Virus record (IMG/VR): IMGVR_UViG_3300001683_000022
Span: 1-64,000 of that record
Direction: 5' to 3' (one strand)
Length of the DNA stretch: 64,000 nucleotides
Origin: a virus
The translations under genes were made by a program, and so were the position numbers. The notes under the pieces were generated by a model that was not told the DNA's origin, ran no database searches, and was given only the letters and a program-made list of their open reading frames with translations. This document shows positions 1 to 64,000 of this stretch, in pieces. Every line of letters starts with the position of its first letter. Positions within the stretch are counted from its first letter, which is position 1.

Positions 1-2164
1 TAGTACGGTTTGGAACGCAGGGAATGATGGTTCAGGTTCAGGATTAGATGCTGATAAGTTAGATGGCAAACATGCATCATCATTTGCTCTTGCCCATTCA
101 CATCCTTACCTACCACTTAGTGGCGGTACTATGACCGGTGACATTACTATGGGTTCTGGTGACAATATTCATAGGAGTACACATAGTTCTGGTCATTTAG
201 TCGGTTCTTACAATAGTGTTGGAGACAATTCTGGTCGGACAAATCCAATATACACCATCGGTAGTAACTACCAACCGTCAGACACATCTCTTAGTAATAT
301 GTACGGTATTGGTTATGGACATCCAAACTTTGGTGGGACAATAAACACAGTATTAGACGGTTGGGGGTTATATGTTGCGGCTGATGGTGATGCTAGAATA
401 GGTCTTGATGGTTCTAATGGTAAGATAATTGCAACTGGTGCTATTAGGTCTAATCATTCGTTTATAGTTGATAGTACTACTGTTATTGAAACCGATGCGA
501 AGATTGATGCTAACAAGATTAAGAATGTACCCGCATCATGGTTAATTGGTGATACAAATACTCATAGATCAATAAGTGATTCAGTATCTTCAACTAGTAC
601 AACAGTATCAGCATCATCAAAAGCAGTTAAGACTGCTCATGATATGGGGAATCATTCACATCCATACCTACCTTCAGCTGGCGGTACTATAACTGGTTCT
701 CTACATCTAGACAATAACGCGGGACTAACATCTACAACTTCTGGTGAAACTCTTCGGGTATTATTTCCCGGTGGTGGTGCTATGAAAAATGTAGGTTCTT
801 CACAGACAGGGTCTATTAAAATTACCCTACCTGTTGGTATGACTAATGGCATGTTGACATGTAAGGTGTCGGTGTATGAATATACGACTAATGAATCATT
901 TGAAGTAGTTTTTGGTGGGTATAATTATCCTGGTGGTAATACTTGGGCGCACAACGCATTTGGTTACATTGTTGGTTCCCCTTTAGCAACTCAAGATTAC
1001 GCAATTAGATTTGGTTATGATAGTAATTCTAAGGCATGTGTATACATAGGAGAGACTAACACTACTTGGTCGTACCCACAGGTAAGTGTCACTGAATTAG
1101 AAGTAGGTTATGTAGGATACACTAAGGATCTTTGGGATAATAATTGGGATGTTTCAATTGCAACTACTCATGAGAATATTACTAAGACTATTTCGGCAGC
1201 TAATACTAGAGTAGGGTCTAAGATAGCTGGTAACACTGTTTGGCACTCAGGCAACGATGGTTCAGGTTCAGGATTGGATGCTGATAAGTTAGATGGTATT
1301 AACAGTTCCTCATTTCTAAGAAGTGATACCGATGACACAATGAGTCATAGGATACAGTTTCAGGCATGTAGTTCTAATAATTGGGACACTATAGCCACAA
1401 CTTCAGGTTCTCAAGGTGCATTTGAAGTATATAATGATGGGTCAGGTAATGATGCCTTCATGTGCTTCCATACAGGAGGGGATTACGCAACGTATTTTGG
1501 ACTAGACGCAGATACAAATGATCTTGCCGTTGGTGGTTGGTCTATGGGAGCAACTAAGAATAAGGTATTTCATGCCGGCAACCATCAAAGTGGTGCAAGA
1601 TCAATAGTAACATTTACATCTTCAGGAACATGGACAAAACCATCATGGTGTTCCAAAGTTAGAGTGCAAGTTGTTGGTGGTGGTGGTGGTGGATGTGGTT
1701 ACAATGAATCCGGTGGTGGTGGTGGATATTCTGAGGAGATTATAAAAAATCCATCTTCGAGTGTTTCAGTAACAGTCGGGGGTGCAGGAACTTCATTACA
1801 ATACTATGGTGCAGCTGGTGACGGGGGAACTTCATCATTTGGAACATATTGCAGTTCCACAGGAGGGTATGGAGCCAATAGAAATGCCGGTCATTCGGGT
1901 GGACAAGGAGGTATTGGATCAGGTGGTCAGGTCGGATTCAGGGGTGGTGGTGGAACCGGACATACTAACTCTAATGCATCTGGATCACCTGCTAAAGGTG
2001 GTGGTTCTTATTTTGGTGGTGGTGCTGGTGATAATAGGGGAGCAAGCAACGCAAAAGTTAGTCATGGTTCGCCAGGTACAGGTGGGCCAGGATCGCGTGG
2101 AGATACTGGTTGGAGAGGTGCTGCAGGAGAAATTGGTGCAGTTGTTATATATCAATACGAATAA
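1..2164 (+). CDS. Tail fibre, C-terminal part (5' end outside window)
   Basis: The frame is open from base 2, so the gene starts before the window. The visible part is a tail-fibre shaft and tip. Fibre modules recur: a segment reading GSGSGLDADKLDG occurs at bases 44-67 and again at 1264-1293, and HSHPYLPLSGGTMTG-type units occur near bases 96-140 and 655-697. From about base 1670 to the stop the protein is extremely glycine-rich (runs of 5-6 Gly), like the Gly-rich adhesin tips of phage fibres that contact the host receptor. It probably belongs to the same fibre gene, or the same fibre region, as the one truncated at the right end of the window. The tip is the likely host-range determinant; this is an inference. 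Confidence 0.85.
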   Translation, partial: STVWNAGNDGSGSGLDADKLDGKHASSFALAHSHPYLPLSGGTMTGDITMGSGDNIHRSTHSSGHLVGSYNSVGDNSGRTNPIYTIGSNYQPSDTSLSNMYGIGYGHPNFGGTINTVLDGWGLYVAADGDARIGLDGSNGKIIATGAIRSNHSFIVDSTTVIETDAKIDANKIKNVPASWLIGDTNTHRSISDSVSSTSTTVSASSKAVKTAHDMGNHSHPYLPSAGGTITGSLHLDNNAGLTSTTSGETLRVLFPGGGAMKNVGSSQTGSIKITLPVGMTNGMLTCKVSVYEYTTNESFEVVFGGYNYPGGNTWAHNAFGYIVGSPLATQDYAIRFGYDSNSKACVYIGETNTTWSYPQVSVTELEVGYVGYTKDLWDNNWDVSIATTHENITKTISAANTRVGSKIAGNTVWHSGNDGSGSGLDADKLDGINSSSFLRSDTDDTMSHRIQFQACSSNNWDTIATTSGSQGAFEVYNDGSGNDAFMCFHTGGDYATYFGLDADTNDLAVGGWSMGATKNKVFHAGNHQSGARSIVTFTSSGTWTKPSWCSKVRVQVVGGGGGGCGYNESGGGGGYSEEIIKNPSSSVSVTVGGAGTSLQYYGAAGDGGTSSFGTYCSSTGGYGANRNAGHSGGQGGIGSGGQVGFRGGGGTGHTNSNASGSPAKGGGSYFGGGAGDNRGASNAKVSHGSPGTGGPGSRGDTGWRGAAGEIGAVVIYQYE

Positions 2165-2182
2165 AGTTTAGGGAAATATAAC

Positions 2183-3712
2183 ATGAAAATTGTTATTGTA
2201 GGTGGAGGATCTTCTGGTTGGATGACTGCAGCAGCGATTGCTTATAAACATCCAACCATAGATTTGACACTTATCGAAAGTGAAGAACTTGGAACTATTG
2301 GTGTAGGGGAATCAACACTTGGTCATATTAATCGTTTTTTTCATCTATTAGATTTGAAAGATACTGATTGGATGGCTGAGTGTGATGCAACATATAAAGT
2401 AAGTATTAAGTTTGAAGATTTTTGGAAAAAGGGGGAAGCGTTTCAATACCCTTTTGGTAAAATTACCACACCATGTGGTAAAGAGGCACAAGACTTCTTT
2501 GTTAGTCGTGCTATGTTTCCTGATGAATTGAAGACAACAGACTTTGCAAAGATTTTTTCTTTAAATACTCACTTAGCAGACTCTAATACAATACCGCCAG
2601 ATAATATACCAAATCAAGGGTTTTACAAAGACCATATGGCATATCATATGGATGCGATTAAACTTGCAAAATATTTAAAGAATAGATACTGTCAAAACAT
2701 TACACATATCCTAGATACGGTAGAGAATGTTGATACTGATTATATCGGGGTTTGTGGGCTTGATCTAAAGCAAGGAGATAGGATAGAAGGCGATTTGTAT
2801 ATAGATTGTTCTGGGTTTGCATCAATTCTTTTAGACAAAGCATTGAAGGTGAAACATCATTCATTCCCGTATCTTCTAACAGATTCTGCAGTGGCTGCTC
2901 GTATACCACGCAAAGATAAAACCAATATTAATAACTATACTAACTGTAAGGGTTTAAGTTCTGGATGGGTGTGGGATATACCTCTGTGGAATAGATCTGG
3001 AAAGGGGTATGTCTATAGTTCAAAGTTTCAAACATCAGAAGATGCTGAAGCAGAATTTAGAAAAGAAACAGAGTGGGATGGTGAGATTAATCATATTAAG
3101 TTCAGACAAGGTTATCATGAAAAGGCGTGGTATAAGAACGTAGTAGGAATTGGTTTATCATATGCATTTATTGAACCATTAGAATCATCTGGATTAATGA
3201 CCACACATGAGAACATTATTGAATTATGTGGGGTACTGAAACGTGCAAAGGGTAACATAACCTCAATTGATAAACATATGTATAATACGGTTGTCGGGAA
3301 TTTAACACAAAAATTTTCTGGGTTCGTGGCCTTACATTATGGTCTAAGTCGAAGAAATGATACCCCATTTTGGAAATATGTCACACAAGAAATAGAATAT
3401 GATGTCGAGGATGTATCTATTGTTCGTGAGGATAATACTACACGCGAACTTTCATATATGTACGGTAATCAATATTATAATGCAGAACATGATGGTCTAC
3501 TTTACATTGCAGCCGGTACCGATTTCAATATTATTAATAGTGAACAGATTTACTGGTTAAACCATCAAGGGCATTATACTGATGATACCCAACGATCTAC
3601 AATTAAAAATTTGAAAGAAATAATTTCAAACAGAAAAGATATGGTAAAGACATTGCCATCACACTTCAAATACCTTTGCACAGAAATTTATAGGGCAAAA
3701 AGAGATGACTAA
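2183..3712 (+). CDS. Flavin-dependent tryptophan-halogenase-like protein
   Basis: The 509-residue product belongs to the FADH2-dependent halogenase family, which uses flavin hydroperoxide and halide to halogenate aromatic substrates. Visible hallmarks are the N-terminal dinucleotide-binding loop GGGSSGW (residues 7-13), Lys72 in the segment that holds the family catalytic Lys (Lys79 of PrnA), the signature GWVWDIP at 261-267, and EPLESSG with Glu334-Ser335 at the position of PrnA Glu346-Ser347. Length is normal. It lies 18 bp after the fibre gene and overlaps the next gene by 8 bp, so it is expressed with the late tail/lysis genes. Related halogenases are known from cyanophages, for example VirX1 of Syn10. 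The substrate cannot be read from the sequence. Confidence 0.9.
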   Translation: MKIVIVGGGSSGWMTAAAIAYKHPTIDLTLIESEELGTIGVGESTLGHINRFFHLLDLKDTDWMAECDATYKVSIKFEDFWKKGEAFQYPFGKITTPCGKEAQDFFVSRAMFPDELKTTDFAKIFSLNTHLADSNTIPPDNIPNQGFYKDHMAYHMDAIKLAKYLKNRYCQNITHILDTVENVDTDYIGVCGLDLKQGDRIEGDLYIDCSGFASILLDKALKVKHHSFPYLLTDSAVAARIPRKDKTNINNYTNCKGLSSGWVWDIPLWNRSGKGYVYSSKFQTSEDAEAEFRKETEWDGEINHIKFRQGYHEKAWYKNVVGIGLSYAFIEPLESSGLMTTHENIIELCGVLKRAKGNITSIDKHMYNTVVGNLTQKFSGFVALHYGLSRRNDTPFWKYVTQEIEYDVEDVSIVREDNTTRELSYMYGNQYYNAEHDGLLYIAAGTDFNIINSEQIYWLNHQGHYTDDTQRSTIKNLKEIISNRKDMVKTLPSHFKYLCTEIYRAKRDD

Positions 3713-4115
3713 AAGAATACTAACCAACATAAACGAACCTACTAGGGTTTTAGAAGTAGTAGAGTTAGGTAACGAGTTTGATGTTCATTCCGATTTTGAA
3801 TGGAAAACTTGTGAGGATGATAATGTTACATCTGAATATAGTTGGGAAATTATTAATGGTGATTTAGTAGTTAATAAAGAAAATGTAACAGATAACCAAG
3901 ATTTTATTAATAATGGATATAAATTTGCCCGAATGATTGCTTACGGTGATATTGGGGATCAGTTAGATATGATATACAAGGAAATCAAAGAAACTGGTTC
4001 AATTTCAATTGATGGAGAGTGGGCTACACGTATTAAACTGACTAAGGAAAAACTTCCTAAAAATGACGCGTCTGCAGTATTACGGTATTATGACGATGTT
4101 GCGGATGAAGGTTGA
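3705..4115 (+). CDS. Small tail-associated phage protein
   Basis: The 136-residue protein is acidic and its ATG overlaps the halogenase stop by 8 bp, suggesting translational coupling. The C-terminal half contains a segment reading IGDQLDMIYKEI. This type of motif is common in small phage proteins encoded beside tail fibres and often annotated as fibre-associated or hypothetical. No enzymatic motif is visible. A role in fibre assembly is possible from position only. Confidence 0.75.
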   Translation: MTKRILTNINEPTRVLEVVELGNEFDVHSDFEWKTCEDDNVTSEYSWEIINGDLVVNKENVTDNQDFINNGYKFARMIAYGDIGDQLDMIYKEIKETGSISIDGEWATRIKLTKEKLPKNDASAVLRYYDDVADEG

Positions 4116-4728
4116 TATATCCACTGAATATGGTATTCCGATTTATAAAGTTAATATTGGTATTAATACCCATTTAATTCATCATGTTGAAGAATACTTC
4201 TCTAGAGAAGGGGCGATGCATCATTTGGAGAGGGGTGGTTTGAGTACGCGCACCTTTGATGGTGGGATGCACTTACACAATATTGAAGAATTTAAAGATT
4301 TATCTGCAGATATTATTAAACATGCAGATGTGTATTGGGGTGGATATGGACTAGACAGGTATTATGAACCATATATTAAACAGTCATGGTCTAACAGACA
4401 TTACAGGGGTAATGAAACACTATCACATATTCATTCAGGTTCCCCTATTGTTGCAACTTACTATATGCAAGCTCCTGAAGATAGTGGTAGGATTTACTTC
4501 GAGAACCCATTAGAGTATCACCAATGTCATGAGCCTAGATCCAATGACAATAGACGTTATATTGACATTGAAGACGGTACTTTATTGATTTTTCCTGGGT
4601 TCTTAAAACATGGAACCGAAGCATCACAAACAGATCTTCCACGAACTGTTCTTTCAATTAACTTTGGTTATGAAAATAGAAAGCCAGTAATTACTTATCA
4701 GAGAAAACAAAATGAAAATATCAATTAA
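4105..4728 (+). CDS. Putative 2OG-Fe(II) oxygenase
   Basis: The product resembles the phage-rich 2OG-Fe(II) oxygenase family with an H-x-H iron site (TIGR02466/PF13759 type). Counting from the ATG at 4105, His108 and His110 sit in LSHIHSGSP, followed by a YYMQAPEDSG strand, then His169 in FPGFLKHG as third iron ligand and Arg180 as the likely 2-oxoglutarate anchor. Upstream in-frame ATGs at 4063 and 4090 are also possible; 4105 was chosen because it minimises overlap with the preceding gene, but no start has a good ribosome site. It ends 17 bp inside the next gene. Together with the halogenase it forms a pair of oxidative tailoring enzymes beside the tail fibres; the target is unknown. Confidence 0.8.
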   Translation: MKVDISTEYGIPIYKVNIGINTHLIHHVEEYFSREGAMHHLERGGLSTRTFDGGMHLHNIEEFKDLSADIIKHADVYWGGYGLDRYYEPYIKQSWSNRHYRGNETLSHIHSGSPIVATYYMQAPEDSGRIYFENPLEYHQCHEPRSNDNRRYIDIEDGTLLIFPGFLKHGTEASQTDLPRTVLSINFGYENRKPVITYQRKQNENIN

Positions 4729-4993
4729 CACCCTAGAACGTAACTTAGCAGACAACACTGTGCTGACGGCTCATTGGAATGCTGTCATTGATGATGGTGA
4801 CTATAGTGCATCAGCATATGGTTCACAGAGTTTCACCCGTTCTGAAGAGTCCCCTGAGTTTATCCCCTTTGACGATCTGACTGAAGAAGTTGTAATCGGG
4901 TGGTTAGATTTAGGTGAATCATTAGAAACTAATCTTCTTGCTCAGATCGCTGAGCAGAGAACCCCAACCACTGCACAGTCTGTGCCTTGGTAA
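4712..4993 (+). CDS. Small conserved phage protein (hypothetical)
   Basis: A 93-residue protein with a pattern that I recognise from many marine podo- and myoviruses: a strand-rich start, then ASAYGSQSF and an EFIPFDDLTEEVVIGWLD stretch. Function is not known. It overlaps the oxygenase gene by 17 bp, so it belongs to the same transcript as the accessory enzymes and fibres. Confidence 0.75.
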   Translation: MKISINTLERNLADNTVLTAHWNAVIDDGDYSASAYGSQSFTRSEESPEFIPFDDLTEEVVIGWLDLGESLETNLLAQIAEQRTPTTAQSVPW

Positions 4994-5018
4994 TTTAACC
5001 GCAACATAGGAAACTATT

Positions 5019-5222
5019 ATGAGCGAAAACAAAAAAGAAACGCCCATCACTATAGACGATAAAGAATACATTCTGGAAGACATGACTGACCAGTGTAGAA
5101 CATTAGTCAATCATTGTGCTGATCTGGAACGTAAGATTTCATCGTCACAGTTTAATTTGGAACAACTTCAGTTCGGTAGACAGGCGTTTATCACTGAACT
5201 TAAAGATCAACTAGGGATGTAG
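5019..5222 (+). CDS. Small coiled-coil phage protein (DUF6447-like)
   Basis: A 67-residue protein with ITIDDKEY at the start, then MTDQCRTLVNHCADL and a helical C-terminal half rich in Q/L/E. The pattern resembles DUF6447 proteins found beside fibre and lysis genes of phages; the family name is from memory. The ATG is preceded by a plausible ribosome site (TAGGAAAC). Function unknown. Confidence 0.65.
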   Translation: MSENKKETPITIDDKEYILEDMTDQCRTLVNHCADLERKISSSQFNLEQLQFGRQAFITELKDQLGM

Positions 5223-5226
5223 AACA

Positions 5227-5439
5227 ATGAATGAGCGCGACTGTGCAGTAATAGAGGCTAGGATTTTTCACCACGAAAAACAATTAACGGACATAATTAA
5301 GTCAATGAATGAAATGAAGGAAGACATTGCACATATTCAAGCATCAATCTCCCAAATACGGAGTATGGCATATGGTGCTATAGCTTTTTATGCTATCAGT
5401 AATATTGGGTTGCTTGAAGCATTAAACCTAGTATCATGA
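5227..5439 (+). CDS. Coiled-coil protein with C-terminal membrane segment (holin-like)
   Basis: This 70-residue protein has an N-terminal amphipathic coiled coil (about residues 8-45) followed by one hydrophobic helix (about 48-66). This is the layout of XhlA-type haemolysin/holin-associated proteins. It lies just upstream of the lipase, lipoprotein and lysozyme genes, so a role in lysis is a reasonable inference, but no holin has been shown. Its stop overlaps the next small gene by 4 bp (ATGA). Confidence 0.65.
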   Translation: MNERDCAVIEARIFHHEKQLTDIIKSMNEMKEDIAHIQASISQIRSMAYGAIAFYAISNIGLLEALNLVS

Positions 5440-5594
5440 TGCCATATTATTTCAAAGCCGATGACGACACATTTATTACTAAATCATTTGCATCAGATGA
5501 AGATGCTAATAATTACGGTCGTGCTACTCATAGAACAGTTATGTCAGAAATAGATATTAAAGAATACAGCGAGCTAAAAGAGGACTATGAATAG
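5436..5594 (+). CDS. Small acidic hypothetical protein (52 aa)
   Basis: The frame starts at ATGATG, overlapping the preceding stop in an ATGA junction, and ends 8 bp inside the lipase gene. The product begins MMPYYFKADDDTF and has an acidic C terminus. The tight coupling on both sides supports a real gene. Function unknown. Confidence 0.6.
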   Translation: MMPYYFKADDDTFITKSFASDEDANNYGRATHRTVMSEIDIKEYSELKEDYE

Positions 5595-6279
5595 AGCGCA
5601 TCAAATGGCAACATTAAGCGAATACGCTTATCTTATGCCTCAGAAATTTATCCAAACTTGTAAAGCGTTTACACCTAGCTTTCATAGTGCAAAAGGCACC
5701 CAGTGTTATACGTTATGGGATGATAACACGTTGATCTTCGCCTTCAGGGGAACTGAGCTAAAACTAGATGATATTAAAACTGACCTTGATTTTCTAAAGG
5801 AAGAGACATCACATGGTAAAGTACATTCTGGGTTTCTGAGCGCATATGAAGATATTAAATCTAAAATTAAAACTGATTATGATATGCTCTCCAGCGGAAG
5901 GAATGTATATTTCACAGGGCATAGTTTAGGAGCTGCCCTCAGTACGTTAGCAATTGACGATATTGGTAAAGCTGAAGATTCTTTATATACGTTTGGCTCA
6001 CCAAGAGTAGGATGTTCTAACTTTGTTAAGCAGTTTAATAGTAGATTTAAAAACACTTACAGATATCGTAACGAAAATGATATTGTTACTAGAGAGCCTA
6101 TGGCTTTACTTGGTTATCGCCATGTGGGTGATTGCTATTATTATGATGGTGCAGGTGAATTAACAATCAATCCTTCATGGTGGAAACGATTTAAAGAATA
6201 TAGCAAAGGTATATTGAAAGATAAACTTGATATGTTCAAAGATCATTCAGTATCAAATTATGTAGGACTATCAAAATGA
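5587..6279 (+). CDS. Class 3 (alpha/beta-hydrolase) lipase
   Basis: The 230-residue protein is a Lipase_3-type hydrolase. The nucleophile elbow TGHSLGAALS carries Ser113, followed by Asp165 in NENDIVTREP and His179 in YRHVGD, in the canonical Ser-Asp-His order and spacing. The upstream FAFRGTEL segment supplies the typical oxyanion strand. There is no signal peptide. It overlaps its neighbours by a few bases within the lysis cassette (membrane coiled coil, lipase, lipoprotein, lysozyme). This suggests late expression and a possible job on the host outer or inner membrane lipids during lysis; release of virions or fatty-acid supply are alternatives. Confidence 0.85.
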   Translation: MNRAHQMATLSEYAYLMPQKFIQTCKAFTPSFHSAKGTQCYTLWDDNTLIFAFRGTELKLDDIKTDLDFLKEETSHGKVHSGFLSAYEDIKSKIKTDYDMLSSGRNVYFTGHSLGAALSTLAIDDIGKAEDSLYTFGSPRVGCSNFVKQFNSRFKNTYRYRNENDIVTREPMALLGYRHVGDCYYYDGAGELTINPSWWKRFKEYSKGILKDKLDMFKDHSVSNYVGLSK

Positions 6280-6458
6280 AATATATCTTAATGCTACCCT
6301 TGTTTCTGTCGGGATGTACTGGCACAGTAATGATTGGTCATGCGGCTAATTACGCTGTTTCAGAATATTGTGAAATTCCTGTTTTTGCTAGAAAATTGGT
6401 AAGAACAGAACTAGCCGAAACATTAGCCCCCCACTCTATAGAGATTCATTGTGATTGA
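6276..6458 (+). CDS. Small lysis-associated lipoprotein
   Basis: The 60-residue product starts with a short lipoprotein signal MKYILMLPLFLSGC, giving lipobox LSGC with Cys14 as lipidation site. The mature part has two further Cys and a helical VSEYCEIPVFARKLVRTEL segment typical of small lipoproteins found in phage lysis cassettes. It overlaps the lipase by 4 bp and the lysozyme by 8 bp. A spanin-like role is possible from position and lipobox, but the sequence alone does not prove it. Confidence 0.7.
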   Translation: MKYILMLPLFLSGCTGTVMIGHAANYAVSEYCEIPVFARKLVRTELAETLAPHSIEIHCD

Positions 6459-6882
6459 TAAAACTGTCGAAGATTATATAAAATTTAATGAAGGGTTAAG
6501 ATTAAAACCTTACAAATGTAGTGCTGGAAAACTCACACTGGGATACGGTAGAAATATTGAAGACAATGGCATATCTTTAATTGAAGCAGAATTTCTTTTG
6601 AGTTCTGATATTAGATCAGTCACTAAAGGGATTAGGCAATTATTGCCTGACTTTGATTCCCTGGAATTACCCCAAAAAACAGCATTAATTGATATGGGTT
6701 TTAACCTGGGTATACCTCGTCTAGGTAAATTCAAAAAAATGCTCATGGCTATTAATGTTAGAGACTTTAAAAAAGCTGCAGAGGAAATGTTAGATAGTAG
6801 GTATGCAAGACAATTACCTACTCGATCCAATAAAAATGCTCTGTTAATTCAGAGTACCGAAAATAGTAAAGAAGGTATTTAA
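6451..6882 (+). CDS. Phage lysozyme (GH24 endolysin)
   Basis: This 143-residue endolysin cleaves peptidoglycan. The GH24 catalytic pattern is intact as Glu14-8-Cys23-5-Thr29 (FNEGLRLKPYKCSAGKLTLGYGR), the Glu-Cys/Asp-Thr layout of P22/T4-type lysozymes, followed by the GYGR turn. It corresponds in position and fold to N4 gp61. The start is a GTG that overlaps the lipoprotein gene by 8 bp. No signal-arrest helix is visible, so it probably needs a holin. Slightly short for the family, but complete. Confidence 0.9.
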   Translation: MIDKTVEDYIKFNEGLRLKPYKCSAGKLTLGYGRNIEDNGISLIEAEFLLSSDIRSVTKGIRQLLPDFDSLELPQKTALIDMGFNLGIPRLGKFKKMLMAINVRDFKKAAEEMLDSRYARQLPTRSNKNALLIQSTENSKEGI

Positions 6883-6884
6883 TA

Positions 6885-9053
6885 ATGATTACAGATCCTG
6901 AAAATATTGATTTAGATTCTGAAGAATCTCAATTTACAGATTGGGCTAATGAACCAAAGATATCTGAATTAAAACAGGATCTATCTTCTGCACAATCAGA
7001 TCATGATACACACGTAACAAATGTAAATAGATGGTTAGATAATCTAAATGTAACAGGTACAGCCAAGGTAGATAATGGTAAGAATAACTCTAGTATTGTC
7101 CCTAAGTTAATTAGGAAACAGGCTGAGTGGAGGTATGCTGCATTATCAGAACCTTTTTTAAGTACTGATGATATCTTTAATACTAGCCCTGTTACTTACG
7201 AAGATAAAACTTCTGCTATTCAGAATGGCTTAGTTCTTAACAATCAATTCAATACTAAGATTCAAAAGACTAAGTTTATTGATGAATATGTAAGAGCTGC
7301 AGTAGACGAAGGTACTGTTATTGTTCGGGTAGGTTGGGATTCTGAAGAAGAGATTGAAGAAGTAGAAGTACCTATATTTGAGTATGTTCCTTCTGATGAT
7401 CCACAAGATGCTCAGATACAGGAACAGTTACATGGGATGATGCAACAAGATCCAGTTAAGTTTAAGTATGATGTGCCTTCTGAAGTGCAGGAGTCCCATC
7501 AAATATTTATGGAACAGGGTATTGTTACTAAGCCTATACAAGTTGGTTCAGAGATACAGGAACAAATTAAAGTAATTAAGAACTGTCCTACTGTAGAAGT
7601 ATGTAACTTTAATCATGTTATTGTTGATCCAACATGTTTAGGGGATTTGACTAAAGCAGGGTTTATTATTTATTACTTTGATACTTCCCTATCTGAATTA
7701 AAGAAGGATGGTAAGTATACTAATTTAGATAAAATTGAGGTTAGTGAGAACACTACTAGTACTTATGATACTAACTCATATATTGAGTCTTCATCATTTA
7801 CCTTTAAGGATAAACCAAGACAAAAACTTATTGCATATGAGTATTGGGGGTACTGGGATATTAATGATGATGGTATTGTTAAGCCTATTGTAGCTACTTG
7901 GGTAGGTAATACTCTTATACGTATGGAAGAGAATCCTTTCCCAGATCAAGGACTACCCTTTGTATCTGCTCAGTATCTACCTGTTAGGAAAGCTGTATAT
8001 GGTGAACCTGATGGAGAATTACTAGAAGATAATCAAAAGATTATTGGGGCTGTAACAAGAGGAATGATTGATATCATGGGTAGGTCTGCTAACGGACAGA
8101 TGGGTAGCCGTAAGGATGCCTTAGACGTTGTTAATAAGCGGAAGTTTGATTCAGGTAAAGACTATGAATTTAATGCTCAGGTAGATCCTCGTATGGCATT
8201 CCATATGCATACCTTCCCTGAGATACCACAGTCTGCTCAATATATGATTAATATGCAGAATGCTGAAGCAGAGTCCCTTACAGGGGTAAAAGCTTTCAGT
8301 AGTGGAATTAGCGGACAAGCTCTTGGAAACACCGCTACAGGCATTAGAAGTGCCTTAGACGCGACATCTAAGCGAGAGTTAGGTATACTTCGTAGACTTG
8401 CTGAAGGAATTAAGCAAATAGGCAGAAAGTTTATAAGTATGAATAGTGAGTTTCTCTCAGAAGAGGAGATTGTTAGGATTACTAATGAAGAGTTTGTAGT
8501 AGTCAAAAGAGATGATCTTGCAGGTAATATAGACATTAAATTATCTATAAGTACTGCAGAGGCAGACGAACATAAAGCCCAAGAGTTAGCTTTTATGCTC
8601 CAAACCATGGGTAATACAATGCCTCCAGAGATGGCGCAAATAGTATTAACAGACATCGCAAAATTACGTAAGATGCCTGACTTAGCAAAGCAGATAGAAA
8701 ACTATAAGCCACAACCGGATCCAATAGCACAAGAGAAAGCACAATTAGAGTTAGAACTTCTTAAGGCACAGATAGCAAATGAAAATGCTAAAGCACATGA
8801 GAATACTTTTAACGGTGAACTTGATAAAGCTAAGATCCAAACAGAATTGGCTAAGGCTAGTAATATGAATAGTGATACTGACCTTAAGAACCTTGACTTT
8901 GTTGAACAGGAGTCAGGTACTAAGCATGAGAGGGATAGAGATAGGATCCAATCTCAAGCAGATGGAAATATAGCACTTAAAGCTGTTGATAATGACTTTA
9001 AGATGCAACAAGAAATGTTTAAACAAGACAGACCAACCCCGACTAATATTTAA
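6885..9053 (+). CDS. Portal protein (N4 gp59-like)
   Basis: The 722-residue product is the head-tail portal. It has the N4-type portal signature near residues 66-130 (KLIRKQAEWRYAALSEPFLS, then LVLNNQFNT and VDEGTVIVRVGWD). The C-terminal 120 residues are a highly charged, Ala/Gln-rich helical region like the barrel/crown of podoviral portals. It begins 2 bp after the lysozyme and heads the morphogenesis module portal-scaffold-capsid, in N4 order. Confidence 0.93.
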   Translation: MITDPENIDLDSEESQFTDWANEPKISELKQDLSSAQSDHDTHVTNVNRWLDNLNVTGTAKVDNGKNNSSIVPKLIRKQAEWRYAALSEPFLSTDDIFNTSPVTYEDKTSAIQNGLVLNNQFNTKIQKTKFIDEYVRAAVDEGTVIVRVGWDSEEEIEEVEVPIFEYVPSDDPQDAQIQEQLHGMMQQDPVKFKYDVPSEVQESHQIFMEQGIVTKPIQVGSEIQEQIKVIKNCPTVEVCNFNHVIVDPTCLGDLTKAGFIIYYFDTSLSELKKDGKYTNLDKIEVSENTTSTYDTNSYIESSSFTFKDKPRQKLIAYEYWGYWDINDDGIVKPIVATWVGNTLIRMEENPFPDQGLPFVSAQYLPVRKAVYGEPDGELLEDNQKIIGAVTRGMIDIMGRSANGQMGSRKDALDVVNKRKFDSGKDYEFNAQVDPRMAFHMHTFPEIPQSAQYMINMQNAEAESLTGVKAFSSGISGQALGNTATGIRSALDATSKRELGILRRLAEGIKQIGRKFISMNSEFLSEEEIVRITNEEFVVVKRDDLAGNIDIKLSISTAEADEHKAQELAFMLQTMGNTMPPEMAQIVLTDIAKLRKMPDLAKQIENYKPQPDPIAQEKAQLELELLKAQIANENAKAHENTFNGELDKAKIQTELAKASNMNSDTDLKNLDFVEQESGTKHERDRDRIQSQADGNIALKAVDNDFKMQQEMFKQDRPTPTNI

Positions 9054-9088
9054 TTAGTTACCACTAATCTCTATGAGAGGACACACGT

Positions 9089-9415
9089 ATGAATGACGAA
9101 CAACAAATTGAACTAAGTATTAAAGAGGCTAAATCTTTTACTGCTAAGAAAGATGCATTACAAAGATTAGCTAATAATACTGATTTTAAGTTACTATTTA
9201 TTGATGGCTACTTTAAGGAAGAATCATCTAGATTGGTTCTAGCTATGGCTGATCCATCTATGCAAACGGAAGAGTTACAAGGGCAATTGAAGAACGACAT
9301 TATTGCTGTAGGCAGGTTGGATCAATACCTTAGAGCAATAAATATTCAAGGAGATATGGCTCAAAAGGCTATTACAGATAATGAAGCATATCTAGAAGAA
9401 CTTCGTAAGGGGTAG
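9089..9415 (+). CDS. Small virion morphogenesis protein (N4 gp58-position)
   Basis: A 108-residue, mostly helical protein located between portal and scaffold-like genes, the position of N4 gp58. A good ribosome site (ATGAGAGGACAC) precedes the ATG. No recognisable domain is visible; assignment is by position only. Confidence 0.7.
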   Translation: MNDEQQIELSIKEAKSFTAKKDALQRLANNTDFKLLFIDGYFKEESSRLVLAMADPSMQTEELQGQLKNDIIAVGRLDQYLRAINIQGDMAQKAITDNEAYLEELRKG

Positions 9416-9418
9416 ATT

Positions 9419-10549
9419 ATGGAAGATGAACTTAAAAAAGAACACTTAGAAGATGTACCTAATATTTTAGAAATGTCTGATGAAGATGTTGCTGGAATAG
9501 ATGTACCTGAAGAGTCTAGTACTGTTGATACACAAACTGAAGAGGAAATTCTGGATGAGAAAATCGAAGAAGATATCCCTGATAAAGTATCTGAGGAAGA
9601 GGAGCCAGAGGAGCTTATTGAAGCAAGAGCTCCAGAAGCTGATGAATCTGTAGAGGAAGCCGAGAAAACCTCTGAGAAGAGCTCTAAGGAGCCTTCTGAG
9701 GTATCTGAGGCATCTGAAGAAGATACACCAGTAGACTATGAAAAAGAATATAATAAAATATTAGCGCCCTTTAGGGCTAACGGTAAAGAGATTAAAGTAG
9801 ATAGTATTGAAGATGCTATTTCATTAATGTCTATGGGAGCTAATTACAATAAGAAAATGGCCAGTTTAAAGCCATCACTTAAGATTGTTAAGATGCTCCA
9901 AAACAATAATTTACTTGATGAAAGTAAACTAAACTACTTAATTGATTTGGATAAAAAGAATCCAGAGGCAATTAGGAAACTTCTAAAGGATAGTGAGCTA
10001 GATCCTTTAGACATTAACACGGAAGATGATACTGTATACCAGCCTAATACTTACAATGTAGATGATAAACAAGTAGATTTAGATAGAGTCCTTGAAGATA
10101 TTCAAGATAGCCCTTCCTTTAATGACACTGTAGATATCATAAGCAATAAGTGGGATGAATCCAGTAGACAAGTGTTAGTTGATAATCCAGCAATTATTCA
10201 AACAATCAATGACCATGTAGCTTCAGGCGTATATGGACAAATTGCTCAGGTAGTTGAATCAGAAAGGATGCTGGGAAGATTAACAAATATTTCGGATATT
10301 GAGGCATATAGACAAGTAGGAGATGCTATTCAAGCTAAAGGAGGATTTAATACCCCTAACCTTAAAGCCAATGAAAACATCAAATCTGCAGGTACTAAGC
10401 CTAAGACTGATCCCAAGCTTAAAAATAGAAAGAAAGCTGCTGGTACTACTAAGGCAGTAACCAAAACTACTAAAGTTGATCCAAATTTTAATCCACTAAA
10501 TTTAAGTGACGAAGAGTTTGAAAAGATCGCCTCTAGTAATTACATGTAA
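9419..10549 (+). CDS. Scaffold-like / N4 gp57-like protein
   Basis: A 376-residue protein directly before the major capsid gene. Residues 1-110 are extremely acidic (long Glu/Asp/Ser stretches), the middle is helical, and residues 300-350 are basic (Lys/Thr-rich). The charge layout and position match head scaffold proteins and N4 gp57. It follows the previous gene by 3 bp. Confidence 0.8.
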   Translation: MEDELKKEHLEDVPNILEMSDEDVAGIDVPEESSTVDTQTEEEILDEKIEEDIPDKVSEEEEPEELIEARAPEADESVEEAEKTSEKSSKEPSEVSEASEEDTPVDYEKEYNKILAPFRANGKEIKVDSIEDAISLMSMGANYNKKMASLKPSLKIVKMLQNNNLLDESKLNYLIDLDKKNPEAIRKLLKDSELDPLDINTEDDTVYQPNTYNVDDKQVDLDRVLEDIQDSPSFNDTVDIISNKWDESSRQVLVDNPAIIQTINDHVASGVYGQIAQVVESERMLGRLTNISDIEAYRQVGDAIQAKGGFNTPNLKANENIKSAGTKPKTDPKLKNRKKAAGTTKAVTKTTKVDPNFNPLNLSDEEFEKIASSNYM

Positions 10550-10571
10550 TTATTAATTAGGAACAAATAAA

Positions 10572-11759
10572 ATGGCTGAACAAATTTATAATGACCCATC
10601 AAACGGAGCACTGTCTTCCGTAGGGCCACAATTACGTACTGATTATTATCAGAAAAAAGCACTTATTGAAGCAGCTAGAGAAAGCTACTTTGGACAGTTA
10701 GCTGATACAACAGCTATGCCCAAAAATATGGGTAAAACTATCAAACGATTCCATTATCTGCCTATTTTAGATGATGCTAACATCAATGACCAAGGTATTG
10801 ATGCTGCCGGTGTAGCAATCACTGATGGTAACTTGTATGGTTCATCTAAAGATGTTGGTTACATCTCAGGTAAGTTACCTGCATTGTCAGAAACTGGTGG
10901 ACGAGTTAACCGTGTAGGTATGACACGTTTCCAAATCGAAGGATCTATCACTAAGTATGGTTTCTTTGAAGAGTATACAAAAGAGTCTATAGACTTTGAT
11001 ACTGACGCAGAACTTGAAATGCACATTAACTCAGAAATGGTTAAAGGTGCTAACGAGATGACTGAAGATATGATCCAAATGGATCTATTAGCAGGTGCTG
11101 GTGTTATTCGTTATGGTGGTATTGCTACTGTTGATAGTGAAGTTAGTGGTGAAGCTGGTGAAGTATCTGTAATTGATTACAATGACCTAATGCGTCTTGA
11201 AATTGATTTAGATAACAACCGTTGCCCTAAGAATACTAAGGTAATTACCGGCTCTAGAATGATTGATACTAAAGTCATTGATGGCGCTAGATACATCTAT
11301 GTTGGTTCAGAAATGATTCCTTCATTGAAGAAGATGACTGATAACTTTGCTAATCAAGCATTCATCTCTGTAGCTAATTATGCTTCAGCAGGTAATGTTG
11401 CAAGAGGCGAAATTGGTTCTATTGGTGGCTTTAGAGTTATTGTAGTTCCTGAGATGCTTCATTGGGCAGGTGCTGGTAAAGCTGTAACTACTAATACTGG
11501 TTACCGTGAAACTAACAATGCATACGATATTTATCCTATGTTGGTTGTTGGTTCTGGATCCTTTACTACTATTGGTTTTCAAACTGACGGTAAGACTACT
11601 AAGTTTAAAATCAAGCATGTTAAGCCTGAGTCTGAAGTGTCATATAGCTCAGCAGATCCTTTTGGTGAAATGGGATTCATGAGTATCAAATGGTACTATG
11701 GTTCAATGATTTTGAGACCAGAAAGAATTGCTCTAGTGAAAACTGTAGCAGAATACTAA
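10572..11759 (+). CDS. Major capsid protein (N4-gp56 family)
   Basis: The 395-residue product matches the N4-gp56 family of HK97-fold capsid proteins (TIGR04387 type). Evidence includes the N-terminal LRTDYYQKKALIEAARESYF helix, the KRFHYLPILDDANINDQGID segment and the C-terminal MSIKWYYGSMILRPERIA strand. The gene is preceded by an AATTAGGAACA ribosome site and followed by a strong hairpin terminator, as expected for a very highly expressed structural gene. Confidence 0.96.
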   Translation: MAEQIYNDPSNGALSSVGPQLRTDYYQKKALIEAARESYFGQLADTTAMPKNMGKTIKRFHYLPILDDANINDQGIDAAGVAITDGNLYGSSKDVGYISGKLPALSETGGRVNRVGMTRFQIEGSITKYGFFEEYTKESIDFDTDAELEMHINSEMVKGANEMTEDMIQMDLLAGAGVIRYGGIATVDSEVSGEAGEVSVIDYNDLMRLEIDLDNNRCPKNTKVITGSRMIDTKVIDGARYIYVGSEMIPSLKKMTDNFANQAFISVANYASAGNVARGEIGSIGGFRVIVVPEMLHWAGAGKAVTTNTGYRETNNAYDIYPMLVVGSGSFTTIGFQTDGKTTKFKIKHVKPESEVSYSSADPFGEMGFMSIKWYYGSMILRPERIALVKTVAEY

Positions 11760-11781
11760 TAGTAATTAGTATGTAACTGGG

Positions 11782-11805
11782 GAGGGCTCTTTGGAGCCCT
11801 TTCTT
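11782..11805 (+). terminator. Rho-independent terminator after the capsid gene
   Basis: A perfect GGGCTC/GAGCCC stem (11784-11789 with 11794-11799) closes a TTTG loop and is followed by TTTCTT. It lies 24 bases after the capsid stop and would trim or attenuate late transcripts after the most abundant product. Confidence 0.75.
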
Positions 11806-11807
11806 CC

Positions 11808-11827
11808 ATAAGGGTATCACCCCTTAT
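11808..11827 (+). other. Second hairpin between capsid and next gene
   Basis: ATAAGGG (11808-11814) pairs with CCCTTAT (11821-11827) around a six-base loop. It follows the capsid terminator directly but has no T tract, so it may be an RNA-stability or processing hairpin in front of the next leader. Confidence 0.5.
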
Positions 11828-11846
11828 CCAAAAAGAGAAAAGACAA

Positions 11847-12407
11847 ATGAGCACAGATAAAACAGAATTAGAACTACTAAAAGATAGAGCTAACTTAATG
11901 AACATTACCTTTCACCCTAGTATTGGGTTAGAAAAGTTAAAGAAAAAAGTTAATAATATCTTACAGGGTACTCCTGAAGAAGTAGAAGTAGATGTAGTGG
12001 CTCCACAGAATGCTGTGGGAACACAACCAGAAACAAAATTACAGGCTAAAGGCAGATTACGGAAAGAAGCCTCTAAACTTGTTAGAATTAAACTTACTTG
12101 TATGAATCCTGCTAAGGCAGCATACCCAGGTGAAATATTTACAGTGAGTAATAGTGTTGTAGGCACCCACAAGAGAATGGTACCTTTTAACGCAGACGCT
12201 GGATGGCATGTACCTCAGATTATTCTTAATAGAATTAAATCAAAAGAATATGTACATCACTATGTTATCCCAGGCCCTAAAGGAAGTAAGGTCAATAGAC
12301 AGAAATTAGTTAAAGAATTTAGCGTAGAAATATTAGATCCACTTACACCAAAAGAATTAAAAGACTTGGCTCAAAGACAAGCCATGGCTAACAGTACTGA
12401 CCAATAG
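11847..12407 (+). CDS. N4 gp55-like virion/assembly protein
   Basis: The 186-residue product has an N-terminal helical unit (LLKDRANLMNITFHPSIGLEKLKKKV) resembling small LEM/SAP/HeH-type folds. A basic linker and a strand-rich domain with RMVPFNADAGWHVP and HYVIPGPKGSKVN follow. This organisation is recurrent immediately after the capsid gene in N4-like phages. Exact role unknown. Confidence 0.7.
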   Translation: MSTDKTELELLKDRANLMNITFHPSIGLEKLKKKVNNILQGTPEEVEVDVVAPQNAVGTQPETKLQAKGRLRKEASKLVRIKLTCMNPAKAAYPGEIFTVSNSVVGTHKRMVPFNADAGWHVPQIILNRIKSKEYVHHYVIPGPKGSKVNRQKLVKEFSVEILDPLTPKELKDLAQRQAMANSTDQ

Positions 12408-12416
12408 GAAATAATT

Positions 12417-12731
12417 ATGTATGTAGTAGGTTTTGCAAGTAACTTTAATTATGTCCTCAGTAGGACTGATGATAGCTATACAGATTCCGATTGGGATATT
12501 GCTATTGAAGATCCTGATGGAGTATATAATTATGTGAATGATGTGACGGGCTATGTTAACCCTACCTCAGAAGCCACAGGGAGTCTTTCTTACTCTTTTA
12601 CCCCTACTGTGCCTGGAGTACATACTATTATCTTAAGTAGAGGTACTGCAGCTAACCATACGATTAAACATAAACAGTTATTTTCAGTAGTTTCGACTAC
12701 TGAAAATACTGAACTTTTTGTGACCCTATAG
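12417..12731 (+). CDS. Small beta-rich structural protein
   Basis: A 104-residue, strand-rich product with a pattern like an Ig-like fold (SLSYSFTPTVPGVHTIILS followed by FSVVSTTENTELFVTL). Position after the capsid gene suggests a head decoration or head-completion role, but this is inference. Spacing to its neighbours is 9 and 7 bp, so it sits in the late operon. Confidence 0.65.
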   Translation: MYVVGFASNFNYVLSRTDDSYTDSDWDIAIEDPDGVYNYVNDVTGYVNPTSEATGSLSYSFTPTVPGVHTIILSRGTAANHTIKHKQLFSVVSTTENTELFVTL

Positions 12732-12738
12732 GTATTAC

Positions 12739-13935
12739 ATGTCCTTAATATTATTAGAAGACTTAACTACAAAAGCTCTTGATGGGACGGGGGTATTTGA
12801 TGAATTAATGTCAACTACCCAACTCCGTTTAGAAGAAGAATATGCTAAGGGTAGAATTAAAGGATCAGAATATTCTACTGTGTATCTTGGAGCTATGCAG
12901 TCTGTTATGCAACAGTCGTTGGCTTTCCTTATGGGTAAGCAACAGGCAGATGTACAAGCAGAACTAACTAAGGCACAAACGAGTGTTGCAAATCAACAGT
13001 TAATTAATTTAGTAACTGAAAATGATACTGCTAAGAAGCAAGGGTTACTGGTAGTCGAGCAAGTATTAAAACTGCAACAAGAAATACAACTTGGGGCTAA
13101 ACAGGAAGATCTTTTAGATGCACAAATCCTAAAGACTTCCCAAGAGACACTGGTTCTAGCTAATAATGTTCTTAAAGGAGATCAAGAAGTCTTAGTACTT
13201 GAAAAGCAAATCTTAAAGACTGCTGCAGAGGTAGATATATTAGGTAAACAAGAAGATCTCTTAGATTCAGATATTCTTAAAGCTGCTGAAGAGGTATTGA
13301 TTTCTAAAAATACCTTACTTAAGTCAGCGGAAGAAGTGTTGGTAATGGCAGAGGAAGTTAAGAAAGCGTATGCTGAAGCTCTTCTATTAAATAAACAAGT
13401 AGATAAAATTACTATTGATACTGCTAATGCTACTTCTGAAGCAGTTACTATTGTAAGAAACCAAGAGAAACTTAAAGCAGAGAGACAGTTATTAAATCAA
13501 AAATACTATACTGAACTTGCAAACATTGCAGATTCCTTCAATTTCAAGGATCCTATTACAGGTCTTATTACGGGTGACTACGAAATAACAGGCGTATTGG
13601 GCAAACAACTTACTAAACTCGATGCAGAAGGTACTTTACTTTCAAATAAGAGTGATACAGAAAAAGCATCCATAACTGACACAGTTAACGCTATGCCAGT
13701 TGCAGGTGTCATAGGAAAACAGAAAAAATTGTATGCGGCACAAGCGGATGGTTTCACAAGAGACGCAGAACAAAAATTAGCTAAAATATACGCAGACTCT
13801 TGGAGTGTAAGGAGGTCTACGGATGAAGCAACTGGTGCCAATGCAGCAGCATTAGGCGATGCACAGGCAGCAAAGGTTATGAATAAAGCGGCACTCGGTA
13901 TTAATGTGATTCTAGATAGTACACCTAACACCTAG
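12739..13935 (+). CDS. Long coiled-coil internal virion protein (N4 gp54-position)
   Basis: The 398-residue protein is dominated by helical repeats. Between about residues 115 and 230 the units KQEDLLDAQILKT, GDQEVLVLEKQILKT and GKQEDLLDSDILKA recur at near-regular spacing, giving a degenerate repeat. This is followed by an Ala-rich C-terminal region. Its place between the capsid and vRNAP genes corresponds to N4 virion proteins gp52-gp54. A role inside the capsid or in ejection is inferred. Confidence 0.7.
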   Translation: MSLILLEDLTTKALDGTGVFDELMSTTQLRLEEEYAKGRIKGSEYSTVYLGAMQSVMQQSLAFLMGKQQADVQAELTKAQTSVANQQLINLVTENDTAKKQGLLVVEQVLKLQQEIQLGAKQEDLLDAQILKTSQETLVLANNVLKGDQEVLVLEKQILKTAAEVDILGKQEDLLDSDILKAAEEVLISKNTLLKSAEEVLVMAEEVKKAYAEALLLNKQVDKITIDTANATSEAVTIVRNQEKLKAERQLLNQKYYTELANIADSFNFKDPITGLITGDYEITGVLGKQLTKLDAEGTLLSNKSDTEKASITDTVNAMPVAGVIGKQKKLYAAQADGFTRDAEQKLAKIYADSWSVRRSTDEATGANAAALGDAQAAKVMNKAALGINVILDSTPNT

Positions 13936-13937
13936 AT

Positions 13938-16265
13938 ATGGGATGGTTTGATGATGATGTAGAGGCTGACTCGACAGTTATAAGTATGCCCCTATTTCCT
14001 GATAAACCTTATATAGATCCTATAACTAGTGGTCTTGTTCAAGGGGTAATTCGGAATACGGATATACCATCTAGGATGATTCTTGCACATACCCAATCGT
14101 TCGGGCCTAAAGTAGAAAAACTCTTCAAGTATGGAGAATCTACCTACTATTATGGGTTACCTTCTGGGGAGTTAACTTCTTCATCTGTTCCTAACCAAGA
14201 TGTAGCTAATATAGCTTTTGCATTAAATAAACAAGCAGAAGCTTATTTAGCTACAAATGTTTCAAGACTTCAAGCAATAGAGGATGCCTCTGAAACTAGA
14301 TGGATTAACGCTAAAGTAATATCTGATCGTTACTATTTATATTGGCAAGAAAAGAAACTTATATCAGATACTGCATATACTTCTTGGTTAGGTTACTTAG
14401 GTGATCCTACCATTAAGAGTGCATATGAATCTGCGTATGATGAGGCACTAGTACAAACATTTATATGGGAAGCTAAGTATCAAGTTAAACTCTCTATTAC
14501 TACAGCAGATCTAGCTCAATATACTCAAGATCAGGCAGCTACTGTAACTGAAACCTCTATAGCTACAAATCCTAATATTAGTATAATTTCTTCGGTTATA
14601 CAAGATACCTCCCCTGAAGAAATAATCTACGAATACCTACAAGATACATATAGATTTGATCCGGTTACAGGAGAGATGTTATATGGAAACCCTGAGGGCA
14701 TTACAAGGTTTTTATTTGATTATGAGGTATTGGGGTCACGGATAACTGTAACCCTCTTAGAAGAGTATTTTGATGGCTCTGAGGATACTTATTCAGTAGA
14801 GCTTATCTTCTTTTATCCAAATGAATTGTCATACCAAGTTACCTATCGGATTTTAAATGCTACTTCAGTGCATGATATGTATTGGAATTATAGAATATCT
14901 GAAGGTACTTACCCCTTACTTATAGGGAATGTTTCTGTTGTAGAGGAATTTAAGTATTTACCTATTATGCCTGTACGCATCAATGGTAAATTTATACAGG
15001 ATAAACATAAAGATGATCCAATAAGGGTAACAGTAAAGAAGGCCCTCAAATTAATTAATCTTAGCTTAGAGGACATTACTAAAGGTATAGCTGAAAATCC
15101 CGATTTACAATATATTGATGATGTTACTGTAGTTCTTGCTTTACATCCCACTACTCAAGAACCGTTTGCTATAGAATATTTTATGGAGTTTTTTTCCTAC
15201 ATCCATAACACATACGGATCTCGTAATGTACGGTTACGAATAACGGAGCAGCAATATAATATAAAAGTGAGTATGTCAAATATTGCCATATCACAACACC
15301 AGGGACAAGTGCTTACAAGGAGTGATTCATCATCTGTAATTAATACATCTGCACAGACCCTCACTCTTATACATCAAGAGACAAATACTACCTATAAGAA
15401 AGTTGTTGTAACTGGATTAAGAACAAAAACAGATGTATGGAGCAAAGATACCCAACATTTTCATTATAGTTTAAAACGCCCTAATGATGATGCATTTAGA
15501 ATACCCATAAATCAGGGGATACTTAAGAGACTTGAAAAAAGAAAATCTACTATAGTCTTATATGAAGCAGGACATTTAGTAATATATACAATCTCCTATA
15601 CATATACTGCATGGTATGAGAGTGGTATTATTGGTTTAATTATTAAAGTTATTATCTTAATAATAGTTATTGTTATTAGTATAGTTTTTCCTGCGTTTGC
15701 TCCTGGACTTATGGCTTTTGCTATGGAGGCATTAATTGTTAGTATTGCTTTTGATATTCTTAATATTGTTTTAACATACGCATTTGGGGCAGAGGTAGCA
15801 GGATACATTTTACTTGTAGCAGCGGTAGCTGTTGCAGTTTTATCTGGAGACTTAACTAAGCTAAACTTTAAATCTGTTATATATGTTCTTGGAGCAGTTG
15901 CCCAATTATCAAGTATGGTTGTTCAAAGTATTGTTAGTAGAGAGCTTGAAGGCATTAAAGATGACTACCTTGAATTTGATTTAGATAGACAGGAGAAGAA
16001 TGCAGAACTTGAAGCAGCAGAACAATTACTTTTAGGCCCCCCAGAATGGTTAGCTACCTTATGGATGCCCCAAGATACTAACCCTTCTCAAACGGTCGAG
16101 CAGTTTTATAATCTTAAACTTTCTACTAATATGGCAAAAATTGTACTGGATATGCCTCAAAATTATGTTTCACTTACATTGGCCTTACCAAAAGTAACAA
16201 ATATAGACGAAATAAAGCAGACATACGCTGATAAACACTCTTCCGAATCAAAACTAATTACATAG
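13938..16265 (+). CDS. Virion protein with membrane domain (N4 gp53-like position)
   Basis: The 775-residue protein has a long soluble N-terminal part. About residues 555-645 contain three to four closely spaced hydrophobic helices (for example GLIIKVIILIIVIVISIVF and YILLVAAVAVAVLSG), followed by an acidic helix and a soluble tail. A membrane-inserting block in a protein of the ejected-protein cluster suggests a channel or membrane anchor during DNA/vRNAP entry. No enzymatic motif was recognised. Confidence 0.75.
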   Translation: MGWFDDDVEADSTVISMPLFPDKPYIDPITSGLVQGVIRNTDIPSRMILAHTQSFGPKVEKLFKYGESTYYYGLPSGELTSSSVPNQDVANIAFALNKQAEAYLATNVSRLQAIEDASETRWINAKVISDRYYLYWQEKKLISDTAYTSWLGYLGDPTIKSAYESAYDEALVQTFIWEAKYQVKLSITTADLAQYTQDQAATVTETSIATNPNISIISSVIQDTSPEEIIYEYLQDTYRFDPVTGEMLYGNPEGITRFLFDYEVLGSRITVTLLEEYFDGSEDTYSVELIFFYPNELSYQVTYRILNATSVHDMYWNYRISEGTYPLLIGNVSVVEEFKYLPIMPVRINGKFIQDKHKDDPIRVTVKKALKLINLSLEDITKGIAENPDLQYIDDVTVVLALHPTTQEPFAIEYFMEFFSYIHNTYGSRNVRLRITEQQYNIKVSMSNIAISQHQGQVLTRSDSSSVINTSAQTLTLIHQETNTTYKKVVVTGLRTKTDVWSKDTQHFHYSLKRPNDDAFRIPINQGILKRLEKRKSTIVLYEAGHLVIYTISYTYTAWYESGIIGLIIKVIILIIVIVISIVFPAFAPGLMAFAMEALIVSIAFDILNIVLTYAFGAEVAGYILLVAAVAVAVLSGDLTKLNFKSVIYVLGAVAQLSSMVVQSIVSRELEGIKDDYLEFDLDRQEKNAELEAAEQLLLGPPEWLATLWMPQDTNPSQTVEQFYNLKLSTNMAKIVLDMPQNYVSLTLALPKVTNIDEIKQTYADKHSSESKLIT

Positions 16266-16273
16266 GAACTACC

Positions 16274-16801
16274 ATGCCAATATCAAACATTCCAAATTAT
16301 TTATCTTCTCTTCAGGGCTACGGATCGCCATCATACAGTTCTCTTGGGAATGGTAATCAATCATACTTACAACAATACTCCCCTCTTAATAGAAGTCAAT
16401 CAGGCTTAATACCTGGCGCTAATATGCCATCCAAAACTGGGTTCGATGCTAATTCCTTTTTGGGTAAAGGCGTAAATGCTCCCCCCAATACAAGTTCTTC
16501 CTTTTTTGGTGATGCTTCTATGAGTGATTATGGTGCTGCACTTTCTGGTATAGGTAGTGTGTTAGGTGCTGGCGCTAATATTTATGGTGCATTTAAAAGT
16601 GCGGGTATGGCTGAGGATGCTTTTAAATTTGCTAAAGCTTCCTACTACCGGGACTATTACTCCCAGAAGGAAACAAATGATGCTCGAGAAATTAAACAAA
16701 GGGATGCAAGGGATAATTCTACTGTACCAGGTGGAACTTCTGCTTTAAATGCTAAACTTGACGCTAATGCTGCGAAGTATAAATCACGTACTAATACGTA
16801 A
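16274..16801 (+). CDS. Small virion protein (N4 gp52/51-region)
   Basis: A 175-residue protein with a Ser/Gly/Asn/Pro-rich first half, a Gly/Ala-rich hydrophobic helix near residues 76-100 (ALSGIGSVLGAGANIYGAF) and a charged helical tail. It lies among the internal virion protein genes in N4 order. The single hydrophobic Gly-Ala helix could insert into a membrane; function otherwise unknown. Confidence 0.65.
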   Translation: MPISNIPNYLSSLQGYGSPSYSSLGNGNQSYLQQYSPLNRSQSGLIPGANMPSKTGFDANSFLGKGVNAPPNTSSSFFGDASMSDYGAALSGIGSVLGAGANIYGAFKSAGMAEDAFKFAKASYYRDYYSQKETNDAREIKQRDARDNSTVPGGTSALNAKLDANAAKYKSRTNT

Positions 16802-16812
16802 GGAGAATTATT

Positions 16813-17802
16813 ATGACGCCAATAACTTGGAAAAATGTAGCAGCACCTAATCTTGCACCAATAACTAAAGTATATGGAGATGCTTATGCAGACTTAGGGG
16901 ATTCCGTAGCGGATATAGGATCAGCTATTGAAGGATATACCACTAAGAGACAAGACGGTATAAACGATAAAATATCTTCTGATATAGGTTCTCAGCTAGC
17001 AAGTGCTACGAACCAAGATGAATTAACCCAAGCAGTTAACTCATTCAGGGAATCAGGATTTGATGGTAATCCAGATGTTATAAATGCGGCTATTAATAAC
17101 GCATCACAGAATATTGCGAAGCGGGGGAATGATATATTTAATCGAAATATGCAGACTTCGGAATTTAATAATACGGTAGCCCAGCAAGGAAAAGAAAACA
17201 AGATAGCAGAGAGACAAACTATCATTAATGAATATGGTCACAAGAAAGAGAAAACCAAAGATGGGCAGAGAACACTGACCCAACAATTATTATCCGCTAG
17301 TATAAATCCCGACACAAATGTGCTAGACACAGATGCATATCTTCAAAGTTTATTTGCCAATAAGATACCATTAGAAATAGGTCAAAATGCACTAACACAA
17401 TTTAAGGGTGGGCTTACAGAAATAACTAAAAATGAAAATGCAAAACTAGAAAAGGATAAATATAACCTAGATCTGCAGCGAAAGTTAACTTCTCAGCATC
17501 TTACCCAAACATTAGAAAATACTAAGGGGACGGAATTTTCTGAGACAGATAGAAATGCTATGGCAAGTGTGCTTAATGATAGGTTAGATACTTTTGGTAT
17601 TTGGAATGACGATCCAGCTGTATCCCTCGGTCAAGCTGAGTTACTTCTTGGTAACGGGTACACGTTATCAGACCTCCAAGGCCAAAACGAAACATCTGTT
17701 AGGCGTTTACTAGAACTAGCCGGGAGCAGAGAACGAGAAAAACAGCCCCAGTACGCATCGGCACTACGAAGCGCAATCGAGAAACTCAATACTCAAAAGT
17801 AA
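16813..17802 (+). CDS. Internal virion protein (N4 gp51-position)
   Basis: A 329-residue, largely helical Gln/Asn/Asp-rich protein directly before the virion RNA polymerase, the place of N4 gp51. It has a strong ribosome site (AAGGAGAATT). No domain was recognised. Probably packaged with or ejected alongside the polymerase; this is inference from synteny. Confidence 0.65.
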   Translation: MTPITWKNVAAPNLAPITKVYGDAYADLGDSVADIGSAIEGYTTKRQDGINDKISSDIGSQLASATNQDELTQAVNSFRESGFDGNPDVINAAINNASQNIAKRGNDIFNRNMQTSEFNNTVAQQGKENKIAERQTIINEYGHKKEKTKDGQRTLTQQLLSASINPDTNVLDTDAYLQSLFANKIPLEIGQNALTQFKGGLTEITKNENAKLEKDKYNLDLQRKLTSQHLTQTLENTKGTEFSETDRNAMASVLNDRLDTFGIWNDDPAVSLGQAELLLGNGYTLSDLQGQNETSVRRLLELAGSREREKQPQYASALRSAIEKLNTQK

Positions 17803-17830
17803 ATAACTTACAATAAATTAGGAAACTAGG

Positions 17831-20800
17831 ATGGCAGTATCAAAGTATTCGGTATCTTCTACAGGATCTTATTCGCTAAAACAATTAGAGGTTCTTAAAG
17901 CCAAAGCGGATAAGGAAAGTAAATTAGGTGGATGGGAATCTTTACCTTTAGACGAAAATAATCCTGTAACTGATGGGGATACTTTTAACGCTGCCACTGG
18001 CCCTAGTGTACGTTTAGTTCCTGATAGGCCAGGACATGTTCTAGATACTTTTGAGACAGATAAGGGTCGTCCTCTTACTGCTAGGGAGGAATTAGGCAGA
18101 GAGGTTGATAGAGGGTACCTTGCTCAAACTTTTAGGCTGGATGCTAGTCAAATTTCTAATAAGACTTTATTTAATCAAGCAGAAAAAGCTAAACAAAATG
18201 TAATAAGAGAATTAGGTGGGGATACTGAAATTCTTGTTAAGGGTAGTAACTTACACCGTGATACCGGTGTATTTGGTAGACTCCTTAGGGCTGCCAAAAA
18301 GGACGGACAAAATTCAAATGGTGGTACGGAACAGCACTTCAGTGATATTAATAATACTCCTGAATTAAATGCTAAGTATCACACCCTAGATAATGCGATT
18401 AAGAAGAACTTAGATCTTCAACAGAAAAAAGATGCCCGTGACATTGCTACCAAACATTCTGTTAGTGATAAATTTAGAAAGACCCTTCTAGGAGGATCTA
18501 TAAATGCCGTTGCTGGGGGAGTAACAACCGCGTTCGATATTGGGGCTAATGTTATTAATTCTCCTGCTAGAGCGATTCAGTATACCCTCACTAAGAATAT
18601 ATCTAATGAAGATAGGGCAGCTGTTAAGCATCTTAAAATAATGCAAAAAGCATCTAAGATAAATAATATAGATTACGTACCTTCCGAGAATGAGGAGCGT
18701 CTATTAGCAAGTAATCCATCCCAAAAAAGTATAGTAGAAAGATTGGCTACGGCTGAGGCTTTAGAGTCTGGTTTCATAGCTAAAATTGATAAAGTTAATG
18801 AGCACATAAGTAAGATATTTAATACTGCCGGTACGGATGCACTGGTTAAATATGCTGGAGATCTTTATGAATACTCTATTGTTCCTATGGGGCAAGAGGG
18901 TATTGAAGATATTCAAAATGGGCAGGTAGCTGAGGGGGTTATTAAACTTTCAGGAGCTGTATCTAATGCAGCAACTGCAATATTTGGTGCTGCGGCTAGA
19001 GAACCTCAAGCTGTAGTAGAAGAGGTAATCAAACAGATCCCTAATGCATTTGCTGCTACGAGAATGACCGGATCATTTTTCTTTGGTAACTTTACTAAGT
19101 TAGCTAGTGAGGCTAGGGATAAATTTATGGAGGTCAATGGTAGACTACCTGAGGGAGAGGAAGTAAACCGTTTGTTGGTAGATACGGCATTATCAGCTGC
19201 AGCTGATACTGTTTCAGATAAGCTTATGGTATCAAAAGGTGGGGTAGCAAGATCAGTTGTACGTGAAGGAGCTACAGAGGGTACTCAAGACCTTTTAGAG
19301 CAAGATGCATATAAACAAGATATTTCTAAGTTAGAAGGTAGGTCTGCATTTGCTGCTAATGTTTTAGGACAGGTAGCTGGTGGAGGAACTACAGCTGTTA
19401 CTAGTCCTAAAGCTGCATTAAAAGAAGCAGTAGCTACACCTCTTGCTGTTGCGGGTGCGCTAGGTAAACCAGCTAAAGCACTTATAAAAGCTCTTACACC
19501 TCAAGGTATTCAAAATACAATAACAGAAAAAGCAGATGCACTTAAACAACAAGCTAAGGATAGAGCCAATTTAGCTGAAGGTGACTTATCAAGTTTGCCT
19601 CCTAAAAATAGGATTGATTATCTAATAGCAAATACCCCTAAAAATGCTTCTGAAACCCCCGACAATATGGATAAGCATATTGACGATATTAAGGGGGCTA
19701 TATTTGAAATGCACGATGGACTAAATAAAGAGCTAGAGAACACTGAGGCAACTAACGAAGAGCGCGATATACATAGGAAAGAAACTGATGAATATCAGAT
19801 TAGAGCATTTGCAGCCATAAAAAAACTAAGGGAAGTAAAGATTGGATCAGCCATAGACGTAGTCATAGGAGCTAAGGAGAGCACTCCTAAGAGCGAAACA
19901 GCAATATCTAGTATCATTGGCTCAATGGATTTTGATTCGACAGTCTCAGAAGAACAGGCTAAGAAATTACTTTCTAGTAACTTATTGTCTGAAGATCAGA
20001 AAGTAAAAGTAGAAAGTTATATAGAAAAAAGAAAGTCTATGTCTGAGGTATCAGACAATATTCTTAATGGTGGTGAAGGGTTTTTAGGTATTAACGACCA
20101 TACCAGTGCGGTAGGCTTAGGTGTAGAATCTAATAACAGTAAAGCTACTGAATCTACTCTAATAGGGTTTAAAGCATGGGCAGAAAGACACTCCAATAAA
20201 GCTTCTAAGCTTCAGGATGTGCTTAATGCGTTAACTACTGGAGACATGAATGCAGCAAAAAAAGCTCTAGCTGATGCAAATGCTATTGTAGTAGAGGGAA
20301 GTACACCTTTTTATTATGATCCAGCAAATTTTGAGCCTTTTACGCGCCTAGCTAAGACAGTCATATCTGAAGCCAATTTATTGCAGGATGCTTTTAATGA
20401 GGTAAAGGGTAAAGCTGTAGAAGCTATCCCTGAACTATCTAAGAGCGAAAAAATATCTTTGACTGTGAGCCATATAGGTGAGCAGGTAAAAACCTCTGAG
20501 AACACTGAAGAAGAGGTAGAGGTAAACACTGAATCTATACCCTCAGAAAATAGTACAACAGATACCGTAACTACACCTACACCTACTCAGAATAGTACTG
20601 ACACAGTAGTTGAGGCATCTAAAGTTTCTCAAGAATCTTTAGATTCTAATATTGCTACTGTTGAAAATAATATATCAAATTTAAGAGAAGAAGATGGGTC
20701 TGTTGCCGATGAAAATATGGCTGAATTTACTAAGTTGCGAAAAGAATTAGTAGAAGCTACATATAATGCTACGAGAGGTGATAATACAGGAAGCATAGTA

Positions 20801-22432
20801 GTTGTTAAATCACGCCCAACGTCTAAAGAGGGTGATCCGCAAGTATTGTCAGGGAAAAAAGTTGAAACAGCAGAAGAAAATATCGAAACTATAATTACTA
20901 ACGGCATGGCTTCAGGATCAACTACTGATGCTATTATTCAATTAATTAATACTAAATATAGTTTTAACAGTAGTGACCAGAATCTTTTTATTAAATATGT
21001 AGAAGATAGGGTTAATAAGGCACCAACTGTAGGGAATAATAAATTGCCATTCTCTCAATGGAGAAGAGGTGAAACTACTCAAGTTGTAGCTGAACCTGTA
21101 GTAGAGCAAAATACCTCTGGGGGAGTAAAAGCGAGGGTTCTTACATTAAATAATGCACATAAATTTCTCACAAAAACTAGATTTAACAATGTTAGTAGTA
21201 GTAGTCAAGAGTTCTCAGACTTTAACACGGTCTTGTCTCTTATGGTTGAAAATGCCTTAGTTACAGATAAGCAGAATAGAGATGAAGCAGAATATATGTC
21301 AGATATTTATGAATATATACTTGCTACCTACTCTGGAAATACATTACCTAAATCAGGTTTAGATCCTTTAATTGTATCCAGTATTAAGAGGATATTTAGC
21401 CCCTATAGTGTAGGTAATAGTCTTACCAGAGATTCTAGAGAAATAGGCGGTATAAGTCTTAAAGATTTAGTGAAATTTAAAGCATCTACTATTATGCATA
21501 CCACTAAGGATGCTTTAGGTAATGCACATAAAGAGGATACTTTATCTGAGCAAGATAAAAATAATCTAAAAGATATAAATACTTTTGTAAAAGGCTTATC
21601 TAAGGTTATTAAAGAACAAATATTTAATTCTAAGGAAACAGCACAGTCTGCAAGTAAAACAGAACAAACTACTTACACTGACTCTAAGGGTAAAACACGA
21701 ACAATTACAACACCGTTAGGACATATACAGAATCCCCTTATTTATTTTATGAAAGCTAAGCAGATCACTTCGCTTAGGATGGATCGAAAAGAGGATGGGA
21801 CATATGAGGTAATTGAATATCTGCGTAATAACCCTGATACTAATCCTGAGATGGATCAGAACTTCTATGATTCCATTGGTTTAGCTATTGTGGAATGGAT
21901 TAAGAATGATTCTCAGAGTACTCTTGAAAATTATGCTGAAGATCTGAAAGCAATCCTTGGATTACCTGACGGTATTGAACCATCTGATTTAGCATGGGAG
22001 AAGATTAGGTTTGGGGGTACTGTACGTACAAGACTTGCATCTGATATAGGCGGTAAGATTGCTAAAATTTTAGGTATGTCACAGGATAATACTGCTGATG
22101 GCTCCATCTATTCTAAGATAGAAGCAAATTTAGGACTTATAGCTATAGATGTATTGGAGAGAGAAGGGCATGTAGAACTTTCTGAATTACCTGCTGCACT
22201 TATGAAAGATATGGTGGGCAAGAAGGATTCTACCGATAGTTCTCAACTTAATATTGAAGAAGAAAATGGAGCTCCTACCTTTCTTGTAAAAGCTGCTGAA
22301 GGTACATACCTAGCAGAAAATAGTGATGAAAAACTTCAAGGATTGTCTAACGATTTAAGACGTATTAAAGAGGCAGGTACAAAATCCAAGGAAATAATTA
22401 AAACCTTGTTTGATGTGGGTCACTACAGATAA
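17831..22432 (+). CDS. Virion RNA polymerase, N-terminal part (first reading frame)
   Basis: The 1533-codon frame precedes, and is out of phase with, the frame that carries the polymerase catalytic motifs. Together they give about 3550 residues, close to the roughly 3500 of N4 gp50. Residues 46-62 (VTDGDT then VRL) and 147-152 (VFGRLL) resemble the conserved parts of a staphylococcal-nuclease-like domain, possibly degenerate. The rest is Ala/Lys/Glu-rich helix, like the N-terminal part of N4 vRNAP. In N4 the minimal polymerase begins about 420 residues before the T/DxxGR arginine. By analogy the last roughly 300 residues here should be the N-terminal polymerase subdomain. Confidence 0.85.
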   Translation: MAVSKYSVSSTGSYSLKQLEVLKAKADKESKLGGWESLPLDENNPVTDGDTFNAATGPSVRLVPDRPGHVLDTFETDKGRPLTAREELGREVDRGYLAQTFRLDASQISNKTLFNQAEKAKQNVIRELGGDTEILVKGSNLHRDTGVFGRLLRAAKKDGQNSNGGTEQHFSDINNTPELNAKYHTLDNAIKKNLDLQQKKDARDIATKHSVSDKFRKTLLGGSINAVAGGVTTAFDIGANVINSPARAIQYTLTKNISNEDRAAVKHLKIMQKASKINNIDYVPSENEERLLASNPSQKSIVERLATAEALESGFIAKIDKVNEHISKIFNTAGTDALVKYAGDLYEYSIVPMGQEGIEDIQNGQVAEGVIKLSGAVSNAATAIFGAAAREPQAVVEEVIKQIPNAFAATRMTGSFFFGNFTKLASEARDKFMEVNGRLPEGEEVNRLLVDTALSAAADTVSDKLMVSKGGVARSVVREGATEGTQDLLEQDAYKQDISKLEGRSAFAANVLGQVAGGGTTAVTSPKAALKEAVATPLAVAGALGKPAKALIKALTPQGIQNTITEKADALKQQAKDRANLAEGDLSSLPPKNRIDYLIANTPKNASETPDNMDKHIDDIKGAIFEMHDGLNKELENTEATNEERDIHRKETDEYQIRAFAAIKKLREVKIGSAIDVVIGAKESTPKSETAISSIIGSMDFDSTVSEEQAKKLLSSNLLSEDQKVKVESYIEKRKSMSEVSDNILNGGEGFLGINDHTSAVGLGVESNNSKATESTLIGFKAWAERHSNKASKLQDVLNALTTGDMNAAKKALADANAIVVEGSTPFYYDPANFEPFTRLAKTVISEANLLQDAFNEVKGKAVEAIPELSKSEKISLTVSHIGEQVKTSENTEEEVEVNTESIPSENSTTDTVTTPTPTQNSTDTVVEASKVSQESLDSNIATVENNISNLREEDGSVADENMAEFTKLRKELVEATYNATRGDNTGSIVVVKSRPTSKEGDPQVLSGKKVETAEENIETIITNGMASGSTTDAIIQLINTKYSFNSSDQNLFIKYVEDRVNKAPTVGNNKLPFSQWRRGETTQVVAEPVVEQNTSGGVKARVLTLNNAHKFLTKTRFNNVSSSSQEFSDFNTVLSLMVENALVTDKQNRDEAEYMSDIYEYILATYSGNTLPKSGLDPLIVSSIKRIFSPYSVGNSLTRDSREIGGISLKDLVKFKASTIMHTTKDALGNAHKEDTLSEQDKNNLKDINTFVKGLSKVIKEQIFNSKETAQSASKTEQTTYTDSKGKTRTITTPLGHIQNPLIYFMKAKQITSLRMDRKEDGTYEVIEYLRNNPDTNPEMDQNFYDSIGLAIVEWIKNDSQSTLENYAEDLKAILGLPDGIEPSDLAWEKIRFGGTVRTRLASDIGGKIAKILGMSQDNTADGSIYSKIEANLGLIAIDVLEREGHVELSELPAALMKDMVGKKDSTDSSQLNIEEENGAPTFLVKAAEGTYLAENSDEKLQGLSNDLRRIKEAGTKSKEIIKTLFDVGHYR
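22398..22432 (+). other. Frame junction inside the virion RNA polymerase gene
   Basis: In this stretch both vRNAP frames are open. Passing from the first to the second frame needs a +1 step (one base skipped). Skipping one G of the GGG at 22417-22419 gives a smooth join (FDV then VTTDKDV). The only purine-rich ribosome-like site (AAGGA at 22388-22392) is about 20 bases before the ATG at 22413, too far for normal initiation. The site is therefore a natural frameshift, a true gene split, or a one-base sequence error. Confidence 0.8.
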
Positions 22433-25400
22433 GGATGTTTCACAGACACTTAAAGGGACTCTTCAAGATACCTCTACAACCCAACGTGAGGGTCTGTTAA
22501 AACAATCTCAGGTGGAGAATAAAGTATTCACTAAAATGGTTGACATGGTCAATCTAATAGGCAGAGATGCCATATTAGCTATCATAGGTAATGTTACTGA
22601 AGATGATCTATCTCAGGAACATATTACTAGAAGAAAAGGAATCGAGAGTAATAATAAATCTCTTGAAAGAGGGGTAGATGATTTCAAAGCATTCCAAGAA
22701 TCCTTAACAGCTGATGAGATATTTTACTTACTTCATAATGTATGGAGATCTGGGCGTATAGGGGTCAATGGTAAGATTAATAATCAAACCAATAAATACA
22801 TGAGATGGATGTTTGGCCCTAAGTCTTGGGAAGTTGAGATAGACGTTAAGAAAAATGATGAAAAACTAGGACAATTTAAATTAGCTATCCTAGAATCTTT
22901 TGGTATTAAGATTGAACATCTAAAAAATATTGAAGAGGTAGAATCTAAATTTCAGGAGGTATATGATAAATTTTCTAAAAATACCAATATGGGATTTGTT
23001 CGGCTTCACGCCAAAAAGAATAGTGAAGAATCCACTAGTGAAGGGGTAGATATAATTGTAAAGGCAGTTAAAGATGCTGGGGAAGGGATGCACTCCTTTG
23101 CAGGTTTGATTGCTTTACGTGAGTATCATTACGCTGTTTCAGAAGACTCTAAAAGATCAACAAAGTTTACAACTACCCTAAGTAGAGAGATAGACGGCAT
23201 AACCAATGGTGTATTAATTGGTTTGGTTCTTATGGGTGGAGGTAAGAATTTTGATGAGATGCGACCTAAGCTAGAAGCTGCTGGATTATTTCCTGATCCT
23301 ACAATGGATTACCAAAAATGGTATAACGCTGTTGAGTCTGGTGATATTGTTCATGATGATTTATATGAAGGCTTAACTAGGGATATCATTAGTGGTAAGG
23401 CTACGGCTAAAAAATTAATTACTAACCCGAAGAGTTTAATTAAAGATCATCCAGTACATAAGCACTACACTAAACTTGTTAGCTTATCAGGGAATGCGCA
23501 AAATGCTATTGACGTAATTGATACTACATTCTCTATAGTGGGGGATATCATAGCTGACGGTACCATTACAAAGATAGGTAGAAAGCTCTTTAAATATCCC
23601 CTGATGATTACTCTATTTGGTGCATCTGTAAATAAAGTAGCAGATGCTTTAGCAGAAGAAACTATAGAGAAGATATATGACTTAGGAATGAAAGCGGAAG
23701 ATACAAGTAATAACTCTGCAAAACAAGAGAGATTATTTACCGAAGTAAATAACTATATTGCTACCCTGTTAGGAAATACAGAGACAAAAATTGTTAATGG
23801 AAGAGCAAGAGATTTTACGTTTACTCCAACACAGGTAAATATCCTAAGTGGCAAAGTATCTGCTATGTATAGAGGGTTACTACAGGAATCCTTAGAAAAA
23901 AACTATGGGGATTTTATTAGAAACAGAGCTACATTTAATTCAGTGTTTGAGGTGATCCAACGTACCTTTGACTTAATGTTTGAGAAGAAGTATGCAGAGA
24001 AATTAAAAGAGATAAATGCAAATAAGGAGGGAGTTACTCCTATATTGGCTTTATCTAAAGAAGCTACTATTGCTTTAGTTAAATCTCTTAGAGACTTCCA
24101 TCCTTCACTAAAACATGCCCTTTCTGATGAAAATATAGAGACAGAATTATCATTCCTTAAAGGAAAATATAAACCTGACTATTCTGAAACACATACCACT
24201 CAAGTTCAATATGCTAGCCCTCATAAGCCTGAAAGAAAATTCTACCAAAAGAGTACAGAAACAGGTATGTGGGAAGACTATATTAAGGACGACTCAGTAA
24301 CTAGTGCTGTAGGTCACGGTACTAGTTACCAGCTTGAAGACCCAGGACTATCTCCCACTATTACACTTATTCACAATACTGATTCGACAGTACCCATTTC
24401 GGTATTTAATGCAGGGTTTGAAGTGTTAAATGTACATGATGCCTCGCAGGGTGCGTTGGATGTTATAGCAGATATGGCAGAAACTATGAATGCTTCTCTT
24501 GCTACTAGTATGTTCGATCACGATGTCTTTGGTGCAGCATTAGCCTCATTAAATAGAGCTATTGATAGTTTAGATGCTACGGACAAGAAGAAAATAGATA
24601 ACCTTATTGCGGGTTCTGGGGGATCTTCCCTTAACCCCCTAAGTAATTATTTCTTAGATAGTAATGGCGATGGAATATTTCTCTCCCTAGAAGAGTATAT
24701 TGACTCCATACAAGGTGTTGGAGAGGAGGCCAATTTAGTTACTGCAGAAATTAATGACCGTGTAGGTAAGGTAGCTAATTACTCAGGTATGGTTGGATCT
24801 AATAGAGGAAAGTCAACTGACTCAACTAGTGGGCATGATTCAGATGTAACTAATTTAATAGAGGAAGTTAATGAAGGAAAACCTCTTACCCTAGAAGAGT
24901 ATTTTGACAAGCAAAGGAAAGAACATGACCTGAGTGACTCAACAGAGCCAAGTCAGACAGTGATAGCTTCATGGATGAAAGGTTATGACCAGCTTGGCTC
25001 AACAGATAAGGCACAACCATTTGACTTCAAAGGTGAACCTACTAGGAAGCTTACAGGAGCTAATACTGAATCTACTTTTGAATCGCTAGGTAAGATAGAT
25101 AAGCAAAATAGTGATTCTACAGCTCATACCACTCATCTAAGGGGCGTAATACATAATCTGATAAACAAGGTTATCACTCCTCTTGAATTGTACGTACAAA
25201 GGACTAAAGAGCAGAACTCTGGTGGATTTGATCCTGCGTACAATCGTATGGTTGTAAATGTATCAAATACTACCTCTCCTACAGCATCGGGTATACAGAT
25301 GTCTGCCCAGACAGTGTTTGTACATGAACTGACCCATCACATTACAGAGAGTGCTTTAGAGAACAAAGTAGAAAACCAGTTAATAATTAATCGTATTACA

Positions 25401-28400
25401 AGACTATTTAACCATGTTAATGATAGCCTTTCAGAAGCGGATAGGACTAAGTATGCGTACATTTTTGATAACCAAAATCATACAGAAGTAAAAGAGGTTA
25501 CTGCTTTAGGTTCTGTTGCTACAGGTACTAAGAATAACGGAATAAAAGAATTTATAGCATTTGGTATGTCTGAGCCGGGATTTATTAAGTTACTGTCAGA
25601 GATGGATACTCCTAAATCCGCTAAGATTTTTGGGGATACTATTTCTGGTACCATTTCTAACATATTTAATTTATTAATGGATCTGTGGCAAACCAAAGTA
25701 AAGAATAATAATGGTAAGGTTTCTACTGAATTAGATTTATTAGTAGCTAAGCTTTCTACGGCTCATATCAAGCAATCAAATATTTTATTTAGACAATTTG
25801 AGATCACTAACGGTATGGATCTTAAAGCTGCCCAGATTATTAGAGATACGGTATTGGCTCCTATACATAAATTCTTATCTAGTCAGGCAGTACAAAATTC
25901 TAAGAAGAAATCCATAAGCAATATAGGTAAGATTGCTGAGAAGATAACTAAAGTATCATTTAAAGGCTTCCAGAGGGCTGTAGGAGACTCTTTACTACTA
26001 GCGGATATAACCGAGAAGAGTTTACTTAGAAGCCTTGTTACAGAGGCTGTAGGTAATACAGTGGATGTTGCTAAATACCATACATTATTAAGTGCGTCTA
26101 AAAAGTTTATAGACACTCTCAGAGAGGAGATAGCTACCACGGTAGATAAGTTCCTTAGAGAATCTTTTGTCGGTGGCTCTGTGGATGCAAAGACCTCTGT
26201 AGCTATTACTAAAGTAATACTTAAAGGCGACATGGAAGCTCTATTTAATTTGTATGAAGTAGAGCAGATACAAGATTATTTGGATAATGAGAATAAACTA
26301 AATACACAAATACAAACCGTAGAAGATAGGTTGGTTACCCGTACTGAAGGAAATTATTACATAAACAACTCTCGTAGCTTAGGCCATTTTATGGTTACAG
26401 GGCAGCATTTAATTGATGGGGCTGGGCTACATAACGTAGAACAAATAGCTAAGCAATTATCCATTAGAAAAGGTAGGAATCTTGAGCAAGACCAGAAAAG
26501 TCTTAAAGAGGATTTAACTAGACTCTCTAGATTATATGCTTTGAAATATTCTTCTACTGCACATAAGGACTTAGTGGCTAAATCCATTAAAGCTGAATTT
26601 GCTGAGAGTAAAGAAGAGAATGGTATTCTTAATACTATTAAACAGCACAGAGATTATAAGAAAGATCAGCTGGATAGAATTTTAGGTGGTAATGAGATTC
26701 TGGTTGTGGATGGGGGGATAAAGGAGAATTATAATCCTCATACATCTGCTGTTATAGCTACTGCTATAGAAGGACAGAAGCTACTTAAACAAGGATTTAC
26801 TAGATCAGCTAATCCAATCAAAGGAAGTAAATTAGATAAGGGTGGTGTTAAGTATATGTACTACTCTGATGTAGCGGGGGTAGATACATATAATAAAATG
26901 ATTGTATCTATGACCAGTAAAAATTCAGAGTTAAGTGATATACCTACTGGATACGCATCCGTTGATGGTTTACGTAACTATATGGGACAACAGCTTATAT
27001 CTAAATTAGATAGGGTTGCACTTGATAAGGAAGTATCTAAACAGAGAAGATCCATTATAGTTGATCCGCAGCCATCTTCTTTTATTCCTTCATTTAATAG
27101 GAAGGGGGTATTTGTAGGGGCTAAGTATGCTATTACAGAGGCAGAGAAAGATTCTATCTTACAAAAGAATAATTCCTTTAGTAATGTTCTTGGTTCAATG
27201 TCTGCAAGTATTTCTGATAAGGTGAATACAGAGGCTATTAACAAGGAAGCTGTAGATATTGCTTATAAAGACTTTAAGGATAACTATGCTAAGAATCCTA
27301 ATGCATTTGTAGATGTTAGTAAGACTAGTAAAGATCCTGCTTATAGGGAGACTTATAATATTCTACCTAGTGAGATGAAGAAATATATGAAGGAGACTTG
27401 GGGTACTGATGGATTTTTAATTAGGAGAGAGGTCGTAAGTACTTTCTTCGGATATAGAAAATTAAGTATTACTAATTGGATTAGACCTAGTACAGATTTA
27501 GAAAAAATTAATCATAAAATTACTAGAATCATTGGGGATAGTCTGTATAAAAACCTAAATTTTAATAAGGTTAAGACGGTAGAAAATGTATGGCAAGAAG
27601 TAATAAAGACTACTAAGGACACTATTGTAATTAAGAATCTTTCGACTCTTACAGGTAACATAGCTAGTAATAATTGGTTACTTTGGTTGTCTGGTGTGGA
27701 TAAGGCTGATATTTATAAGTATCAAGCCATAGGTGTAGTTGCTTTACAATCCTATTTAAAGGACAGTGTAAAGCTAGGGCAGTTAGAGTTAAGACTTAAA
27801 CATAACCCTAATGTTGCAGGTATTAAATCTAAGATTAATAATCTTAAGCATCAAATAGCTAGTAATCCTGTTAAGCCTATGGTGGATTCAGGTATCTTCC
27901 AAACTATTGTAGAGGATATTGCTAATGATACTGAGTTGTACACTTACAAGAGTAAGTTAGATGAAATTGTTGAGCCATTAACTAATAGAATTAATTCTAA
28001 GGTTAAGGAAGGTGTGTCTCAGGTAGCAATGACACATGATACTCAGCTATATAAGTTTTTAAGGGATTCTACCCAGTATAGTGATTTCATCGCTAGATTT
28101 GCACTACACCAACATAATCTAAAAAAGGGTATGAGTGAAGCAGATTCTCTTGTAGATATTGTAGATAGTTTTATTAACTATGACTTACCTACTCATCCTC
28201 TGCTTCAGTATGGTAACGATATGGGGTTAATTATGTTTACTAAGTTCTTTATCAGGATTCAGAAAGTAATCCTTAAGAAGGTAGGTAAAGCACCTGCAAG
28301 ATTCTTAGGCTTACAGATGTTGGAAATGTTTACATATAACCAAGCAGATATAACAGATGCAATTGGGACTCCAGATGCAATTTATAATAAATTTCATTTT

Positions 28401-28463
28401 AATCCGGTGACCCTAATTACACCCATTGTTTCCGAGCTTCCTGCAGTTCAGGCTACTTATTAG
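22410..28463 (+). CDS. Virion RNA polymerase, catalytic and C-terminal part (second frame)
   Basis: The 2017-codon frame has the single-subunit (T7-like) RNA polymerase motifs in N4 vRNAP spacing. They are an xxSGR element with Arg116, motif A REIDGITNG with catalytic Asp262, motif B with Arg391-Lys395-Met399-Phe403-Gly404, and motif C VLNVHDASQ with catalytic Asp677. Phe403 replaces the usual Tyr. Downstream is a HELTHH sequence (His972-Glu973...His976) with an EFIAFG segment about 65 residues later, suggesting a zinc-peptidase domain. Numbering is from the TTG at 22410; ATG 22413 is next, and neither has a ribosome site nearby. The frame is open from 22398, so it is probably read by fusion with the upstream frame. 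Confidence 0.92.
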   Translation: MMWVTTDKDVSQTLKGTLQDTSTTQREGLLKQSQVENKVFTKMVDMVNLIGRDAILAIIGNVTEDDLSQEHITRRKGIESNNKSLERGVDDFKAFQESLTADEIFYLLHNVWRSGRIGVNGKINNQTNKYMRWMFGPKSWEVEIDVKKNDEKLGQFKLAILESFGIKIEHLKNIEEVESKFQEVYDKFSKNTNMGFVRLHAKKNSEESTSEGVDIIVKAVKDAGEGMHSFAGLIALREYHYAVSEDSKRSTKFTTTLSREIDGITNGVLIGLVLMGGGKNFDEMRPKLEAAGLFPDPTMDYQKWYNAVESGDIVHDDLYEGLTRDIISGKATAKKLITNPKSLIKDHPVHKHYTKLVSLSGNAQNAIDVIDTTFSIVGDIIADGTITKIGRKLFKYPLMITLFGASVNKVADALAEETIEKIYDLGMKAEDTSNNSAKQERLFTEVNNYIATLLGNTETKIVNGRARDFTFTPTQVNILSGKVSAMYRGLLQESLEKNYGDFIRNRATFNSVFEVIQRTFDLMFEKKYAEKLKEINANKEGVTPILALSKEATIALVKSLRDFHPSLKHALSDENIETELSFLKGKYKPDYSETHTTQVQYASPHKPERKFYQKSTETGMWEDYIKDDSVTSAVGHGTSYQLEDPGLSPTITLIHNTDSTVPISVFNAGFEVLNVHDASQGALDVIADMAETMNASLATSMFDHDVFGAALASLNRAIDSLDATDKKKIDNLIAGSGGSSLNPLSNYFLDSNGDGIFLSLEEYIDSIQGVGEEANLVTAEINDRVGKVANYSGMVGSNRGKSTDSTSGHDSDVTNLIEEVNEGKPLTLEEYFDKQRKEHDLSDSTEPSQTVIASWMKGYDQLGSTDKAQPFDFKGEPTRKLTGANTESTFESLGKIDKQNSDSTAHTTHLRGVIHNLINKVITPLELYVQRTKEQNSGGFDPAYNRMVVNVSNTTSPTASGIQMSAQTVFVHELTHHITESALENKVENQLIINRITRLFNHVNDSLSEADRTKYAYIFDNQNHTEVKEVTALGSVATGTKNNGIKEFIAFGMSEPGFIKLLSEMDTPKSAKIFGDTISGTISNIFNLLMDLWQTKVKNNNGKVSTELDLLVAKLSTAHIKQSNILFRQFEITNGMDLKAAQIIRDTVLAPIHKFLSSQAVQNSKKKSISNIGKIAEKITKVSFKGFQRAVGDSLLLADITEKSLLRSLVTEAVGNTVDVAKYHTLLSASKKFIDTLREEIATTVDKFLRESFVGGSVDAKTSVAITKVILKGDMEALFNLYEVEQIQDYLDNENKLNTQIQTVEDRLVTRTEGNYYINNSRSLGHFMVTGQHLIDGAGLHNVEQIAKQLSIRKGRNLEQDQKSLKEDLTRLSRLYALKYSSTAHKDLVAKSIKAEFAESKEENGILNTIKQHRDYKKDQLDRILGGNEILVVDGGIKENYNPHTSAVIATAIEGQKLLKQGFTRSANPIKGSKLDKGGVKYMYYSDVAGVDTYNKMIVSMTSKNSELSDIPTGYASVDGLRNYMGQQLISKLDRVALDKEVSKQRRSIIVDPQPSSFIPSFNRKGVFVGAKYAITEAEKDSILQKNNSFSNVLGSMSASISDKVNTEAINKEAVDIAYKDFKDNYAKNPNAFVDVSKTSKDPAYRETYNILPSEMKKYMKETWGTDGFLIRREVVSTFFGYRKLSITNWIRPSTDLEKINHKITRIIGDSLYKNLNFNKVKTVENVWQEVIKTTKDTIVIKNLSTLTGNIASNNWLLWLSGVDKADIYKYQAIGVVALQSYLKDSVKLGQLELRLKHNPNVAGIKSKINNLKHQIASNPVKPMVDSGIFQTIVEDIANDTELYTYKSKLDEIVEPLTNRINSKVKEGVSQVAMTHDTQLYKFLRDSTQYSDFIARFALHQHNLKKGMSEADSLVDIVDSFINYDLPTHPLLQYGNDMGLIMFTKFFIRIQKVILKKVGKAPARFLGLQMLEMFTYNQADITDAIGTPDAIYNKFHFNPVTLITPIVSELPAVQATY

Positions 28464-28635
28464 CTTCTTTCTCTGTTTCGCAATAATCTATGTAGACTTT
28501 AATACCTATGTAGATTGTTGCAAATACAGAAACCATTCCCACTAGGATAACTAACACCGGCATAAACATTATTAAGCAAAGAATAAATATCAATACTAAT
28601 AAGGCTAATATCCCTGCCGCTATATCCTTAACCAT
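28453..28635 (-). CDS. Small membrane protein (two helices)
   Basis: The 60-residue product is almost entirely two hydrophobic helices (about 5-25 and 28-50) with a charged C-terminal tail. Size and layout are holin-like, but position among replication genes gives no direct support. It overlaps the end of the virion RNA polymerase gene tail to tail by 11 bp and its ATG overlaps the upstream stop (TAATG). Confidence 0.65.
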   Translation of the reverse strand: MVKDIAAGILALLVLIFILCLIMFMPVLVILVGMVSVFATIYIGIKVYIDYCETEKEANK

Positions 28636-28913
28636 TACCGATTAAAAATATTAGTATCATCTGAAGGTTCTTCTGCCGTTACTTGCTCCTCTTCCTCTAC
28701 AGTATCTTCTACATAGGTATTTTGTGCTATAGATTGGATTTGTGCTGTAGGGGTAGAGATATCAATATTAGCTGAGAAGCCATTAGAACCTCTTCCTGCT
28801 GTGATAGATACATCTACGTCCTTACCTTTAAGAGATAAGCCTTGTGCTGCTACATACGCTACTAGAGCATCTCTGATGGCTTCTGCATCTACTGTTATGG
28901 ACAATTTTGCCAT
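28635..28913 (-). CDS. Small conserved protein with acidic tail
   Basis: The 92-residue protein has a compact N-terminal domain (AEAIRDALVAYVAAQGL, then VDVSITAGRGSNG) and a very acidic tail (VEEEEQ...EEPSDDTNIF). An acidic tip is common in proteins that dock onto ssDNA-binding or replication partners. The function is not known. It is coupled to the downstream membrane protein gene. Confidence 0.6.
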   Translation of the reverse strand: MAKLSITVDAEAIRDALVAYVAAQGLSLKGKDVDVSITAGRGSNGFSANIDISTPTAQIQSIAQNTYVEDTVEEEEQVTAEEPSDDTNIFNR

Positions 28914-29121
28914 TGTTTTTCCTTAATTAAATTAAAATAAAGTAGTCTTTCCTACCAGTCAAATAGTCACTTATGGGGGATATGTTTTCAACACCAATTC
29001 ACTGAAAGCCTACCCTTATTCCTTTTACGGCTTATTGAGGTTTGGTCGGAGTGCGTATAAGCCTATCTGCAGAAGTTATTTACCCCACTGGTTCTGCTAT
29101 GGGTGGTCATCTAAAGCTAAC
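28914..29121 (-). other. 208-bp non-coding stretch with inverted repeats
   Basis: No convincing reading frame was found on either strand. A perfect 7-bp inverted repeat GGCTTAT (29029-29035) / ATAAGCC (29057-29063) encloses a 21-base loop, and a second imperfect hairpin with ACC/GGT arms lies near 29092-29117. No tRNA could be folded. It may hold an RNA element, promoter or origin; I cannot decide. Confidence 0.4.
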
Positions 29122-29601
29122 TTAAATCCTATACTTGTATGCAGCATATACAGCAATCATTAGGGCATCACTCCGTCCGTCTAAGAGTCCCCCCCTTGGG
29201 CCATATATATCAGCATCTGGAAACATACGTTCACAAATACCTGCCACATCTTTCTTTATTTCTTTACCTTTTGCCTTTACTCCCACATGCTTCTGCCATA
29301 TTTTAGGGGTTACCCTATCAATACCAGCGCCTGTGCCTTGGATTATTCCGGTAATTAAACCTGTATTATATCCAAAGTTAAAATTACTTTTAGCAGATAC
29401 ACCAAAGATTGAATGTACATCCTCAATCACGGTAATTACTAAATTTAGTTCTGACTGCGCTTGACTAAAGAACTGTGCAATATCTTTTGGTTTAGCCACA
29501 GTAGACATAAAATGAATCTTCTTGGTTTCAGGTATATATATACAGATGGATCCTGAGGCTCCAGGATCCACTGAACCGTATGCTGTAAGCATCTTAGTCA
29601 T
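29122..29601 (-). CDS. RuvC-like Holliday junction resolvase
   Basis: The 159-residue product has the RNase-H-fold resolvase pattern. Asp12 lies in SVDPGASGS, Glu in VIEDVH (about residue 61), and a C-terminal Asp in LDGRSDALMIA. A conserved TPKIWQKHVG segment lies between them, as in phage RuvC-like enzymes. It would cut branched intermediates of replicating phage DNA before packaging. It lies in the replication/recombination cluster beside SSB. Confidence 0.85.
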   Translation of the reverse strand: MTKMLTAYGSVDPGASGSICIYIPETKKIHFMSTVAKPKDIAQFFSQAQSELNLVITVIEDVHSIFGVSAKSNFNFGYNTGLITGIIQGTGAGIDRVTPKIWQKHVGVKAKGKEIKKDVAGICERMFPDADIYGPRGGLLDGRSDALMIAVYAAYKYRI

Positions 29602-29614
29602 ATATATAACTTAT

Positions 29615-30334
29615 TTAAGACCTATCAAACATACCTGATTTAGTTCCTGTAGGGGCTCCTAAGGTAGCTCCTGAAGCTTTTACACCTACAGATCTATTAC
29701 GAGTCTTGCCATCCCATCTTTCTTTCCATGTGTCAATAAAAGAGGCAACAGCTACCTGAGCTTTTAACTCTACAGTTGTCATACGGTCTGAAGTACGAAA
29801 TACTTTATCCACTTCATTTTCATCACGCGTTTCACCTGATGGGACATACTTACCTTCACCATTCTTAATGTTCTTATCAACAGTTTGCTTAATTACACCT
29901 AGAGTAATATCTTGGTTTAATAAATCCATAATCATTAAGACTTTAGTAGGTACTTCTTTACGTAAAGAAAAGTCAAAAACATTAACCATTTTCTCTTCAG
30001 TATCTAACTCTGTAATACCTTTACCTACAGACAATAAACCAATGTCATCTACTGCTGTATAGCCAGGCAAGAAATGTTCAGTACCATTTCTATCTTTATA
30101 TGTAGTTTTTTGGCCTTTAGCTTTACCGCTAGTTACCCAGAATGTTTGGCGCAATGTATTACCATTACCTTTAAAGGTAATATTTACACTGGTAGCTCCA
30201 CCAGCACTTTCACCAAAATAGGCTGTATCAATCTTTAAATCATGGATACCTGTTTCTAATAAGAAGCTTCCACCTACTGTGTCTCTGGCTTCTGCTACAT
30301 TTGAAGGTACTGCTACTTTTGTTAATGGGTTCAT
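29615..30334 (-). CDS. Single-stranded DNA-binding protein (N4 gp45-like)
   Basis: The 239-residue product matches podoviral SSBs of N4 type. Conserved blocks are VNITFKGNGNTLRQTFWVTS, KAKGQKTTY, FLPGYTAVDDIGLLSVGK, KEVPTKVLMIMDLL and SGETRDENEVDKVF. The C terminus is Gly/Ser-rich and ends DRS. In N4 the SSB also activates host sigma70 RNA polymerase at late promoters, so this protein may link replication with late transcription. Position next to HU and Sak4-like genes fits. Confidence 0.85.
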   Translation of the reverse strand: MNPLTKVAVPSNVAEARDTVGGSFLLETGIHDLKIDTAYFGESAGGATSVNITFKGNGNTLRQTFWVTSGKAKGQKTTYKDRNGTEHFLPGYTAVDDIGLLSVGKGITELDTEEKMVNVFDFSLRKEVPTKVLMIMDLLNQDITLGVIKQTVDKNIKNGEGKYVPSGETRDENEVDKVFRTSDRMTTVELKAQVAVASFIDTWKERWDGKTRNRSVGVKASGATLGAPTGTKSGMFDRS

Positions 30335-30344
30335 TTATTTTTTC

Positions 30345-30608
30345 CTATTTTAAAATTGTTTCTGATAATTTACATAGAGCTACAGTCTTTTCAGATATAA
30401 TAATTTTAGCCCCTGTTTTGGGATGTCTACCTGATCTTTCTGCACGTAGTTTAGTAGAATATTTTCCAAAACCTACGAGGACTACTTCTCCTCCATTTTT
30501 TAATTCTTCAGTTATTTGGGCTGTAATACTATCCAAAATTAAACCAACAGTACGTTGACTTTCCTCAGATGTTTTAGCAACTGCTTGAACTAATTCTCGC
30601 TTATTCAT
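30345..30608 (-). CDS. HU-family DNA-binding protein
   Basis: The 87-residue product starts MNKRELVQAVA, has the VVLVGFGKYSTKLRAERSGRHPKTGA arm and ends with the usual short helix; length is exactly that of HU/IHF subunits. The arm lacks the usual RNP triplet but keeps R-x-G-R-HPKTG. It would bend and compact phage DNA. Confidence 0.93.
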   Translation of the reverse strand: MNKRELVQAVAKTSEESQRTVGLILDSITAQITEELKNGGEVVLVGFGKYSTKLRAERSGRHPKTGAKIIISEKTVALCKLSETILK

Positions 30609-30615
30609 ATGTTTC

Positions 30616-30804
30616 CTATTTATAAAATAAAATTCTTTTACTTAAAATTGCACCATACATTTCCATATGGAACATTTGAGTACCTAAATATGCTTGCTCT
30701 ATTAATGGCAATTCTTTAAAGGCATCTGTAGTAAGAAATCCTAATAATGCAGACATCTTAGTTTGTAATTCCTCTAGTTCATGGATCGTTCTTTCTATAT
30801 GCAT
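30616..30804 (-). CDS. Small helical phage protein (crAss001_48-like)
   Basis: The 62-residue protein is all-helical with a pattern E-x3-EL-x2-K, FL, FKELPLIEQAYLGTQ and MYGAILSKRI. It resembles the widespread small phage family related to crAss001 protein 48. That assignment is from pattern memory. Function unknown. Confidence 0.6.
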   Translation of the reverse strand: MHIERTIHELEELQTKMSALLGFLTTDAFKELPLIEQAYLGTQMFHMEMYGAILSKRILFYK

Positions 30805-30818
30805 TTCTGTTAATCCTC

Positions 30819-31541
30819 TTAATTATAATAGTCGTGAAGTCTATCCACCACTAATTGAATATCATTATCAATATATGTCTCTTTAGTCTCCCACATACCT
30901 AAAGATCCTCGAATACGTTCATTAACAGTTTCTTTAGTTAGTTTGGTTTGATATACATACTTAAAACCTAACATTTCTTCTTCTTCTGTTATGTTTAAAA
31001 GTCCTGAGGTGTAACCCTCAAGTCTCTTAAGAGGTACTTTTTTGGTACTTACTACAGTAGCGAAATAGCTCTCAATACCTTGATTCATTAATGATCCTTT
31101 TACCTTAACTAAGGTTTCCGATATCATTTCAGATTCATTCATTACATCCATGGTATGCGCAGTAAAGATTACATTCTTAGAAGATTTAGCTACATACTGA
31201 GACATAAGATTCTTAAAGAATTGGGCATACTCCCCCCATGCTTTCATTCCATTGGTTGCAGTAAGTACATGCACGGACTCATACATATCCATCATATATG
31301 TCATGGAATCTACAATAATAGTATGAATATCTTCTTGGTCTTCAGCTGTTAGAAACGCTTCGTATACCTGATGAGGGTCAGTGATTATAATTTCCCAAAA
31401 GTCATTCTTAAATGGTAAATGTTTACCTGATTCACAGTTAAGGTACATCACCCCTTTAGGGTTAGGCATGTTTCGTAAACTGGCACTTTTTCCTGTGGCT
31501 GACTTACCACTGATAAGGACTAGATTGTTATTTATACTCAT
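30819..31541 (-). CDS. RecA-like ATPase, Sak4-type recombinase (N4 gp44-like)
   Basis: The 240-residue product is a P-loop ATPase with Walker A GKSATGKS (residues 12-19) and Walker B TIIVDSMTY. Size and order match Sak4-type recombination ATPases and N4 gp44. It probably works with the SSB and the Cas4-like nuclease in single-strand annealing during replication. Its ATG overlaps the stop of the primase gene by 4 bp. Confidence 0.8.
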   Translation of the reverse strand: MSINNNLVLISGKSATGKSASLRNMPNPKGVMYLNCESGKHLPFKNDFWEIIITDPHQVYEAFLTAEDQEDIHTIIVDSMTYMMDMYESVHVLTATNGMKAWGEYAQFFKNLMSQYVAKSSKNVIFTAHTMDVMNESEMISETLVKVKGSLMNQGIESYFATVVSTKKVPLKRLEGYTSGLLNITEEEEMLGFKYVYQTKLTKETVNERIRGSLGMWETKETYIDNDIQLVVDRLHDYYN

Positions 31542-33688
31542 TTACTTTCTCTTTTAATTATTGCTTTAAATACTGAAACCATTATGGTTGCTCCTATTTC
31601 CGCATCATCTAACTTATTTGGTAATTTGTTATTTAATGCAAGCACCTGAGTCTTAATAGCCTCTAGGTCTAAACCAGAGTCAACCAACATTAGGCCATAT
31701 TTAATTAATTGGTTTGATCTATTACCTTCTGTGGTCTTAGTACAAAACCATCTTTCAATATTACTTAACGAGGTGTTGTCTAATGCTACTTGTTTACGTT
31801 GTTCATTCTTACTTGTCTTAGGTATAAACAGTAAGGCATCTAATACCTCACCATAGTTATACTCAAAATGTCCTGGACAACTTAACCATTTACGAGATCT
31901 CTGATTGGTTTGATCGTCTACCCCAAAAGGTAGCCACTCATATACATTTTTCATGAACTCTTTAAAATCTTTGTTATCCAGCCTAAGTTCATGGGAAATA
32001 GGTAAAATAATTCTATATCTATTTACTTTTTCAGTATGCCTTTTAGTTGTATGGATTAAATAGGTGTATTCTTTTAATAGTAATTTTGCTGTAGCTAACG
32101 AACATCCATCATCTACATCAATTGTTACCATATTAAATCCAGCTATTACGTTTTCCTCTAATCTATAATTATTAGTAAATGTATGATTTACCCAATGTAA
32201 TCCTGAGGCATTTGTAAGCTTGTGGAGCTCCGAAAACTTAGCCGACTGTGGAATGTACCCTTCAGCTAATTGTGTGCTGTAGGATAGCGTCATATGCTCC
32301 AGAGTAGTCTCTTTCAGTGACTCTCCCTTAAGAAACTCAATACCATCAAGATAATGCTTCTTAATAATAATATTATTCTTGTAGCCATATGCAGTAGCTA
32401 AAGTCATCATCTCTCTTTTTTGAGATTCAGATCCTTTATAAAATGCAAGATCCTCTACCAGATCCACATGAGTTACTTCTCTTTCTACGGAGGATATATA
32501 CTTTGCTAATTTCACATAATTACGATCCCTAGTAATAATTTTTGTAAATGCTACACCAGAATCCTCTGTAAGCTTAATAGCGTTGTATAGTACCTCTTCA
32601 GTTATTTCAAAATTGCCTTGGATAAAGGCATAAGTACCTGCAAGTTTAAGCGTTTTAAAATACCTATGAGATAGTTCAGCTTTTTTAATTTCTTCGTGCT
32701 CAGCAAGCTTAGCTGCCCGCATTTCACAATGCATCTTATATTCAATAAGTAAAATACTTACTTCTTTAGATAGAACTAAAGTTTTATTAAAATTAACGCC
32801 ATCAGCAATGTTACCTAAGTAATCTGAGATATCTGTTAAAGTATTGACTGCACTAACATCTGTAAGCATGTCATACACCTGCTCTGCAGTTAAATCACCA
32901 GATATAGGATTAAGATCTGATGTACCAAAGAAGCATCTTCTAGCATACCCAGTGGATAGCATTTCCATAAATTCTTCTTCAACTTTACCCCCGTTAAATA
33001 ACTTAACAGGTGTACCAAATAGCATCATATTAGTTGGAGTCCTTCCATCTATCTCCTCACTTCTGATATTTTCAGCCGTATTCTTAGTAAGTTTCTGCTT
33101 AATTTTTCCTACATCGTAGAGTTCTAAATAAGTATTAAGCACCTCAACATTACCAACAAGATTTGAACCAATCTCATCTATTTCCATATTCATGGATCCA
33201 GCTTCGGCCATAAGAAGCTTATGTCTCATCTGTTTAACTGCTGCAGGTGTTCCACTATCAAAGGAAAAAGGTAAGTGACCTAAATTATCAAACTCTTTTT
33301 GTACCTTAATTAACTCCTCACCCTGATCGCTAGCCTTCTTATTGGATCTAACTATGGAAAGCTTGGTTAAATTTATATCTGCCAATAGTGGGAAAGTTTC
33401 TCCCATAAATCTTTCCCTAAATTGATTTAATACTTGCTCCTCTAATATATTTGTTGCATGACCTTTACCAAAACCAGATACGCCTAAATTAATTGCATAC
33501 ATACTTACAGGTATATCACCTCTATCATGAGTTTTAATATTACATCTCATCATAGAAGCTACCTTAGTTAAATAGTACGCAACCAATATCCTAAAAAAGA
33601 GTGGCTCATCATTTTGGGTTCTTTGGCACAATACTTTTACTATTTTTTCTGCAGGTTCAAAGTAATTTATCTTAGTTAGATCTTTCAT
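31538..33688 (-). CDS. Primase with P-loop domain (N4 gp43-like)
   Basis: The 716-residue protein has an N-terminal ATPase domain (DUF3987-like) with P-loop GVSGFGKG (residues 69-76, Lys75), in which Gly replaces the usual Ser/Thr. The C-terminal half shows archaeo-eukaryotic-primase-like motifs: Asp524-x-Asp526 in TIDVDDG, His546 in YLIHTTKRH, and Asp591-Asp592 in FGVDDQ. Size matches the N4 primase gp43. No separate DnaB-type helicase is seen in the window, so this protein may supply motor activity too. Confidence 0.8.
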   Translation of the reverse strand: MKDLTKINYFEPAEKIVKVLCQRTQNDEPLFFRILVAYYLTKVASMMRCNIKTHDRGDIPVSMYAINLGVSGFGKGHATNILEEQVLNQFRERFMGETFPLLADINLTKLSIVRSNKKASDQGEELIKVQKEFDNLGHLPFSFDSGTPAAVKQMRHKLLMAEAGSMNMEIDEIGSNLVGNVEVLNTYLELYDVGKIKQKLTKNTAENIRSEEIDGRTPTNMMLFGTPVKLFNGGKVEEEFMEMLSTGYARRCFFGTSDLNPISGDLTAEQVYDMLTDVSAVNTLTDISDYLGNIADGVNFNKTLVLSKEVSILLIEYKMHCEMRAAKLAEHEEIKKAELSHRYFKTLKLAGTYAFIQGNFEITEEVLYNAIKLTEDSGVAFTKIITRDRNYVKLAKYISSVEREVTHVDLVEDLAFYKGSESQKREMMTLATAYGYKNNIIIKKHYLDGIEFLKGESLKETTLEHMTLSYSTQLAEGYIPQSAKFSELHKLTNASGLHWVNHTFTNNYRLEENVIAGFNMVTIDVDDGCSLATAKLLLKEYTYLIHTTKRHTEKVNRYRIILPISHELRLDNKDFKEFMKNVYEWLPFGVDDQTNQRSRKWLSCPGHFEYNYGEVLDALLFIPKTSKNEQRKQVALDNTSLSNIERWFCTKTTEGNRSNQLIKYGLMLVDSGLDLEAIKTQVLALNNKLPNKLDDAEIGATIMVSVFKAIIKRESK

Positions 33689-34348
33689 TTAATCTCCAAA
33701 TAATTTCTTAGTGGCCTCTGTAGGTAAAGAATCTCTATAAACACCGTTAGTCCAAATATTGCTATATGAGGTACTTGATTTATGTAGCCCAAAATGTTTA
33801 TTTAGATTAGCTACCAAAATCCTATACGGTACGCGGTATCCCAATTCTTTTCTCATAATGTTATGGGCCGCATATTCTTGACAAATATAATCATGATCTT
33901 CTCGAGTAAATATGAATTTATCCATAACCCTCTTAGGTTTTTGTACTTCTACTGCGATAGGATTTTCTTCTTCTTCTTCATCGTTTGAACTAAATACATC
34001 ATTAAACATTTGAGAGGTTTTAGAAGATAAATCATCTAAAGTTTCAGATAGAGTATTTGTAATTTCTGGTGCAAGTTTATCTACTAAAGCTACTCCTACA
34101 GCTACGCCCAAATTCTTCAATAGAAGCTGTAACATGCAATTCTCCTTATATTTTTTAAATTCTAATTCTGCTGTATCCCAATAGCTTGGCCCTTCATCAG
34201 TTTTAGAGGAATTAAATCCATCAAAAAAATTCGTTACATATACTGTACTTGTTTTAGTTACTGATCTATCCATGTATTGGCATACTTTTTCTTGTAAATC
34301 TTCTTTTATTAAGTACTCCATAAAAATACTATCTACTACTTTTAACAT
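33689..34348 (-). CDS. Hypothetical replication-cluster protein
   Basis: The 219-residue product has a helical N-terminal half, an acidic linker (SSNDEEEEENP, about 123-133) and a basic aromatic C-terminal domain (KFIFTREDHDYICQEYAAHNIMRK onwards) that could bind nucleic acid. It lies between primase and Cas4-like nuclease, with start and stop joined to neighbours by 0-1 bp. I do not recognise the family. Confidence 0.7.
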   Translation of the reverse strand: MLKVVDSIFMEYLIKEDLQEKVCQYMDRSVTKTSTVYVTNFFDGFNSSKTDEGPSYWDTAELEFKKYKENCMLQLLLKNLGVAVGVALVDKLAPEITNTLSETLDDLSSKTSQMFNDVFSSNDEEEEENPIAVEVQKPKRVMDKFIFTREDHDYICQEYAAHNIMRKELGYRVPYRILVANLNKHFGLHKSSTSYSNIWTNGVYRDSLPTEATKKLFGD

Positions 34349-35328
34349 TAAGCTAACCTTCCTTCTTGTTGTAATTTTTTAAATTGGCTACAGATTGCGG
34401 AGCAATCACAATAGTTACATGCTTTAACTTTACCTCTAATTTCTTTCACAATACCTACACCACCATCACCCATTAATCTTTCGTGAGCTAATATGGGATC
34501 ACTGAAGTTCTTAGTACTTCTAGCAGTCTTATTGGGATCTTTGTAATACTTCCATTTAGTTTCCCCTTCCCATAAGTCTTCTTTGGAACACTCGGGAATG
34601 TCCGCTTCAGCGGAAAGTAGGTGTTTATTAATTAGAGCTAATTTATTTTTAATAAACATTTCCGTCTCAGGTAAAGACATTAAATTATAAGACTGTTCGA
34701 GTAACTTAGATTTTGGATAATCCTTTTGGGTCATTGAAGCTAATTTAGACCAATCAGTGAAAGCAAAAAGAATACTCATTACATTATCTGTAATAATTGT
34801 TGGGTTTAACCATCTATAAATACTTGCTTGCTGTATGTACTTAGTGTCATTGGATTTGCTTATATAAGAGTATGTACCTGTTGTTTTTAGGTCATGTACT
34901 TTTCCTTCGAGCACTAAATCAAACTGTCCTGATATTGTCCAACCAGCTATAAGCTTGTTAGTACGTATTTCAAGGTAAACAGGTATAATTGAATCATCTG
35001 CATCTAACTCCTCCTTAGAGGGGTTTATACGGACAGCATCAACTATTTTTTTGGGATAACCTAAGTCAGTCATTGCTTGCTTATGATTATTTGCCCATGA
35101 AGCCTCTAAACCGCTGTGAATAGCTGTACCTATACAGGAAGCTATCTTTGTAGAAATATCAGACATACCAGAACCTTTAGGTACTCTTGTAGCCAAAATA
35201 ATTTGTTTTAATGGCTTAAGAAGAGAGGTAGTAGATATTGTCTTTGGATCATCATTATGCGCATAATTGTCAGTTGCTAGAAATACAGCCAGTGACAATG
35301 GTATTGCCTCATTATTTGTATACTTCAT
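34348..35328 (-). CDS. Cas4/RecB-like exonuclease with Fe-S cluster
   Basis: The 326-residue product is a PD-(D/E)xK nuclease. His71 in GTAIHSGLE, Asp137 in GQFDLVLEG and Asp146-x-Lys148 in VHDLK make the active site. Four Cys for an iron-sulphur cluster are present: Cys65 and the C-terminal trio Cys304-x2-Cys307-x5-Cys313, the Cas4/AddB arrangement. No cas1 or CRISPR array is nearby, so this is a phage recombination nuclease producing 3' tails rather than an adaptation protein. Confidence 0.85.
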   Translation of the reverse strand: MKYTNNEAIPLSLAVFLATDNYAHNDDPKTISTTSLLKPLKQIILATRVPKGSGMSDISTKIASCIGTAIHSGLEASWANNHKQAMTDLGYPKKIVDAVRINPSKEELDADDSIIPVYLEIRTNKLIAGWTISGQFDLVLEGKVHDLKTTGTYSYISKSNDTKYIQQASIYRWLNPTIITDNVMSILFAFTDWSKLASMTQKDYPKSKLLEQSYNLMSLPETEMFIKNKLALINKHLLSAEADIPECSKEDLWEGETKWKYYKDPNKTARSTKNFSDPILAHERLMGDGGVGIVKEIRGKVKACNYCDCSAICSQFKKLQQEGRLA

Positions 35329-35341
35329 TTGATTCCTTTAA

Positions 35342-36184
35342 TTAGAAAAGAGGAATATGGTAGCGAGCACCCCTCTTTTTATTTTCAATTTCTTGTCTTA
35401 ATTGTTGCCATCCATTAAAATTTCCATGTCTTCCATTTATTGGTGTAGCCACATGTTCAAACGGACTTGCATGAATTGGATCAGATTCAACTAATCTATC
35501 CCAGATATTTAAGGCTTTCTCTTTGGAGGTATTTAATACTCTATAAGATACTTGAGCACAACAACTAGCAGAGATACGTTTTGCATCTTCTACTGTGTAG
35601 TCGTTCTCATAAACTAACGTATGTTTATTTCGTTTATGGGCAACATACGGTGTATGCCATTCCCCTTTTCTCAGGGTTTCTGGCGTACTTTGTGATAATT
35701 TAAGACGTATCAAATTAGCTAAGTCTTGTATCTCGGGTTGAGCATCCTTATGGCATCTTAACTTAAAGAAATTATCCCATTCTGTAGAGGTAATAACTAC
35801 TTTGATATACGAACAATATTCTGTATTTCTGTTAGCTAATTGTTTATGTACCCCTAGAAAACTCATAAGAGCCGACCCAAAGAGATTTAACTTAATGCCT
35901 AACTTCCATACTATCTTGGCTAATACAGCCTGTAAGCCTTTTAACTGGGTCTTTGCTTGCATACCCCTCTGATCCTTACCCCAATAGGTAGGAATATAGG
36001 GGGAAGTACTAATATGCTTCCTCATGGATTTACCTGGGATAGCCCTACTACTAGAAGCATTACGAGAGAACACCCTATGAGTCATTAATTCCGAGTGACA
36101 TAACCTTGGGTATTCACACTCTATTGTTGTTATTCTTTTTCCGTTAAGAGATATAGAATCTGCTACTACTTTTACTATGGTCAT
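35342..36184 (-). CDS. thyX: Flavin-dependent thymidylate synthase ThyX
   Basis: The 280-residue protein contains the ThyX signature region HRVFSRNASSSR (residues 36-47), a diverged form of RHRxxSxNExSxR in which the Glu is replaced. It also has C-terminal QVSYRVLNTSKEKA and SPFEHVATP segments. It makes dTMP from dUMP with FAD, NADPH and methylene-folate. Its ATG overlaps the stop of the MazG-like gene (ATGA), giving a nucleotide-supply pair that complements the class II RNR. Confidence 0.92.
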   Translation of the reverse strand: MTIVKVVADSISLNGKRITTIECEYPRLCHSELMTHRVFSRNASSSRAIPGKSMRKHISTSPYIPTYWGKDQRGMQAKTQLKGLQAVLAKIVWKLGIKLNLFGSALMSFLGVHKQLANRNTEYCSYIKVVITSTEWDNFFKLRCHKDAQPEIQDLANLIRLKLSQSTPETLRKGEWHTPYVAHKRNKHTLVYENDYTVEDAKRISASCCAQVSYRVLNTSKEKALNIWDRLVESDPIHASPFEHVATPINGRHGNFNGWQQLRQEIENKKRGARYHIPLF

Positions 36185-36543
36185 CCAATCAATTCCCGTA
36201 TGTTTTGTAACATGGTTTGTTTAGCTGCTTTACTGGAGGTAGTTTGTAGTACCTTACCCTCCTCATTTTTTACAAAGTTTTTGGTCTTTAACATGTTATG
36301 TTTCCATACCATTGTCCATACAGCATAAGGATCAATACCGTATGAAAGGATTAAACCAATATTAACTACAATATTGTCTATGGCCTCTTTTAAAATATTT
36401 TCTAAGGGTTCTTGGGTATAGGCTAGCTGCAATTCAGCAGCTTCCTCACGACATAAAGCAATATAGGTTTTACTTTGTTCACTATTATTTACATGAATGG
36501 TTTGATTAGTTGCTTCCATAAATGTTTTTTGATCTTCTACCAT
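36181..36543 (-). CDS. MazG-like nucleotide pyrophosphohydrolase
   Basis: The 120-residue protein has the all-alpha NTP-PPase pattern EEAAELQLA (EExxE) followed by EAIDNIVVNIG (ExxD). This fits MazG/PRA-PH enzymes that cleave NTPs or ppGpp-like nucleotides. It directly precedes and overlaps thyX. A role in clearing dUTP or lowering stress alarmones is plausible but not shown. Confidence 0.75.
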   Translation of the reverse strand: MVEDQKTFMEATNQTIHVNNSEQSKTYIALCREEAAELQLAYTQEPLENILKEAIDNIVVNIGLILSYGIDPYAVWTMVWKHNMLKTKNFVKNEEGKVLQTTSSKAAKQTMLQNIRELIG

Positions 36544-36544
36544 C

Positions 36545-36706
36545 TTATTTATTACTTACTGTAATTACAGTAGTTCCTACGGTATCTGCTAATTCTCTTA
36601 GTGCTATAGCAACTAACTCAGGTCTGACGGGTAAAGATTGAATTGTTGGAAGAAAGGCCCCTTTAATTGACTCTATTACTACTCTATCTTGTGCGCTGAT
36701 TGACAT
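36545..36706 (-). CDS. Small hypothetical protein (53 aa)
   Basis: The frame encodes MSISAQDRVVIESIKGAF and onward to VITVSNK. Its ATG lies 28 bp inside the end of the DUF3310-like gene and its stop is 2 bp before the MazG-like start, so it fills the gap exactly. This tight packing is the main support. The gene includes a 14-bp palindrome (ACTGTAATTACAGT). Confidence 0.55.
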   Translation of the reverse strand: MSISAQDRVVIESIKGAFLPTIQSLPVRPELVAIALRELADTVGTTVITVSNK

Positions 36707-36921
36707 AAAAATTTCTCATAATTGGTTAAACGGTTAATGAAATCTTGGATTTTTAAAGCTTCAGAAAGATGACTATCTTTTTTGCCGTATCTAGCTAAAT
36801 ATGCTTCTACGTGTGCAAGAATTTTAATCCTTACTTCTTCTGGGGGATCTTCTCTAATCCACCTATCAATAAGGTCTGAGCCATCTTGTTTTTTATACCT
36901 ATCTTGTTTATTCATAATCAA
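36679..36921 (-). CDS. DUF3310-like protein
   Basis: The 80-residue product shows the DUF3310 pattern (YKKQDGSDLIDRWI, then YLARYGKKDSHLSEALKI and a final RLTNYEKFL). This small family is widespread in phages near replication genes; its function is unknown. It ends 28 bp inside the following 53-aa gene. Confidence 0.8.
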   Translation of the reverse strand: MIMNKQDRYKKQDGSDLIDRWIREDPPEEVRIKILAHVEAYLARYGKKDSHLSEALKIQDFINRLTNYEKFLCQSAHKIE

Positions 36922-36996
36922 ATTCTTTTTTTAAATTCCAGTGGTATAAGGTAAAGTCCTTATATAATGTAGGTAAATTCCAAAGGTTAATTGGAG

Positions 36997-37188
36997 TCAT
37001 TGTGTTATTTTTGCGCATTCTATACATGTAGTAGCATTAACTGCTTTAAGTCTTCCAAGGGGTATTGCATCACTACAAATTGTGCATTCTCGTAATTTAC
37101 CGTTCCACTCCCCATATTGGACTCTATTACGTATGGTTGCATTCTTAAGTATTTCCGCTTTTCCCTCTGATATTTCTACATCGTCCAC
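36997..37188 (-). CDS. DksA/TraR-type zinc-finger protein
   Basis: The 63-residue protein has a C4 zinc finger, CTICSDAIPLGRLKAV then TTCIECAKI. It is preceded by a short helix, the size and layout of phage TraR/DksA-like proteins. TraR-type proteins bind the secondary channel of host RNA polymerase and shift transcription, so this is a candidate host-takeover regulator. Confidence 0.85.
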   Translation of the reverse strand: MDDVEISEGKAEILKNATIRNRVQYGEWNGKLRECTICSDAIPLGRLKAVNATTCIECAKITQ

Positions 37189-37193
37189 TTTAG

Positions 37194-37379
37194 TTAGTCC
37201 TTAATAATATAATTACCTACAAAAGAGTTAAATTTTATTGATGTAAATCCACTTAATTTTAAAATACTGGATTTAATATTAGGATTTAACTCGGCTTCCT
37301 TTAATAAAAAAGCTTTATAGTCTAACCCATATTCATAAAGGAGTCCTGCATCAATCACAATGCTCCTAAAACTACACAT
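37194..37379 (-). CDS. Small hypothetical protein after DNA polymerase
   Basis: A 61-residue product starting MCSFRSIVIDAGLL. Its ATG overlaps the stop of the polymerase gene by 8 bp and its stop is 5 bp before the zinc-finger gene. No motif recognised. Confidence 0.55.
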   Translation of the reverse strand: MCSFRSIVIDAGLLYEYGLDYKAFLLKEAELNPNIKSSILKLSGFTSIKFNSFVGNYIIKD

Positions 37380-38469
37380 TTTGTACTCTCATTAGTATTT
37401 CCCTTTTAGTTGCTTTATTAGGTATTGTTATTGGTTTGTTCCACGTAGGAAATATGTCTATCTCTGCACCTAATTTAACAGTGTCATGTTTAATTTCCTC
37501 TAATTCTTGCCATTCCATACACTCAACAAGATTTCTATTTACCCATTCCACACAACCTATAGTGTCCTCTGTAATGAGATATATAGCGTCATGAATTAAT
37601 GCAATAGGGGAAATCTTGTATCTATATTTAGAGGCATGTACCCTCCCCATAAATGCATTAGCAGCTCTATTATTTAACAATCCATAAGATTGTCCTAAAG
37701 CATTACCTGCTGTGCGTCCCTCTGCTCCAGCAGCGTGGGGTGTATTTCTTTTATTTAAAAGTGTCTGAGCAAGTATAGGGGTTCGTACACGTAACCCGAA
37801 GGCGACAGTAACGTATCCATCTTTTGTTGCTTGTTCTAGCTTAGAGGCTACCCAATCATCGGATACCTTATAGAGCTTATGGTATTGATCCTCAATATCC
37901 ATAGCAGCTTCTATAGTTAACCCAATATTCTTAACTAGGGTAGCCCATGTACCTTGGTAGGTAAGGGCAAATGTAGGTATCTTGCTTTCTTGACGTAGGT
38001 GTGGATACGCATGCTTAATGCTATTAATGCTGTCTACGGTATCTACAATATCTGGCATCAGATGTTTGAAGTAAGCATACGCCCTCAGGCAATGACCGTC
38101 ATAATTATCAAGGTAAACTTTTAATTTGTTAGGATCCTTAGTAGTAAGCGCAGATATATAATCCTCAAGAGAATTAAAATCAGCACCTAAAAATACTTTA
38201 CCCTTAGGACTATAGAAGCATTGCTTTACTATCTTTGCATACTTAGAGCCACTAGGAAGATTTTGTAAATTAGGCCCACTACTGCTAAGCCTACCTGACA
38301 CTGTTCCATTGAGATTAAAGTTACCATGAAGATAATAAACACCATCTTCTTTATAGATACTATTTTTTTCAAAAGCTTTAATGAATGTACCTAAAATTTT
38401 ACTTACTTCAGATACACTAATCAAATCTTTAAGTAGCTTAGCCGTAGCAATAGCTTCCTGTCTATCCAT
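37372..38469 (-). CDS. DNA polymerase, family A, polymerase domain (C-terminal piece)
   Basis: The 365-residue product is the palm/fingers of a PolI-type polymerase: TVSGRLSSSGPNLQNLP (56-72), motif A FLGADFNSLE with Asp97, motif B with Arg159-Lys163-Phe167-Tyr171, and motif C LIHDAIY with His293-Asp294. Motif B reads YQG instead of YG and motif C has Ala295 instead of the usual Glu. The gene starts inside the end of the exonuclease piece (8-bp overlap) and its ATG has a very strong ribosome site (GGAGGAGG six to nine bases upstream). So it can be made as a separate subunit. With the upstream piece it totals 887 residues, near N4 gp39. Confidence 0.93.
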   Translation of the reverse strand: MDRQEAIATAKLLKDLISVSEVSKILGTFIKAFEKNSIYKEDGVYYLHGNFNLNGTVSGRLSSSGPNLQNLPSGSKYAKIVKQCFYSPKGKVFLGADFNSLEDYISALTTKDPNKLKVYLDNYDGHCLRAYAYFKHLMPDIVDTVDSINSIKHAYPHLRQESKIPTFALTYQGTWATLVKNIGLTIEAAMDIEDQYHKLYKVSDDWVASKLEQATKDGYVTVAFGLRVRTPILAQTLLNKRNTPHAAGAEGRTAGNALGQSYGLLNNRAANAFMGRVHASKYRYKISPIALIHDAIYLITEDTIGCVEWVNRNLVECMEWQELEEIKHDTVKLGAEIDIFPTWNKPITIPNKATKREILMRVQNV

Positions 38470-40030
38470 TAAGTTCCTCCTCCGTAAGTGAATATTCTTG
38501 AATTAATTGGTTTAAATGTTTGGTTAGTACTTTAGCCCCTACAGCAGGTAAATCCGTTTTAGTAGTATCTAAAATTTCTAATCCTAAATGTTCATGAAGT
38601 AGCTGGGCTACTTGCTTATTACTCGCTGGATTAAATGTAATCATATCGAATTCTTCTATCGCTACTTGTTTTACCTTTAATAGTAAATTCTTCTTAGCCC
38701 ACGCATCCTTACGTAGTACATCCTCGAAAGTACTTATAATAGGTGAAGCACTGATACTGCTTGTATGTTTATAAAGTACATTACTTAACTCAGATTTGGC
38801 TATTATTACTTGATCCATATCTATAGGCATACCTGTTAATTCCATCTGTAAGATAGTTTTAATGGATGGCTTCATTATGGTTTCATATATTTCCAATTGG
38901 GAATCTTTTACCATAATAGGATAATTCTTATTGAATACATACCATGTAGATAGACAATCAATTAAGTTATATTTGAGTAAGGTGTCTTTAGGAATCTTAC
39001 GTATATTCTTGATATCATCTACAGCATAATTACCTGCATATTCAAATGCCTGATCTTTCAATCCAAGTTTGTTACCTGCTGTGGTATTGGTAGCTAAATA
39101 GCTGATAGCTTTTGTACACTCGAAGTCCCTGGTAAGGATCTCAATTCCTCTAAGCATTCCCTTTATATCTAATAGGGAATCCATAAATAATTCATAGATT
39201 AAAATCTTAATATCATAATTTGCATTATGGTATATGAGCTTACCCTTATATGATCTAAAGAACTCTTTCAGTAATCTTTTTATCTGGGGGTTATGTTCTT
39301 TATAACCAAATAATACTACACCGCTGTCACACATTTCTCGCCCAGTGGGAAATGCTTCGTAGTCACATAAAAATGCTAAACCATTGTGCTGATCTAGACC
39401 AAAACCAATAGTACCTAATCCTGCTTTGTGGAACTTAAGGGAGAAGGTTTCACAATCACATGTAAGGGCCTCAAATTCATGAAGCTTAGCCAATGCAGTC
39501 CTAATATCTAAAAAGTCCTTAGGATAGCTCTGAGAGTGAATTATGTCTATTCCTATCTCCTTATAAGAACCTACCGTATGGTCTGCTACAGCCTTATTGG
39601 TAATATCTATTTTCTCCTGCAATACAGGATTATAGAATAATGCTTTATAGTTAGGGATTAAGAAGATATTTAAGTGATTAAAGTCCTTAATTGTACAAAG
39701 TACTGCTGATCCATAATAGGGCTCAGTCTTCCTCACTTTAGTCAAAGCCTTAAAATAGTTTCCATTGGCTACTACTAAGGTTTTTACGTCTAAACTATCT
39801 AACGCGGGAAGTAAGGTGCTTAAATATTCTTTACAAAATCCAATAGGAGCATTACCTTTATCATTATAGTTAAGACTAAAAGAAATAATGTCTTCTTCTG
39901 CTATACCTAATTTTACTAGCGGATGTACATAAGCATCTTCTATTTCTTTTTTATCTAATCTAGATTCTTCAACTAATACGGCAATTTTATATTTGTTATT
40001 AGGATTTTCCTTATGGATTATGTGTTTCAT
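38462..40030 (-). CDS. DNA polymerase, family A, exonuclease domain (N-terminal piece)
   Basis: The 522-residue product carries a 3'-5' exonuclease. ExoI Asp-x-Glu lies in TCDCETF, ExoII in HNANYDIKIL, and ExoIII in YNLIDCLSTWYVF. The thumb-like region follows (ETIMKPSIKTILQMELTGMPID, then NPASNKQVAQLLHE) and stops just before the polymerase palm. It lacks polymerase motifs, which lie in the next gene in a +1-shifted frame. The two pieces should associate to form one replicative enzyme. Confidence 0.92.
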   Translation of the reverse strand: MKHIIHKENPNNKYKIAVLVEESRLDKKEIEDAYVHPLVKLGIAEEDIISFSLNYNDKGNAPIGFCKEYLSTLLPALDSLDVKTLVVANGNYFKALTKVRKTEPYYGSAVLCTIKDFNHLNIFLIPNYKALFYNPVLQEKIDITNKAVADHTVGSYKEIGIDIIHSQSYPKDFLDIRTALAKLHEFEALTCDCETFSLKFHKAGLGTIGFGLDQHNGLAFLCDYEAFPTGREMCDSGVVLFGYKEHNPQIKRLLKEFFRSYKGKLIYHNANYDIKILIYELFMDSLLDIKGMLRGIEILTRDFECTKAISYLATNTTAGNKLGLKDQAFEYAGNYAVDDIKNIRKIPKDTLLKYNLIDCLSTWYVFNKNYPIMVKDSQLEIYETIMKPSIKTILQMELTGMPIDMDQVIIAKSELSNVLYKHTSSISASPIISTFEDVLRKDAWAKKNLLLKVKQVAIEEFDMITFNPASNKQVAQLLHEHLGLEILDTTKTDLPAVGAKVLTKHLNQLIQEYSLTEEELNG

Positions 40031-40031
40031 A

Positions 40032-40349
40032 TTATTTAACTAATAGGTGGAGTAAGTAATACTGCTTAACATCCTCTAAAATTATTAAGTTATCTTGCAC
40101 ATAACCTAATATATGGGGTGCTGCCTCTAACTGGGGTATCTTATAATTATTAAACACCAATGGGTGAAGGTACTCAGGTATCACATAGACAATATCAGCT
40201 AAAGAATTAGAAAGATTTAGTCCATGCCTAAAGTAATTTACAGTCCTTGCATATAAATAATCATTTACCTTAATTTCTTTAGGGAATAGTACTTTTACGC
40301 AATTTTCTAGTAGTTTTAATTTAATCGTTGGTTCTAGGAGACTCTTCAT
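40032..40349 (-). CDS. Hypothetical protein
   Basis: The 105-residue product is Leu/Tyr-rich with alternating helices and strands; no motif recognised. It ends 1 bp before the polymerase start and overlaps its upstream neighbour by 29 bp, which supports an operon with the DNA polymerase. Confidence 0.6.
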   Translation of the reverse strand: MKSLLEPTIKLKLLENCVKVLFPKEIKVNDYLYARTVNYFRHGLNLSNSLADIVYVIPEYLHPLVFNNYKIPQLEAAPHILGYVQDNLIILEDVKQYYLLHLLVK

Positions 40350-40599
40350 TTGATGTATCCTCTAACAATAGATTGTTTGCCTTATATTGAATATATTCCT
40401 CATATGATAAAATATTTATTGTTACTTTAAAATCCTTACAAGGGCCTATTTTTGTAATTTCGTTGTAATTATCTACATATTTTTCTGCAGTTTTAAGGGA
40501 AGTTATTAATGCTATTGCATCATCATAGGGCATGACTAACTCATAATATCCCAACTTCACAACCCCATAAACTGCCTTACTTACTGGGGGCTTTTTCAT
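40321..40599 (-). CDS. Hypothetical protein
   Basis: The 92-residue product begins MKKPPVSKAVYGVVKLGYYEL and continues with a DDAIALITSLKTAEKY helix, a pattern resembling small phage proteins of unknown role. The C terminus is polar/acidic. It overlaps the next gene by 29 bp. Confidence 0.6.
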   Translation of the reverse strand: MKKPPVSKAVYGVVKLGYYELVMPYDDAIALITSLKTAEKYVDNYNEITKIGPCKDFKVTINILSYEEYIQYKANNLLLEDTSNEESPRTND

Positions 40600-40610
40600 T
40601 ATTATTCCTT

Positions 40611-40979
40611 TTAGCGAATCCGAACTGATGAAACAGTTACTTCATCTAAATAGATCGGCATAATATGACTTTTAAATAGCTTATCGGCAAGTATGGTTGT
40701 ATAAACTAATCCCCTTAAACCAATAACAGCTTCTGTAACTCCCAAATCTACTAAGTGTTTTGTGGTATGTTCGGCTGCTTTATGCATATCCATCCTAAAA
40801 GTTTGGGGAGATCTAATCTTCATTACTTTTATATAATTAAATTCGATATCTTTTCTAATTTCAAGAATATGTTCCGTATCTTCATGGGATAGTACGGGGT
40901 ATTCTGCAATACTTTGACTTGTAAGGTTGATTTTTTTCATTTTTTTAATGTTAGTATTTTTATTCATCATATATTCCAT
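40611..40979 (-). CDS. Hypothetical protein
   Basis: The 122-residue product has an N-terminal polar Lys/Asn-rich part and a helical middle (EDTEHILEIRKDIEF, DMHKAAEHTTKHL). Internal Met codons at residues 4, 5 and 14 are alternative starts; the ATG used overlaps the upstream gene by 20 bp. No family recognised. Confidence 0.55.
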   Translation of the reverse strand: MEYMMNKNTNIKKMKKINLTSQSIAEYPVLSHEDTEHILEIRKDIEFNYIKVMKIRSPQTFRMDMHKAAEHTTKHLVDLGVTEAVIGLRGLVYTTILADKLFKSHIMPIYLDEVTVSSVRIR

Positions 40980-41166
40980 AAGCTTTCTTTACTATGGCAG
41001 CCTCTGCTAGTAAATCAGTGCAACCTAATAAATATACTAAGGTGTCCCGATTATTTGTAGCTTCGATATAAAGGTCGTCAGCTATGTATTTAATCCGCTC
41101 AGATTTAGTCATTATGACTTCGATATGGCGATCTATTATTAGGTCTAGCTCGTCATTTCTATTCAT
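40960..41166 (-). CDS. Hypothetical protein (68 aa)
   Basis: I place the start at 41166 (MNRNDELDLIIDRH), where ATG overlaps the stop of the upstream gene by 8 bp (ATGAATAG). A longer frame upstream would overlap it by 50 bp. The product is a short helical protein; no motif recognised. Confidence 0.6.
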   Translation of the reverse strand: MNRNDELDLIIDRHIEVIMTKSERIKYIADDLYIEATNNRDTLVYLLGCTDLLAEAAIVKKAYGIYDE

Positions 41167-41449
41167 CACTGTTTTCCTCTGCTTGCTCAATAACATGCTC
41201 AATATCACTGAATATGCTCATGTTGTAAGTCCCGAAATTTGGGTCATAATAAGCTTTCATTCGGGTTAGTACTTTTTTAGCTTGCGCGGTTGAAAGTGCG
41301 TAATCCACGCCTGTTGCCATATCCCCGTTATGGTTATAATCTAAGGCAATTTCTTTAATGTCCTCGATATGCCATAGATCTACGAAGCATTCGTCCTTGA
41401 GGATCGCTTCTTTGTACTGCAGTATTTCATCCCACTCTTTTTGGCTCAT
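41159..41449 (-). CDS. Hypothetical acidic protein
   Basis: The 96-residue product is acidic and helical (EWDEILQYKEAIL, FSDIEHVIEQAEE). A strong ribosome site (GGAGGTAAACA) lies before the ATG, so it should be well translated. No family recognised. Confidence 0.65.
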   Translation of the reverse strand: MSQKEWDEILQYKEAILKDECFVDLWHIEDIKEIALDYNHNGDMATGVDYALSTAQAKKVLTRMKAYYDPNFGTYNMSIFSDIEHVIEQAEENSDE

Positions 41450-41525
41450 TGTTTACCTCCAGCGTTTTGTAGCTTGCCTCTAAATCTGTTAACCTACTCA
41501 TTTTTAATATTCTCTATTAATTAAT

Positions 41526-41777
41526 ATGAATGATTCTTATAACTCTAAAAATATAAAAATCTTAAAGGATACATCGGTATTTGATTTTGTTTTAATGGAA
41601 GAATTAGCCACTAAATTCTCTAGACCCCTTACGTGGATTAAACGAAGTTTTGAAGCCTGTAGATTAGCAGGAGTAGATCCCCGAGATTACTTTATACCTA
41701 AGTATTTAGAAGGTAAAAATATCCCCGAGAATCTAGACGTATCTGCTATCAGTAAAGAAATACAAAGGCGTTTATAG
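41526..41777 (+). CDS. Isolated plus-strand gene in the minus-strand block
   Basis: This 83-residue frame runs against all neighbours. The product looks protein-like, with a helical region MEELATKFSRPLTWIKRSFEACRLAG and a basic end, perhaps a small helix-turn-helix. A perfect hairpin follows its stop by 15 bases. No ribosome site is clear before the ATG. It could be a regulator expressed at another stage or a fortuitous frame; I favour a real gene. Confidence 0.55.
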   Translation: MNDSYNSKNIKILKDTSVFDFVLMEELATKFSRPLTWIKRSFEACRLAGVDPRDYFIPKYLEGKNIPENLDVSAISKEIQRRL

Positions 41778-41792
41778 CCATACTTTCACAGT

Positions 41793-41809
41793 AGCGGTCG
41801 GAGACCGCT
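41793..41809. promoter_or_regulatory. Perfect 7-bp hairpin with GGA triloop
   Basis: AGCGGTC pairs with GACCGCT around GGA. There is no T tract on either side, so it is a poor terminator. N4 virion RNA polymerase recognises template-strand hairpins with 5-7 bp stems and purine-centred three-base loops. Read as template on the + strand this would drive leftward transcription into the minus-strand genes. It could also simply end the flanking plus-strand gene or the RNR gene. Confidence 0.4.
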
Positions 41810-41819
41810 CTGTAGCTCT

Positions 41820-43793
41820 TTATTTAATAGGGCATGCTCCAGACGCACATTCATCTGCTGTCATTTCTTGATCCATCATATCCGCAGAAGGTAATATAAA
41901 TTTCTGTAACTTTTTAACATAAGAATCATATACCCCTTTAGAAACTACCTCTTGAGGTAGGTAAGGATAGCCAAGGTCTAAAGCAGTCTTAGTTGGGTCA
42001 GCCCTATACAAGAAACTTACTCCAACATAATGTTCCCAATTGACTAATAACCAATCAATAATAGCTGGAACCTCTTCAGGAGAATAACTAATAGTATTAG
42101 ATACATTCTGTTGACACCAATGAATTTGGTATTTTTTATATCTATCTAATTGTCCTATAGCAGATTCTTGATTAACCTCAACAATTGAACCATCTGGTTT
42201 GCTTACTTTAGTAAAAGGTACGTGATCCCATTTAACAGGGAAGTTAACAATCATACCTTCAGGATCTAAAGGATTAGGTTTTACCTCATACCCTGCCTTA
42301 GTTAGTGCAGGTAAAAGAGGATCATGTAAACCAAAGTTAATATTATTAAAAATATATTTACCTAAAGGAACATGAACACCTTCAGGACATTGCATTACCT
42401 TACTTAATGTTCCAGACGGTTTAATAGTTGTAATATTCTTAGGTCTTTGTAGTTCTAATTCATCTGCCATTGAATATGCAGCTGAAATAGCCACCCTTTT
42501 CATAGACTCTAAATCATAAGAAGATAAATCATCTCTCTGAGCAATACCTGTTAGTCCAACACCACACAATCTCAGGAACTCATTATTTAAGTGCCAAGAT
42601 TCTTGTAATACTCCATCTTCTAAGTTAACTAAGGTTTGTCTGTAGTTAGCTCTAGCAGCTAAATAAATAGTATTATGAAGTCCTGTAGTATCCCCAATGA
42701 ATTTAGAAATATCTATTTCCACTAAGTTACAAAAACTTTTATTACCTAATAGAATTTCTGCACATGGATTTACAGTACTAAACCAGGGTGCTCTATTTAA
42801 AGCAGCTTCTCCATTAATAAAACCTGGTTCACTTCCGCCTGATTCTTCCATCAGAGTAAAGATACTTGTTAACTCTTTTTTGGATGGTTTTGACGTAAAT
42901 ACTAATGAATTATTGGATTGTGATCTTTGAGGATTACCGTCCCAGAACTCTCTTTTGGCAATCGCAAAGGCTTCCCACTCAGGCTTATTAAATTCAAATA
43001 AGGCAATCTGAGCACTCCTACGGGACGATAATATTGTACCTAACCAATTTACCACATCAAGGATATCTAACCTGCTAAGAAGCTCTCCTGCCTTGTTATT
43101 AAGGATTCCTGCAATAGCTACATAAGCTTTTGAGATTGCTTCATCACCTGAACTAATCCAGCCGTATCCTGATAATCTTCCCCCTGCCGGTCTTAGCTCA
43201 GAGAAGTTTAATACTAAGGTATTTGCTGGGTATTTCCCTGCAAGCAATTTACCAATAGATTTACTCCATGCTTCTGCAGAATCTCCTACAGTGATAGTCC
43301 ATGTCTTAGTTTCTTTATCCCATGATTCTTTATTATTTTCACAGCCTCCTTTTTCTGTGCGGGTAGTACGAATTACTTCAATATTCTTAATAGGATGCTT
43401 AAAGCCATTAAGAGTACCTACGATAGGTTTAAATCCTACACCACATCCTTGCATTAACAGCCAAAGCACATCCACTACATCGTAGACAGTTTCTACTAAA
43501 GTGCCTGAACAGTTAAATTGGCTAGATTCCCTTTTCTTGGAAACATCTGTACCACCTAACCACAATGTTCTACCTGAAGTAGATACCTTTTTTTCTGACA
43601 TTACCTGCTCAAAAGCAGATAACTCCTCTAATTCTGTATGGCTTAGAGGCTCTCCTTTAGCTCTTTCCCATAACCATTGCTGGTGTCCTTTAACTCTTGC
43701 ACAAATATCATCCCAAGACTCAAAAGAAGTTTCTTCTTTATTAGTGGGTCTGGCATATGTTCTACGTATAACTACATCAGATCTTGTTTCCAT
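41820..43793 (-). CDS. nrdJ: Class II (B12-dependent) ribonucleotide reductase
   Basis: The 657-residue product is a monomeric adenosylcobalamin-dependent ribonucleoside-triphosphate reductase of Lactobacillus leichmannii type. Catalytic residues align with exact spacing: Cys95 (FNCSG), Cys344-Pro..Glu346 (NPCAEI), Cys355 (FCNLVEI), and the C-terminal redox pair Cys649/Cys654 in ECASGACPIK. It reduces NTPs to dNTPs without oxygen or iron but needs host cobalamin. It is shorter than the roughly 739-residue prototype. Its ATG overlaps the upstream gene stop by 1 bp. Confidence 0.95.
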   Translation of the reverse strand: METRSDVVIRRTYARPTNKEETSFESWDDICARVKGHQQWLWERAKGEPLSHTELEELSAFEQVMSEKKVSTSGRTLWLGGTDVSKKRESSQFNCSGTLVETVYDVVDVLWLLMQGCGVGFKPIVGTLNGFKHPIKNIEVIRTTRTEKGGCENNKESWDKETKTWTITVGDSAEAWSKSIGKLLAGKYPANTLVLNFSELRPAGGRLSGYGWISSGDEAISKAYVAIAGILNNKAGELLSRLDILDVVNWLGTILSSRRSAQIALFEFNKPEWEAFAIAKREFWDGNPQRSQSNNSLVFTSKPSKKELTSIFTLMEESGGSEPGFINGEAALNRAPWFSTVNPCAEILLGNKSFCNLVEIDISKFIGDTTGLHNTIYLAARANYRQTLVNLEDGVLQESWHLNNEFLRLCGVGLTGIAQRDDLSSYDLESMKRVAISAAYSMADELELQRPKNITTIKPSGTLSKVMQCPEGVHVPLGKYIFNNINFGLHDPLLPALTKAGYEVKPNPLDPEGMIVNFPVKWDHVPFTKVSKPDGSIVEVNQESAIGQLDRYKKYQIHWCQQNVSNTISYSPEEVPAIIDWLLVNWEHYVGVSFLYRADPTKTALDLGYPYLPQEVVSKGVYDSYVKKLQKFILPSADMMDQEMTADECASGACPIK

Positions 43794-44128
43794 TATGCAA
43801 CCCCTATAAAATTTACTACTTTATTAGGGTATTTATGCATTAAATGCTCTAACATATTATGGTCACTATCCTCTAGATCTTTTTGAGTTACATGTTCTCT
43901 TACAATTCTTTGAGCTGTTTCTAATTCAGTCTCTTCCCTTTCACAGGTAATACTGGTGATGATCTCAAATGATTCCTCTGTAGGAACGTATTCTGTAAGA
44001 ATGCGGATACTATCTCTATCTTTTTCTGCTACAGAATCGTGTAACTCAATAAATACATCTAATAAATCAGATAATTTAGACGGTAATTTTGTAATTGGAG
44101 CTAATAGTAATGTTTCTGTTCTTTTCAT
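43793..44128 (-). CDS. Hypothetical acidic protein before RNR
   Basis: The 111-residue product is helical and Glu/Asp-rich (CEREETELETAQRIVREHV). It overlaps the RNR start by one base, so it is translationally coupled. No motif recognised. Coupling hints at a partner or nucleotide-related role. Confidence 0.6.
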   Translation of the reverse strand: MKRTETLLLAPITKLPSKLSDLLDVFIELHDSVAEKDRDSIRILTEYVPTEESFEIITSITCEREETELETAQRIVREHVTQKDLEDSDHNMLEHLMHKYPNKVVNFIGVA

Positions 44129-44157
44129 TATTGTCCTTAAATAAAATGGTGGGGGAA

Positions 44158-44186
44158 GGAAGTTTATACTAAACTTCCCATTTTTT
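44158..44186 (+). other. Perfect 9-bp hairpin with T run
   Basis: GGAAGTTTA (44158-44166) pairs with TAAACTTCC (44170-44178) around a three-base loop TAC and is followed on the + strand by CATTTTTTATAG. As an RNA on the + strand it would be a textbook terminator, yet all genes here are on the minus strand. It may block late + transcripts. Its three-base loop also makes it a possible promoter hairpin for the virion polymerase. Confidence 0.55.
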
Positions 44187-44484
44187 ATAGGTTTTGTTTA
44201 TAATCCACAAAATCTTCAGCATAGGCTAATTTTTCATCAACTACCCAATCTATGCATGCATCTTCTAATTCCTCCCGAATAGTCGTAGTAATCAAATGGG
44301 AATATCTTGGGGCCATTAAATTTAATCCAATTCCACATAAATTAATAGACGTAATATCTACAAATTCTATTATTTTTGGATCTGTTCTCGATTCTTCTTG
44401 ACCCTCTGTATGGTCAAAAACTACATCAACTGAAAACTCAAAATCCTTAATAATTATTATTGCTTCTAATGTTTTTTGTTCCAT
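44185..44484 (-). CDS. Hypothetical protein
   Basis: The 99-residue product has a strand-rich start (TLEAIIIIKDFEFSVDVVFDH) and an acidic helix at the end. A ribosome site (AGGAGGAGAAATA) precedes the ATG. No motif recognised. Confidence 0.6.
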   Translation of the reverse strand: MEQKTLEAIIIIKDFEFSVDVVFDHTEGQEESRTDPKIIEFVDITSINLCGIGLNLMAPRYSHLITTTIREELEDACIDWVVDEKLAYAEDFVDYKQNL

Positions 44485-44499
44485 TATTTCTCCTCCTGT

Positions 44500-45603
44500 T
44501 TATGGATCAAAATGAATAAGTTCACCAAAATTAACCTTAGCTTTAGGGTGAGAGATACATATCCATATTGTAGGAATATTTGTATCTTCTAAAATGGGGG
44601 TACAGTAAAGATCACTGAATACAATTAATACTGTTGGATCAAGTTTTATAACTTCTTTCATCATTGGTCTGAGGTCAGTTCCCCCATAACCTTTAAAAGG
44701 AATATCCCGTAGATTATCGTCTCTTGTTATTTTATGAATAGCCTTAATCTGGGAATCAAAATCTATTATTGTAGTGGTCTCAGGATTGAGAATCTCCCGT
44801 ATACCTTCAATTTCAGATATAAACGTAGAAAAATCTTCTTGGCTTACCGATCCTGAAGTATCTATAGCAATAGCTATATTATCTACAGAGTCACTATATA
44901 ATTTAGGTAAATAAGCGGATGGGAAGTACCTTCTATTAGGTTTTCTCCATGAATAATCTTGCTTAGCTAATGCCGATACATAATTTTGCAAAAGTGTTTG
45001 CCAAGGTAATTTAGGGTTAATGATTTCATCAATCATTCTTTCAATATCACCTGGCACAGTTCCTACACTATCCGAGGACATTTTGGATTGTGCTACAGCC
45101 CTCATTACTATATTGGTTACCTCCATCTCTTTTTGTTCGATGGTGGAATCTTCACAATCTTCTAAAGGTAATACATCACATTGAAAAGGATCATCCTCTT
45201 CCACGGGCAAAAGATCATAAACCTCTTGGGTAGACATACCCTTAAATGCTTTATCTAATAACCCACAAGGGATCATTTCCAGCCCTGCCTTTGTAAGTAT
45301 TAAATTAATAACATAATCCCCCGCTTTGTTATACCTTTTTGGATCTAGATTACCTATACGAATCATATGTTCTAAACATACATGCCAAGCTTCGTGTGCT
45401 AATAGAAATTCTCTCTGCGCAGGTGGTAACTCCATAAAGAAATCTTCATTTAATAATAGCTCTGTACCATTGGTAGCTGCAGTAGGGATATCAGTTGTCC
45501 AACGCAGACTAAGAGAAAATAGTACTGTGGTAATAAATACCGAATCTTTTCTACTAATTAAACCGATTTTAGCTCTACTTAGAGCAATATCCCGCTTATT
45601 CAT
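44500..45603 (-). CDS. VWA-domain protein with HExxH metallopeptidase-like N-terminus (N4 gp25-like)
   Basis: The 367-residue product has a DUF2201-type layout: a zincin-like HEAWH (His70-Glu71...His74) in the N-terminal helix bundle and a VWA-like domain with a MIDAS DTSGS (Asp248-Ser252). A YGGTDLRP segment follows. In N4 the equivalent gp25 pairs with the MoxR ATPase gp24; N4-like phages conserve the pair, but its mechanism is not settled. It ends 15 bp before the next gene. Confidence 0.85.
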   Translation of the reverse strand: MNKRDIALSRAKIGLISRKDSVFITTVLFSLSLRWTTDIPTAATNGTELLLNEDFFMELPPAQREFLLAHEAWHVCLEHMIRIGNLDPKRYNKAGDYVINLILTKAGLEMIPCGLLDKAFKGMSTQEVYDLLPVEEDDPFQCDVLPLEDCEDSTIEQKEMEVTNIVMRAVAQSKMSSDSVGTVPGDIERMIDEIINPKLPWQTLLQNYVSALAKQDYSWRKPNRRYFPSAYLPKLYSDSVDNIAIAIDTSGSVSQEDFSTFISEIEGIREILNPETTTIIDFDSQIKAIHKITRDDNLRDIPFKGYGGTDLRPMMKEVIKLDPTVLIVFSDLYCTPILEDTNIPTIWICISHPKAKVNFGELIHFDP

Positions 45604-46019
45604 AATTTTTTCAACCTTCCTTTATAGCTATTAGATTTATCTTTAAAATCCAAAGCAGCAAATAATTCTGTACATGCTGTGTTGTATTCCTTTGCCGATC
45701 TTTTAAACCTAGCTCTGTCTTTAGGTGTGAATTGACTATACGGAACACCTATAGTCCCGTAACTATCTTCTGGTAATGTCAAAGCAATTTCATATGCATC
45801 TGTGATTTCTTTAGTCCATAGATATGTACTAAATTCTTTAGGTAAACAATTACATATAAACACTCTCGCAGAACTGCGATTTTGCCAGGGAGTAATAGGA
45901 AGTCTTATTAACCCCCTTACATCTGAATTATATATTTTTATTAACCTTGACATAGGCACATCAGACCTCTTATAAAACGAGGTTATTAAAAATGAATCCC
46001 ATCTTTGTTGTCTAGTCAT
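45600..46019 (-). CDS. Hypothetical protein between ATPase and VWA protein
   Basis: The 139-residue product is basic and aromatic (WDSFLITSFYKRSDVP, RLPITPWQNRSS). It overlaps the VWA gene by 4 bp (ATGA) and sits between the two members of the MoxR-VWA pair, so it is a likely functional partner. No family recognised. Confidence 0.65.
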   Translation of the reverse strand: MTRQQRWDSFLITSFYKRSDVPMSRLIKIYNSDVRGLIRLPITPWQNRSSARVFICNCLPKEFSTYLWTKEITDAYEIALTLPEDSYGTIGVPYSQFTPKDRARFKRSAKEYNTACTELFAALDFKDKSNSYKGRLKKL

Positions 46020-46055
46020 TTGTAAATAACTCCTAAATTTTATTAGTGGATTTCT

Positions 46056-47072
46056 CTATACTAATAATTCACTGTTAGCAGAGCCCCACTTAACTACAGC
46101 GGGTGTATTAATTAAAGATACCTCTTTTCTAATGGCTCCTCTAAGCGTAATAGTTTGAAATTCTATAGGCATTCTTAATACATACTCAATAATTGAAGTA
46201 ATATTATCTTTAGACAGGTGATGACCAATAAGACTACTAATAGCATATAAAGTAGATGGTTCATCTGGAACAGTTAAGGAAAAAGGGTTAGTAATAATAT
46301 CTTGAATAGTAGGTAGCTCTGAAAATACAGAGGTAAATGCATAAAACTCTCTTGCTGTTGCTTCACCAACACAACCTGCTAATATAGGTAAAAGATCTAC
46401 TACAATTTCAGGTTCTTGTTTAATTATCTTAGATGTAAATTCCCATGTACGCGGACAAGGAAAAGTACAATCCTGATGGTTTGGATCAAACATGAATAAT
46501 GCATCAGGTTTAAAATTAATATAAGCTAAAATTCTGTAATCAATGCCATTGGTACTACCCCAATCTATCCAATGCTTAAAATTTATTTCTAATTCAAAAT
46601 GGATCATTCGAGATTGCATAGCTGTACTAATTCTATTAGTAATAGCTTTATCGGACTGCAGATTACCTGCAGCTATAATAGCTACATTCTTATGTAGATT
46701 ATATTCTCCTACCTGTTTATCAAGTACAAGCTTATAAGCAGCTGCTTGAACACTGAGAGGTGCTGAATTAAATTCATCTAATAATATTAACCACCCTTCA
46801 TATCCTTCAGGAATTGGATCACCTTCAATAGGAAATGTATTCATAGGTACATACCCTGCTTTATCACCTTTAATTGTAGGAAAACCTAAAAGATCAGCAG
46901 GATCACACTGAGATAATCTAAGGTCTATAACTTTTAAATCAAAGTCATTAGCTATCTCTTTAATTATTGAGCTTTTAGCAATACCTGGAGAACCTACAAG
47001 CATAGGACACAGTCCTGCCATAAGTGTTTTCTTCAATAGTTCAGGAGCTGTCTTCGTATTAATTTTAATCAT
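46056..47072 (-). CDS. MoxR-like AAA+ ATPase (N4 gp24-like)
   Basis: The 338-residue product has Walker A GSPGIAKS (residues 27-34), Walker B LILLDEFNSA, and a conserved NRISTAMQSR sensor-1/arginine region. It belongs to the MoxR group, which works with VWA partners as chaperone-like ATPases on metal-containing or multi-subunit targets. It precedes the VWA-domain gene as in N4 gp24-gp25. Confidence 0.9.
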   Translation of the reverse strand: MIKINTKTAPELLKKTLMAGLCPMLVGSPGIAKSSIIKEIANDFDLKVIDLRLSQCDPADLLGFPTIKGDKAGYVPMNTFPIEGDPIPEGYEGWLILLDEFNSAPLSVQAAAYKLVLDKQVGEYNLHKNVAIIAAGNLQSDKAITNRISTAMQSRMIHFELEINFKHWIDWGSTNGIDYRILAYINFKPDALFMFDPNHQDCTFPCPRTWEFTSKIIKQEPEIVVDLLPILAGCVGEATAREFYAFTSVFSELPTIQDIITNPFSLTVPDEPSTLYAISSLIGHHLSKDNITSIIEYVLRMPIEFQTITLRGAIRKEVSLINTPAVVKWGSANSELLV

Positions 47073-47101
47073 TATTAAAATCCTTTATTGTTTGTTTAAG
47101 A

Positions 47102-47302
47102 TTACTTTTTAGCTTTAATTTCTTCATACCTTAAAAGATGGAGACTATCTCCTCTATATTTTGTAATTAAGCGTTTAAAAGCATTTATTTCTTTAGCAGA
47201 TAAAGAAATATCAATACCATTAATAGAAAGACACTTACCTTGTATTGCAAATATCTTATCTAGTTGTAATATTTTATTGTTTAATCTAGTTAGGTTATCC
47301 AT
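47102..47302 (-). CDS. Small basic hypothetical protein
   Basis: The 66-residue product is Leu/Lys-rich and helical. It is the first gene behind the terminator-promoter-like module at 47409-47454, about 105 bases downstream, so it may be the first gene of a middle transcript. No motif recognised. Confidence 0.6.
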   Translation of the reverse strand: MDNLTRLNNKILQLDKIFAIQGKCLSINGIDISLSAKEINAFKRLITKYRGDSLHLLRYEEIKAKK

Positions 47303-47408
47303 ATGACTTACGTGGGTTAAATAAAGAAAGAAAAGATTAATACCTAGTGTACGTATAGTAGGTTTTGGGATATTTTGATTTGTTAAGATTTAGTAGTAAT
47401 AGTTCTTT

Positions 47409-47418
47409 TACTATCTCT
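47409..47418 (-). promoter_or_regulatory. Repeated 10-mer AGAGATAGTA (copy 1)
   Basis: On the minus strand this reads AGAGATAGTA, immediately after the T run of the terminator at 47424-47454 and about 107 bases before the next start codon. The same 10-mer occurs upstream of other early minus-strand genes at 49461 and 50565, and again at 52835. I propose a phage-specific promoter core; this is inference. Confidence 0.55.
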
Positions 47419-47423
47419 TATAT

Positions 47424-47454
47424 AAAAAAATATTCCTCCAATTAAGGAGGAATA
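47424..47454 (-). terminator. Terminator after the RNAPII genes
   Basis: On the minus strand a perfect 9-bp stem (TATTCCTCC, 47446-47454, with GGAGGAATA, 47431-47439) closes a six-base loop. A T7 run then follows. It lies 36 bases after the stop of the RNAPII C-terminal subunit and would end the early transcript. Confidence 0.85.
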
Positions 47455-47489
47455 ATTTAAATTTCACAGAAAGATGCCGGAGGCATCCA

Positions 47490-48482
47490 TTAAGATAGGG
47501 AATATTCTGCTTTTGCTATTAAAGAACTTAGAGAAGTATTATTTTGTTCATAATAACCCTCAATACCTAAGTCTCGAATGAGTTTAGTCATATAATTACT
47601 TTCATAAAGAGCAATCATAATAGCTAAATAGTTCTCTCTTACTTGTTGCATATGTAATGGAGATGCTTTAAATTCATCATGAATAGTAAGTAACTCAAAT
47701 CCACTACAGTTAGCCATACGATGCATCTCACGAACTATATAACCATCAATGGATTGAACTACATTAGCTAATAAGGGAATAGAGTATGTACTAGGTTTAT
47801 TTATATTCATCCTATGTGTAAATGTTTTATGGAATAACTCATCTATCTCTATACGTAAATCTACTGATTCAGTTACCTTTACAGAGGCTGTATGTCCATC
47901 AGGTAATGTCCATGTATGTCTTAATGTTTGTGTATCCCAACACTCTAATATATCTTTCATTATCTCCATAGCACCAGGAGCTAATTCTTCCATAGCCATA
48001 TAGAATGCTTTTAACTCAGGAGTATCCTCACCAAATATAAGAACAGGTGTAGCTTTACTTCCATAAACTGAAGTCATAGCAGCTTGCTTAACACTCTTTC
48101 TATCACATTCAAAACCTTTATCTAATTTCTTATTCATTAAGTTTGTGACACTTGTATAAAAATCCTTTCTTTCTCCTGTATCAATTAGATTAGTATTTCT
48201 AAGTGTAGCTTCACAACCACTTAAAATACCCATAATAGATAAACCTGAAGAAGTACTATCTAATCCCATTACATATCCAGTAGGTATCCCTGCTTGAATA
48301 TCTCTTAAAGCATTTACACCTTTCATGTATAAGTACTTCTCGTCTGCAGTAACTACTAATTCTTCTAACCCTTCTAGATTATCTTTAGTCCATTTTATTC
48401 TAGTTTCCCATAACTCTTTATCTAGTCCATAAGCATTAGCTATAGATATATATACATATTCCAACGGTGTAAAATACTTCAT
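47490..48482 (-). CDS. Phage RNA polymerase II, catalytic subunit (N4 gp16-like)
   Basis: The 330-residue product holds the catalytic part of a T7-like RNA polymerase: motif A MGLDSTSSGLSI with Asp75, motif B Arg128-Lys132-Met136-Tyr140-Gly141, and motif C LLTIHDEF with Asp269. The N-terminal DxxGR motif is in the neighbouring gene, so the enzyme is a two-gene heterodimer as in N4 RNAPII. It should transcribe the middle genes. Here the sugar-gate residue is the normal Tyr, unlike the virion polymerase. Confidence 0.93.
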   Translation of the reverse strand: MKYFTPLEYVYISIANAYGLDKELWETRIKWTKDNLEGLEELVVTADEKYLYMKGVNALRDIQAGIPTGYVMGLDSTSSGLSIMGILSGCEATLRNTNLIDTGERKDFYTSVTNLMNKKLDKGFECDRKSVKQAAMTSVYGSKATPVLIFGEDTPELKAFYMAMEELAPGAMEIMKDILECWDTQTLRHTWTLPDGHTASVKVTESVDLRIEIDELFHKTFTHRMNINKPSTYSIPLLANVVQSIDGYIVREMHRMANCSGFELLTIHDEFKASPLHMQQVRENYLAIMIALYESNYMTKLIRDLGIEGYYEQNNTSLSSLIAKAEYSLS

Positions 48483-48494
48483 TATTTATTCCTT

Positions 48495-49370
48495 TTAATA
48501 GTTATTAATAATTACTTTCTTATGTAAGTTAATGAGACTCTTCTTATATTGAGTTCCCTGATAGTTAATATGATAACCCTTACAATATGATCTACCTCTT
48601 GAATCATATGCATGTACCATATTAAACTTGTTACCTTTAATTAACATATCTACATATACTTGTTCGGACTCTTTACTTAAAGACTCAAACTGTAACCTCT
48701 TTTCAGATGTATCTAATGTTTTATTAGACTCTTCTATATACTCAAGCATATACTCATCAATAGATAAGGAAGTATTATTCATTATGTTTAATACATCTAA
48801 CCCTATAGGTAATTCATGCCTATCATTAAGTACTACTGATTCATTAAATGTAAGATAACCTGAAGTATTATTGTCTACTACTACATCAGGAGTACACACC
48901 ATAGGAGGTAAATACTTACACTTCTCTATTAATTGTTTGGTTTTATCTGATAAGGTATAGTTGGATTCAATAGTAATACTTCCTGTTTCACTATCACTTG
49001 CTAGATGTACATCCCATAGATCTGTTTCTGCCATAAGTATTACTAATTCTGATGCAGTTTTTATACCCATAGTAATATCTTCATAACCTAATAAAGGGCC
49101 TATTTGACCTACAATATTCTGAATAGACTGTTGCCCTTCTAAAGGAAATATAACCGAGAATATATCAAGTACTATCTCTCGATGGTTTACATCCCATAAG
49201 GGAGCTATACGAATATTCTTAGAAGAATAATATGATTTGCTTAAATAGTGAGCTAATATTAATTCACAATCTGTTGTGGATTCTTCCGCTACTTCTTCAT
49301 AGATATATTCTCTAATATTTTTACGGGAATATGTTTCTTCCGTATGTATTTGTTCCAGACGATCTAACAT
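48495..49370 (-). CDS. Phage RNA polymerase II, N-terminal subunit (N4 gp15-like)
   Basis: The 291-residue product ends with the DxxGR motif of T7-like RNA polymerases (HAYDSRGRSYCKG, Asp256, Arg260), while motifs A-C lie in the next gene 12 bp downstream. I place the start at 49370 (MLDRLEQIH) because AGGAG lies six bases before that ATG; a longer frame from 49400 lacks such a site. The promoter-like 10-mer at 49461 lies about 90 bases upstream. Confidence 0.9.
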   Translation of the reverse strand: MLDRLEQIHTEETYSRKNIREYIYEEVAEESTTDCELILAHYLSKSYYSSKNIRIAPLWDVNHREIVLDIFSVIFPLEGQQSIQNIVGQIGPLLGYEDITMGIKTASELVILMAETDLWDVHLASDSETGSITIESNYTLSDKTKQLIEKCKYLPPMVCTPDVVVDNNTSGYLTFNESVVLNDRHELPIGLDVLNIMNNTSLSIDEYMLEYIEESNKTLDTSEKRLQFESLSKESEQVYVDMLIKGNKFNMVHAYDSRGRSYCKGYHINYQGTQYKKSLINLHKKVIINNY

Positions 49371-49460
49371 ATGATGCTCCTGTAGTAAGGTACAGACCAA
49401 GGCCGATACCTCATAATTAAGTTAAAAGCTCTTAAACGGCTTCTGAGGCCCTAGAATAGT

Positions 49461-49470
49461 TACTATCTCT
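49461..49470 (-). promoter_or_regulatory. Repeated 10-mer AGAGATAGTA (copy 2)
   Basis: On the minus strand the 10-mer sits in TATAGAGAGATAGTAAC, directly after the T run of the terminator at 49476-49502 and ahead of the RNAPII genes. It has the same terminator-then-motif layout as copy 1. Confidence 0.55.
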
Positions 49471-49475
49471 CTATA

Positions 49476-49502
49476 CTAAAAACCCCGCATAATGCAGGGC
49501 TT
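49476..49502 (-). terminator. Terminator before the RNAPII genes
   Basis: As minus-strand RNA, CCCUGCA pairs with UGCGGGG (one G-U) around a UUA loop and is followed by UUUUUAG. On the + strand the G-U position is a C-A mismatch, so the structure is an RNA hairpin for leftward transcripts. Confidence 0.75.
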
Positions 49503-49510
49503 AATTATTA

Positions 49511-49580
49511 AATATTCCTCATACTTCCTCATACTTCCACATACTTCCTCATTGTTCCTCATTGTTCCTCATTCTTACTC
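49511..49580. repeat. Seven tandem 10-bp repeats
   Basis: Units of exactly ten bases run AATATTCCTC, ATACTTCCTC, ATACTTCCAC, ATACTTCCTC, ATTGTTCCTC, ATTGTTCCTC, ATTCTTACTC. The last overlaps the end of the zinc-finger gene. Consensus is AT(A/T)(C/G)TTCCTC. The 10-bp period places every copy on the same DNA face, as in protein-binding iterons; slippage-generated repetition is the alternative. Confidence 0.8.
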
Positions 49581-49787
49581 TTCTTCAGCGTTACAGTATT
49601 CACACGCCATCTCATTTTCCGAGAGGTCTTTACCGTGCTTACACAAATACCATGGACGTATAGCTGAGCAATCATCACATTGCAGAGTACCTCCGTGGAT
49701 ATTGGTGTTACCGCACTGCATTTCAACGGCTTTGTAGTCGAAGCCTGATGGAATGTATTGCATGACTTTATTTGTGCAGATTGACAT
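49575..49787 (-). CDS. Small Cys-rich zinc-binding early protein
   Basis: The 70-residue product has six or more Cys in zinc-ribbon pairs (MQCGNTNIHGGTLQCDDCSAI, then CKHG and ACEYCNAEEE). Such proteins are common in phage early regions. Function unknown; DNA or host-protein binding is plausible. Confidence 0.75.
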   Translation of the reverse strand: MSICTNKVMQYIPSGFDYKAVEMQCGNTNIHGGTLQCDDCSAIRPWYLCKHGKDLSENEMACEYCNAEEE

Positions 49788-49805
49788 GGTATTCTCCAGT
49801 TAAGA

Positions 49806-49824
49806 GCCCCACGAAATGCAGGGC
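49806..49824 (-). other. Early leader hairpin with ATTTC loop
   Basis: As minus-strand RNA GCCCUGC pairs with GUGGGGC (two G-U) around AUUUC, followed by a TGGAGAATA ribosome site and the ATG of the zinc-binding gene. It belongs to a family with the hairpins at 50985 and 51602. Confidence 0.6.
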
Positions 49825-49837
49825 ATAAGTATCTTAG

Positions 49838-50002
49838 TTATTTATTGGGTTGAGACTCTGCATGACCTTCACAGTAATCCTCGTAAAGTTCATCAACATA
49901 TCCTTCATAACTAAAGTCTAATTCTGAACTCATTCCACTCGAACCCACCATACAATCTATCCAATCTTTATGGGCTAATTCAAACTCTTCTCTATCGTAC
50001 AT
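49838..50002 (-). CDS. Small acidic early protein (54 aa)
   Basis: The frame starts MYDREEFELAHKDWIDCM and ends QPNK, with many Asp/Glu/Tyr. A strong ribosome site (GGAGGAGCTTAAT) precedes the ATG. It is a typical small phage early protein that may inhibit or redirect a host protein; function unknown. Confidence 0.65.
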   Translation of the reverse strand: MYDREEFELAHKDWIDCMVGSSGMSSELDFSYEGYVDELYEDYCEGHAESQPNK

Positions 50003-50039
50003 ATTAAGCTCCTCCTATGTGGTCGCTCTGTGATACACA

Positions 50040-50117
50040 CTAAATTCCTACCAATATTGCATAAAGGTTTGCGGTTATCGCTATTACAGCCAAGTAAACA
50101 TATTCTGATGCACTCAT
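50040..50117 (-). CDS. Tiny single-helix membrane peptide (25 aa)
   Basis: The frame starts MSASEYVYLAVIAITANLY and is almost all one hydrophobic helix. Its ATG overlaps the upstream stop (ATGA) and lies behind AGAGGA. Both features support translation by coupling. Function unknown. Confidence 0.5.
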   Translation of the reverse strand: MSASEYVYLAVIAITANLYAILVGI

Positions 50118-50227
50118 TCCTCTTCTTCCTCTTCTTCACGTAGATTAGAATAACAGTCCTCTATTGAGAACTCTTTTGATGGTTCAACTTCAACTTCAAT
50201 TAGATCTTGTAACTCTTGAATACTCAT
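50114..50227 (-). CDS. Tiny acidic early protein (37 aa)
   Basis: The frame starts MSIQELQDLIEVEVEPSKE and ends in seven Glu. A ribosome site GGAGAATATTA precedes the ATG. The acidic tail suggests a DNA-mimic or binding peptide, but this is speculative. Confidence 0.5.
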   Translation of the reverse strand: MSIQELQDLIEVEVEPSKEFSIEDCYSNLREEEEEEE

Positions 50228-50312
50228 TAATATTCTCCTGCTTGACTTAAAGGGTAAAATTATGGTAAGCTCAGCTATGCATTCGCATTACCACATCCCC
50301 CACTGGATCCAA

Positions 50313-50330
50313 CAGTCCCTATAGAGACTG
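50313..50330 (-). other. Hairpin after a small early gene
   Basis: As minus-strand RNA CAGUCUC pairs with GGGACUG (one U-G) around UAUA, 11 bases after the stop of the 66-aa gene. No T run follows, so it may be a weak terminator or processing hairpin. Confidence 0.5.
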
Positions 50331-50340
50331 AAAGGTTATT

Positions 50341-50541
50341 TTATTCATACTTATATTTATTAAGTAGAAGTCCTAATTCATTCACTTGCTTAGCTAACTT
50401 TTTCTGTCTACCTGTTTCACGTTTAAATGTTGGAGAAAATAGAGTCTGCGATATCTCAGTTCTAAGCCTTAGACATGCATAATAATGAGTAGCTTCCTTC
50501 TGAAGTTCTGAAGTTACTGGTGATTTAACTGTATGGTTCAT
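50341..50541 (-). CDS. Small basic early protein
   Basis: The 66-residue product is basic and helical (KRETGRQKKLAKQVNEL). It lies 24 bases downstream of the 10-mer motif at 50565. No family recognised. Confidence 0.6.
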   Translation of the reverse strand: MNHTVKSPVTSELQKEATHYYACLRLRTEISQTLFSPTFKRETGRQKKLAKQVNELGLLLNKYKYE

Positions 50542-50564
50542 ATTTGTTATCCTATATTAAGGTT

Positions 50565-50574
50565 TACTATCTCT
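50565..50574 (-). promoter_or_regulatory. Repeated 10-mer AGAGATAGTA (copy 3)
   Basis: On the minus strand the motif is in ACATAGAGAGATAGTAAAC, after the hairpin at 50585-50604 and 24 bases before the ATG of the 66-aa gene. It is the copy with the shortest distance to a start codon. Confidence 0.55.
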
Positions 50575-50584
50575 CTATGTATAC

Positions 50585-50604
50585 TGGAGCCCTTTCGGAC
50601 TCCA
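50585..50604 (-). other. 8-bp hairpin with GAAA tetraloop
   Basis: As minus-strand RNA UGGAGUCC pairs with GGGCUCCA (one U-G) around GAAA, a very stable GNRA loop. It stands between the 114-aa gene and the promoter-like 10-mer. There is no T run; it may terminate through the phage polymerase or protect RNA ends. Confidence 0.6.
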
Positions 50605-50618
50605 ATACTTGTAACTAT

Positions 50619-50963
50619 TTAGAACAGTAGATCTGCATCATCCACTTTTACCATGTTACTAAACACCAATGTTCCCCACTCCTCAATGGTTGCTTCGGTA
50701 GCTCCTTGCACGAATCCTAATAATCCTTTAGAAGTACTTACCTTGAAGTAAGTTTTACCATTCTTATTTACCCCTTCTTCTACAGAGACCACCCGCTGAA
50801 TTTCTTCAGTATTTAATCTTTCCAGAACATCCTCAAATATAGAATCTTCAATTCTATTACTTAGGTGGAAGAACCCTCTTGGTTCACCAGTAACAGAATT
50901 AATAAATGCTTGAGGAGCTGAATTATTATATTTAGTACTCTTTTCTATGCGTTTTATAGCCAT
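50619..50963 (-). CDS. Early hypothetical protein
   Basis: The 114-residue product has alternating strands and helices (GEPRGFFHLSNRIEDSIFEDVLERL, then KTYFKVSTSKGLLGFVQGAT). No domain was recognised. It has its own leader with a hairpin and a TTGGAGTT ribosome site. Confidence 0.65.
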   Translation of the reverse strand: MAIKRIEKSTKYNNSAPQAFINSVTGEPRGFFHLSNRIEDSIFEDVLERLNTEEIQRVVSVEEGVNKNGKTYFKVSTSKGLLGFVQGATEATIEEWGTLVFSNMVKVDDADLLF

Positions 50964-50984
50964 TTTATAACTCCAATTAAGTAT

Positions 50985-51001
50985 AAGGACGGAATGCCCT
51001 T
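50985..51001 (-). other. Early leader hairpin with ATTCC loop
   Basis: As minus-strand RNA AAGGGC pairs with GUCCUU (one G-U) around AUUCC, upstream of a TTGGAGTT ribosome site and the 114-aa gene. It is a member of the same hairpin family as 49806 and 51602. Confidence 0.55.
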
Positions 51002-51037
51002 AAAAGTATTGACTGTACTAAGAGAAGTACATATCAA

Positions 51038-51063
51038 GGGAATATCCCATTACTTGAAGGGCT
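51038..51063. repeat. Intergenic repeat element, copy 1
   Basis: The stretch starting GGGAATATCCCATTAC and ending AAGGGCT recurs with few changes at 51878-51905. Both copies lie upstream of minus-strand early genes (75 and 22 bases before the start codons). A short palindrome GGGA..TCCC opens each copy. Confidence 0.55.
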
Positions 51064-51126
51064 TTTAGGCTCTATGTGGTGAAGGCAGAGTGTAGGGAAA
51101 GTATAGTAAATGGGAGAGACCAATAA

Positions 51127-51309
51127 GTGGCTCTTGTGTTACTCTTTATTTATTTAAATTTACTGATTACGGGGATTAAGCCCCTCTTCCTTCTTATGTA
51201 TCTGACTATCTCCTGTGTGCTCTGGCCTTTGATCTTGTGTGTGCTTTTAGCTTTGCTCTATAACAAGACATCTTGGGTAAAAAAGATAAGGAACCCGAAG
51301 GCTCCTTAG
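51127..51309 (+). CDS. Possible plus-strand two-helix membrane protein
   Basis: A GTG-started frame on the + strand encodes 60 residues with two hydrophobic helices and a basic tail (NKTSWVKKIRNPKAP), and GGGAGAG lies nine bases upstream. It runs against its neighbours and its end overlaps the terminator of the minus-strand gene. It may be spurious, but no minus-strand gene explains the region 50964-51315. Confidence 0.3.
   Translation: MALVLLFIYLNLLITGIKPLFLLMYLTISCVLWPLILCVLLALLYNKTSWVKKIRNPKAP
51279..51307 (-). terminator. Terminator with TTCG loop after small membrane gene
   Basis: As minus-strand RNA AAGGAGCC pairs with GGUUCCUU (one G-U) around UUCG, followed by AUCUUUUUU. It lies 9 bases after the stop of the 93-aa gene. 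Confidence 0.85.
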
Positions 51310-51315
51310 TATTAC

Positions 51316-51597
51316 TTAATGTTCCAATCCCAGTTTTGGGAGTAGGATGGTCAATAACCCACTTAGTATGAAGCAGATGCTCATAAAGATAAGGGCGTTA
51401 CCCCCAAATGTATTAGACCAAATTGGTATCACAAGGTTTAGCATTGCTATGCCAAACAACATCATCCCTAGACCTGCTAGGAACAATGTTACCCGTGCAA
51501 CTAAGTCCATTGCTGGTAGTGCTTGTTTAGTAGACACTTCTTGTGCCTCGTGAAGTTTTATTACATGCTGTCCCATTTTGCTCATTCTATTCTCCAT
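51316..51597 (-). CDS. Early two-helix membrane protein
   Basis: The 93-residue product has a polar N terminus (about 30 residues) and two hydrophobic helices (about 32-56 and 66-87). It has a hairpin leader and a TGGAGAATA ribosome site, and is followed by a strong terminator. As an early phage membrane protein it could act in superinfection exclusion; this is only inference. Confidence 0.65.
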   Translation of the reverse strand: MENRMSKMGQHVIKLHEAQEVSTKQALPAMDLVARVTLFLAGLGMMLFGIAMLNLVIPIWSNTFGGNALIFMSICFILSGLLTILLPKLGLEH

Positions 51598-51601
51598 TAG
51601 C

Positions 51602-51624
51602 GAGCCCTACGGAATGTAAGGCTC
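51602..51624 (-). other. Early leader hairpin, 9-bp stem, ATTCC loop
   Basis: As minus-strand RNA GAGCCUUAC pairs with GUAGGGCUC (one U-G) around AUUCC, followed by TAATGGAGAATAGA and ATG. It is the strongest member of the leader-hairpin family. The non-Watson-Crick pair is G-U only on the minus strand, so the structure acts as RNA of the minus-strand transcript. Confidence 0.7.
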
Positions 51625-51640
51625 TGGTGGTTTAGGTAAG

Positions 51641-51856
51641 TTAAAGTTTAATTAGCTCATCCAGGTCGGATTGGAGCTTTTTAAGCTCTGCGCTATTCTC
51701 TAGCTTGTATGTGAGTAGCGTATGTTCACTGGCCTGTATACCTACTTCGGTATAGTTTTCAGCCATGGTAAGAGTGCCAAGGACTACAGTAGAAGACTTA
51801 GTGACTACAGCATCAGCAGTATCTAGTACGTTAGCAATGAATTTAAAAGGATTCAT
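51641..51856 (-). CDS. First early protein of the minus-strand block (hypothetical)
   Basis: The 71-residue product is helical (NPFKFIANVLDTADAVV, then an amphipathic ENSAELKKLQSDLDEL end). It is the outermost minus-strand gene before the switch to plus-strand late genes. The leader has a TGGAGAATC ribosome site. Function unknown. Confidence 0.6.
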   Translation of the reverse strand: MNPFKFIANVLDTADAVVTKSSTVVLGTLTMAENYTEVGIQASEHTLLTYKLENSAELKKLQSDLDELIKL

Positions 51857-51877
51857 GTTCGATTCTCCATTAGTATA

Positions 51878-51905
51878 GGGATTATTCCCATTACCTAAAG
51901 GGCTC
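51878..51905. repeat. Intergenic repeat element, copy 2
   Basis: The second copy of the element at 51038, starting GGGATTATTCCCATTACC and ending AAAGGGCTCT, 22 bases upstream of the 71-aa gene start. About 24 of the 27 aligned positions are shared. Confidence 0.55.
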
Positions 51906-52143
51906 TCAAGCTCTTAGGTTCTTCGATCTGTCTCTGTGTGTAGGTGGGGTATGTAAATGGAAACGGTAATCTGATTTCGGTAGGGGGGGTGGTCTTATCT
52001 TTTTGTGTAAACACATACAATACTGAACCCGTAGGTAAATTATAATTTTTACCCAGACCTAAAAGTATCCCAAAAAATATTATAAAATTTTACATAGGAA
52101 GTTTTGTATACTGCTTAAATCCTATTTACTCACAAAATTTATT
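51906..52143. promoter_or_regulatory. Divergent intergenic region between early and late blocks
   Basis: Non-coding DNA between the leftward early genes and the rightward late genes. It contains a perfect 12-bp palindrome TGTGTAAACACA (52004-52015), a G-run near 51982, and AT-rich DNA with sigma70-like -10 hexamers (TACAAT about 52016, TATACT about 52109). Promoters for both directions would be expected here, but I cannot assign them securely. Confidence 0.45.
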
Positions 52144-52788
52144 ATGGAATCTTTATATAAAAAAATACCTACCAATATGCGGTTATTCGGAGAGTTTGTG
52201 GGTGGAAATACCAGTCCTATCACCCGAGATGATTTCACCTCCGAAGAGATTAACGAAATTAGGAATAGGGTATATGCAGCTAAGGAACGTAACTCTATTA
52301 GGGAAGAGGAACTGAAAGCTGAAATGGTAAGTATGGAGGAAGATGTTAAAAAGAACGGGCCTGATGGTTTCTATGGATGGGAGAATGGTAAGTATAAGAC
52401 CTCTGAAGAATATCTTGAAAAACTCTCAAAGAAATTAGCCTCTTTCGAGAACACAAGAGGCAAAACCTCTGTTAGTTATAATAGGGATGACTCAGGTACA
52501 CCAACACAAGACGCAGGTATCTTCGGTGCTTTCGGTGCTAGTATGAAATCCCCCGCTTATAATATAGAAACTTCTTTAGGGCGATTTAATGCTTACGATA
52601 CTTCCAAAGGTATAAGAATTAAGGATACATATAATTGGTCAAAGCCTGGGAAGCCAGTAAGTGTTAAAGATTTTCTTTACTATGGTGCACAGAATATAGG
52701 TTCACCGGAGAAATTAGGTAATCTTGTTGCCAGAACCTTTTTCAGGGGAAAGGAAAGGGATATTGATTTTGAAATAAAGGGAAAATAG
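52144..52788 (+). CDS. Hypothetical late protein
   Basis: The 214-residue product is charged and helical in the first half. It ends in a segment ETSLGRFNAYDTSKGIRIKD followed by TYNW, a pattern that I have seen in phage late proteins of unknown role. It is the first plus-strand gene after the early block. No clear ribosome site precedes the ATG. Confidence 0.65.
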   Translation: MESLYKKIPTNMRLFGEFVGGNTSPITRDDFTSEEINEIRNRVYAAKERNSIREEELKAEMVSMEEDVKKNGPDGFYGWENGKYKTSEEYLEKLSKKLASFENTRGKTSVSYNRDDSGTPTQDAGIFGAFGASMKSPAYNIETSLGRFNAYDTSKGIRIKDTYNWSKPGKPVSVKDFLYYGAQNIGSPEKLGNLVARTFFRGKERDIDFEIKGK

Positions 52789-52834
52789 GGTATTTAAGAA
52801 AATACTATAGTTTAACTAAACCCCTAAAGCGGTA

Positions 52835-52844
52835 TACTATCTCT
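52835..52844 (-). promoter_or_regulatory. Repeated 10-mer AGAGATAGTA (copy 4)
   Basis: The 10-mer also occurs between two plus-strand late genes, again in minus orientation. If it is a promoter it would read leftward, antisense to the 214-aa gene and into the early block. This copy has no terminator beside it. Confidence 0.4.
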
Positions 52845-52888
52845 TCAATGTGGGTGTTTTAATTGCTTTCTATCCCCACTTACCTCTA

Positions 52889-52919
52889 GGTAAACCGATA
52901 GCGTAGCGGTAGGTTTACC
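52889..52919. other. 8-bp inverted repeat before the terminase operon
   Basis: GGTAAACC (52889-52896) is perfectly repeated in inverted form as GGTTTACC (52912-52919) around a 15-base loop, 20 bases upstream of the 90-aa gene. There is no T run. It could be an operator or an RNA leader structure. Confidence 0.45.
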
Positions 52920-52938
52920 GGCTTAATGTAGGAAATGT

Positions 52939-53211
52939 ATGCATCTTATAGTGTTATGTAGTGATTACCCTAATAGACCTCAATATGTTAGAAACTTTAG
53001 TTTATCTGTACCTGTCCATAGCTTTAAATTTATGGATCAATCTCCTAAGAGTATTGTAGTTAAGTTAGATAAAGGGGGAGCTAGTGAAGAAGTTACTGTT
53101 AGTAATTTGAGGAAATGTTTTAGTGAAGTAGATGATAAGTACGTGGTTAAGTATGCCAGTGAAAAAGTAAGAAATATGGTTGATAATTTATTAGAGAGGC
53201 ATATCGTATGA
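52939..53211 (+). CDS. Small hypothetical protein before terminase genes
   Basis: The 90-residue product is a mixed alpha/beta protein (MHLIVLCSDYPNRPQYVRNF...). Its stop overlaps the next ATG by 4 bp (ATGA), so it belongs to the packaging operon. No motif recognised. Confidence 0.6.
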   Translation: MHLIVLCSDYPNRPQYVRNFSLSVPVHSFKFMDQSPKSIVVKLDKGGASEEVTVSNLRKCFSEVDDKYVVKYASEKVRNMVDNLLERHIV

Positions 53212-53903
53212 GTGAGTTAATGGATATTGCTGTATTTAAGAAAGTGCTGCCTAAAGGTTGTAGGGCTGCATTGACTGATACCATGGTTAATAATATTAAT
53301 AATGTGATGGGGGATGTTGGCCTGTCCCAGAATTATAGAGATAATCTTATTAGTTATACGTCTGTGATGAATGACGGTAAATATAAGATACAAGGCTATA
53401 TTGACGCTGTTAGGTACGTTAGTTTTAAATTACTCGGTTCAAGTAATGTAGATGCGTATACTAAAACTTTCCCCGATAGATATAGCAGACTGATTGCTAA
53501 TAGTACTAGTGCTAAGGATATTACCAGTTATGTAGCCGCTTATAATAAAACTAAGCTGGTTCAAGGGGTGTTTGCCCAAACATTGACTCCTAGTCATGTA
53601 TTAAATGCCGATCTGTATCAGAAAGCTATTAATGTTCAGGCATCGTTGATGATAGATAGCGATGTTAGTCCTAAGGTGAGGAGTGATGCGGCAAATAGTC
53701 TTTTGTTACATTTGAAGGCACCTGAGGCAGCAAAGATTGAGTTGGATATAAATATTAAACAGGATAAGACTATTGATGCTTTGAGAGCGTCCACTTTGGA
53801 GTTAGTTAAGCAGCAAAGGTCTATGTTGGAGGGGGGTAATTTAAATGCTAGGGAAATAGCACATAGTAATATTTTGATTGAAGATGGGGAGATTGTAGAC
53901 TAG
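53208..53903 (+). CDS. N4 gp69-like protein, candidate small terminase
   Basis: The 231-residue helical product lies directly before the large terminase, the place of N4 gp69. It has a basic middle region and a charged C-terminal coiled segment (IKQDKTIDALRASTLELVKQQ). A DNA-recognition role in packaging is inferred from position only. Confidence 0.7.
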   Translation: MSELMDIAVFKKVLPKGCRAALTDTMVNNINNVMGDVGLSQNYRDNLISYTSVMNDGKYKIQGYIDAVRYVSFKLLGSSNVDAYTKTFPDRYSRLIANSTSAKDITSYVAAYNKTKLVQGVFAQTLTPSHVLNADLYQKAINVQASLMIDSDVSPKVRSDAANSLLLHLKAPEAAKIELDINIKQDKTIDALRASTLELVKQQRSMLEGGNLNAREIAHSNILIEDGEIVD

Positions 53904-53967
53904 AATGTTAAGATTTTGAACTTAATGTCTTAGGTAATTTTATAAATTCAACAAAGGTAAGAATATA

Positions 53968-55545
53968 ATGGAATCTACTGTAGAGGATTATTTAAACTCA
54001 GTATCTTACGATGACGACAGTTCTTATGTCCCTTCAGATTTTTCGTTAGAGTTTATTAATTTTATTAAATTAGTTAATGGGGCATCAGGGGAAGAGCATA
54101 AGTCCCCTGTTGTACATTACAATATGCTAGATAAGATTGGAGGTAAGCAACAGAACATAGTTAATATGTGTTCACGGGGCTTAGCAAAAACTACTCTCTT
54201 AGGCGAATACCTAATTTTGTATATTGCTGTTTATGGCTCGATACCTGGGTTTGGTAAGGTACCGCTTGGGGTATATGTATCTGATAGCATCGAGAACGGT
54301 GTTAAGAATATGCGAAAGAATTTAGAATATAGATGGCAGAATAGTGATTTTTTGCAATATTATATTCCTAATACAAGGTTTACAGATGTCAGGTGGGAGT
54401 TTATTAACCGTGACGGTGTAATGACTGTATTCAAAGGCTATGGGGCGAAAACAGGGGTGAGGGGAGCAAAAGAGATGGGTCAAAGACCATATCTTGCTAT
54501 CCTAGATGATTTAGTTAGTGATGAAGATGCAAGGTCTGCTACGGTTATTGCTTCTATTGAAGATACCGTATATAAAGCTATTGATTATGCGTTACACCCT
54601 ACAAGACGTAAGACTATTTGGAGCGGTACGCCATTTAATTCAAAAGACCCGTTGTATAAGGCTGTAGAATCAGGTGCATGGGCAGTTAATGTATATCCCG
54701 TATGTGAAGAATACCCATGCACTAAAGAAAATTTTAAAGGTGCTTGGGAAGATAGATTTACATATGAGTATGTTAAATCGCAACATGATAAGGCACTTAA
54801 GGCAGGTAAGATTGATACCTTTAATCAGGAGCTAATGCTCAGGATTATGTCTGATGAAGATAGGTTAGTACAAGATACCGATATTACTTGGTATAAAAGA
54901 AATACGGTTATTGATAATAGGGGGAAGTTTAATTTCTATATCACTACTGATTTTGCCACCAGTGAAAAAACTAGCTCAGATTACAGTGTTATTTCTGTAT
55001 GGGCATATAATAATGTAGGTTCATGGTTCTGGGTAGATGGTATTATTAAGAGACAGACTATGGATCATAATATAAATGATTTGTTTAGATTGGCTCAAGA
55101 ATATAACCCACAGGGAGTGGGTATAGAGGTATCGGGACAACAGGGGGGATTTATTCAATGGATTCAGAATGAAATGTTGTCTAGAAATATTTATTTTACT
55201 TTAACGAGTGATGTTAATTCAGGTAAGCCAGGTATACGACCCAATACAAACAAACTTGTTAGATTTAACATTATGGTTCCCTTATTTAAGTTAAATAAAA
55301 TATATTTACCTAAAGAAAGGAAAGAATCCTTTGAGATGCAGGAAGCTCTTAATGAATTAAAATTAGTTAGTTTATCTGGTATGAAATCTAAACACGATGA
55401 TTGGTTAGATACTGTTAGTATGCTTGCTTCTATGAATCCTTGGAAACCTTCAGAAGAAACAACTATGGTAAAAGGTTCTAATGGAATATGGGAAGATGGC
55501 GAAGACGAAGATGAAGTTAGAAATTTAGCTTCTTACATTGTATAA
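53968..55545 (+). CDS. Terminase large subunit (N4 gp68-like)
   Basis: The 525-residue product packages DNA into proheads. The ATPase has Walker A with Lys74 (SRGLAKTT) and Walker B ILDD with Asp180-Asp181. The RNase-H-like nuclease has Asp328 (YITTDFA), Glu in GIEVSG and a final Asp in KHDDWLDTV. Length is normal. It is complete and follows the gp69-like gene. Confidence 0.95.
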   Translation: MESTVEDYLNSVSYDDDSSYVPSDFSLEFINFIKLVNGASGEEHKSPVVHYNMLDKIGGKQQNIVNMCSRGLAKTTLLGEYLILYIAVYGSIPGFGKVPLGVYVSDSIENGVKNMRKNLEYRWQNSDFLQYYIPNTRFTDVRWEFINRDGVMTVFKGYGAKTGVRGAKEMGQRPYLAILDDLVSDEDARSATVIASIEDTVYKAIDYALHPTRRKTIWSGTPFNSKDPLYKAVESGAWAVNVYPVCEEYPCTKENFKGAWEDRFTYEYVKSQHDKALKAGKIDTFNQELMLRIMSDEDRLVQDTDITWYKRNTVIDNRGKFNFYITTDFATSEKTSSDYSVISVWAYNNVGSWFWVDGIIKRQTMDHNINDLFRLAQEYNPQGVGIEVSGQQGGFIQWIQNEMLSRNIYFTLTSDVNSGKPGIRPNTNKLVRFNIMVPLFKLNKIYLPKERKESFEMQEALNELKLVSLSGMKSKHDDWLDTVSMLASMNPWKPSEETTMVKGSNGIWEDGEDEDEVRNLASYIV

Positions 55546-55553
55546 GAGGAAGT

Positions 55554-58500
55554 ATGGCTGAAGATATTGAAAAACTTAGAATAGCACTAGAGAAACTTAA
55601 AATAAGCATCCACTATTTGGATGTTTTAATGGCTAATGATGTTATTCAAGATAATGATATTGATAAGCTGCAGTTACAAGTAGCGGAATTTCTTTTAGAT
55701 GTTGAAGTACTTGGATCAAGATTAGATGTAAAAGAAACCGAAAACTCTGAGATATCCGTAAGCTTAGGAAATTTAGAGGCAGGGTTAACAGATTTAAGTA
55801 CTCAGTATGTTAATTCTCTTGCGTCTATTACCCATAACCAAGAAACCTTTGTTGATGATTTAGAAGCATCTGCTTCTTCAGTTACAGAAGTAAGAGCTTT
55901 ATTGGCAGATGAGACAGGTAGGATAGATGGTCAAGCTATATTAGTTAACGATCTCTCTACTAAAGTTATAAGGACTGCAGCAGGTGTAACTGCCAATGCA
56001 TTAGCATCTACAGCATTATCTGCAGAAGTAGATAATGTATCTGCTAGTTTGGTGAATACTCAAGAGGTAGTGGCTTCAAATACTTTAGCTACCTCAGAAA
56101 GCATTACAGCACTAGAGTCAGGTATTGTAGGGTTAAATGGATTTTATGCTGCAAATTCCACTGCACTTATGGAATTAGGTACACGTACCGAAGATACTGA
56201 GGATGGTCTTGTAGCTTCTGCTGAAGGTCTTACAGAATTATCAGCTACAGTGGGTGATAATACTTCTAATCTCGCTGAAGAGATTAGTGTACGGGCTGGT
56301 GAAACAAGTGCGATAGCTGCATCATTAGATCTTTTAAATATTAATGTAGGAGCTCTTTCAGCATCTTTTATAGATGAAGTAGAATTACGTGCAGATGGTG
56401 ACATTGTAACCGCCTCTAGTATTACTTCTTTGACTACTACTTCGGGTATAAATTCAGCTACCATATCTACTGTGACTGAATCTGTTAATGGGCTATCTGC
56501 TAGTTATGGGGTAACTATTGATGTTGGTGGGAATATCTCTGGCTTCGGACTATTAGCCAAATCACCTAACTATACTCCTCCTACTGTTCTTCTGGATTCC
56601 AATGGGGATCCTATTTTAGATTCCGAAGGGAATGAAATTCCTGAAGATCCAACTATACCTGCTGTAGGTGAGGGATTAAGTAAGTTTTGGGTAAGAGCAG
56701 ATACCTTCTCAATTATTAATCCATTAAACGATTCTGTGCATCCTCCCTTTGAAGTGAAGGGTGGGGATGTATTTATTAGGGATGCATATATAGAAGACGC
56801 TTCAATTACTAATGCTAAGATTGGTAATTATATTGAAAGTGGTAACTGGGATGATATTTTTAAGCAGGGATGGCACATAAATAAAACCGGTGCAGCTTAT
56901 TTTAATGAGCTTACTGTTACAGATACTGCTGGAAATACAATCTTGTCTAGCGGTACAGGCATTTCCTCTGATTTTGCAACCAGAAATGTATTTAAAGGGT
57001 ATTGGGTCACTGGAACTGCTTATAAAGTTGGGGATATTGTGCTCGGTGCATTAGGTTATGGGTGGAGTTGTATGAACGCACATACCTCTAGTACGGTTTT
57101 TACTGTACCCGTATATCCTATTGATTATAATAGTAACTGGACTCTTTATGCAGTTAAGGGTGTTGATGCCATTACCACTATTTTAGGTAATGAAACACAT
57201 ACATTTTCTGCTGGAGTTGACGGTACTGTAGGGTCTTATACTGGATCAGGCACAACGCTTAGAGTTTTTGATGGTGCTAGGGAGATAATATATGATGAGA
57301 CGGGTACAGATAATGGTACTTGGAAAGTTACTACTGCAGCCACCAACATTACTTTAGGTACATTAACTGACTCAGGGGATCATTTAACTATTGGCGATCA
57401 TAGTGCAGTGGCTGCTAGTACAGATGTATCCTCTATTATTTATACAATTACAGGTAAGAGATTTGATGGATCAGCTTTAAGTATTACAACGCAACAATCT
57501 TTTTCTAAGAGTAAAGCAGGTATTAATGGCGATAGTTACACTGGTACCGTTGAGCATTATAAATTAACTAATAGCACTAATGCTCCAACTATTGAGTCTG
57601 GTTCATGGCTAACAAGCCCACAGAATCCAACGTCCACTAACCAATATTTATGGAACTATAATGCAAATACTAGAACCATAGGTGCCGACATCAATAGTCC
57701 TGTGAGTTTAATCACACAGTATGTTGAAGATGGTCGAGGAATATCCTCTATAGGAGAGGTATACGCTAAAAGTAATTCAGATACTATTGCTCCTACAACT
57801 TGGGATGATACTATTACAGCCACTCTTCCTTTAAGTGATACATCGCCCTACTTGTGGAACAAAACCACTATTACCTATAGTGATGCTACTACAACCAGTA
57901 CCTCTACTATTATAGCAATTAAAGGTATTGATGCAGACGCACTAACTGTAAGTACTAGCACAGTTGCTGGTGTAACCACATTAACATTCAGTGATGGTAC
58001 CACTACAACTATTGATGACGGTACGTCTTCTGGTGTTAAAATCATATACGCAACTGATGCCTCTGGCACCGATGCATCGTTTACTCAAGGTACTAGAAGA
58101 TATGCTAATTACTATGAGTGGACAGGTAACGCACCTACAGATGTACCTACTCCTACTCCACCACTTACTTATACCTTATTCATTGGTGAGGATGGTGACC
58201 ACTCTGGTGTGTTACCTGTGTACGCTGATGATGCAGCTGGAACTAATGCTTCTTTTAGTAAAAGAAGCAGAAATAAAGATTACGTTAACTTCTATGAGTG
58301 GACAGAGACTGCCCCAATAACTATGTCTGATATTCCTGCAAACTTAACATATGTTAAGTTCGTAGGGTCAACTGCTCGCGGCCCAGGCTTTGACGCTGTA
58401 CCTGCATACAGTAACGCTGATTATAGTTCAGTCACTTACGATGAATCAGAAGCAGCCTTAGTGCTACAGTCTGACACAGACACCGCCACAGGTATGGCTT

Positions 58501-59420
58501 ACCCAGCATTTAATGTAGAAGCGGGCAATGTTGTTAAGTTCTCTGTAACTTATAAATCGTCATCTGCTGCTAGCACTGGGCTTTATGTCAGGGTATATGA
58601 GTATGATAGTGATTTGCCATCTGGTAAGTTAGCGATTTCTAATTCAGCTACAAACTCGGTTGTTCAAGAGGATACGAGGAATGGGACTATTTCTCCCACC
58701 AAGGAGAATAAGGCAGTAACTACTTCATACCAGACTCAAAATTTCACCTATACACCCACTAGCAGTGCTAAATGGGCTAGTGTTGTGATATTGAACTGGA
58801 GTGGGATGGGGAATAACTCTCTCTTTGTTAAAGCAGTTAAGGGGGATATGATTGGTTCGGCTGGGGCTCAGGGGCCAGCAGTGGTTGTAACATCTAGCAG
58901 ACAAACTAGTTTTACATCTACAGATACCGCCTTAGATAGTGGGCAGAGTGCTATCACTTTTACGGCAACAGTTAGTGGAGTATCCTCTCCCACTTATGTG
59001 TGGTCGCAAGTAGGATGCCAGACAGCTCCCAGAGTCTCTACATCGAATACCTACATAGTAACAGCGGCACAATTTGGAACTGCTGAATCGGTTAAGATTA
59101 AATGTACCGTAAGTGGGGCATATACAGATGATGTAACTATTGTAAGGTTGGATTCTTCAACCGCTGCTGCTAATGCAACTGTAGGTGCTACATTTGGTAC
59201 TAATATTGGTGGACAAATTACTAGTGGTACTGCATCTACTTATATAGCCGATGCTGCAATAGGCTCGGCTCAAGTAGGGAGTATTAAACTTGTTGGGAAT
59301 TCTAATTTCTCAGTAAAATCGAGTGTAGCAGGACAACGTATAGAGATGGATGGAGATTCAATAAAAGTTTATGATGCGAGTGGAACTGTAAGAGTTAAAA
59401 TGGGGAACCTAAATGCGTAA
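55554..59420 (+). CDS. Tail tip/central fibre protein, lambda J-like C-terminus
   Basis: The 1288-residue protein starts with helical segments, then a long Ser/Thr/Ala-rich region of repeating short strands (residues 60-310). Residues about 320-470 have the gpJ/DUF1983 pattern (YGVTIDVGGNISGFGL, FWVRADTFSIINP, VKGGDVFIRDAYIEDASITNAKI, GWHINKTGAAYFNEL). Fibronectin/Ig-like repeats follow (YLWN and STIIAIKGIDAD units), and it ends with GQRIEMDGDSIKVYDASG. Such J-like fibres are typical of siphoviruses, so its presence beside a podoviral terminase is notable. Confidence 0.8.
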   Translation: MAEDIEKLRIALEKLKISIHYLDVLMANDVIQDNDIDKLQLQVAEFLLDVEVLGSRLDVKETENSEISVSLGNLEAGLTDLSTQYVNSLASITHNQETFVDDLEASASSVTEVRALLADETGRIDGQAILVNDLSTKVIRTAAGVTANALASTALSAEVDNVSASLVNTQEVVASNTLATSESITALESGIVGLNGFYAANSTALMELGTRTEDTEDGLVASAEGLTELSATVGDNTSNLAEEISVRAGETSAIAASLDLLNINVGALSASFIDEVELRADGDIVTASSITSLTTTSGINSATISTVTESVNGLSASYGVTIDVGGNISGFGLLAKSPNYTPPTVLLDSNGDPILDSEGNEIPEDPTIPAVGEGLSKFWVRADTFSIINPLNDSVHPPFEVKGGDVFIRDAYIEDASITNAKIGNYIESGNWDDIFKQGWHINKTGAAYFNELTVTDTAGNTILSSGTGISSDFATRNVFKGYWVTGTAYKVGDIVLGALGYGWSCMNAHTSSTVFTVPVYPIDYNSNWTLYAVKGVDAITTILGNETHTFSAGVDGTVGSYTGSGTTLRVFDGAREIIYDETGTDNGTWKVTTAATNITLGTLTDSGDHLTIGDHSAVAASTDVSSIIYTITGKRFDGSALSITTQQSFSKSKAGINGDSYTGTVEHYKLTNSTNAPTIESGSWLTSPQNPTSTNQYLWNYNANTRTIGADINSPVSLITQYVEDGRGISSIGEVYAKSNSDTIAPTTWDDTITATLPLSDTSPYLWNKTTITYSDATTTSTSTIIAIKGIDADALTVSTSTVAGVTTLTFSDGTTTTIDDGTSSGVKIIYATDASGTDASFTQGTRRYANYYEWTGNAPTDVPTPTPPLTYTLFIGEDGDHSGVLPVYADDAAGTNASFSKRSRNKDYVNFYEWTETAPITMSDIPANLTYVKFVGSTARGPGFDAVPAYSNADYSSVTYDESEAALVLQSDTDTATGMAYPAFNVEAGNVVKFSVTYKSSSAASTGLYVRVYEYDSDLPSGKLAISNSATNSVVQEDTRNGTISPTKENKAVTTSYQTQNFTYTPTSSAKWASVVILNWSGMGNNSLFVKAVKGDMIGSAGAQGPAVVVTSSRQTSFTSTDTALDSGQSAITFTATVSGVSSPTYVWSQVGCQTAPRVSTSNTYIVTAAQFGTAESVKIKCTVSGAYTDDVTIVRLDSSTAAANATVGATFGTNIGGQITSGTASTYIADAAIGSAQVGSIKLVGNSNFSVKSSVAGQRIEMDGDSIKVYDASGTVRVKMGNLNA

Positions 59421-59438
59421 GCTAGTAGGAATAGTATA

Positions 59439-59720
59439 ATGCCATATGGTTTACAAGTACGGAACTCTGGTGGAGATATAATATTAGATACTACTTATAG
59501 GATCACAAGGGTTCACGCCACTATAACGCATCAGCTATTACTGTCGCCAGGTTTCTTTTATATCCCTGTCCCTGGCATGAGGCTGGATGGTACGTGGGCT
59601 GTCTCCACAAGTAATAATTTCCTTGAACTGGTACCTGAAACTAACAGAATTAGGGGATATTATATGTTATATGGTGGAACAGTTATACGAGCGACCAAAA
59701 TTCAAATTCTTAGGTATTAA
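59439..59720 (+). CDS. Small tail-tip associated protein
   Basis: The 93-residue protein starts MPYGLQVRNSGGDIILDTTY, a signature start of small proteins encoded right after J-like tail fibres. It is strand-rich and likely forms or decorates the fibre tip with the next two proteins. Confidence 0.7.
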   Translation: MPYGLQVRNSGGDIILDTTYRITRVHATITHQLLLSPGFFYIPVPGMRLDGTWAVSTSNNFLELVPETNRIRGYYMLYGGTVIRATKIQILRY

Positions 59721-59754
59721 AATTAGGTACAGATTAAACCTTTAGGAGGATAAC

Positions 59755-60501
59755 ATGAGCTTTGGATTTTCAAGTAAAAATAATAATGGTATTACCCAGA
59801 TAGATCAAAACTTTCGTAACTATAGTCTTTTTTCTCTCTCTACAATCAATTTAGGAGGATATGTAGAAGTACCTCACGATCAAGATTATCTTATGTTCTT
59901 TAGACCATTGACAATAATCCCAGGCAACAAATTATGGTTCTCTCATAACGGCTGGGTTAATAAGCATTATGATCCATGGAAAAGGCATGCTAATGGTACT
60001 CATTGGGCTGATGAACCTGAGTGGACGTATTACGGGGGTATATACGGATCATACGGGGGTGAAAACAAACGGGCTTATGGTGTACCATTAGAAGTAGCGG
60101 TTTTCAGTCCTGTAGCGATGGGGCCACAAAATAATTACGGGTTAGAGGTTTTTAATAGTTCAGGAGAGGTGGTATTTTCGTCTAATAATACATATGCTAA
60201 CATCGTTGCGGCAGGTATGCATTATGGTGCTCACCACGTTACTGTACCAACGCAACCCGATCTTTTTATGTCCGCAACTGTACACGAAGATAGGAATTTA
60301 TATGTTTATGCGGGTGGTTTATACCCTGACTATGAAGACTATGACGGGGAATTAGCTCTAGGTGTGAGATTTCTTTCTGCAACCTCATTTCAGTGGGGCA
60401 GTCATAGTGTATTTGGGCAGTTTTACTCCGACCCAGAAGACCCCATGGGGGATATTAGGTCTTATGCTCAAGATAAATTACAAATGGTAGGAGAGTTTTA
60501 G
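59755..60501 (+). CDS. Tail-tip protein (DUF6453-like)
   Basis: The 248-residue product starts MSFGFSSKNNNGITQIDQNF and is Gly/Tyr/aromatic-rich throughout, like DUF6453-type tip proteins and paralogous to the start of its upstream neighbour. A very strong ribosome site (TTTAGGAGGATAAC) precedes the ATG. Role in receptor contact is inferred. Confidence 0.7.
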   Translation: MSFGFSSKNNNGITQIDQNFRNYSLFSLSTINLGGYVEVPHDQDYLMFFRPLTIIPGNKLWFSHNGWVNKHYDPWKRHANGTHWADEPEWTYYGGIYGSYGGENKRAYGVPLEVAVFSPVAMGPQNNYGLEVFNSSGEVVFSSNNTYANIVAAGMHYGAHHVTVPTQPDLFMSATVHEDRNLYVYAGGLYPDYEDYDGELALGVRFLSATSFQWGSHSVFGQFYSDPEDPMGDIRSYAQDKLQMVGEF

Positions 60502-61091
60502 TGGGTGTTGTAGGGAATCAGGTAGGATATTTCGATCAAGATGGAAATTGTATTTCTTTAATGACGGTAAATGCTGCAATTGTAGAAGGTATAGGGGAGT
60601 TGGGGTTCTATGGGAAGAATATAGTCAGTGATCTGTCTCCTCTAGATATTCTTAACACAGTGTATCTAACGGAAGATAAGCAATTAGCTTATAGGTCTAA
60701 GAGACCTTCTGAGAATCATCATTATGTAGACGGTGTCTGGGTTATTGACATAATCCCCTTCCGAAAATCTGAGTACAATATACTTAAGGTAAATCTTTAC
60801 CGTTATATAGTAAAAGACTCTCATATGCCGATGTGGAAACAGGTAAACCTGTTAGATATCTGGGCAGAGTTGAGCATCAAGAGTATAACCTCAGCTACAG
60901 GTCTTACTTTGGAGGAACAAGCTTCCTTAGACTATTCAGCGTCAGTTCGCAGCTGGAAAAACAATCTACTTTCAGAACGGGATCGTGTGAAGGGTGAGAT
61001 TGAAATTGCGGAGAGCGAGGCTGAGATAGTGAGTGCTATAGCGTCTTTCCATTATGTGGATATCCCAACCTCCAAAAGTTTGAATACTTAA
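60501..61091 (+). CDS. Fibre-associated protein, possible assembly chaperone
   Basis: The 196-residue product starts at a GTG that overlaps the previous stop by one base, with GGAGAG five bases upstream. Its C-terminal half is a helical segment containing MWKQVNLLDIWAEL, then TLEEQASLDY and a charged coiled coil. This resembles tail-fibre assembly proteins. The first part is strand-rich. Function is inferred. Confidence 0.65.
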   Translation: MGVVGNQVGYFDQDGNCISLMTVNAAIVEGIGELGFYGKNIVSDLSPLDILNTVYLTEDKQLAYRSKRPSENHHYVDGVWVIDIIPFRKSEYNILKVNLYRYIVKDSHMPMWKQVNLLDIWAELSIKSITSATGLTLEEQASLDYSASVRSWKNNLLSERDRVKGEIEIAESEAEIVSAIASFHYVDIPTSKSLNT

Positions 61092-61148
61092 AGACATATA
61101 TAGTTTCTATTGCAGCATTTCCCTAGTTAAGGTATAAGATTACAATAA

Positions 61149-61358
61149 TTGTTACTTAAAGTTAAAGTAAATAAAGAGAATAAACACTGTTATCATGTAA
61201 AGTGTAATAAAGGTATCTTAGAATTAAATGATCTAGCTCCTTGTGAACTAGAAGACTGGGTTGAAGATAATATAAAAACTAATGCAGACATCAAGAAGGT
61301 ACGTAAGGTTCTTCTTAAGAGAGCATTTATAACGGATATAACCCAAAGGATATTATGA
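61149..61358 (+). CDS. Small hypothetical protein (TTG start)
   Basis: The 69-residue Lys/Cys-containing product starts at a TTG with no good ribosome site; an in-frame ATG is lacking. Its stop overlaps the next ATG by 4 bp (ATGA), which supports translation. No motif recognised. Confidence 0.5.
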   Translation: MLLKVKVNKENKHCYHVKCNKGILELNDLAPCELEDWVEDNIKTNADIKKVRKVLLKRAFITDITQRIL

Positions 61359-61984
61359 AAGTAATAGATGTTCTTAATGCATTAAAACATGGTGAGTTGT
61401 CTAACTCCCATTTATCAGAAGCTTTATTAGACCCCACTACGGATAGGAGTCAGGTATTTAATTATATTAATAGAGCTATTGTAGATATTAATAATGAATT
61501 TAATTTGAATGAGAGTGAGGTATTTTTAACTCTTCAAGAAAACGTAGCAAAGTACTCCATTTCAGCTGCTAAAGTAATTAAGATAATAGGTGTATTTAGA
61601 TCAGATGGTGTAGAGCTCAGTTTAAATGGTGCTGCAGATCCCCTCATGTCCGTCTATATACCTTCATTTAATAACATAGAATATTATGGATTAAATAAGG
61701 CTTCAGCAACAACAACTGATTTTTTATCTATTATTTATTTAAAAGAGTTTGATAAAGTGGTAACTGATTTAGATGATATTTCTCTGCCTACAACATTCCT
61801 TGAATGCATTACTAGTTACGTAGGTTATTTAGCCCAACATTCTTTAGGTATAGCAGACAATACTGTAGCTACTGGATTTAAAGTTACTTATCTAGAAAGT
61901 ATTTCTAAGGTTAGACGCTTAGGGCTTATACCGGATGTATATAGTAAACATGCTTATTGGTTAACTAAAAAAGGGTTTGTATAA
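61355..61984 (+). CDS. Head-tail connector/adaptor (N4 gp67-like)
   Basis: The 209-residue protein has the podoviral adaptor pattern: an N-terminal helix pair with YINRAIVDINNEF, a middle beta region, and a C-terminal helix LECITSYVGYLAQHSLGI. It would bind the portal ring and the tail. It overlaps the upstream gene by 4 bp and its stop overlaps the fibre start by 1 bp (TAATG). Confidence 0.75.
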   Translation: MKVIDVLNALKHGELSNSHLSEALLDPTTDRSQVFNYINRAIVDINNEFNLNESEVFLTLQENVAKYSISAAKVIKIIGVFRSDGVELSLNGAADPLMSVYIPSFNNIEYYGLNKASATTTDFLSIIYLKEFDKVVTDLDDISLPTTFLECITSYVGYLAQHSLGIADNTVATGFKVTYLESISKVRRLGLIPDVYSKHAYWLTKKGFV

Positions 61985-64000
61985 TGAGAAAACCTTCCTC
62001 CACTATTGTAGGTATAGGCTATGACATTGATGGTAATGAAGTATCTACCTATGTAGATAATACAAATATAGTTGCTGATAGTGCGCCTAATATCATTATT
62101 GTTGGTGAAGCTATTGATGAAGTTATTTCTGTTAGTACTAATGTAGATGACGTTATTGATGTTAGTGCTAATATTCCTTCTCTAAATACAGTTGCAACTG
62201 ATATTGAAAGTGTTAAAGCAATAGCAGAAAATTTAGATGCTGTTTTAGATTCTTCTAATCAAGCAGCTATAGCATTAGCAAAGGCAAATGCAGCCTCTGC
62301 AAGTGCAGCAGCAGCATTAGCAAGTGAGGGTGCAGTAGCAGCAAACTTGGTACTTACCGACCAAGATACATTAGATACAGCAGCAGACTTGGTACTTACT
62401 ACTGCAGATGTAGTTATTACCAATGCGGATGTGGTAACAACTAACGCAGATGTAATATTGACCGGTGCGGATGTGCTTGTTACAAATGCTGACAGGTCAG
62501 CAATTGAATCGCTCTATGACACATTTGATGATAGGTACCTTGGTTCTAAAACATCAGACCCTTCGTTAGACAATGATGGTAATGCTCTACTGATTGGGGC
62601 TATATATTTTAATAGTACAAATAACCACACAAGATTTTATAATGGCTCAGCTTGGGAAGATCCAGAAGCTACAGTTACTTCAGGTGCAAATACTGCAACT
62701 ACAAAAGCTAGTGAAGCCTTAACAAGTGCAAATACTGCTACCGCACAGGCTAGTATATCAACTGCTAAGGCAATTCTTACTGCAGCTGATGCATTAGCCA
62801 CTGCTGCTGACAGGGTTGCTACCAATGCTGATGTAGTATTGACAATAGCAGATGTAGTCACTACTAATGCCGATGTGGTAACAACTAATGCCGATGTTAT
62901 ATTAACAGGGTTAGACCTTGCAGCAACTAACCAAGATACGATTGATACGGCAGCAGATTTAGTAGCAACCAATCAAGATACCATAGACACAGCAGCCGAT
63001 AAAGTCGCTACTAATGCTGACGTAGTTCTTACAAATGCAGATGTAGTATTAGCAGAAGCAGATAAAGTTCAAACAGGATTAGATAGAATTGCAGTAGCCG
63101 CAGATGTTGTACTGGCTGAAGCCGACAAAGTACAAACTGGCTTAGACAGGATTGCAACTAACGCTGATGTAGTATCAACTAATGCTGATGTTGTATCCGC
63201 AGAAGCAGACAAGGTTCAGACAGGCTTAGATAGAATAGCTACTGCAGCTGACGTAGTGTCAGCAGAAGCTGACAAAGTACAAACCGGTTTAGACAGAATT
63301 GCTACAGCAGCCGATAGAGTTGCTACTAATGCAGATGTAGTATTAACTGCGGCTGATGTTGTTCTGACAGGGTTAGATGTTGTAGCTACCGCTGCTGATA
63401 AAATTGCAACCAACGCTGATGCAGTGCTTACTGCTGCTGATGTTGTTACTACCACTGCTGATGTAGTCACTACTAATGCTGACGTTGTATTAGTAGAAGC
63501 TGATAAGGTACAAACTGGGTTAGACAGAGTTGCAGTCAACTTAGATAAGGTACAGACAAGTCTAGATAGAGTTGCTACCAACGTAAATGTAGATATTACC
63601 AACGTAAACGTAGGTATTACCAATGCTGATGTTATTTCAGTAGAGGCTGATAAAGTACAGACTGGATTAGATAGGGTAACTACTAATGCTGATGTCGTAC
63701 TTACTCACGCTGATGTAGTTTTAGCAGAAGCGGACAAAGTACAAACAGGGCTAGATCGAATAGTGACTAATGCTGACGCTGTATTAACTAGTGCAGACGT
63801 TAGCCTTACCCATGCAGATGTTATTCTTACCCACGCAGATGTTGTTTTAACCCATGCTGATGTTGTGTCAGCGGAAGCTGATAAAGTACAAACAGGGCTA
63901 GATAGGGTCGCAACTAACTCGGATGTTGTTAGCACAGGTATAGATAGAGCGGCAGTGGAGTCGTTATATGACACATTTGATGACAGGTACTTAGGGACTA
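61984..64000 (+). CDS. Long tail fibre, N-terminal part (3' end outside window)
   Basis: The frame starts MRKPSSTIVGIGYDIDGNEV and remains open to the window end, at least 672 codons. After a short head-attachment region it turns into near-perfect seven-residue repeats such as TNADVVL, AEADKVQ and TGLDRIA, with Ala/Leu and Val/Ile three residues apart, an ideal trimeric coiled coil. The module ESLYDTFDDRYLG at about 62500 recurs at about 63955. It corresponds to the N4 appendage position after the connector gene. It probably continues into the fibre seen at the left end of the window. Confidence 0.85.
   Translation, partial: MRKPSSTIVGIGYDIDGNEVSTYVDNTNIVADSAPNIIIVGEAIDEVISVSTNVDDVIDVSANIPSLNTVATDIESVKAIAENLDAVLDSSNQAAIALAKANAASASAAAALASEGAVAANLVLTDQDTLDTAADLVLTTADVVITNADVVTTNADVILTGADVLVTNADRSAIESLYDTFDDRYLGSKTSDPSLDNDGNALLIGAIYFNSTNNHTRFYNGSAWEDPEATVTSGANTATTKASEALTSANTATAQASISTAKAILTAADALATAADRVATNADVVLTIADVVTTNADVVTTNADVILTGLDLAATNQDTIDTAADLVATNQDTIDTAADKVATNADVVLTNADVVLAEADKVQTGLDRIAVAADVVLAEADKVQTGLDRIATNADVVSTNADVVSAEADKVQTGLDRIATAADVVSAEADKVQTGLDRIATAADRVATNADVVLTAADVVLTGLDVVATAADKIATNADAVLTAADVVTTTADVVTTNADVVLVEADKVQTGLDRVAVNLDKVQTSLDRVATNVNVDITNVNVGITNADVISVEADKVQTGLDRVTTNADVVLTHADVVLAEADKVQTGLDRIVTNADAVLTSADVSLTHADVILTHADVVLTHADVVSAEADKVQTGLDRVATNSDVVSTGIDRAAVESLYDTFDDRYLGT
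62775..63960 (+). repeat. 21-bp coding repeats of the coiled-coil fibre
   Basis: About 55 units of 21 bases encode heptads of the type xxADVVx. Amino acids are strongly conserved but synonymous positions vary widely between copies (for example GCAGAAGCAGATAAAGTT versus GCTGAAGCCGACAAAGTA). This pattern points to old repeats kept by selection on the protein. Confidence 0.85.

Follow-up and report, generated by a model that had tools for sequence, protein, structure and literature searches.

An N4-like virion RNA polymerase gene in two overlapping reading frames, probably because an indel has shifted the frame in a linker of variable length

The window, the whole 64,000-nucleotide stretch analysed here, covers bases 1-64000 of the 69,250-base record of an uncultured virus, and both the genes that it carries and their order are as in the Schitoviridae (N4-like phages). 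Portal, tape-measure-like, coat and ejection-protein cluster genes are followed by the virion RNA polymerase (vRNAP) and then, on the opposite strand, by SSB, Sak4, primase, exonuclease, DNA polymerase and a two-gene RNAPII (Table 1); the vRNAP of N4 likewise lies past the structural cluster. The window also carries a tryptophan-halogenase-like gene (2183-3712) and a 2OG-Fe(II) oxygenase-like gene (4063-4728), possibly host-modifying, and its coat protein (10572-11759) is devoid of a segment of ~60-110 residues near 10820 that is carried by the ORFs of the related records G001 and G003 and is missing as well from the N4 coat protein.

Table 1. Features of the window and of vRNAP loci in other phages (positions without a prefix are those of the window)
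Feature	Position	Strand	Remarks
vRNAP frame 1 (1533 aa)	17831..22432	+	N-terminal domain, linker and first part of the polymerase domain through the beta-intercalating-hairpin region
vRNAP frame 2 (2017 aa)	22410..28463	+	catalytic core and C-terminal domain with HELTH
Zone of reading-frame change	22410..22433	+	from homology and codon usage
Sole candidate starts for re-initiation within the overlap, TTG 22410 and ATG 22413	22410..22415	+	no Shine-Dalgarno match
Shortened interdomain linker	22412..22451	+	40 nt from conserved Phe to Lys-Gly-Thr anchor
vRNAP_dom_2 (PF21867)	22482..22811	+	frame 2 residues 25-134; begins ~50 nt past the frame change
Family-A DNA polymerase in two ORFs (522 + 365 aa)	38462-40030 and 37372-38469	-	8-nt overlap
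Two-gene RNAPII	47490-49400	opposite to vRNAP	
AD45-P1 vRNAP	L242:35624-47306 (NC_021532)		two overlapping frames
pSb-1 vRNAP	L241:394-11182 (NC_023589)		three annotated ORFs; the frame changes once more close to the C-terminus
Split vRNAP loci	L025:3715-15898, L037:3804-15631, L245:6980-17488		

Frame 1 of the vRNAP has an AGGA Shine-Dalgarno sequence 7 nt upstream of its ATG and ends in KTLFDVGHYR-stop (TAA at 22430-22432), and in frame 2 a stop at 22395-22397 leaves the sequence open from 22398 onwards. These coordinates confirm an earlier note on this DNA, which had described frames of 1533 and 2017 codons overlapping at 22398-22432 and had assigned them to an N4-type vRNAP. That assignment also holds, since both frames match the phrog_2206 'virion RNA polymerase' profile and cover it consecutively (frame 1 to position 1191, frame 2 to 3370 of 3406), and joined they amount to ~3,543 aa, against 3,500 in N4. 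Frame 2 contains the TxxGR-type motif WRSGR, motif A EIDGITNG, motif B and motif C HNTDS, and the residues R116, D262, R391/K395 and D658 of these single-subunit RNAP motifs (TxxGR, A, B and C) are invariant across 21 sequences; it also contains, in VFVHELTHHI, the HExxH described in the vRNAP C1 subdomain (PMC12633501). N4 vRNAP (gp50; polymerase domain PDB 2PO4/3C2P, full-length 9PNR) shares the phrog_2206 family, the catalytic motifs and the C-terminal HExxH. Both halves are fully conserved, with catalytic motifs and HExxH intact and no signs of decay, and a search of the rest of the genome for another intact copy of the vRNAP found none. The frames are offset by +1, the codon-usage score moves from the first to the second at about 22400-22424, and a frame change anywhere within about 22418-22433 fits the homology. 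The two open frames are consecutive parts of one Schitoviridae virion RNA polymerase with a single frame change, from which a functional phage would presumably make one protein. vRNAP lengths range over about 2,840-3,820 aa (PMC10654107), and the record presents two frames in place of a single one of that size.

In the alignment with N4 vRNAP, which is one 3,500-aa frame, the reading frame of the window breaks at about residue 1305-1310. This point is ~40 residues past the equivalents of K267/K268 in the beta-intercalating hairpin (mini-vRNAP numbering; PMC4496689) and ~15 residues ahead of the Pfam domain vRNAP_dom_2 (N4 1324-1440). It precedes the TxxGR motif, as WRSGR lies past the break at frame 2 residue R116, so that the division is inside the polymerase and before the xxSGR motif, as previously proposed. 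We modelled the intact nearest relative, L017, with AlphaFold2 (mean pLDDT 76), and the best match of the model was the N4 mini-vRNAP promoter complex 3C2P (E 2.8e-26); the break site corresponds there to a predicted coil (347-377) between helices 339-346 and 378-388. Frame 2 modelled alone (pLDDT 83.8) was mostly coil to residue 22, with its first long helix from residue 23. The break is thus placed by the model at a structural linker, coil in L017 and variable in length among relatives, and a split might be tolerated at such a loop position.

The length of this linker bears on the kind of change involved. Among relatives it measures 60-69 nt or 20-23 residues (96 nt and 32 residues in one of them), all in one frame. 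When the anchor Lys is taken into the count, the distance from Phe to the Lys/Arg-Gly/Asn anchor in 36 uncultured relatives is 22 residues in 30, 21 in two, 24 in three (L017 included) and 33 in one. The window linker shows a net loss of 23 nt relative to the modal form and of 29 nt relative to L017, and is 8-10 residues below its nearest relatives. A single out-of-frame deletion is favoured because it accounts at once for the shift and for the shortness of the linker, whereas a one-base reading needs two events. The one-base skip in GGG suggested earlier is a possible placement but only one of several, because the exact base can be assigned no more closely than about 22418-22433, and it leaves the linker 8-10 residues short. 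Likewise, the one-base homopolymer error also considered in that note is possible but not specifically indicated, the run being only GGG and the linker being 8-10 codons shorter as well. The site is not a long homopolymer, and an apparent loss of 23 or 29 nt overall is atypical of base-calling errors, two points that count against the indel explanation preferred below. Interruption by a homing endonuclease was ruled out by the lack of any insertion at the junction, and an imperfect repeat, GATGT..TCAC, flanking 22434 is too weak to have caused the event.

Unbroken vRNAP frames were found in 12 cultured relatives and in about 91 of the 96 uncultured IMG/VR loci, a set composed of 80 IMG/VR loci and 16 further records. 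L017 itself has one 3,215-codon frame, with 41% identity over frame 2. No genome with a closer vRNAP was found, searches by junction DNA pattern and by window peptides each gave 0 matches, and near-identical DNA was not detected in cultured phages; a search with the Sak4 protein again returned G001 as the nearest record (Sak4 identity 79%). Because the nearest relatives are this distant, the absence of a shared vRNAP break is weak evidence: all the relatives checked, except for separately explained cases, do read one uninterrupted frame, the comparison proposed in the earlier note, but with the closest only 41% identical it is not decisive. The breaks in 5 of 96 loci are a lower bound, given that some loci end at contig ends. 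L043, 99.7% identical to L091, has TAT and reads through at the position at which L091 carries a nonsense codon, TAA (5991-5993); this codon is close to the RNAP/CTD boundary, between the matches to frame 2 residues 772 and 903. Frame breaks in G019 and G026 occur at homopolymer runs, in G026 together with an ambiguous base (N), and the remaining two, L025 and L037, are true multi-gene vRNAP arrangements. A published survey that came across pSb-1 and AD45-P1 concatenated their vRNAP ORFs and suggested read-through or wrongly called genes as the reason (PMC10654107). It is therefore not unusual for a vRNAP record to contain a break, and the usual explanation is an error or a variant. Two further loci, L068:2960-16558 and L089:4166-16252, have unusually long unbroken frames with vRNAP (4,532 and over 4,029 codons), which suggests large extensions, and the vRNAP-like sequence of L111 and L114 comes from contigs that were assigned to an Ilumatobacteraceae and a Lachnospiraceae MAG, perhaps phage contigs that had been binned wrongly.

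On the sequence comparisons, the probable explanation is an indel, erroneous or real, that has put one record of a normally single-chain vRNAP gene out of frame. The window would encode an ordinary single-chain N4-type vRNAP of about 3,540 residues, and a small out-of-frame length change would have occurred, in one record only, in the variable linker inside the polymerase domain that connects the catalytic core with the promoter-binding N-terminal part. Translation of the sequence as it stands would end after 1,533 residues, and both the core and the C-terminal domain would be made inefficiently. The change may have originated as an assembly or sequencing error, or as a true frameshifting deletion in some genomes of the sampled population, in which case function would be doubtful. 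This reading is favoured because the relatives and the rest of the genome are intact and start and frameshift signals are absent, and also because comparable breaks in the family (G019, G026, L091 and pSb-1) look like errors or variants. Against it count the natural vRNAP splits elsewhere in the family and the quality of the record: no frame break was found in any other conserved window gene when compared with the ORFs of the three related records G001, G003 and G007, which match the window in single frames with the vRNAP as the only exception, so that a contig-wide indel-error problem is ruled out and the record does not seem generally error-prone.

A genuine two-piece vRNAP, kept here as the minority reading of what the earlier note called an unusual split of an injected polymerase, is less likely but is the main rival, and several observations speak for it. 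According to this proposal, loss of linker sequence divided the gene, and its two products, of about 1,533 and 2,015 aa, would both be packaged and reassembled into a working polymerase; the second would arise through termination-reinitiation, starting from ATG 22413 or TTG 22410 a short way before the stop at 22430. The conservation of both halves is in its favour, as is the position of the break in a coil of the L017 model ~15 residues ahead of vRNAP_dom_2, with frame 2 alone being predicted at high confidence from its first helix. However, neither of the two starts has a Shine-Dalgarno match, as had been noticed before, while a match of >=3 nt precedes 55 of the 59 window genes (67% of background positions) and one of >=4 nt precedes 39 of the 59 (background 21%), and the case for re-initiation at the frame 2 start is weak.

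The DNA polymerase of the same genome serves as an internal control, and it shows that this lineage did split another polymerase. Its second ORF has a strong Shine-Dalgarno sequence, GGAGGAGG, ahead of the ATG, and the C-terminal part is likewise an ORF of its own (371-385 aa) in 12 IMG/VR records, among which G001 and G002 overlap at 99.9% identity; other members of the family have the DNA polymerase as one ORF or apparently interrupted. This ribosome site and recurrence indicate a natural, clade-wide split and rule out a second sequence error. On the same comparison the vRNAP break bears neither mark, an own Shine-Dalgarno or sharing by relatives, and it is known from one record only.

Splits of the vRNAP at linkers in other phages also favour two pieces. 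In L025 (a record of 76,976 bases), L037 and L245 the enzyme is encoded by more than one gene, split at the NTD/RNAP linker, which in N4 is a flexible segment of roughly 100 residues (PMC12633501). The N-terminal domain is there a separate gene of 836-845 aa (phrog_2206 positions 43-736 in L025), and, unlike in the window, other genes lie between the parts: an intervening gene of about 640 aa in L025 and L037 and an additional short ORF in L025, whose RNAP+CTD gene has about 2,409 aa. L025 and L037 share 65% identity in the NTD and 53% in the RNAP+CTD, and L245 and L037 are 10-25% apart in DNA sequence, divergences that indicate distinct uncultured phages. Since natural NTD/RNAP splits exist, a real split in the window is plausible a priori; its break, however, is inside the polymerase domain and not at a known interdomain linker, and lacks the ribosome sites found at the starts of the inspected L025 pieces. 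The vRNAP of the Alteromonas phages AD45-P1 to P4 consists of two overlapping frames, like that of the window, annotated as 'potential frameshift' and identical in four records, but the break is in the RNAP/CTD linker, with an in-frame ATG 7 nt past the stop. The vRNAP of Shigella phage pSb-1 (gp101-gp103) is also broken into several frames, with three breaks near N4 residues 900, 2250 and 3474, none at the linker affected here. Finally, the RNAPII of N4 (gp15/gp16), a type of enzyme that the window also encodes, is a T7-like polymerase of two polypeptides and an established natural heterodimer of split halves (PMC4496689), although this enzyme is made inside the cell instead of being injected.

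A single extra base in GGG, that is, a one-base error or mutation on a naturally short linker, is improbable and is largely a sub-case of the indel explanation. As N4 itself has about 12 residues (about 36 nt) between the same anchors, 13 would be acceptable, and a one-base difference on such an N4-like linker is conceivable; yet this requires a shortening in addition to the one base, all the nearest relatives have long linkers, and three G in a row are not prone to errors. Least probable of all is the programmed ribosomal frameshift (+1 or -2) raised in the earlier note, which would yield full-length vRNAP and a truncated form and agrees with the 35-nt overlap and the +1 arrangement, but which is argued against by inspection of the codons, in that each frame 1 codon from GAT to AGA (GAT GTG GGT CAC TAC AGA, 22412 to 22429) would have to re-pair with a mismatched +1 codon and the overlap has no slippery codon, shift-prone stop, CTT-TGA, CCC-TGA or similar motif, by RNA folding at the background of shuffled sequences (z -0.34) with no stimulatory structure, and by the lack of conservation of the overlap in relatives, which read one frame across the linker.

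The 3,500 residues of the vRNAP are threaded through a tail channel of roughly 35 A (PMC12633501), and phages making it in pieces would show which of its parts can be ejected and reassembled separately. The break in the window most likely carries no such message. If a two-piece enzyme were nevertheless true, it would be a heterodimeric vRNAP, split inside the polymerase domain, in which the catalytic core and the N-terminal module that binds the promoter hairpin are separate chains, each of them packaged, ejected and, once in the host, reassembled with the other, and, together with the NTD-split phages and the AD45 phages, it would make vRNAP fission recurrent. Split vRNAPs would have escaped the published survey, because proteins under 2,500 aa were dropped there (PMC10654107), and the phages with a separate NTD gene (L025, L037 and L245) are a naturally occurring test case for the 'beads on a string' model.
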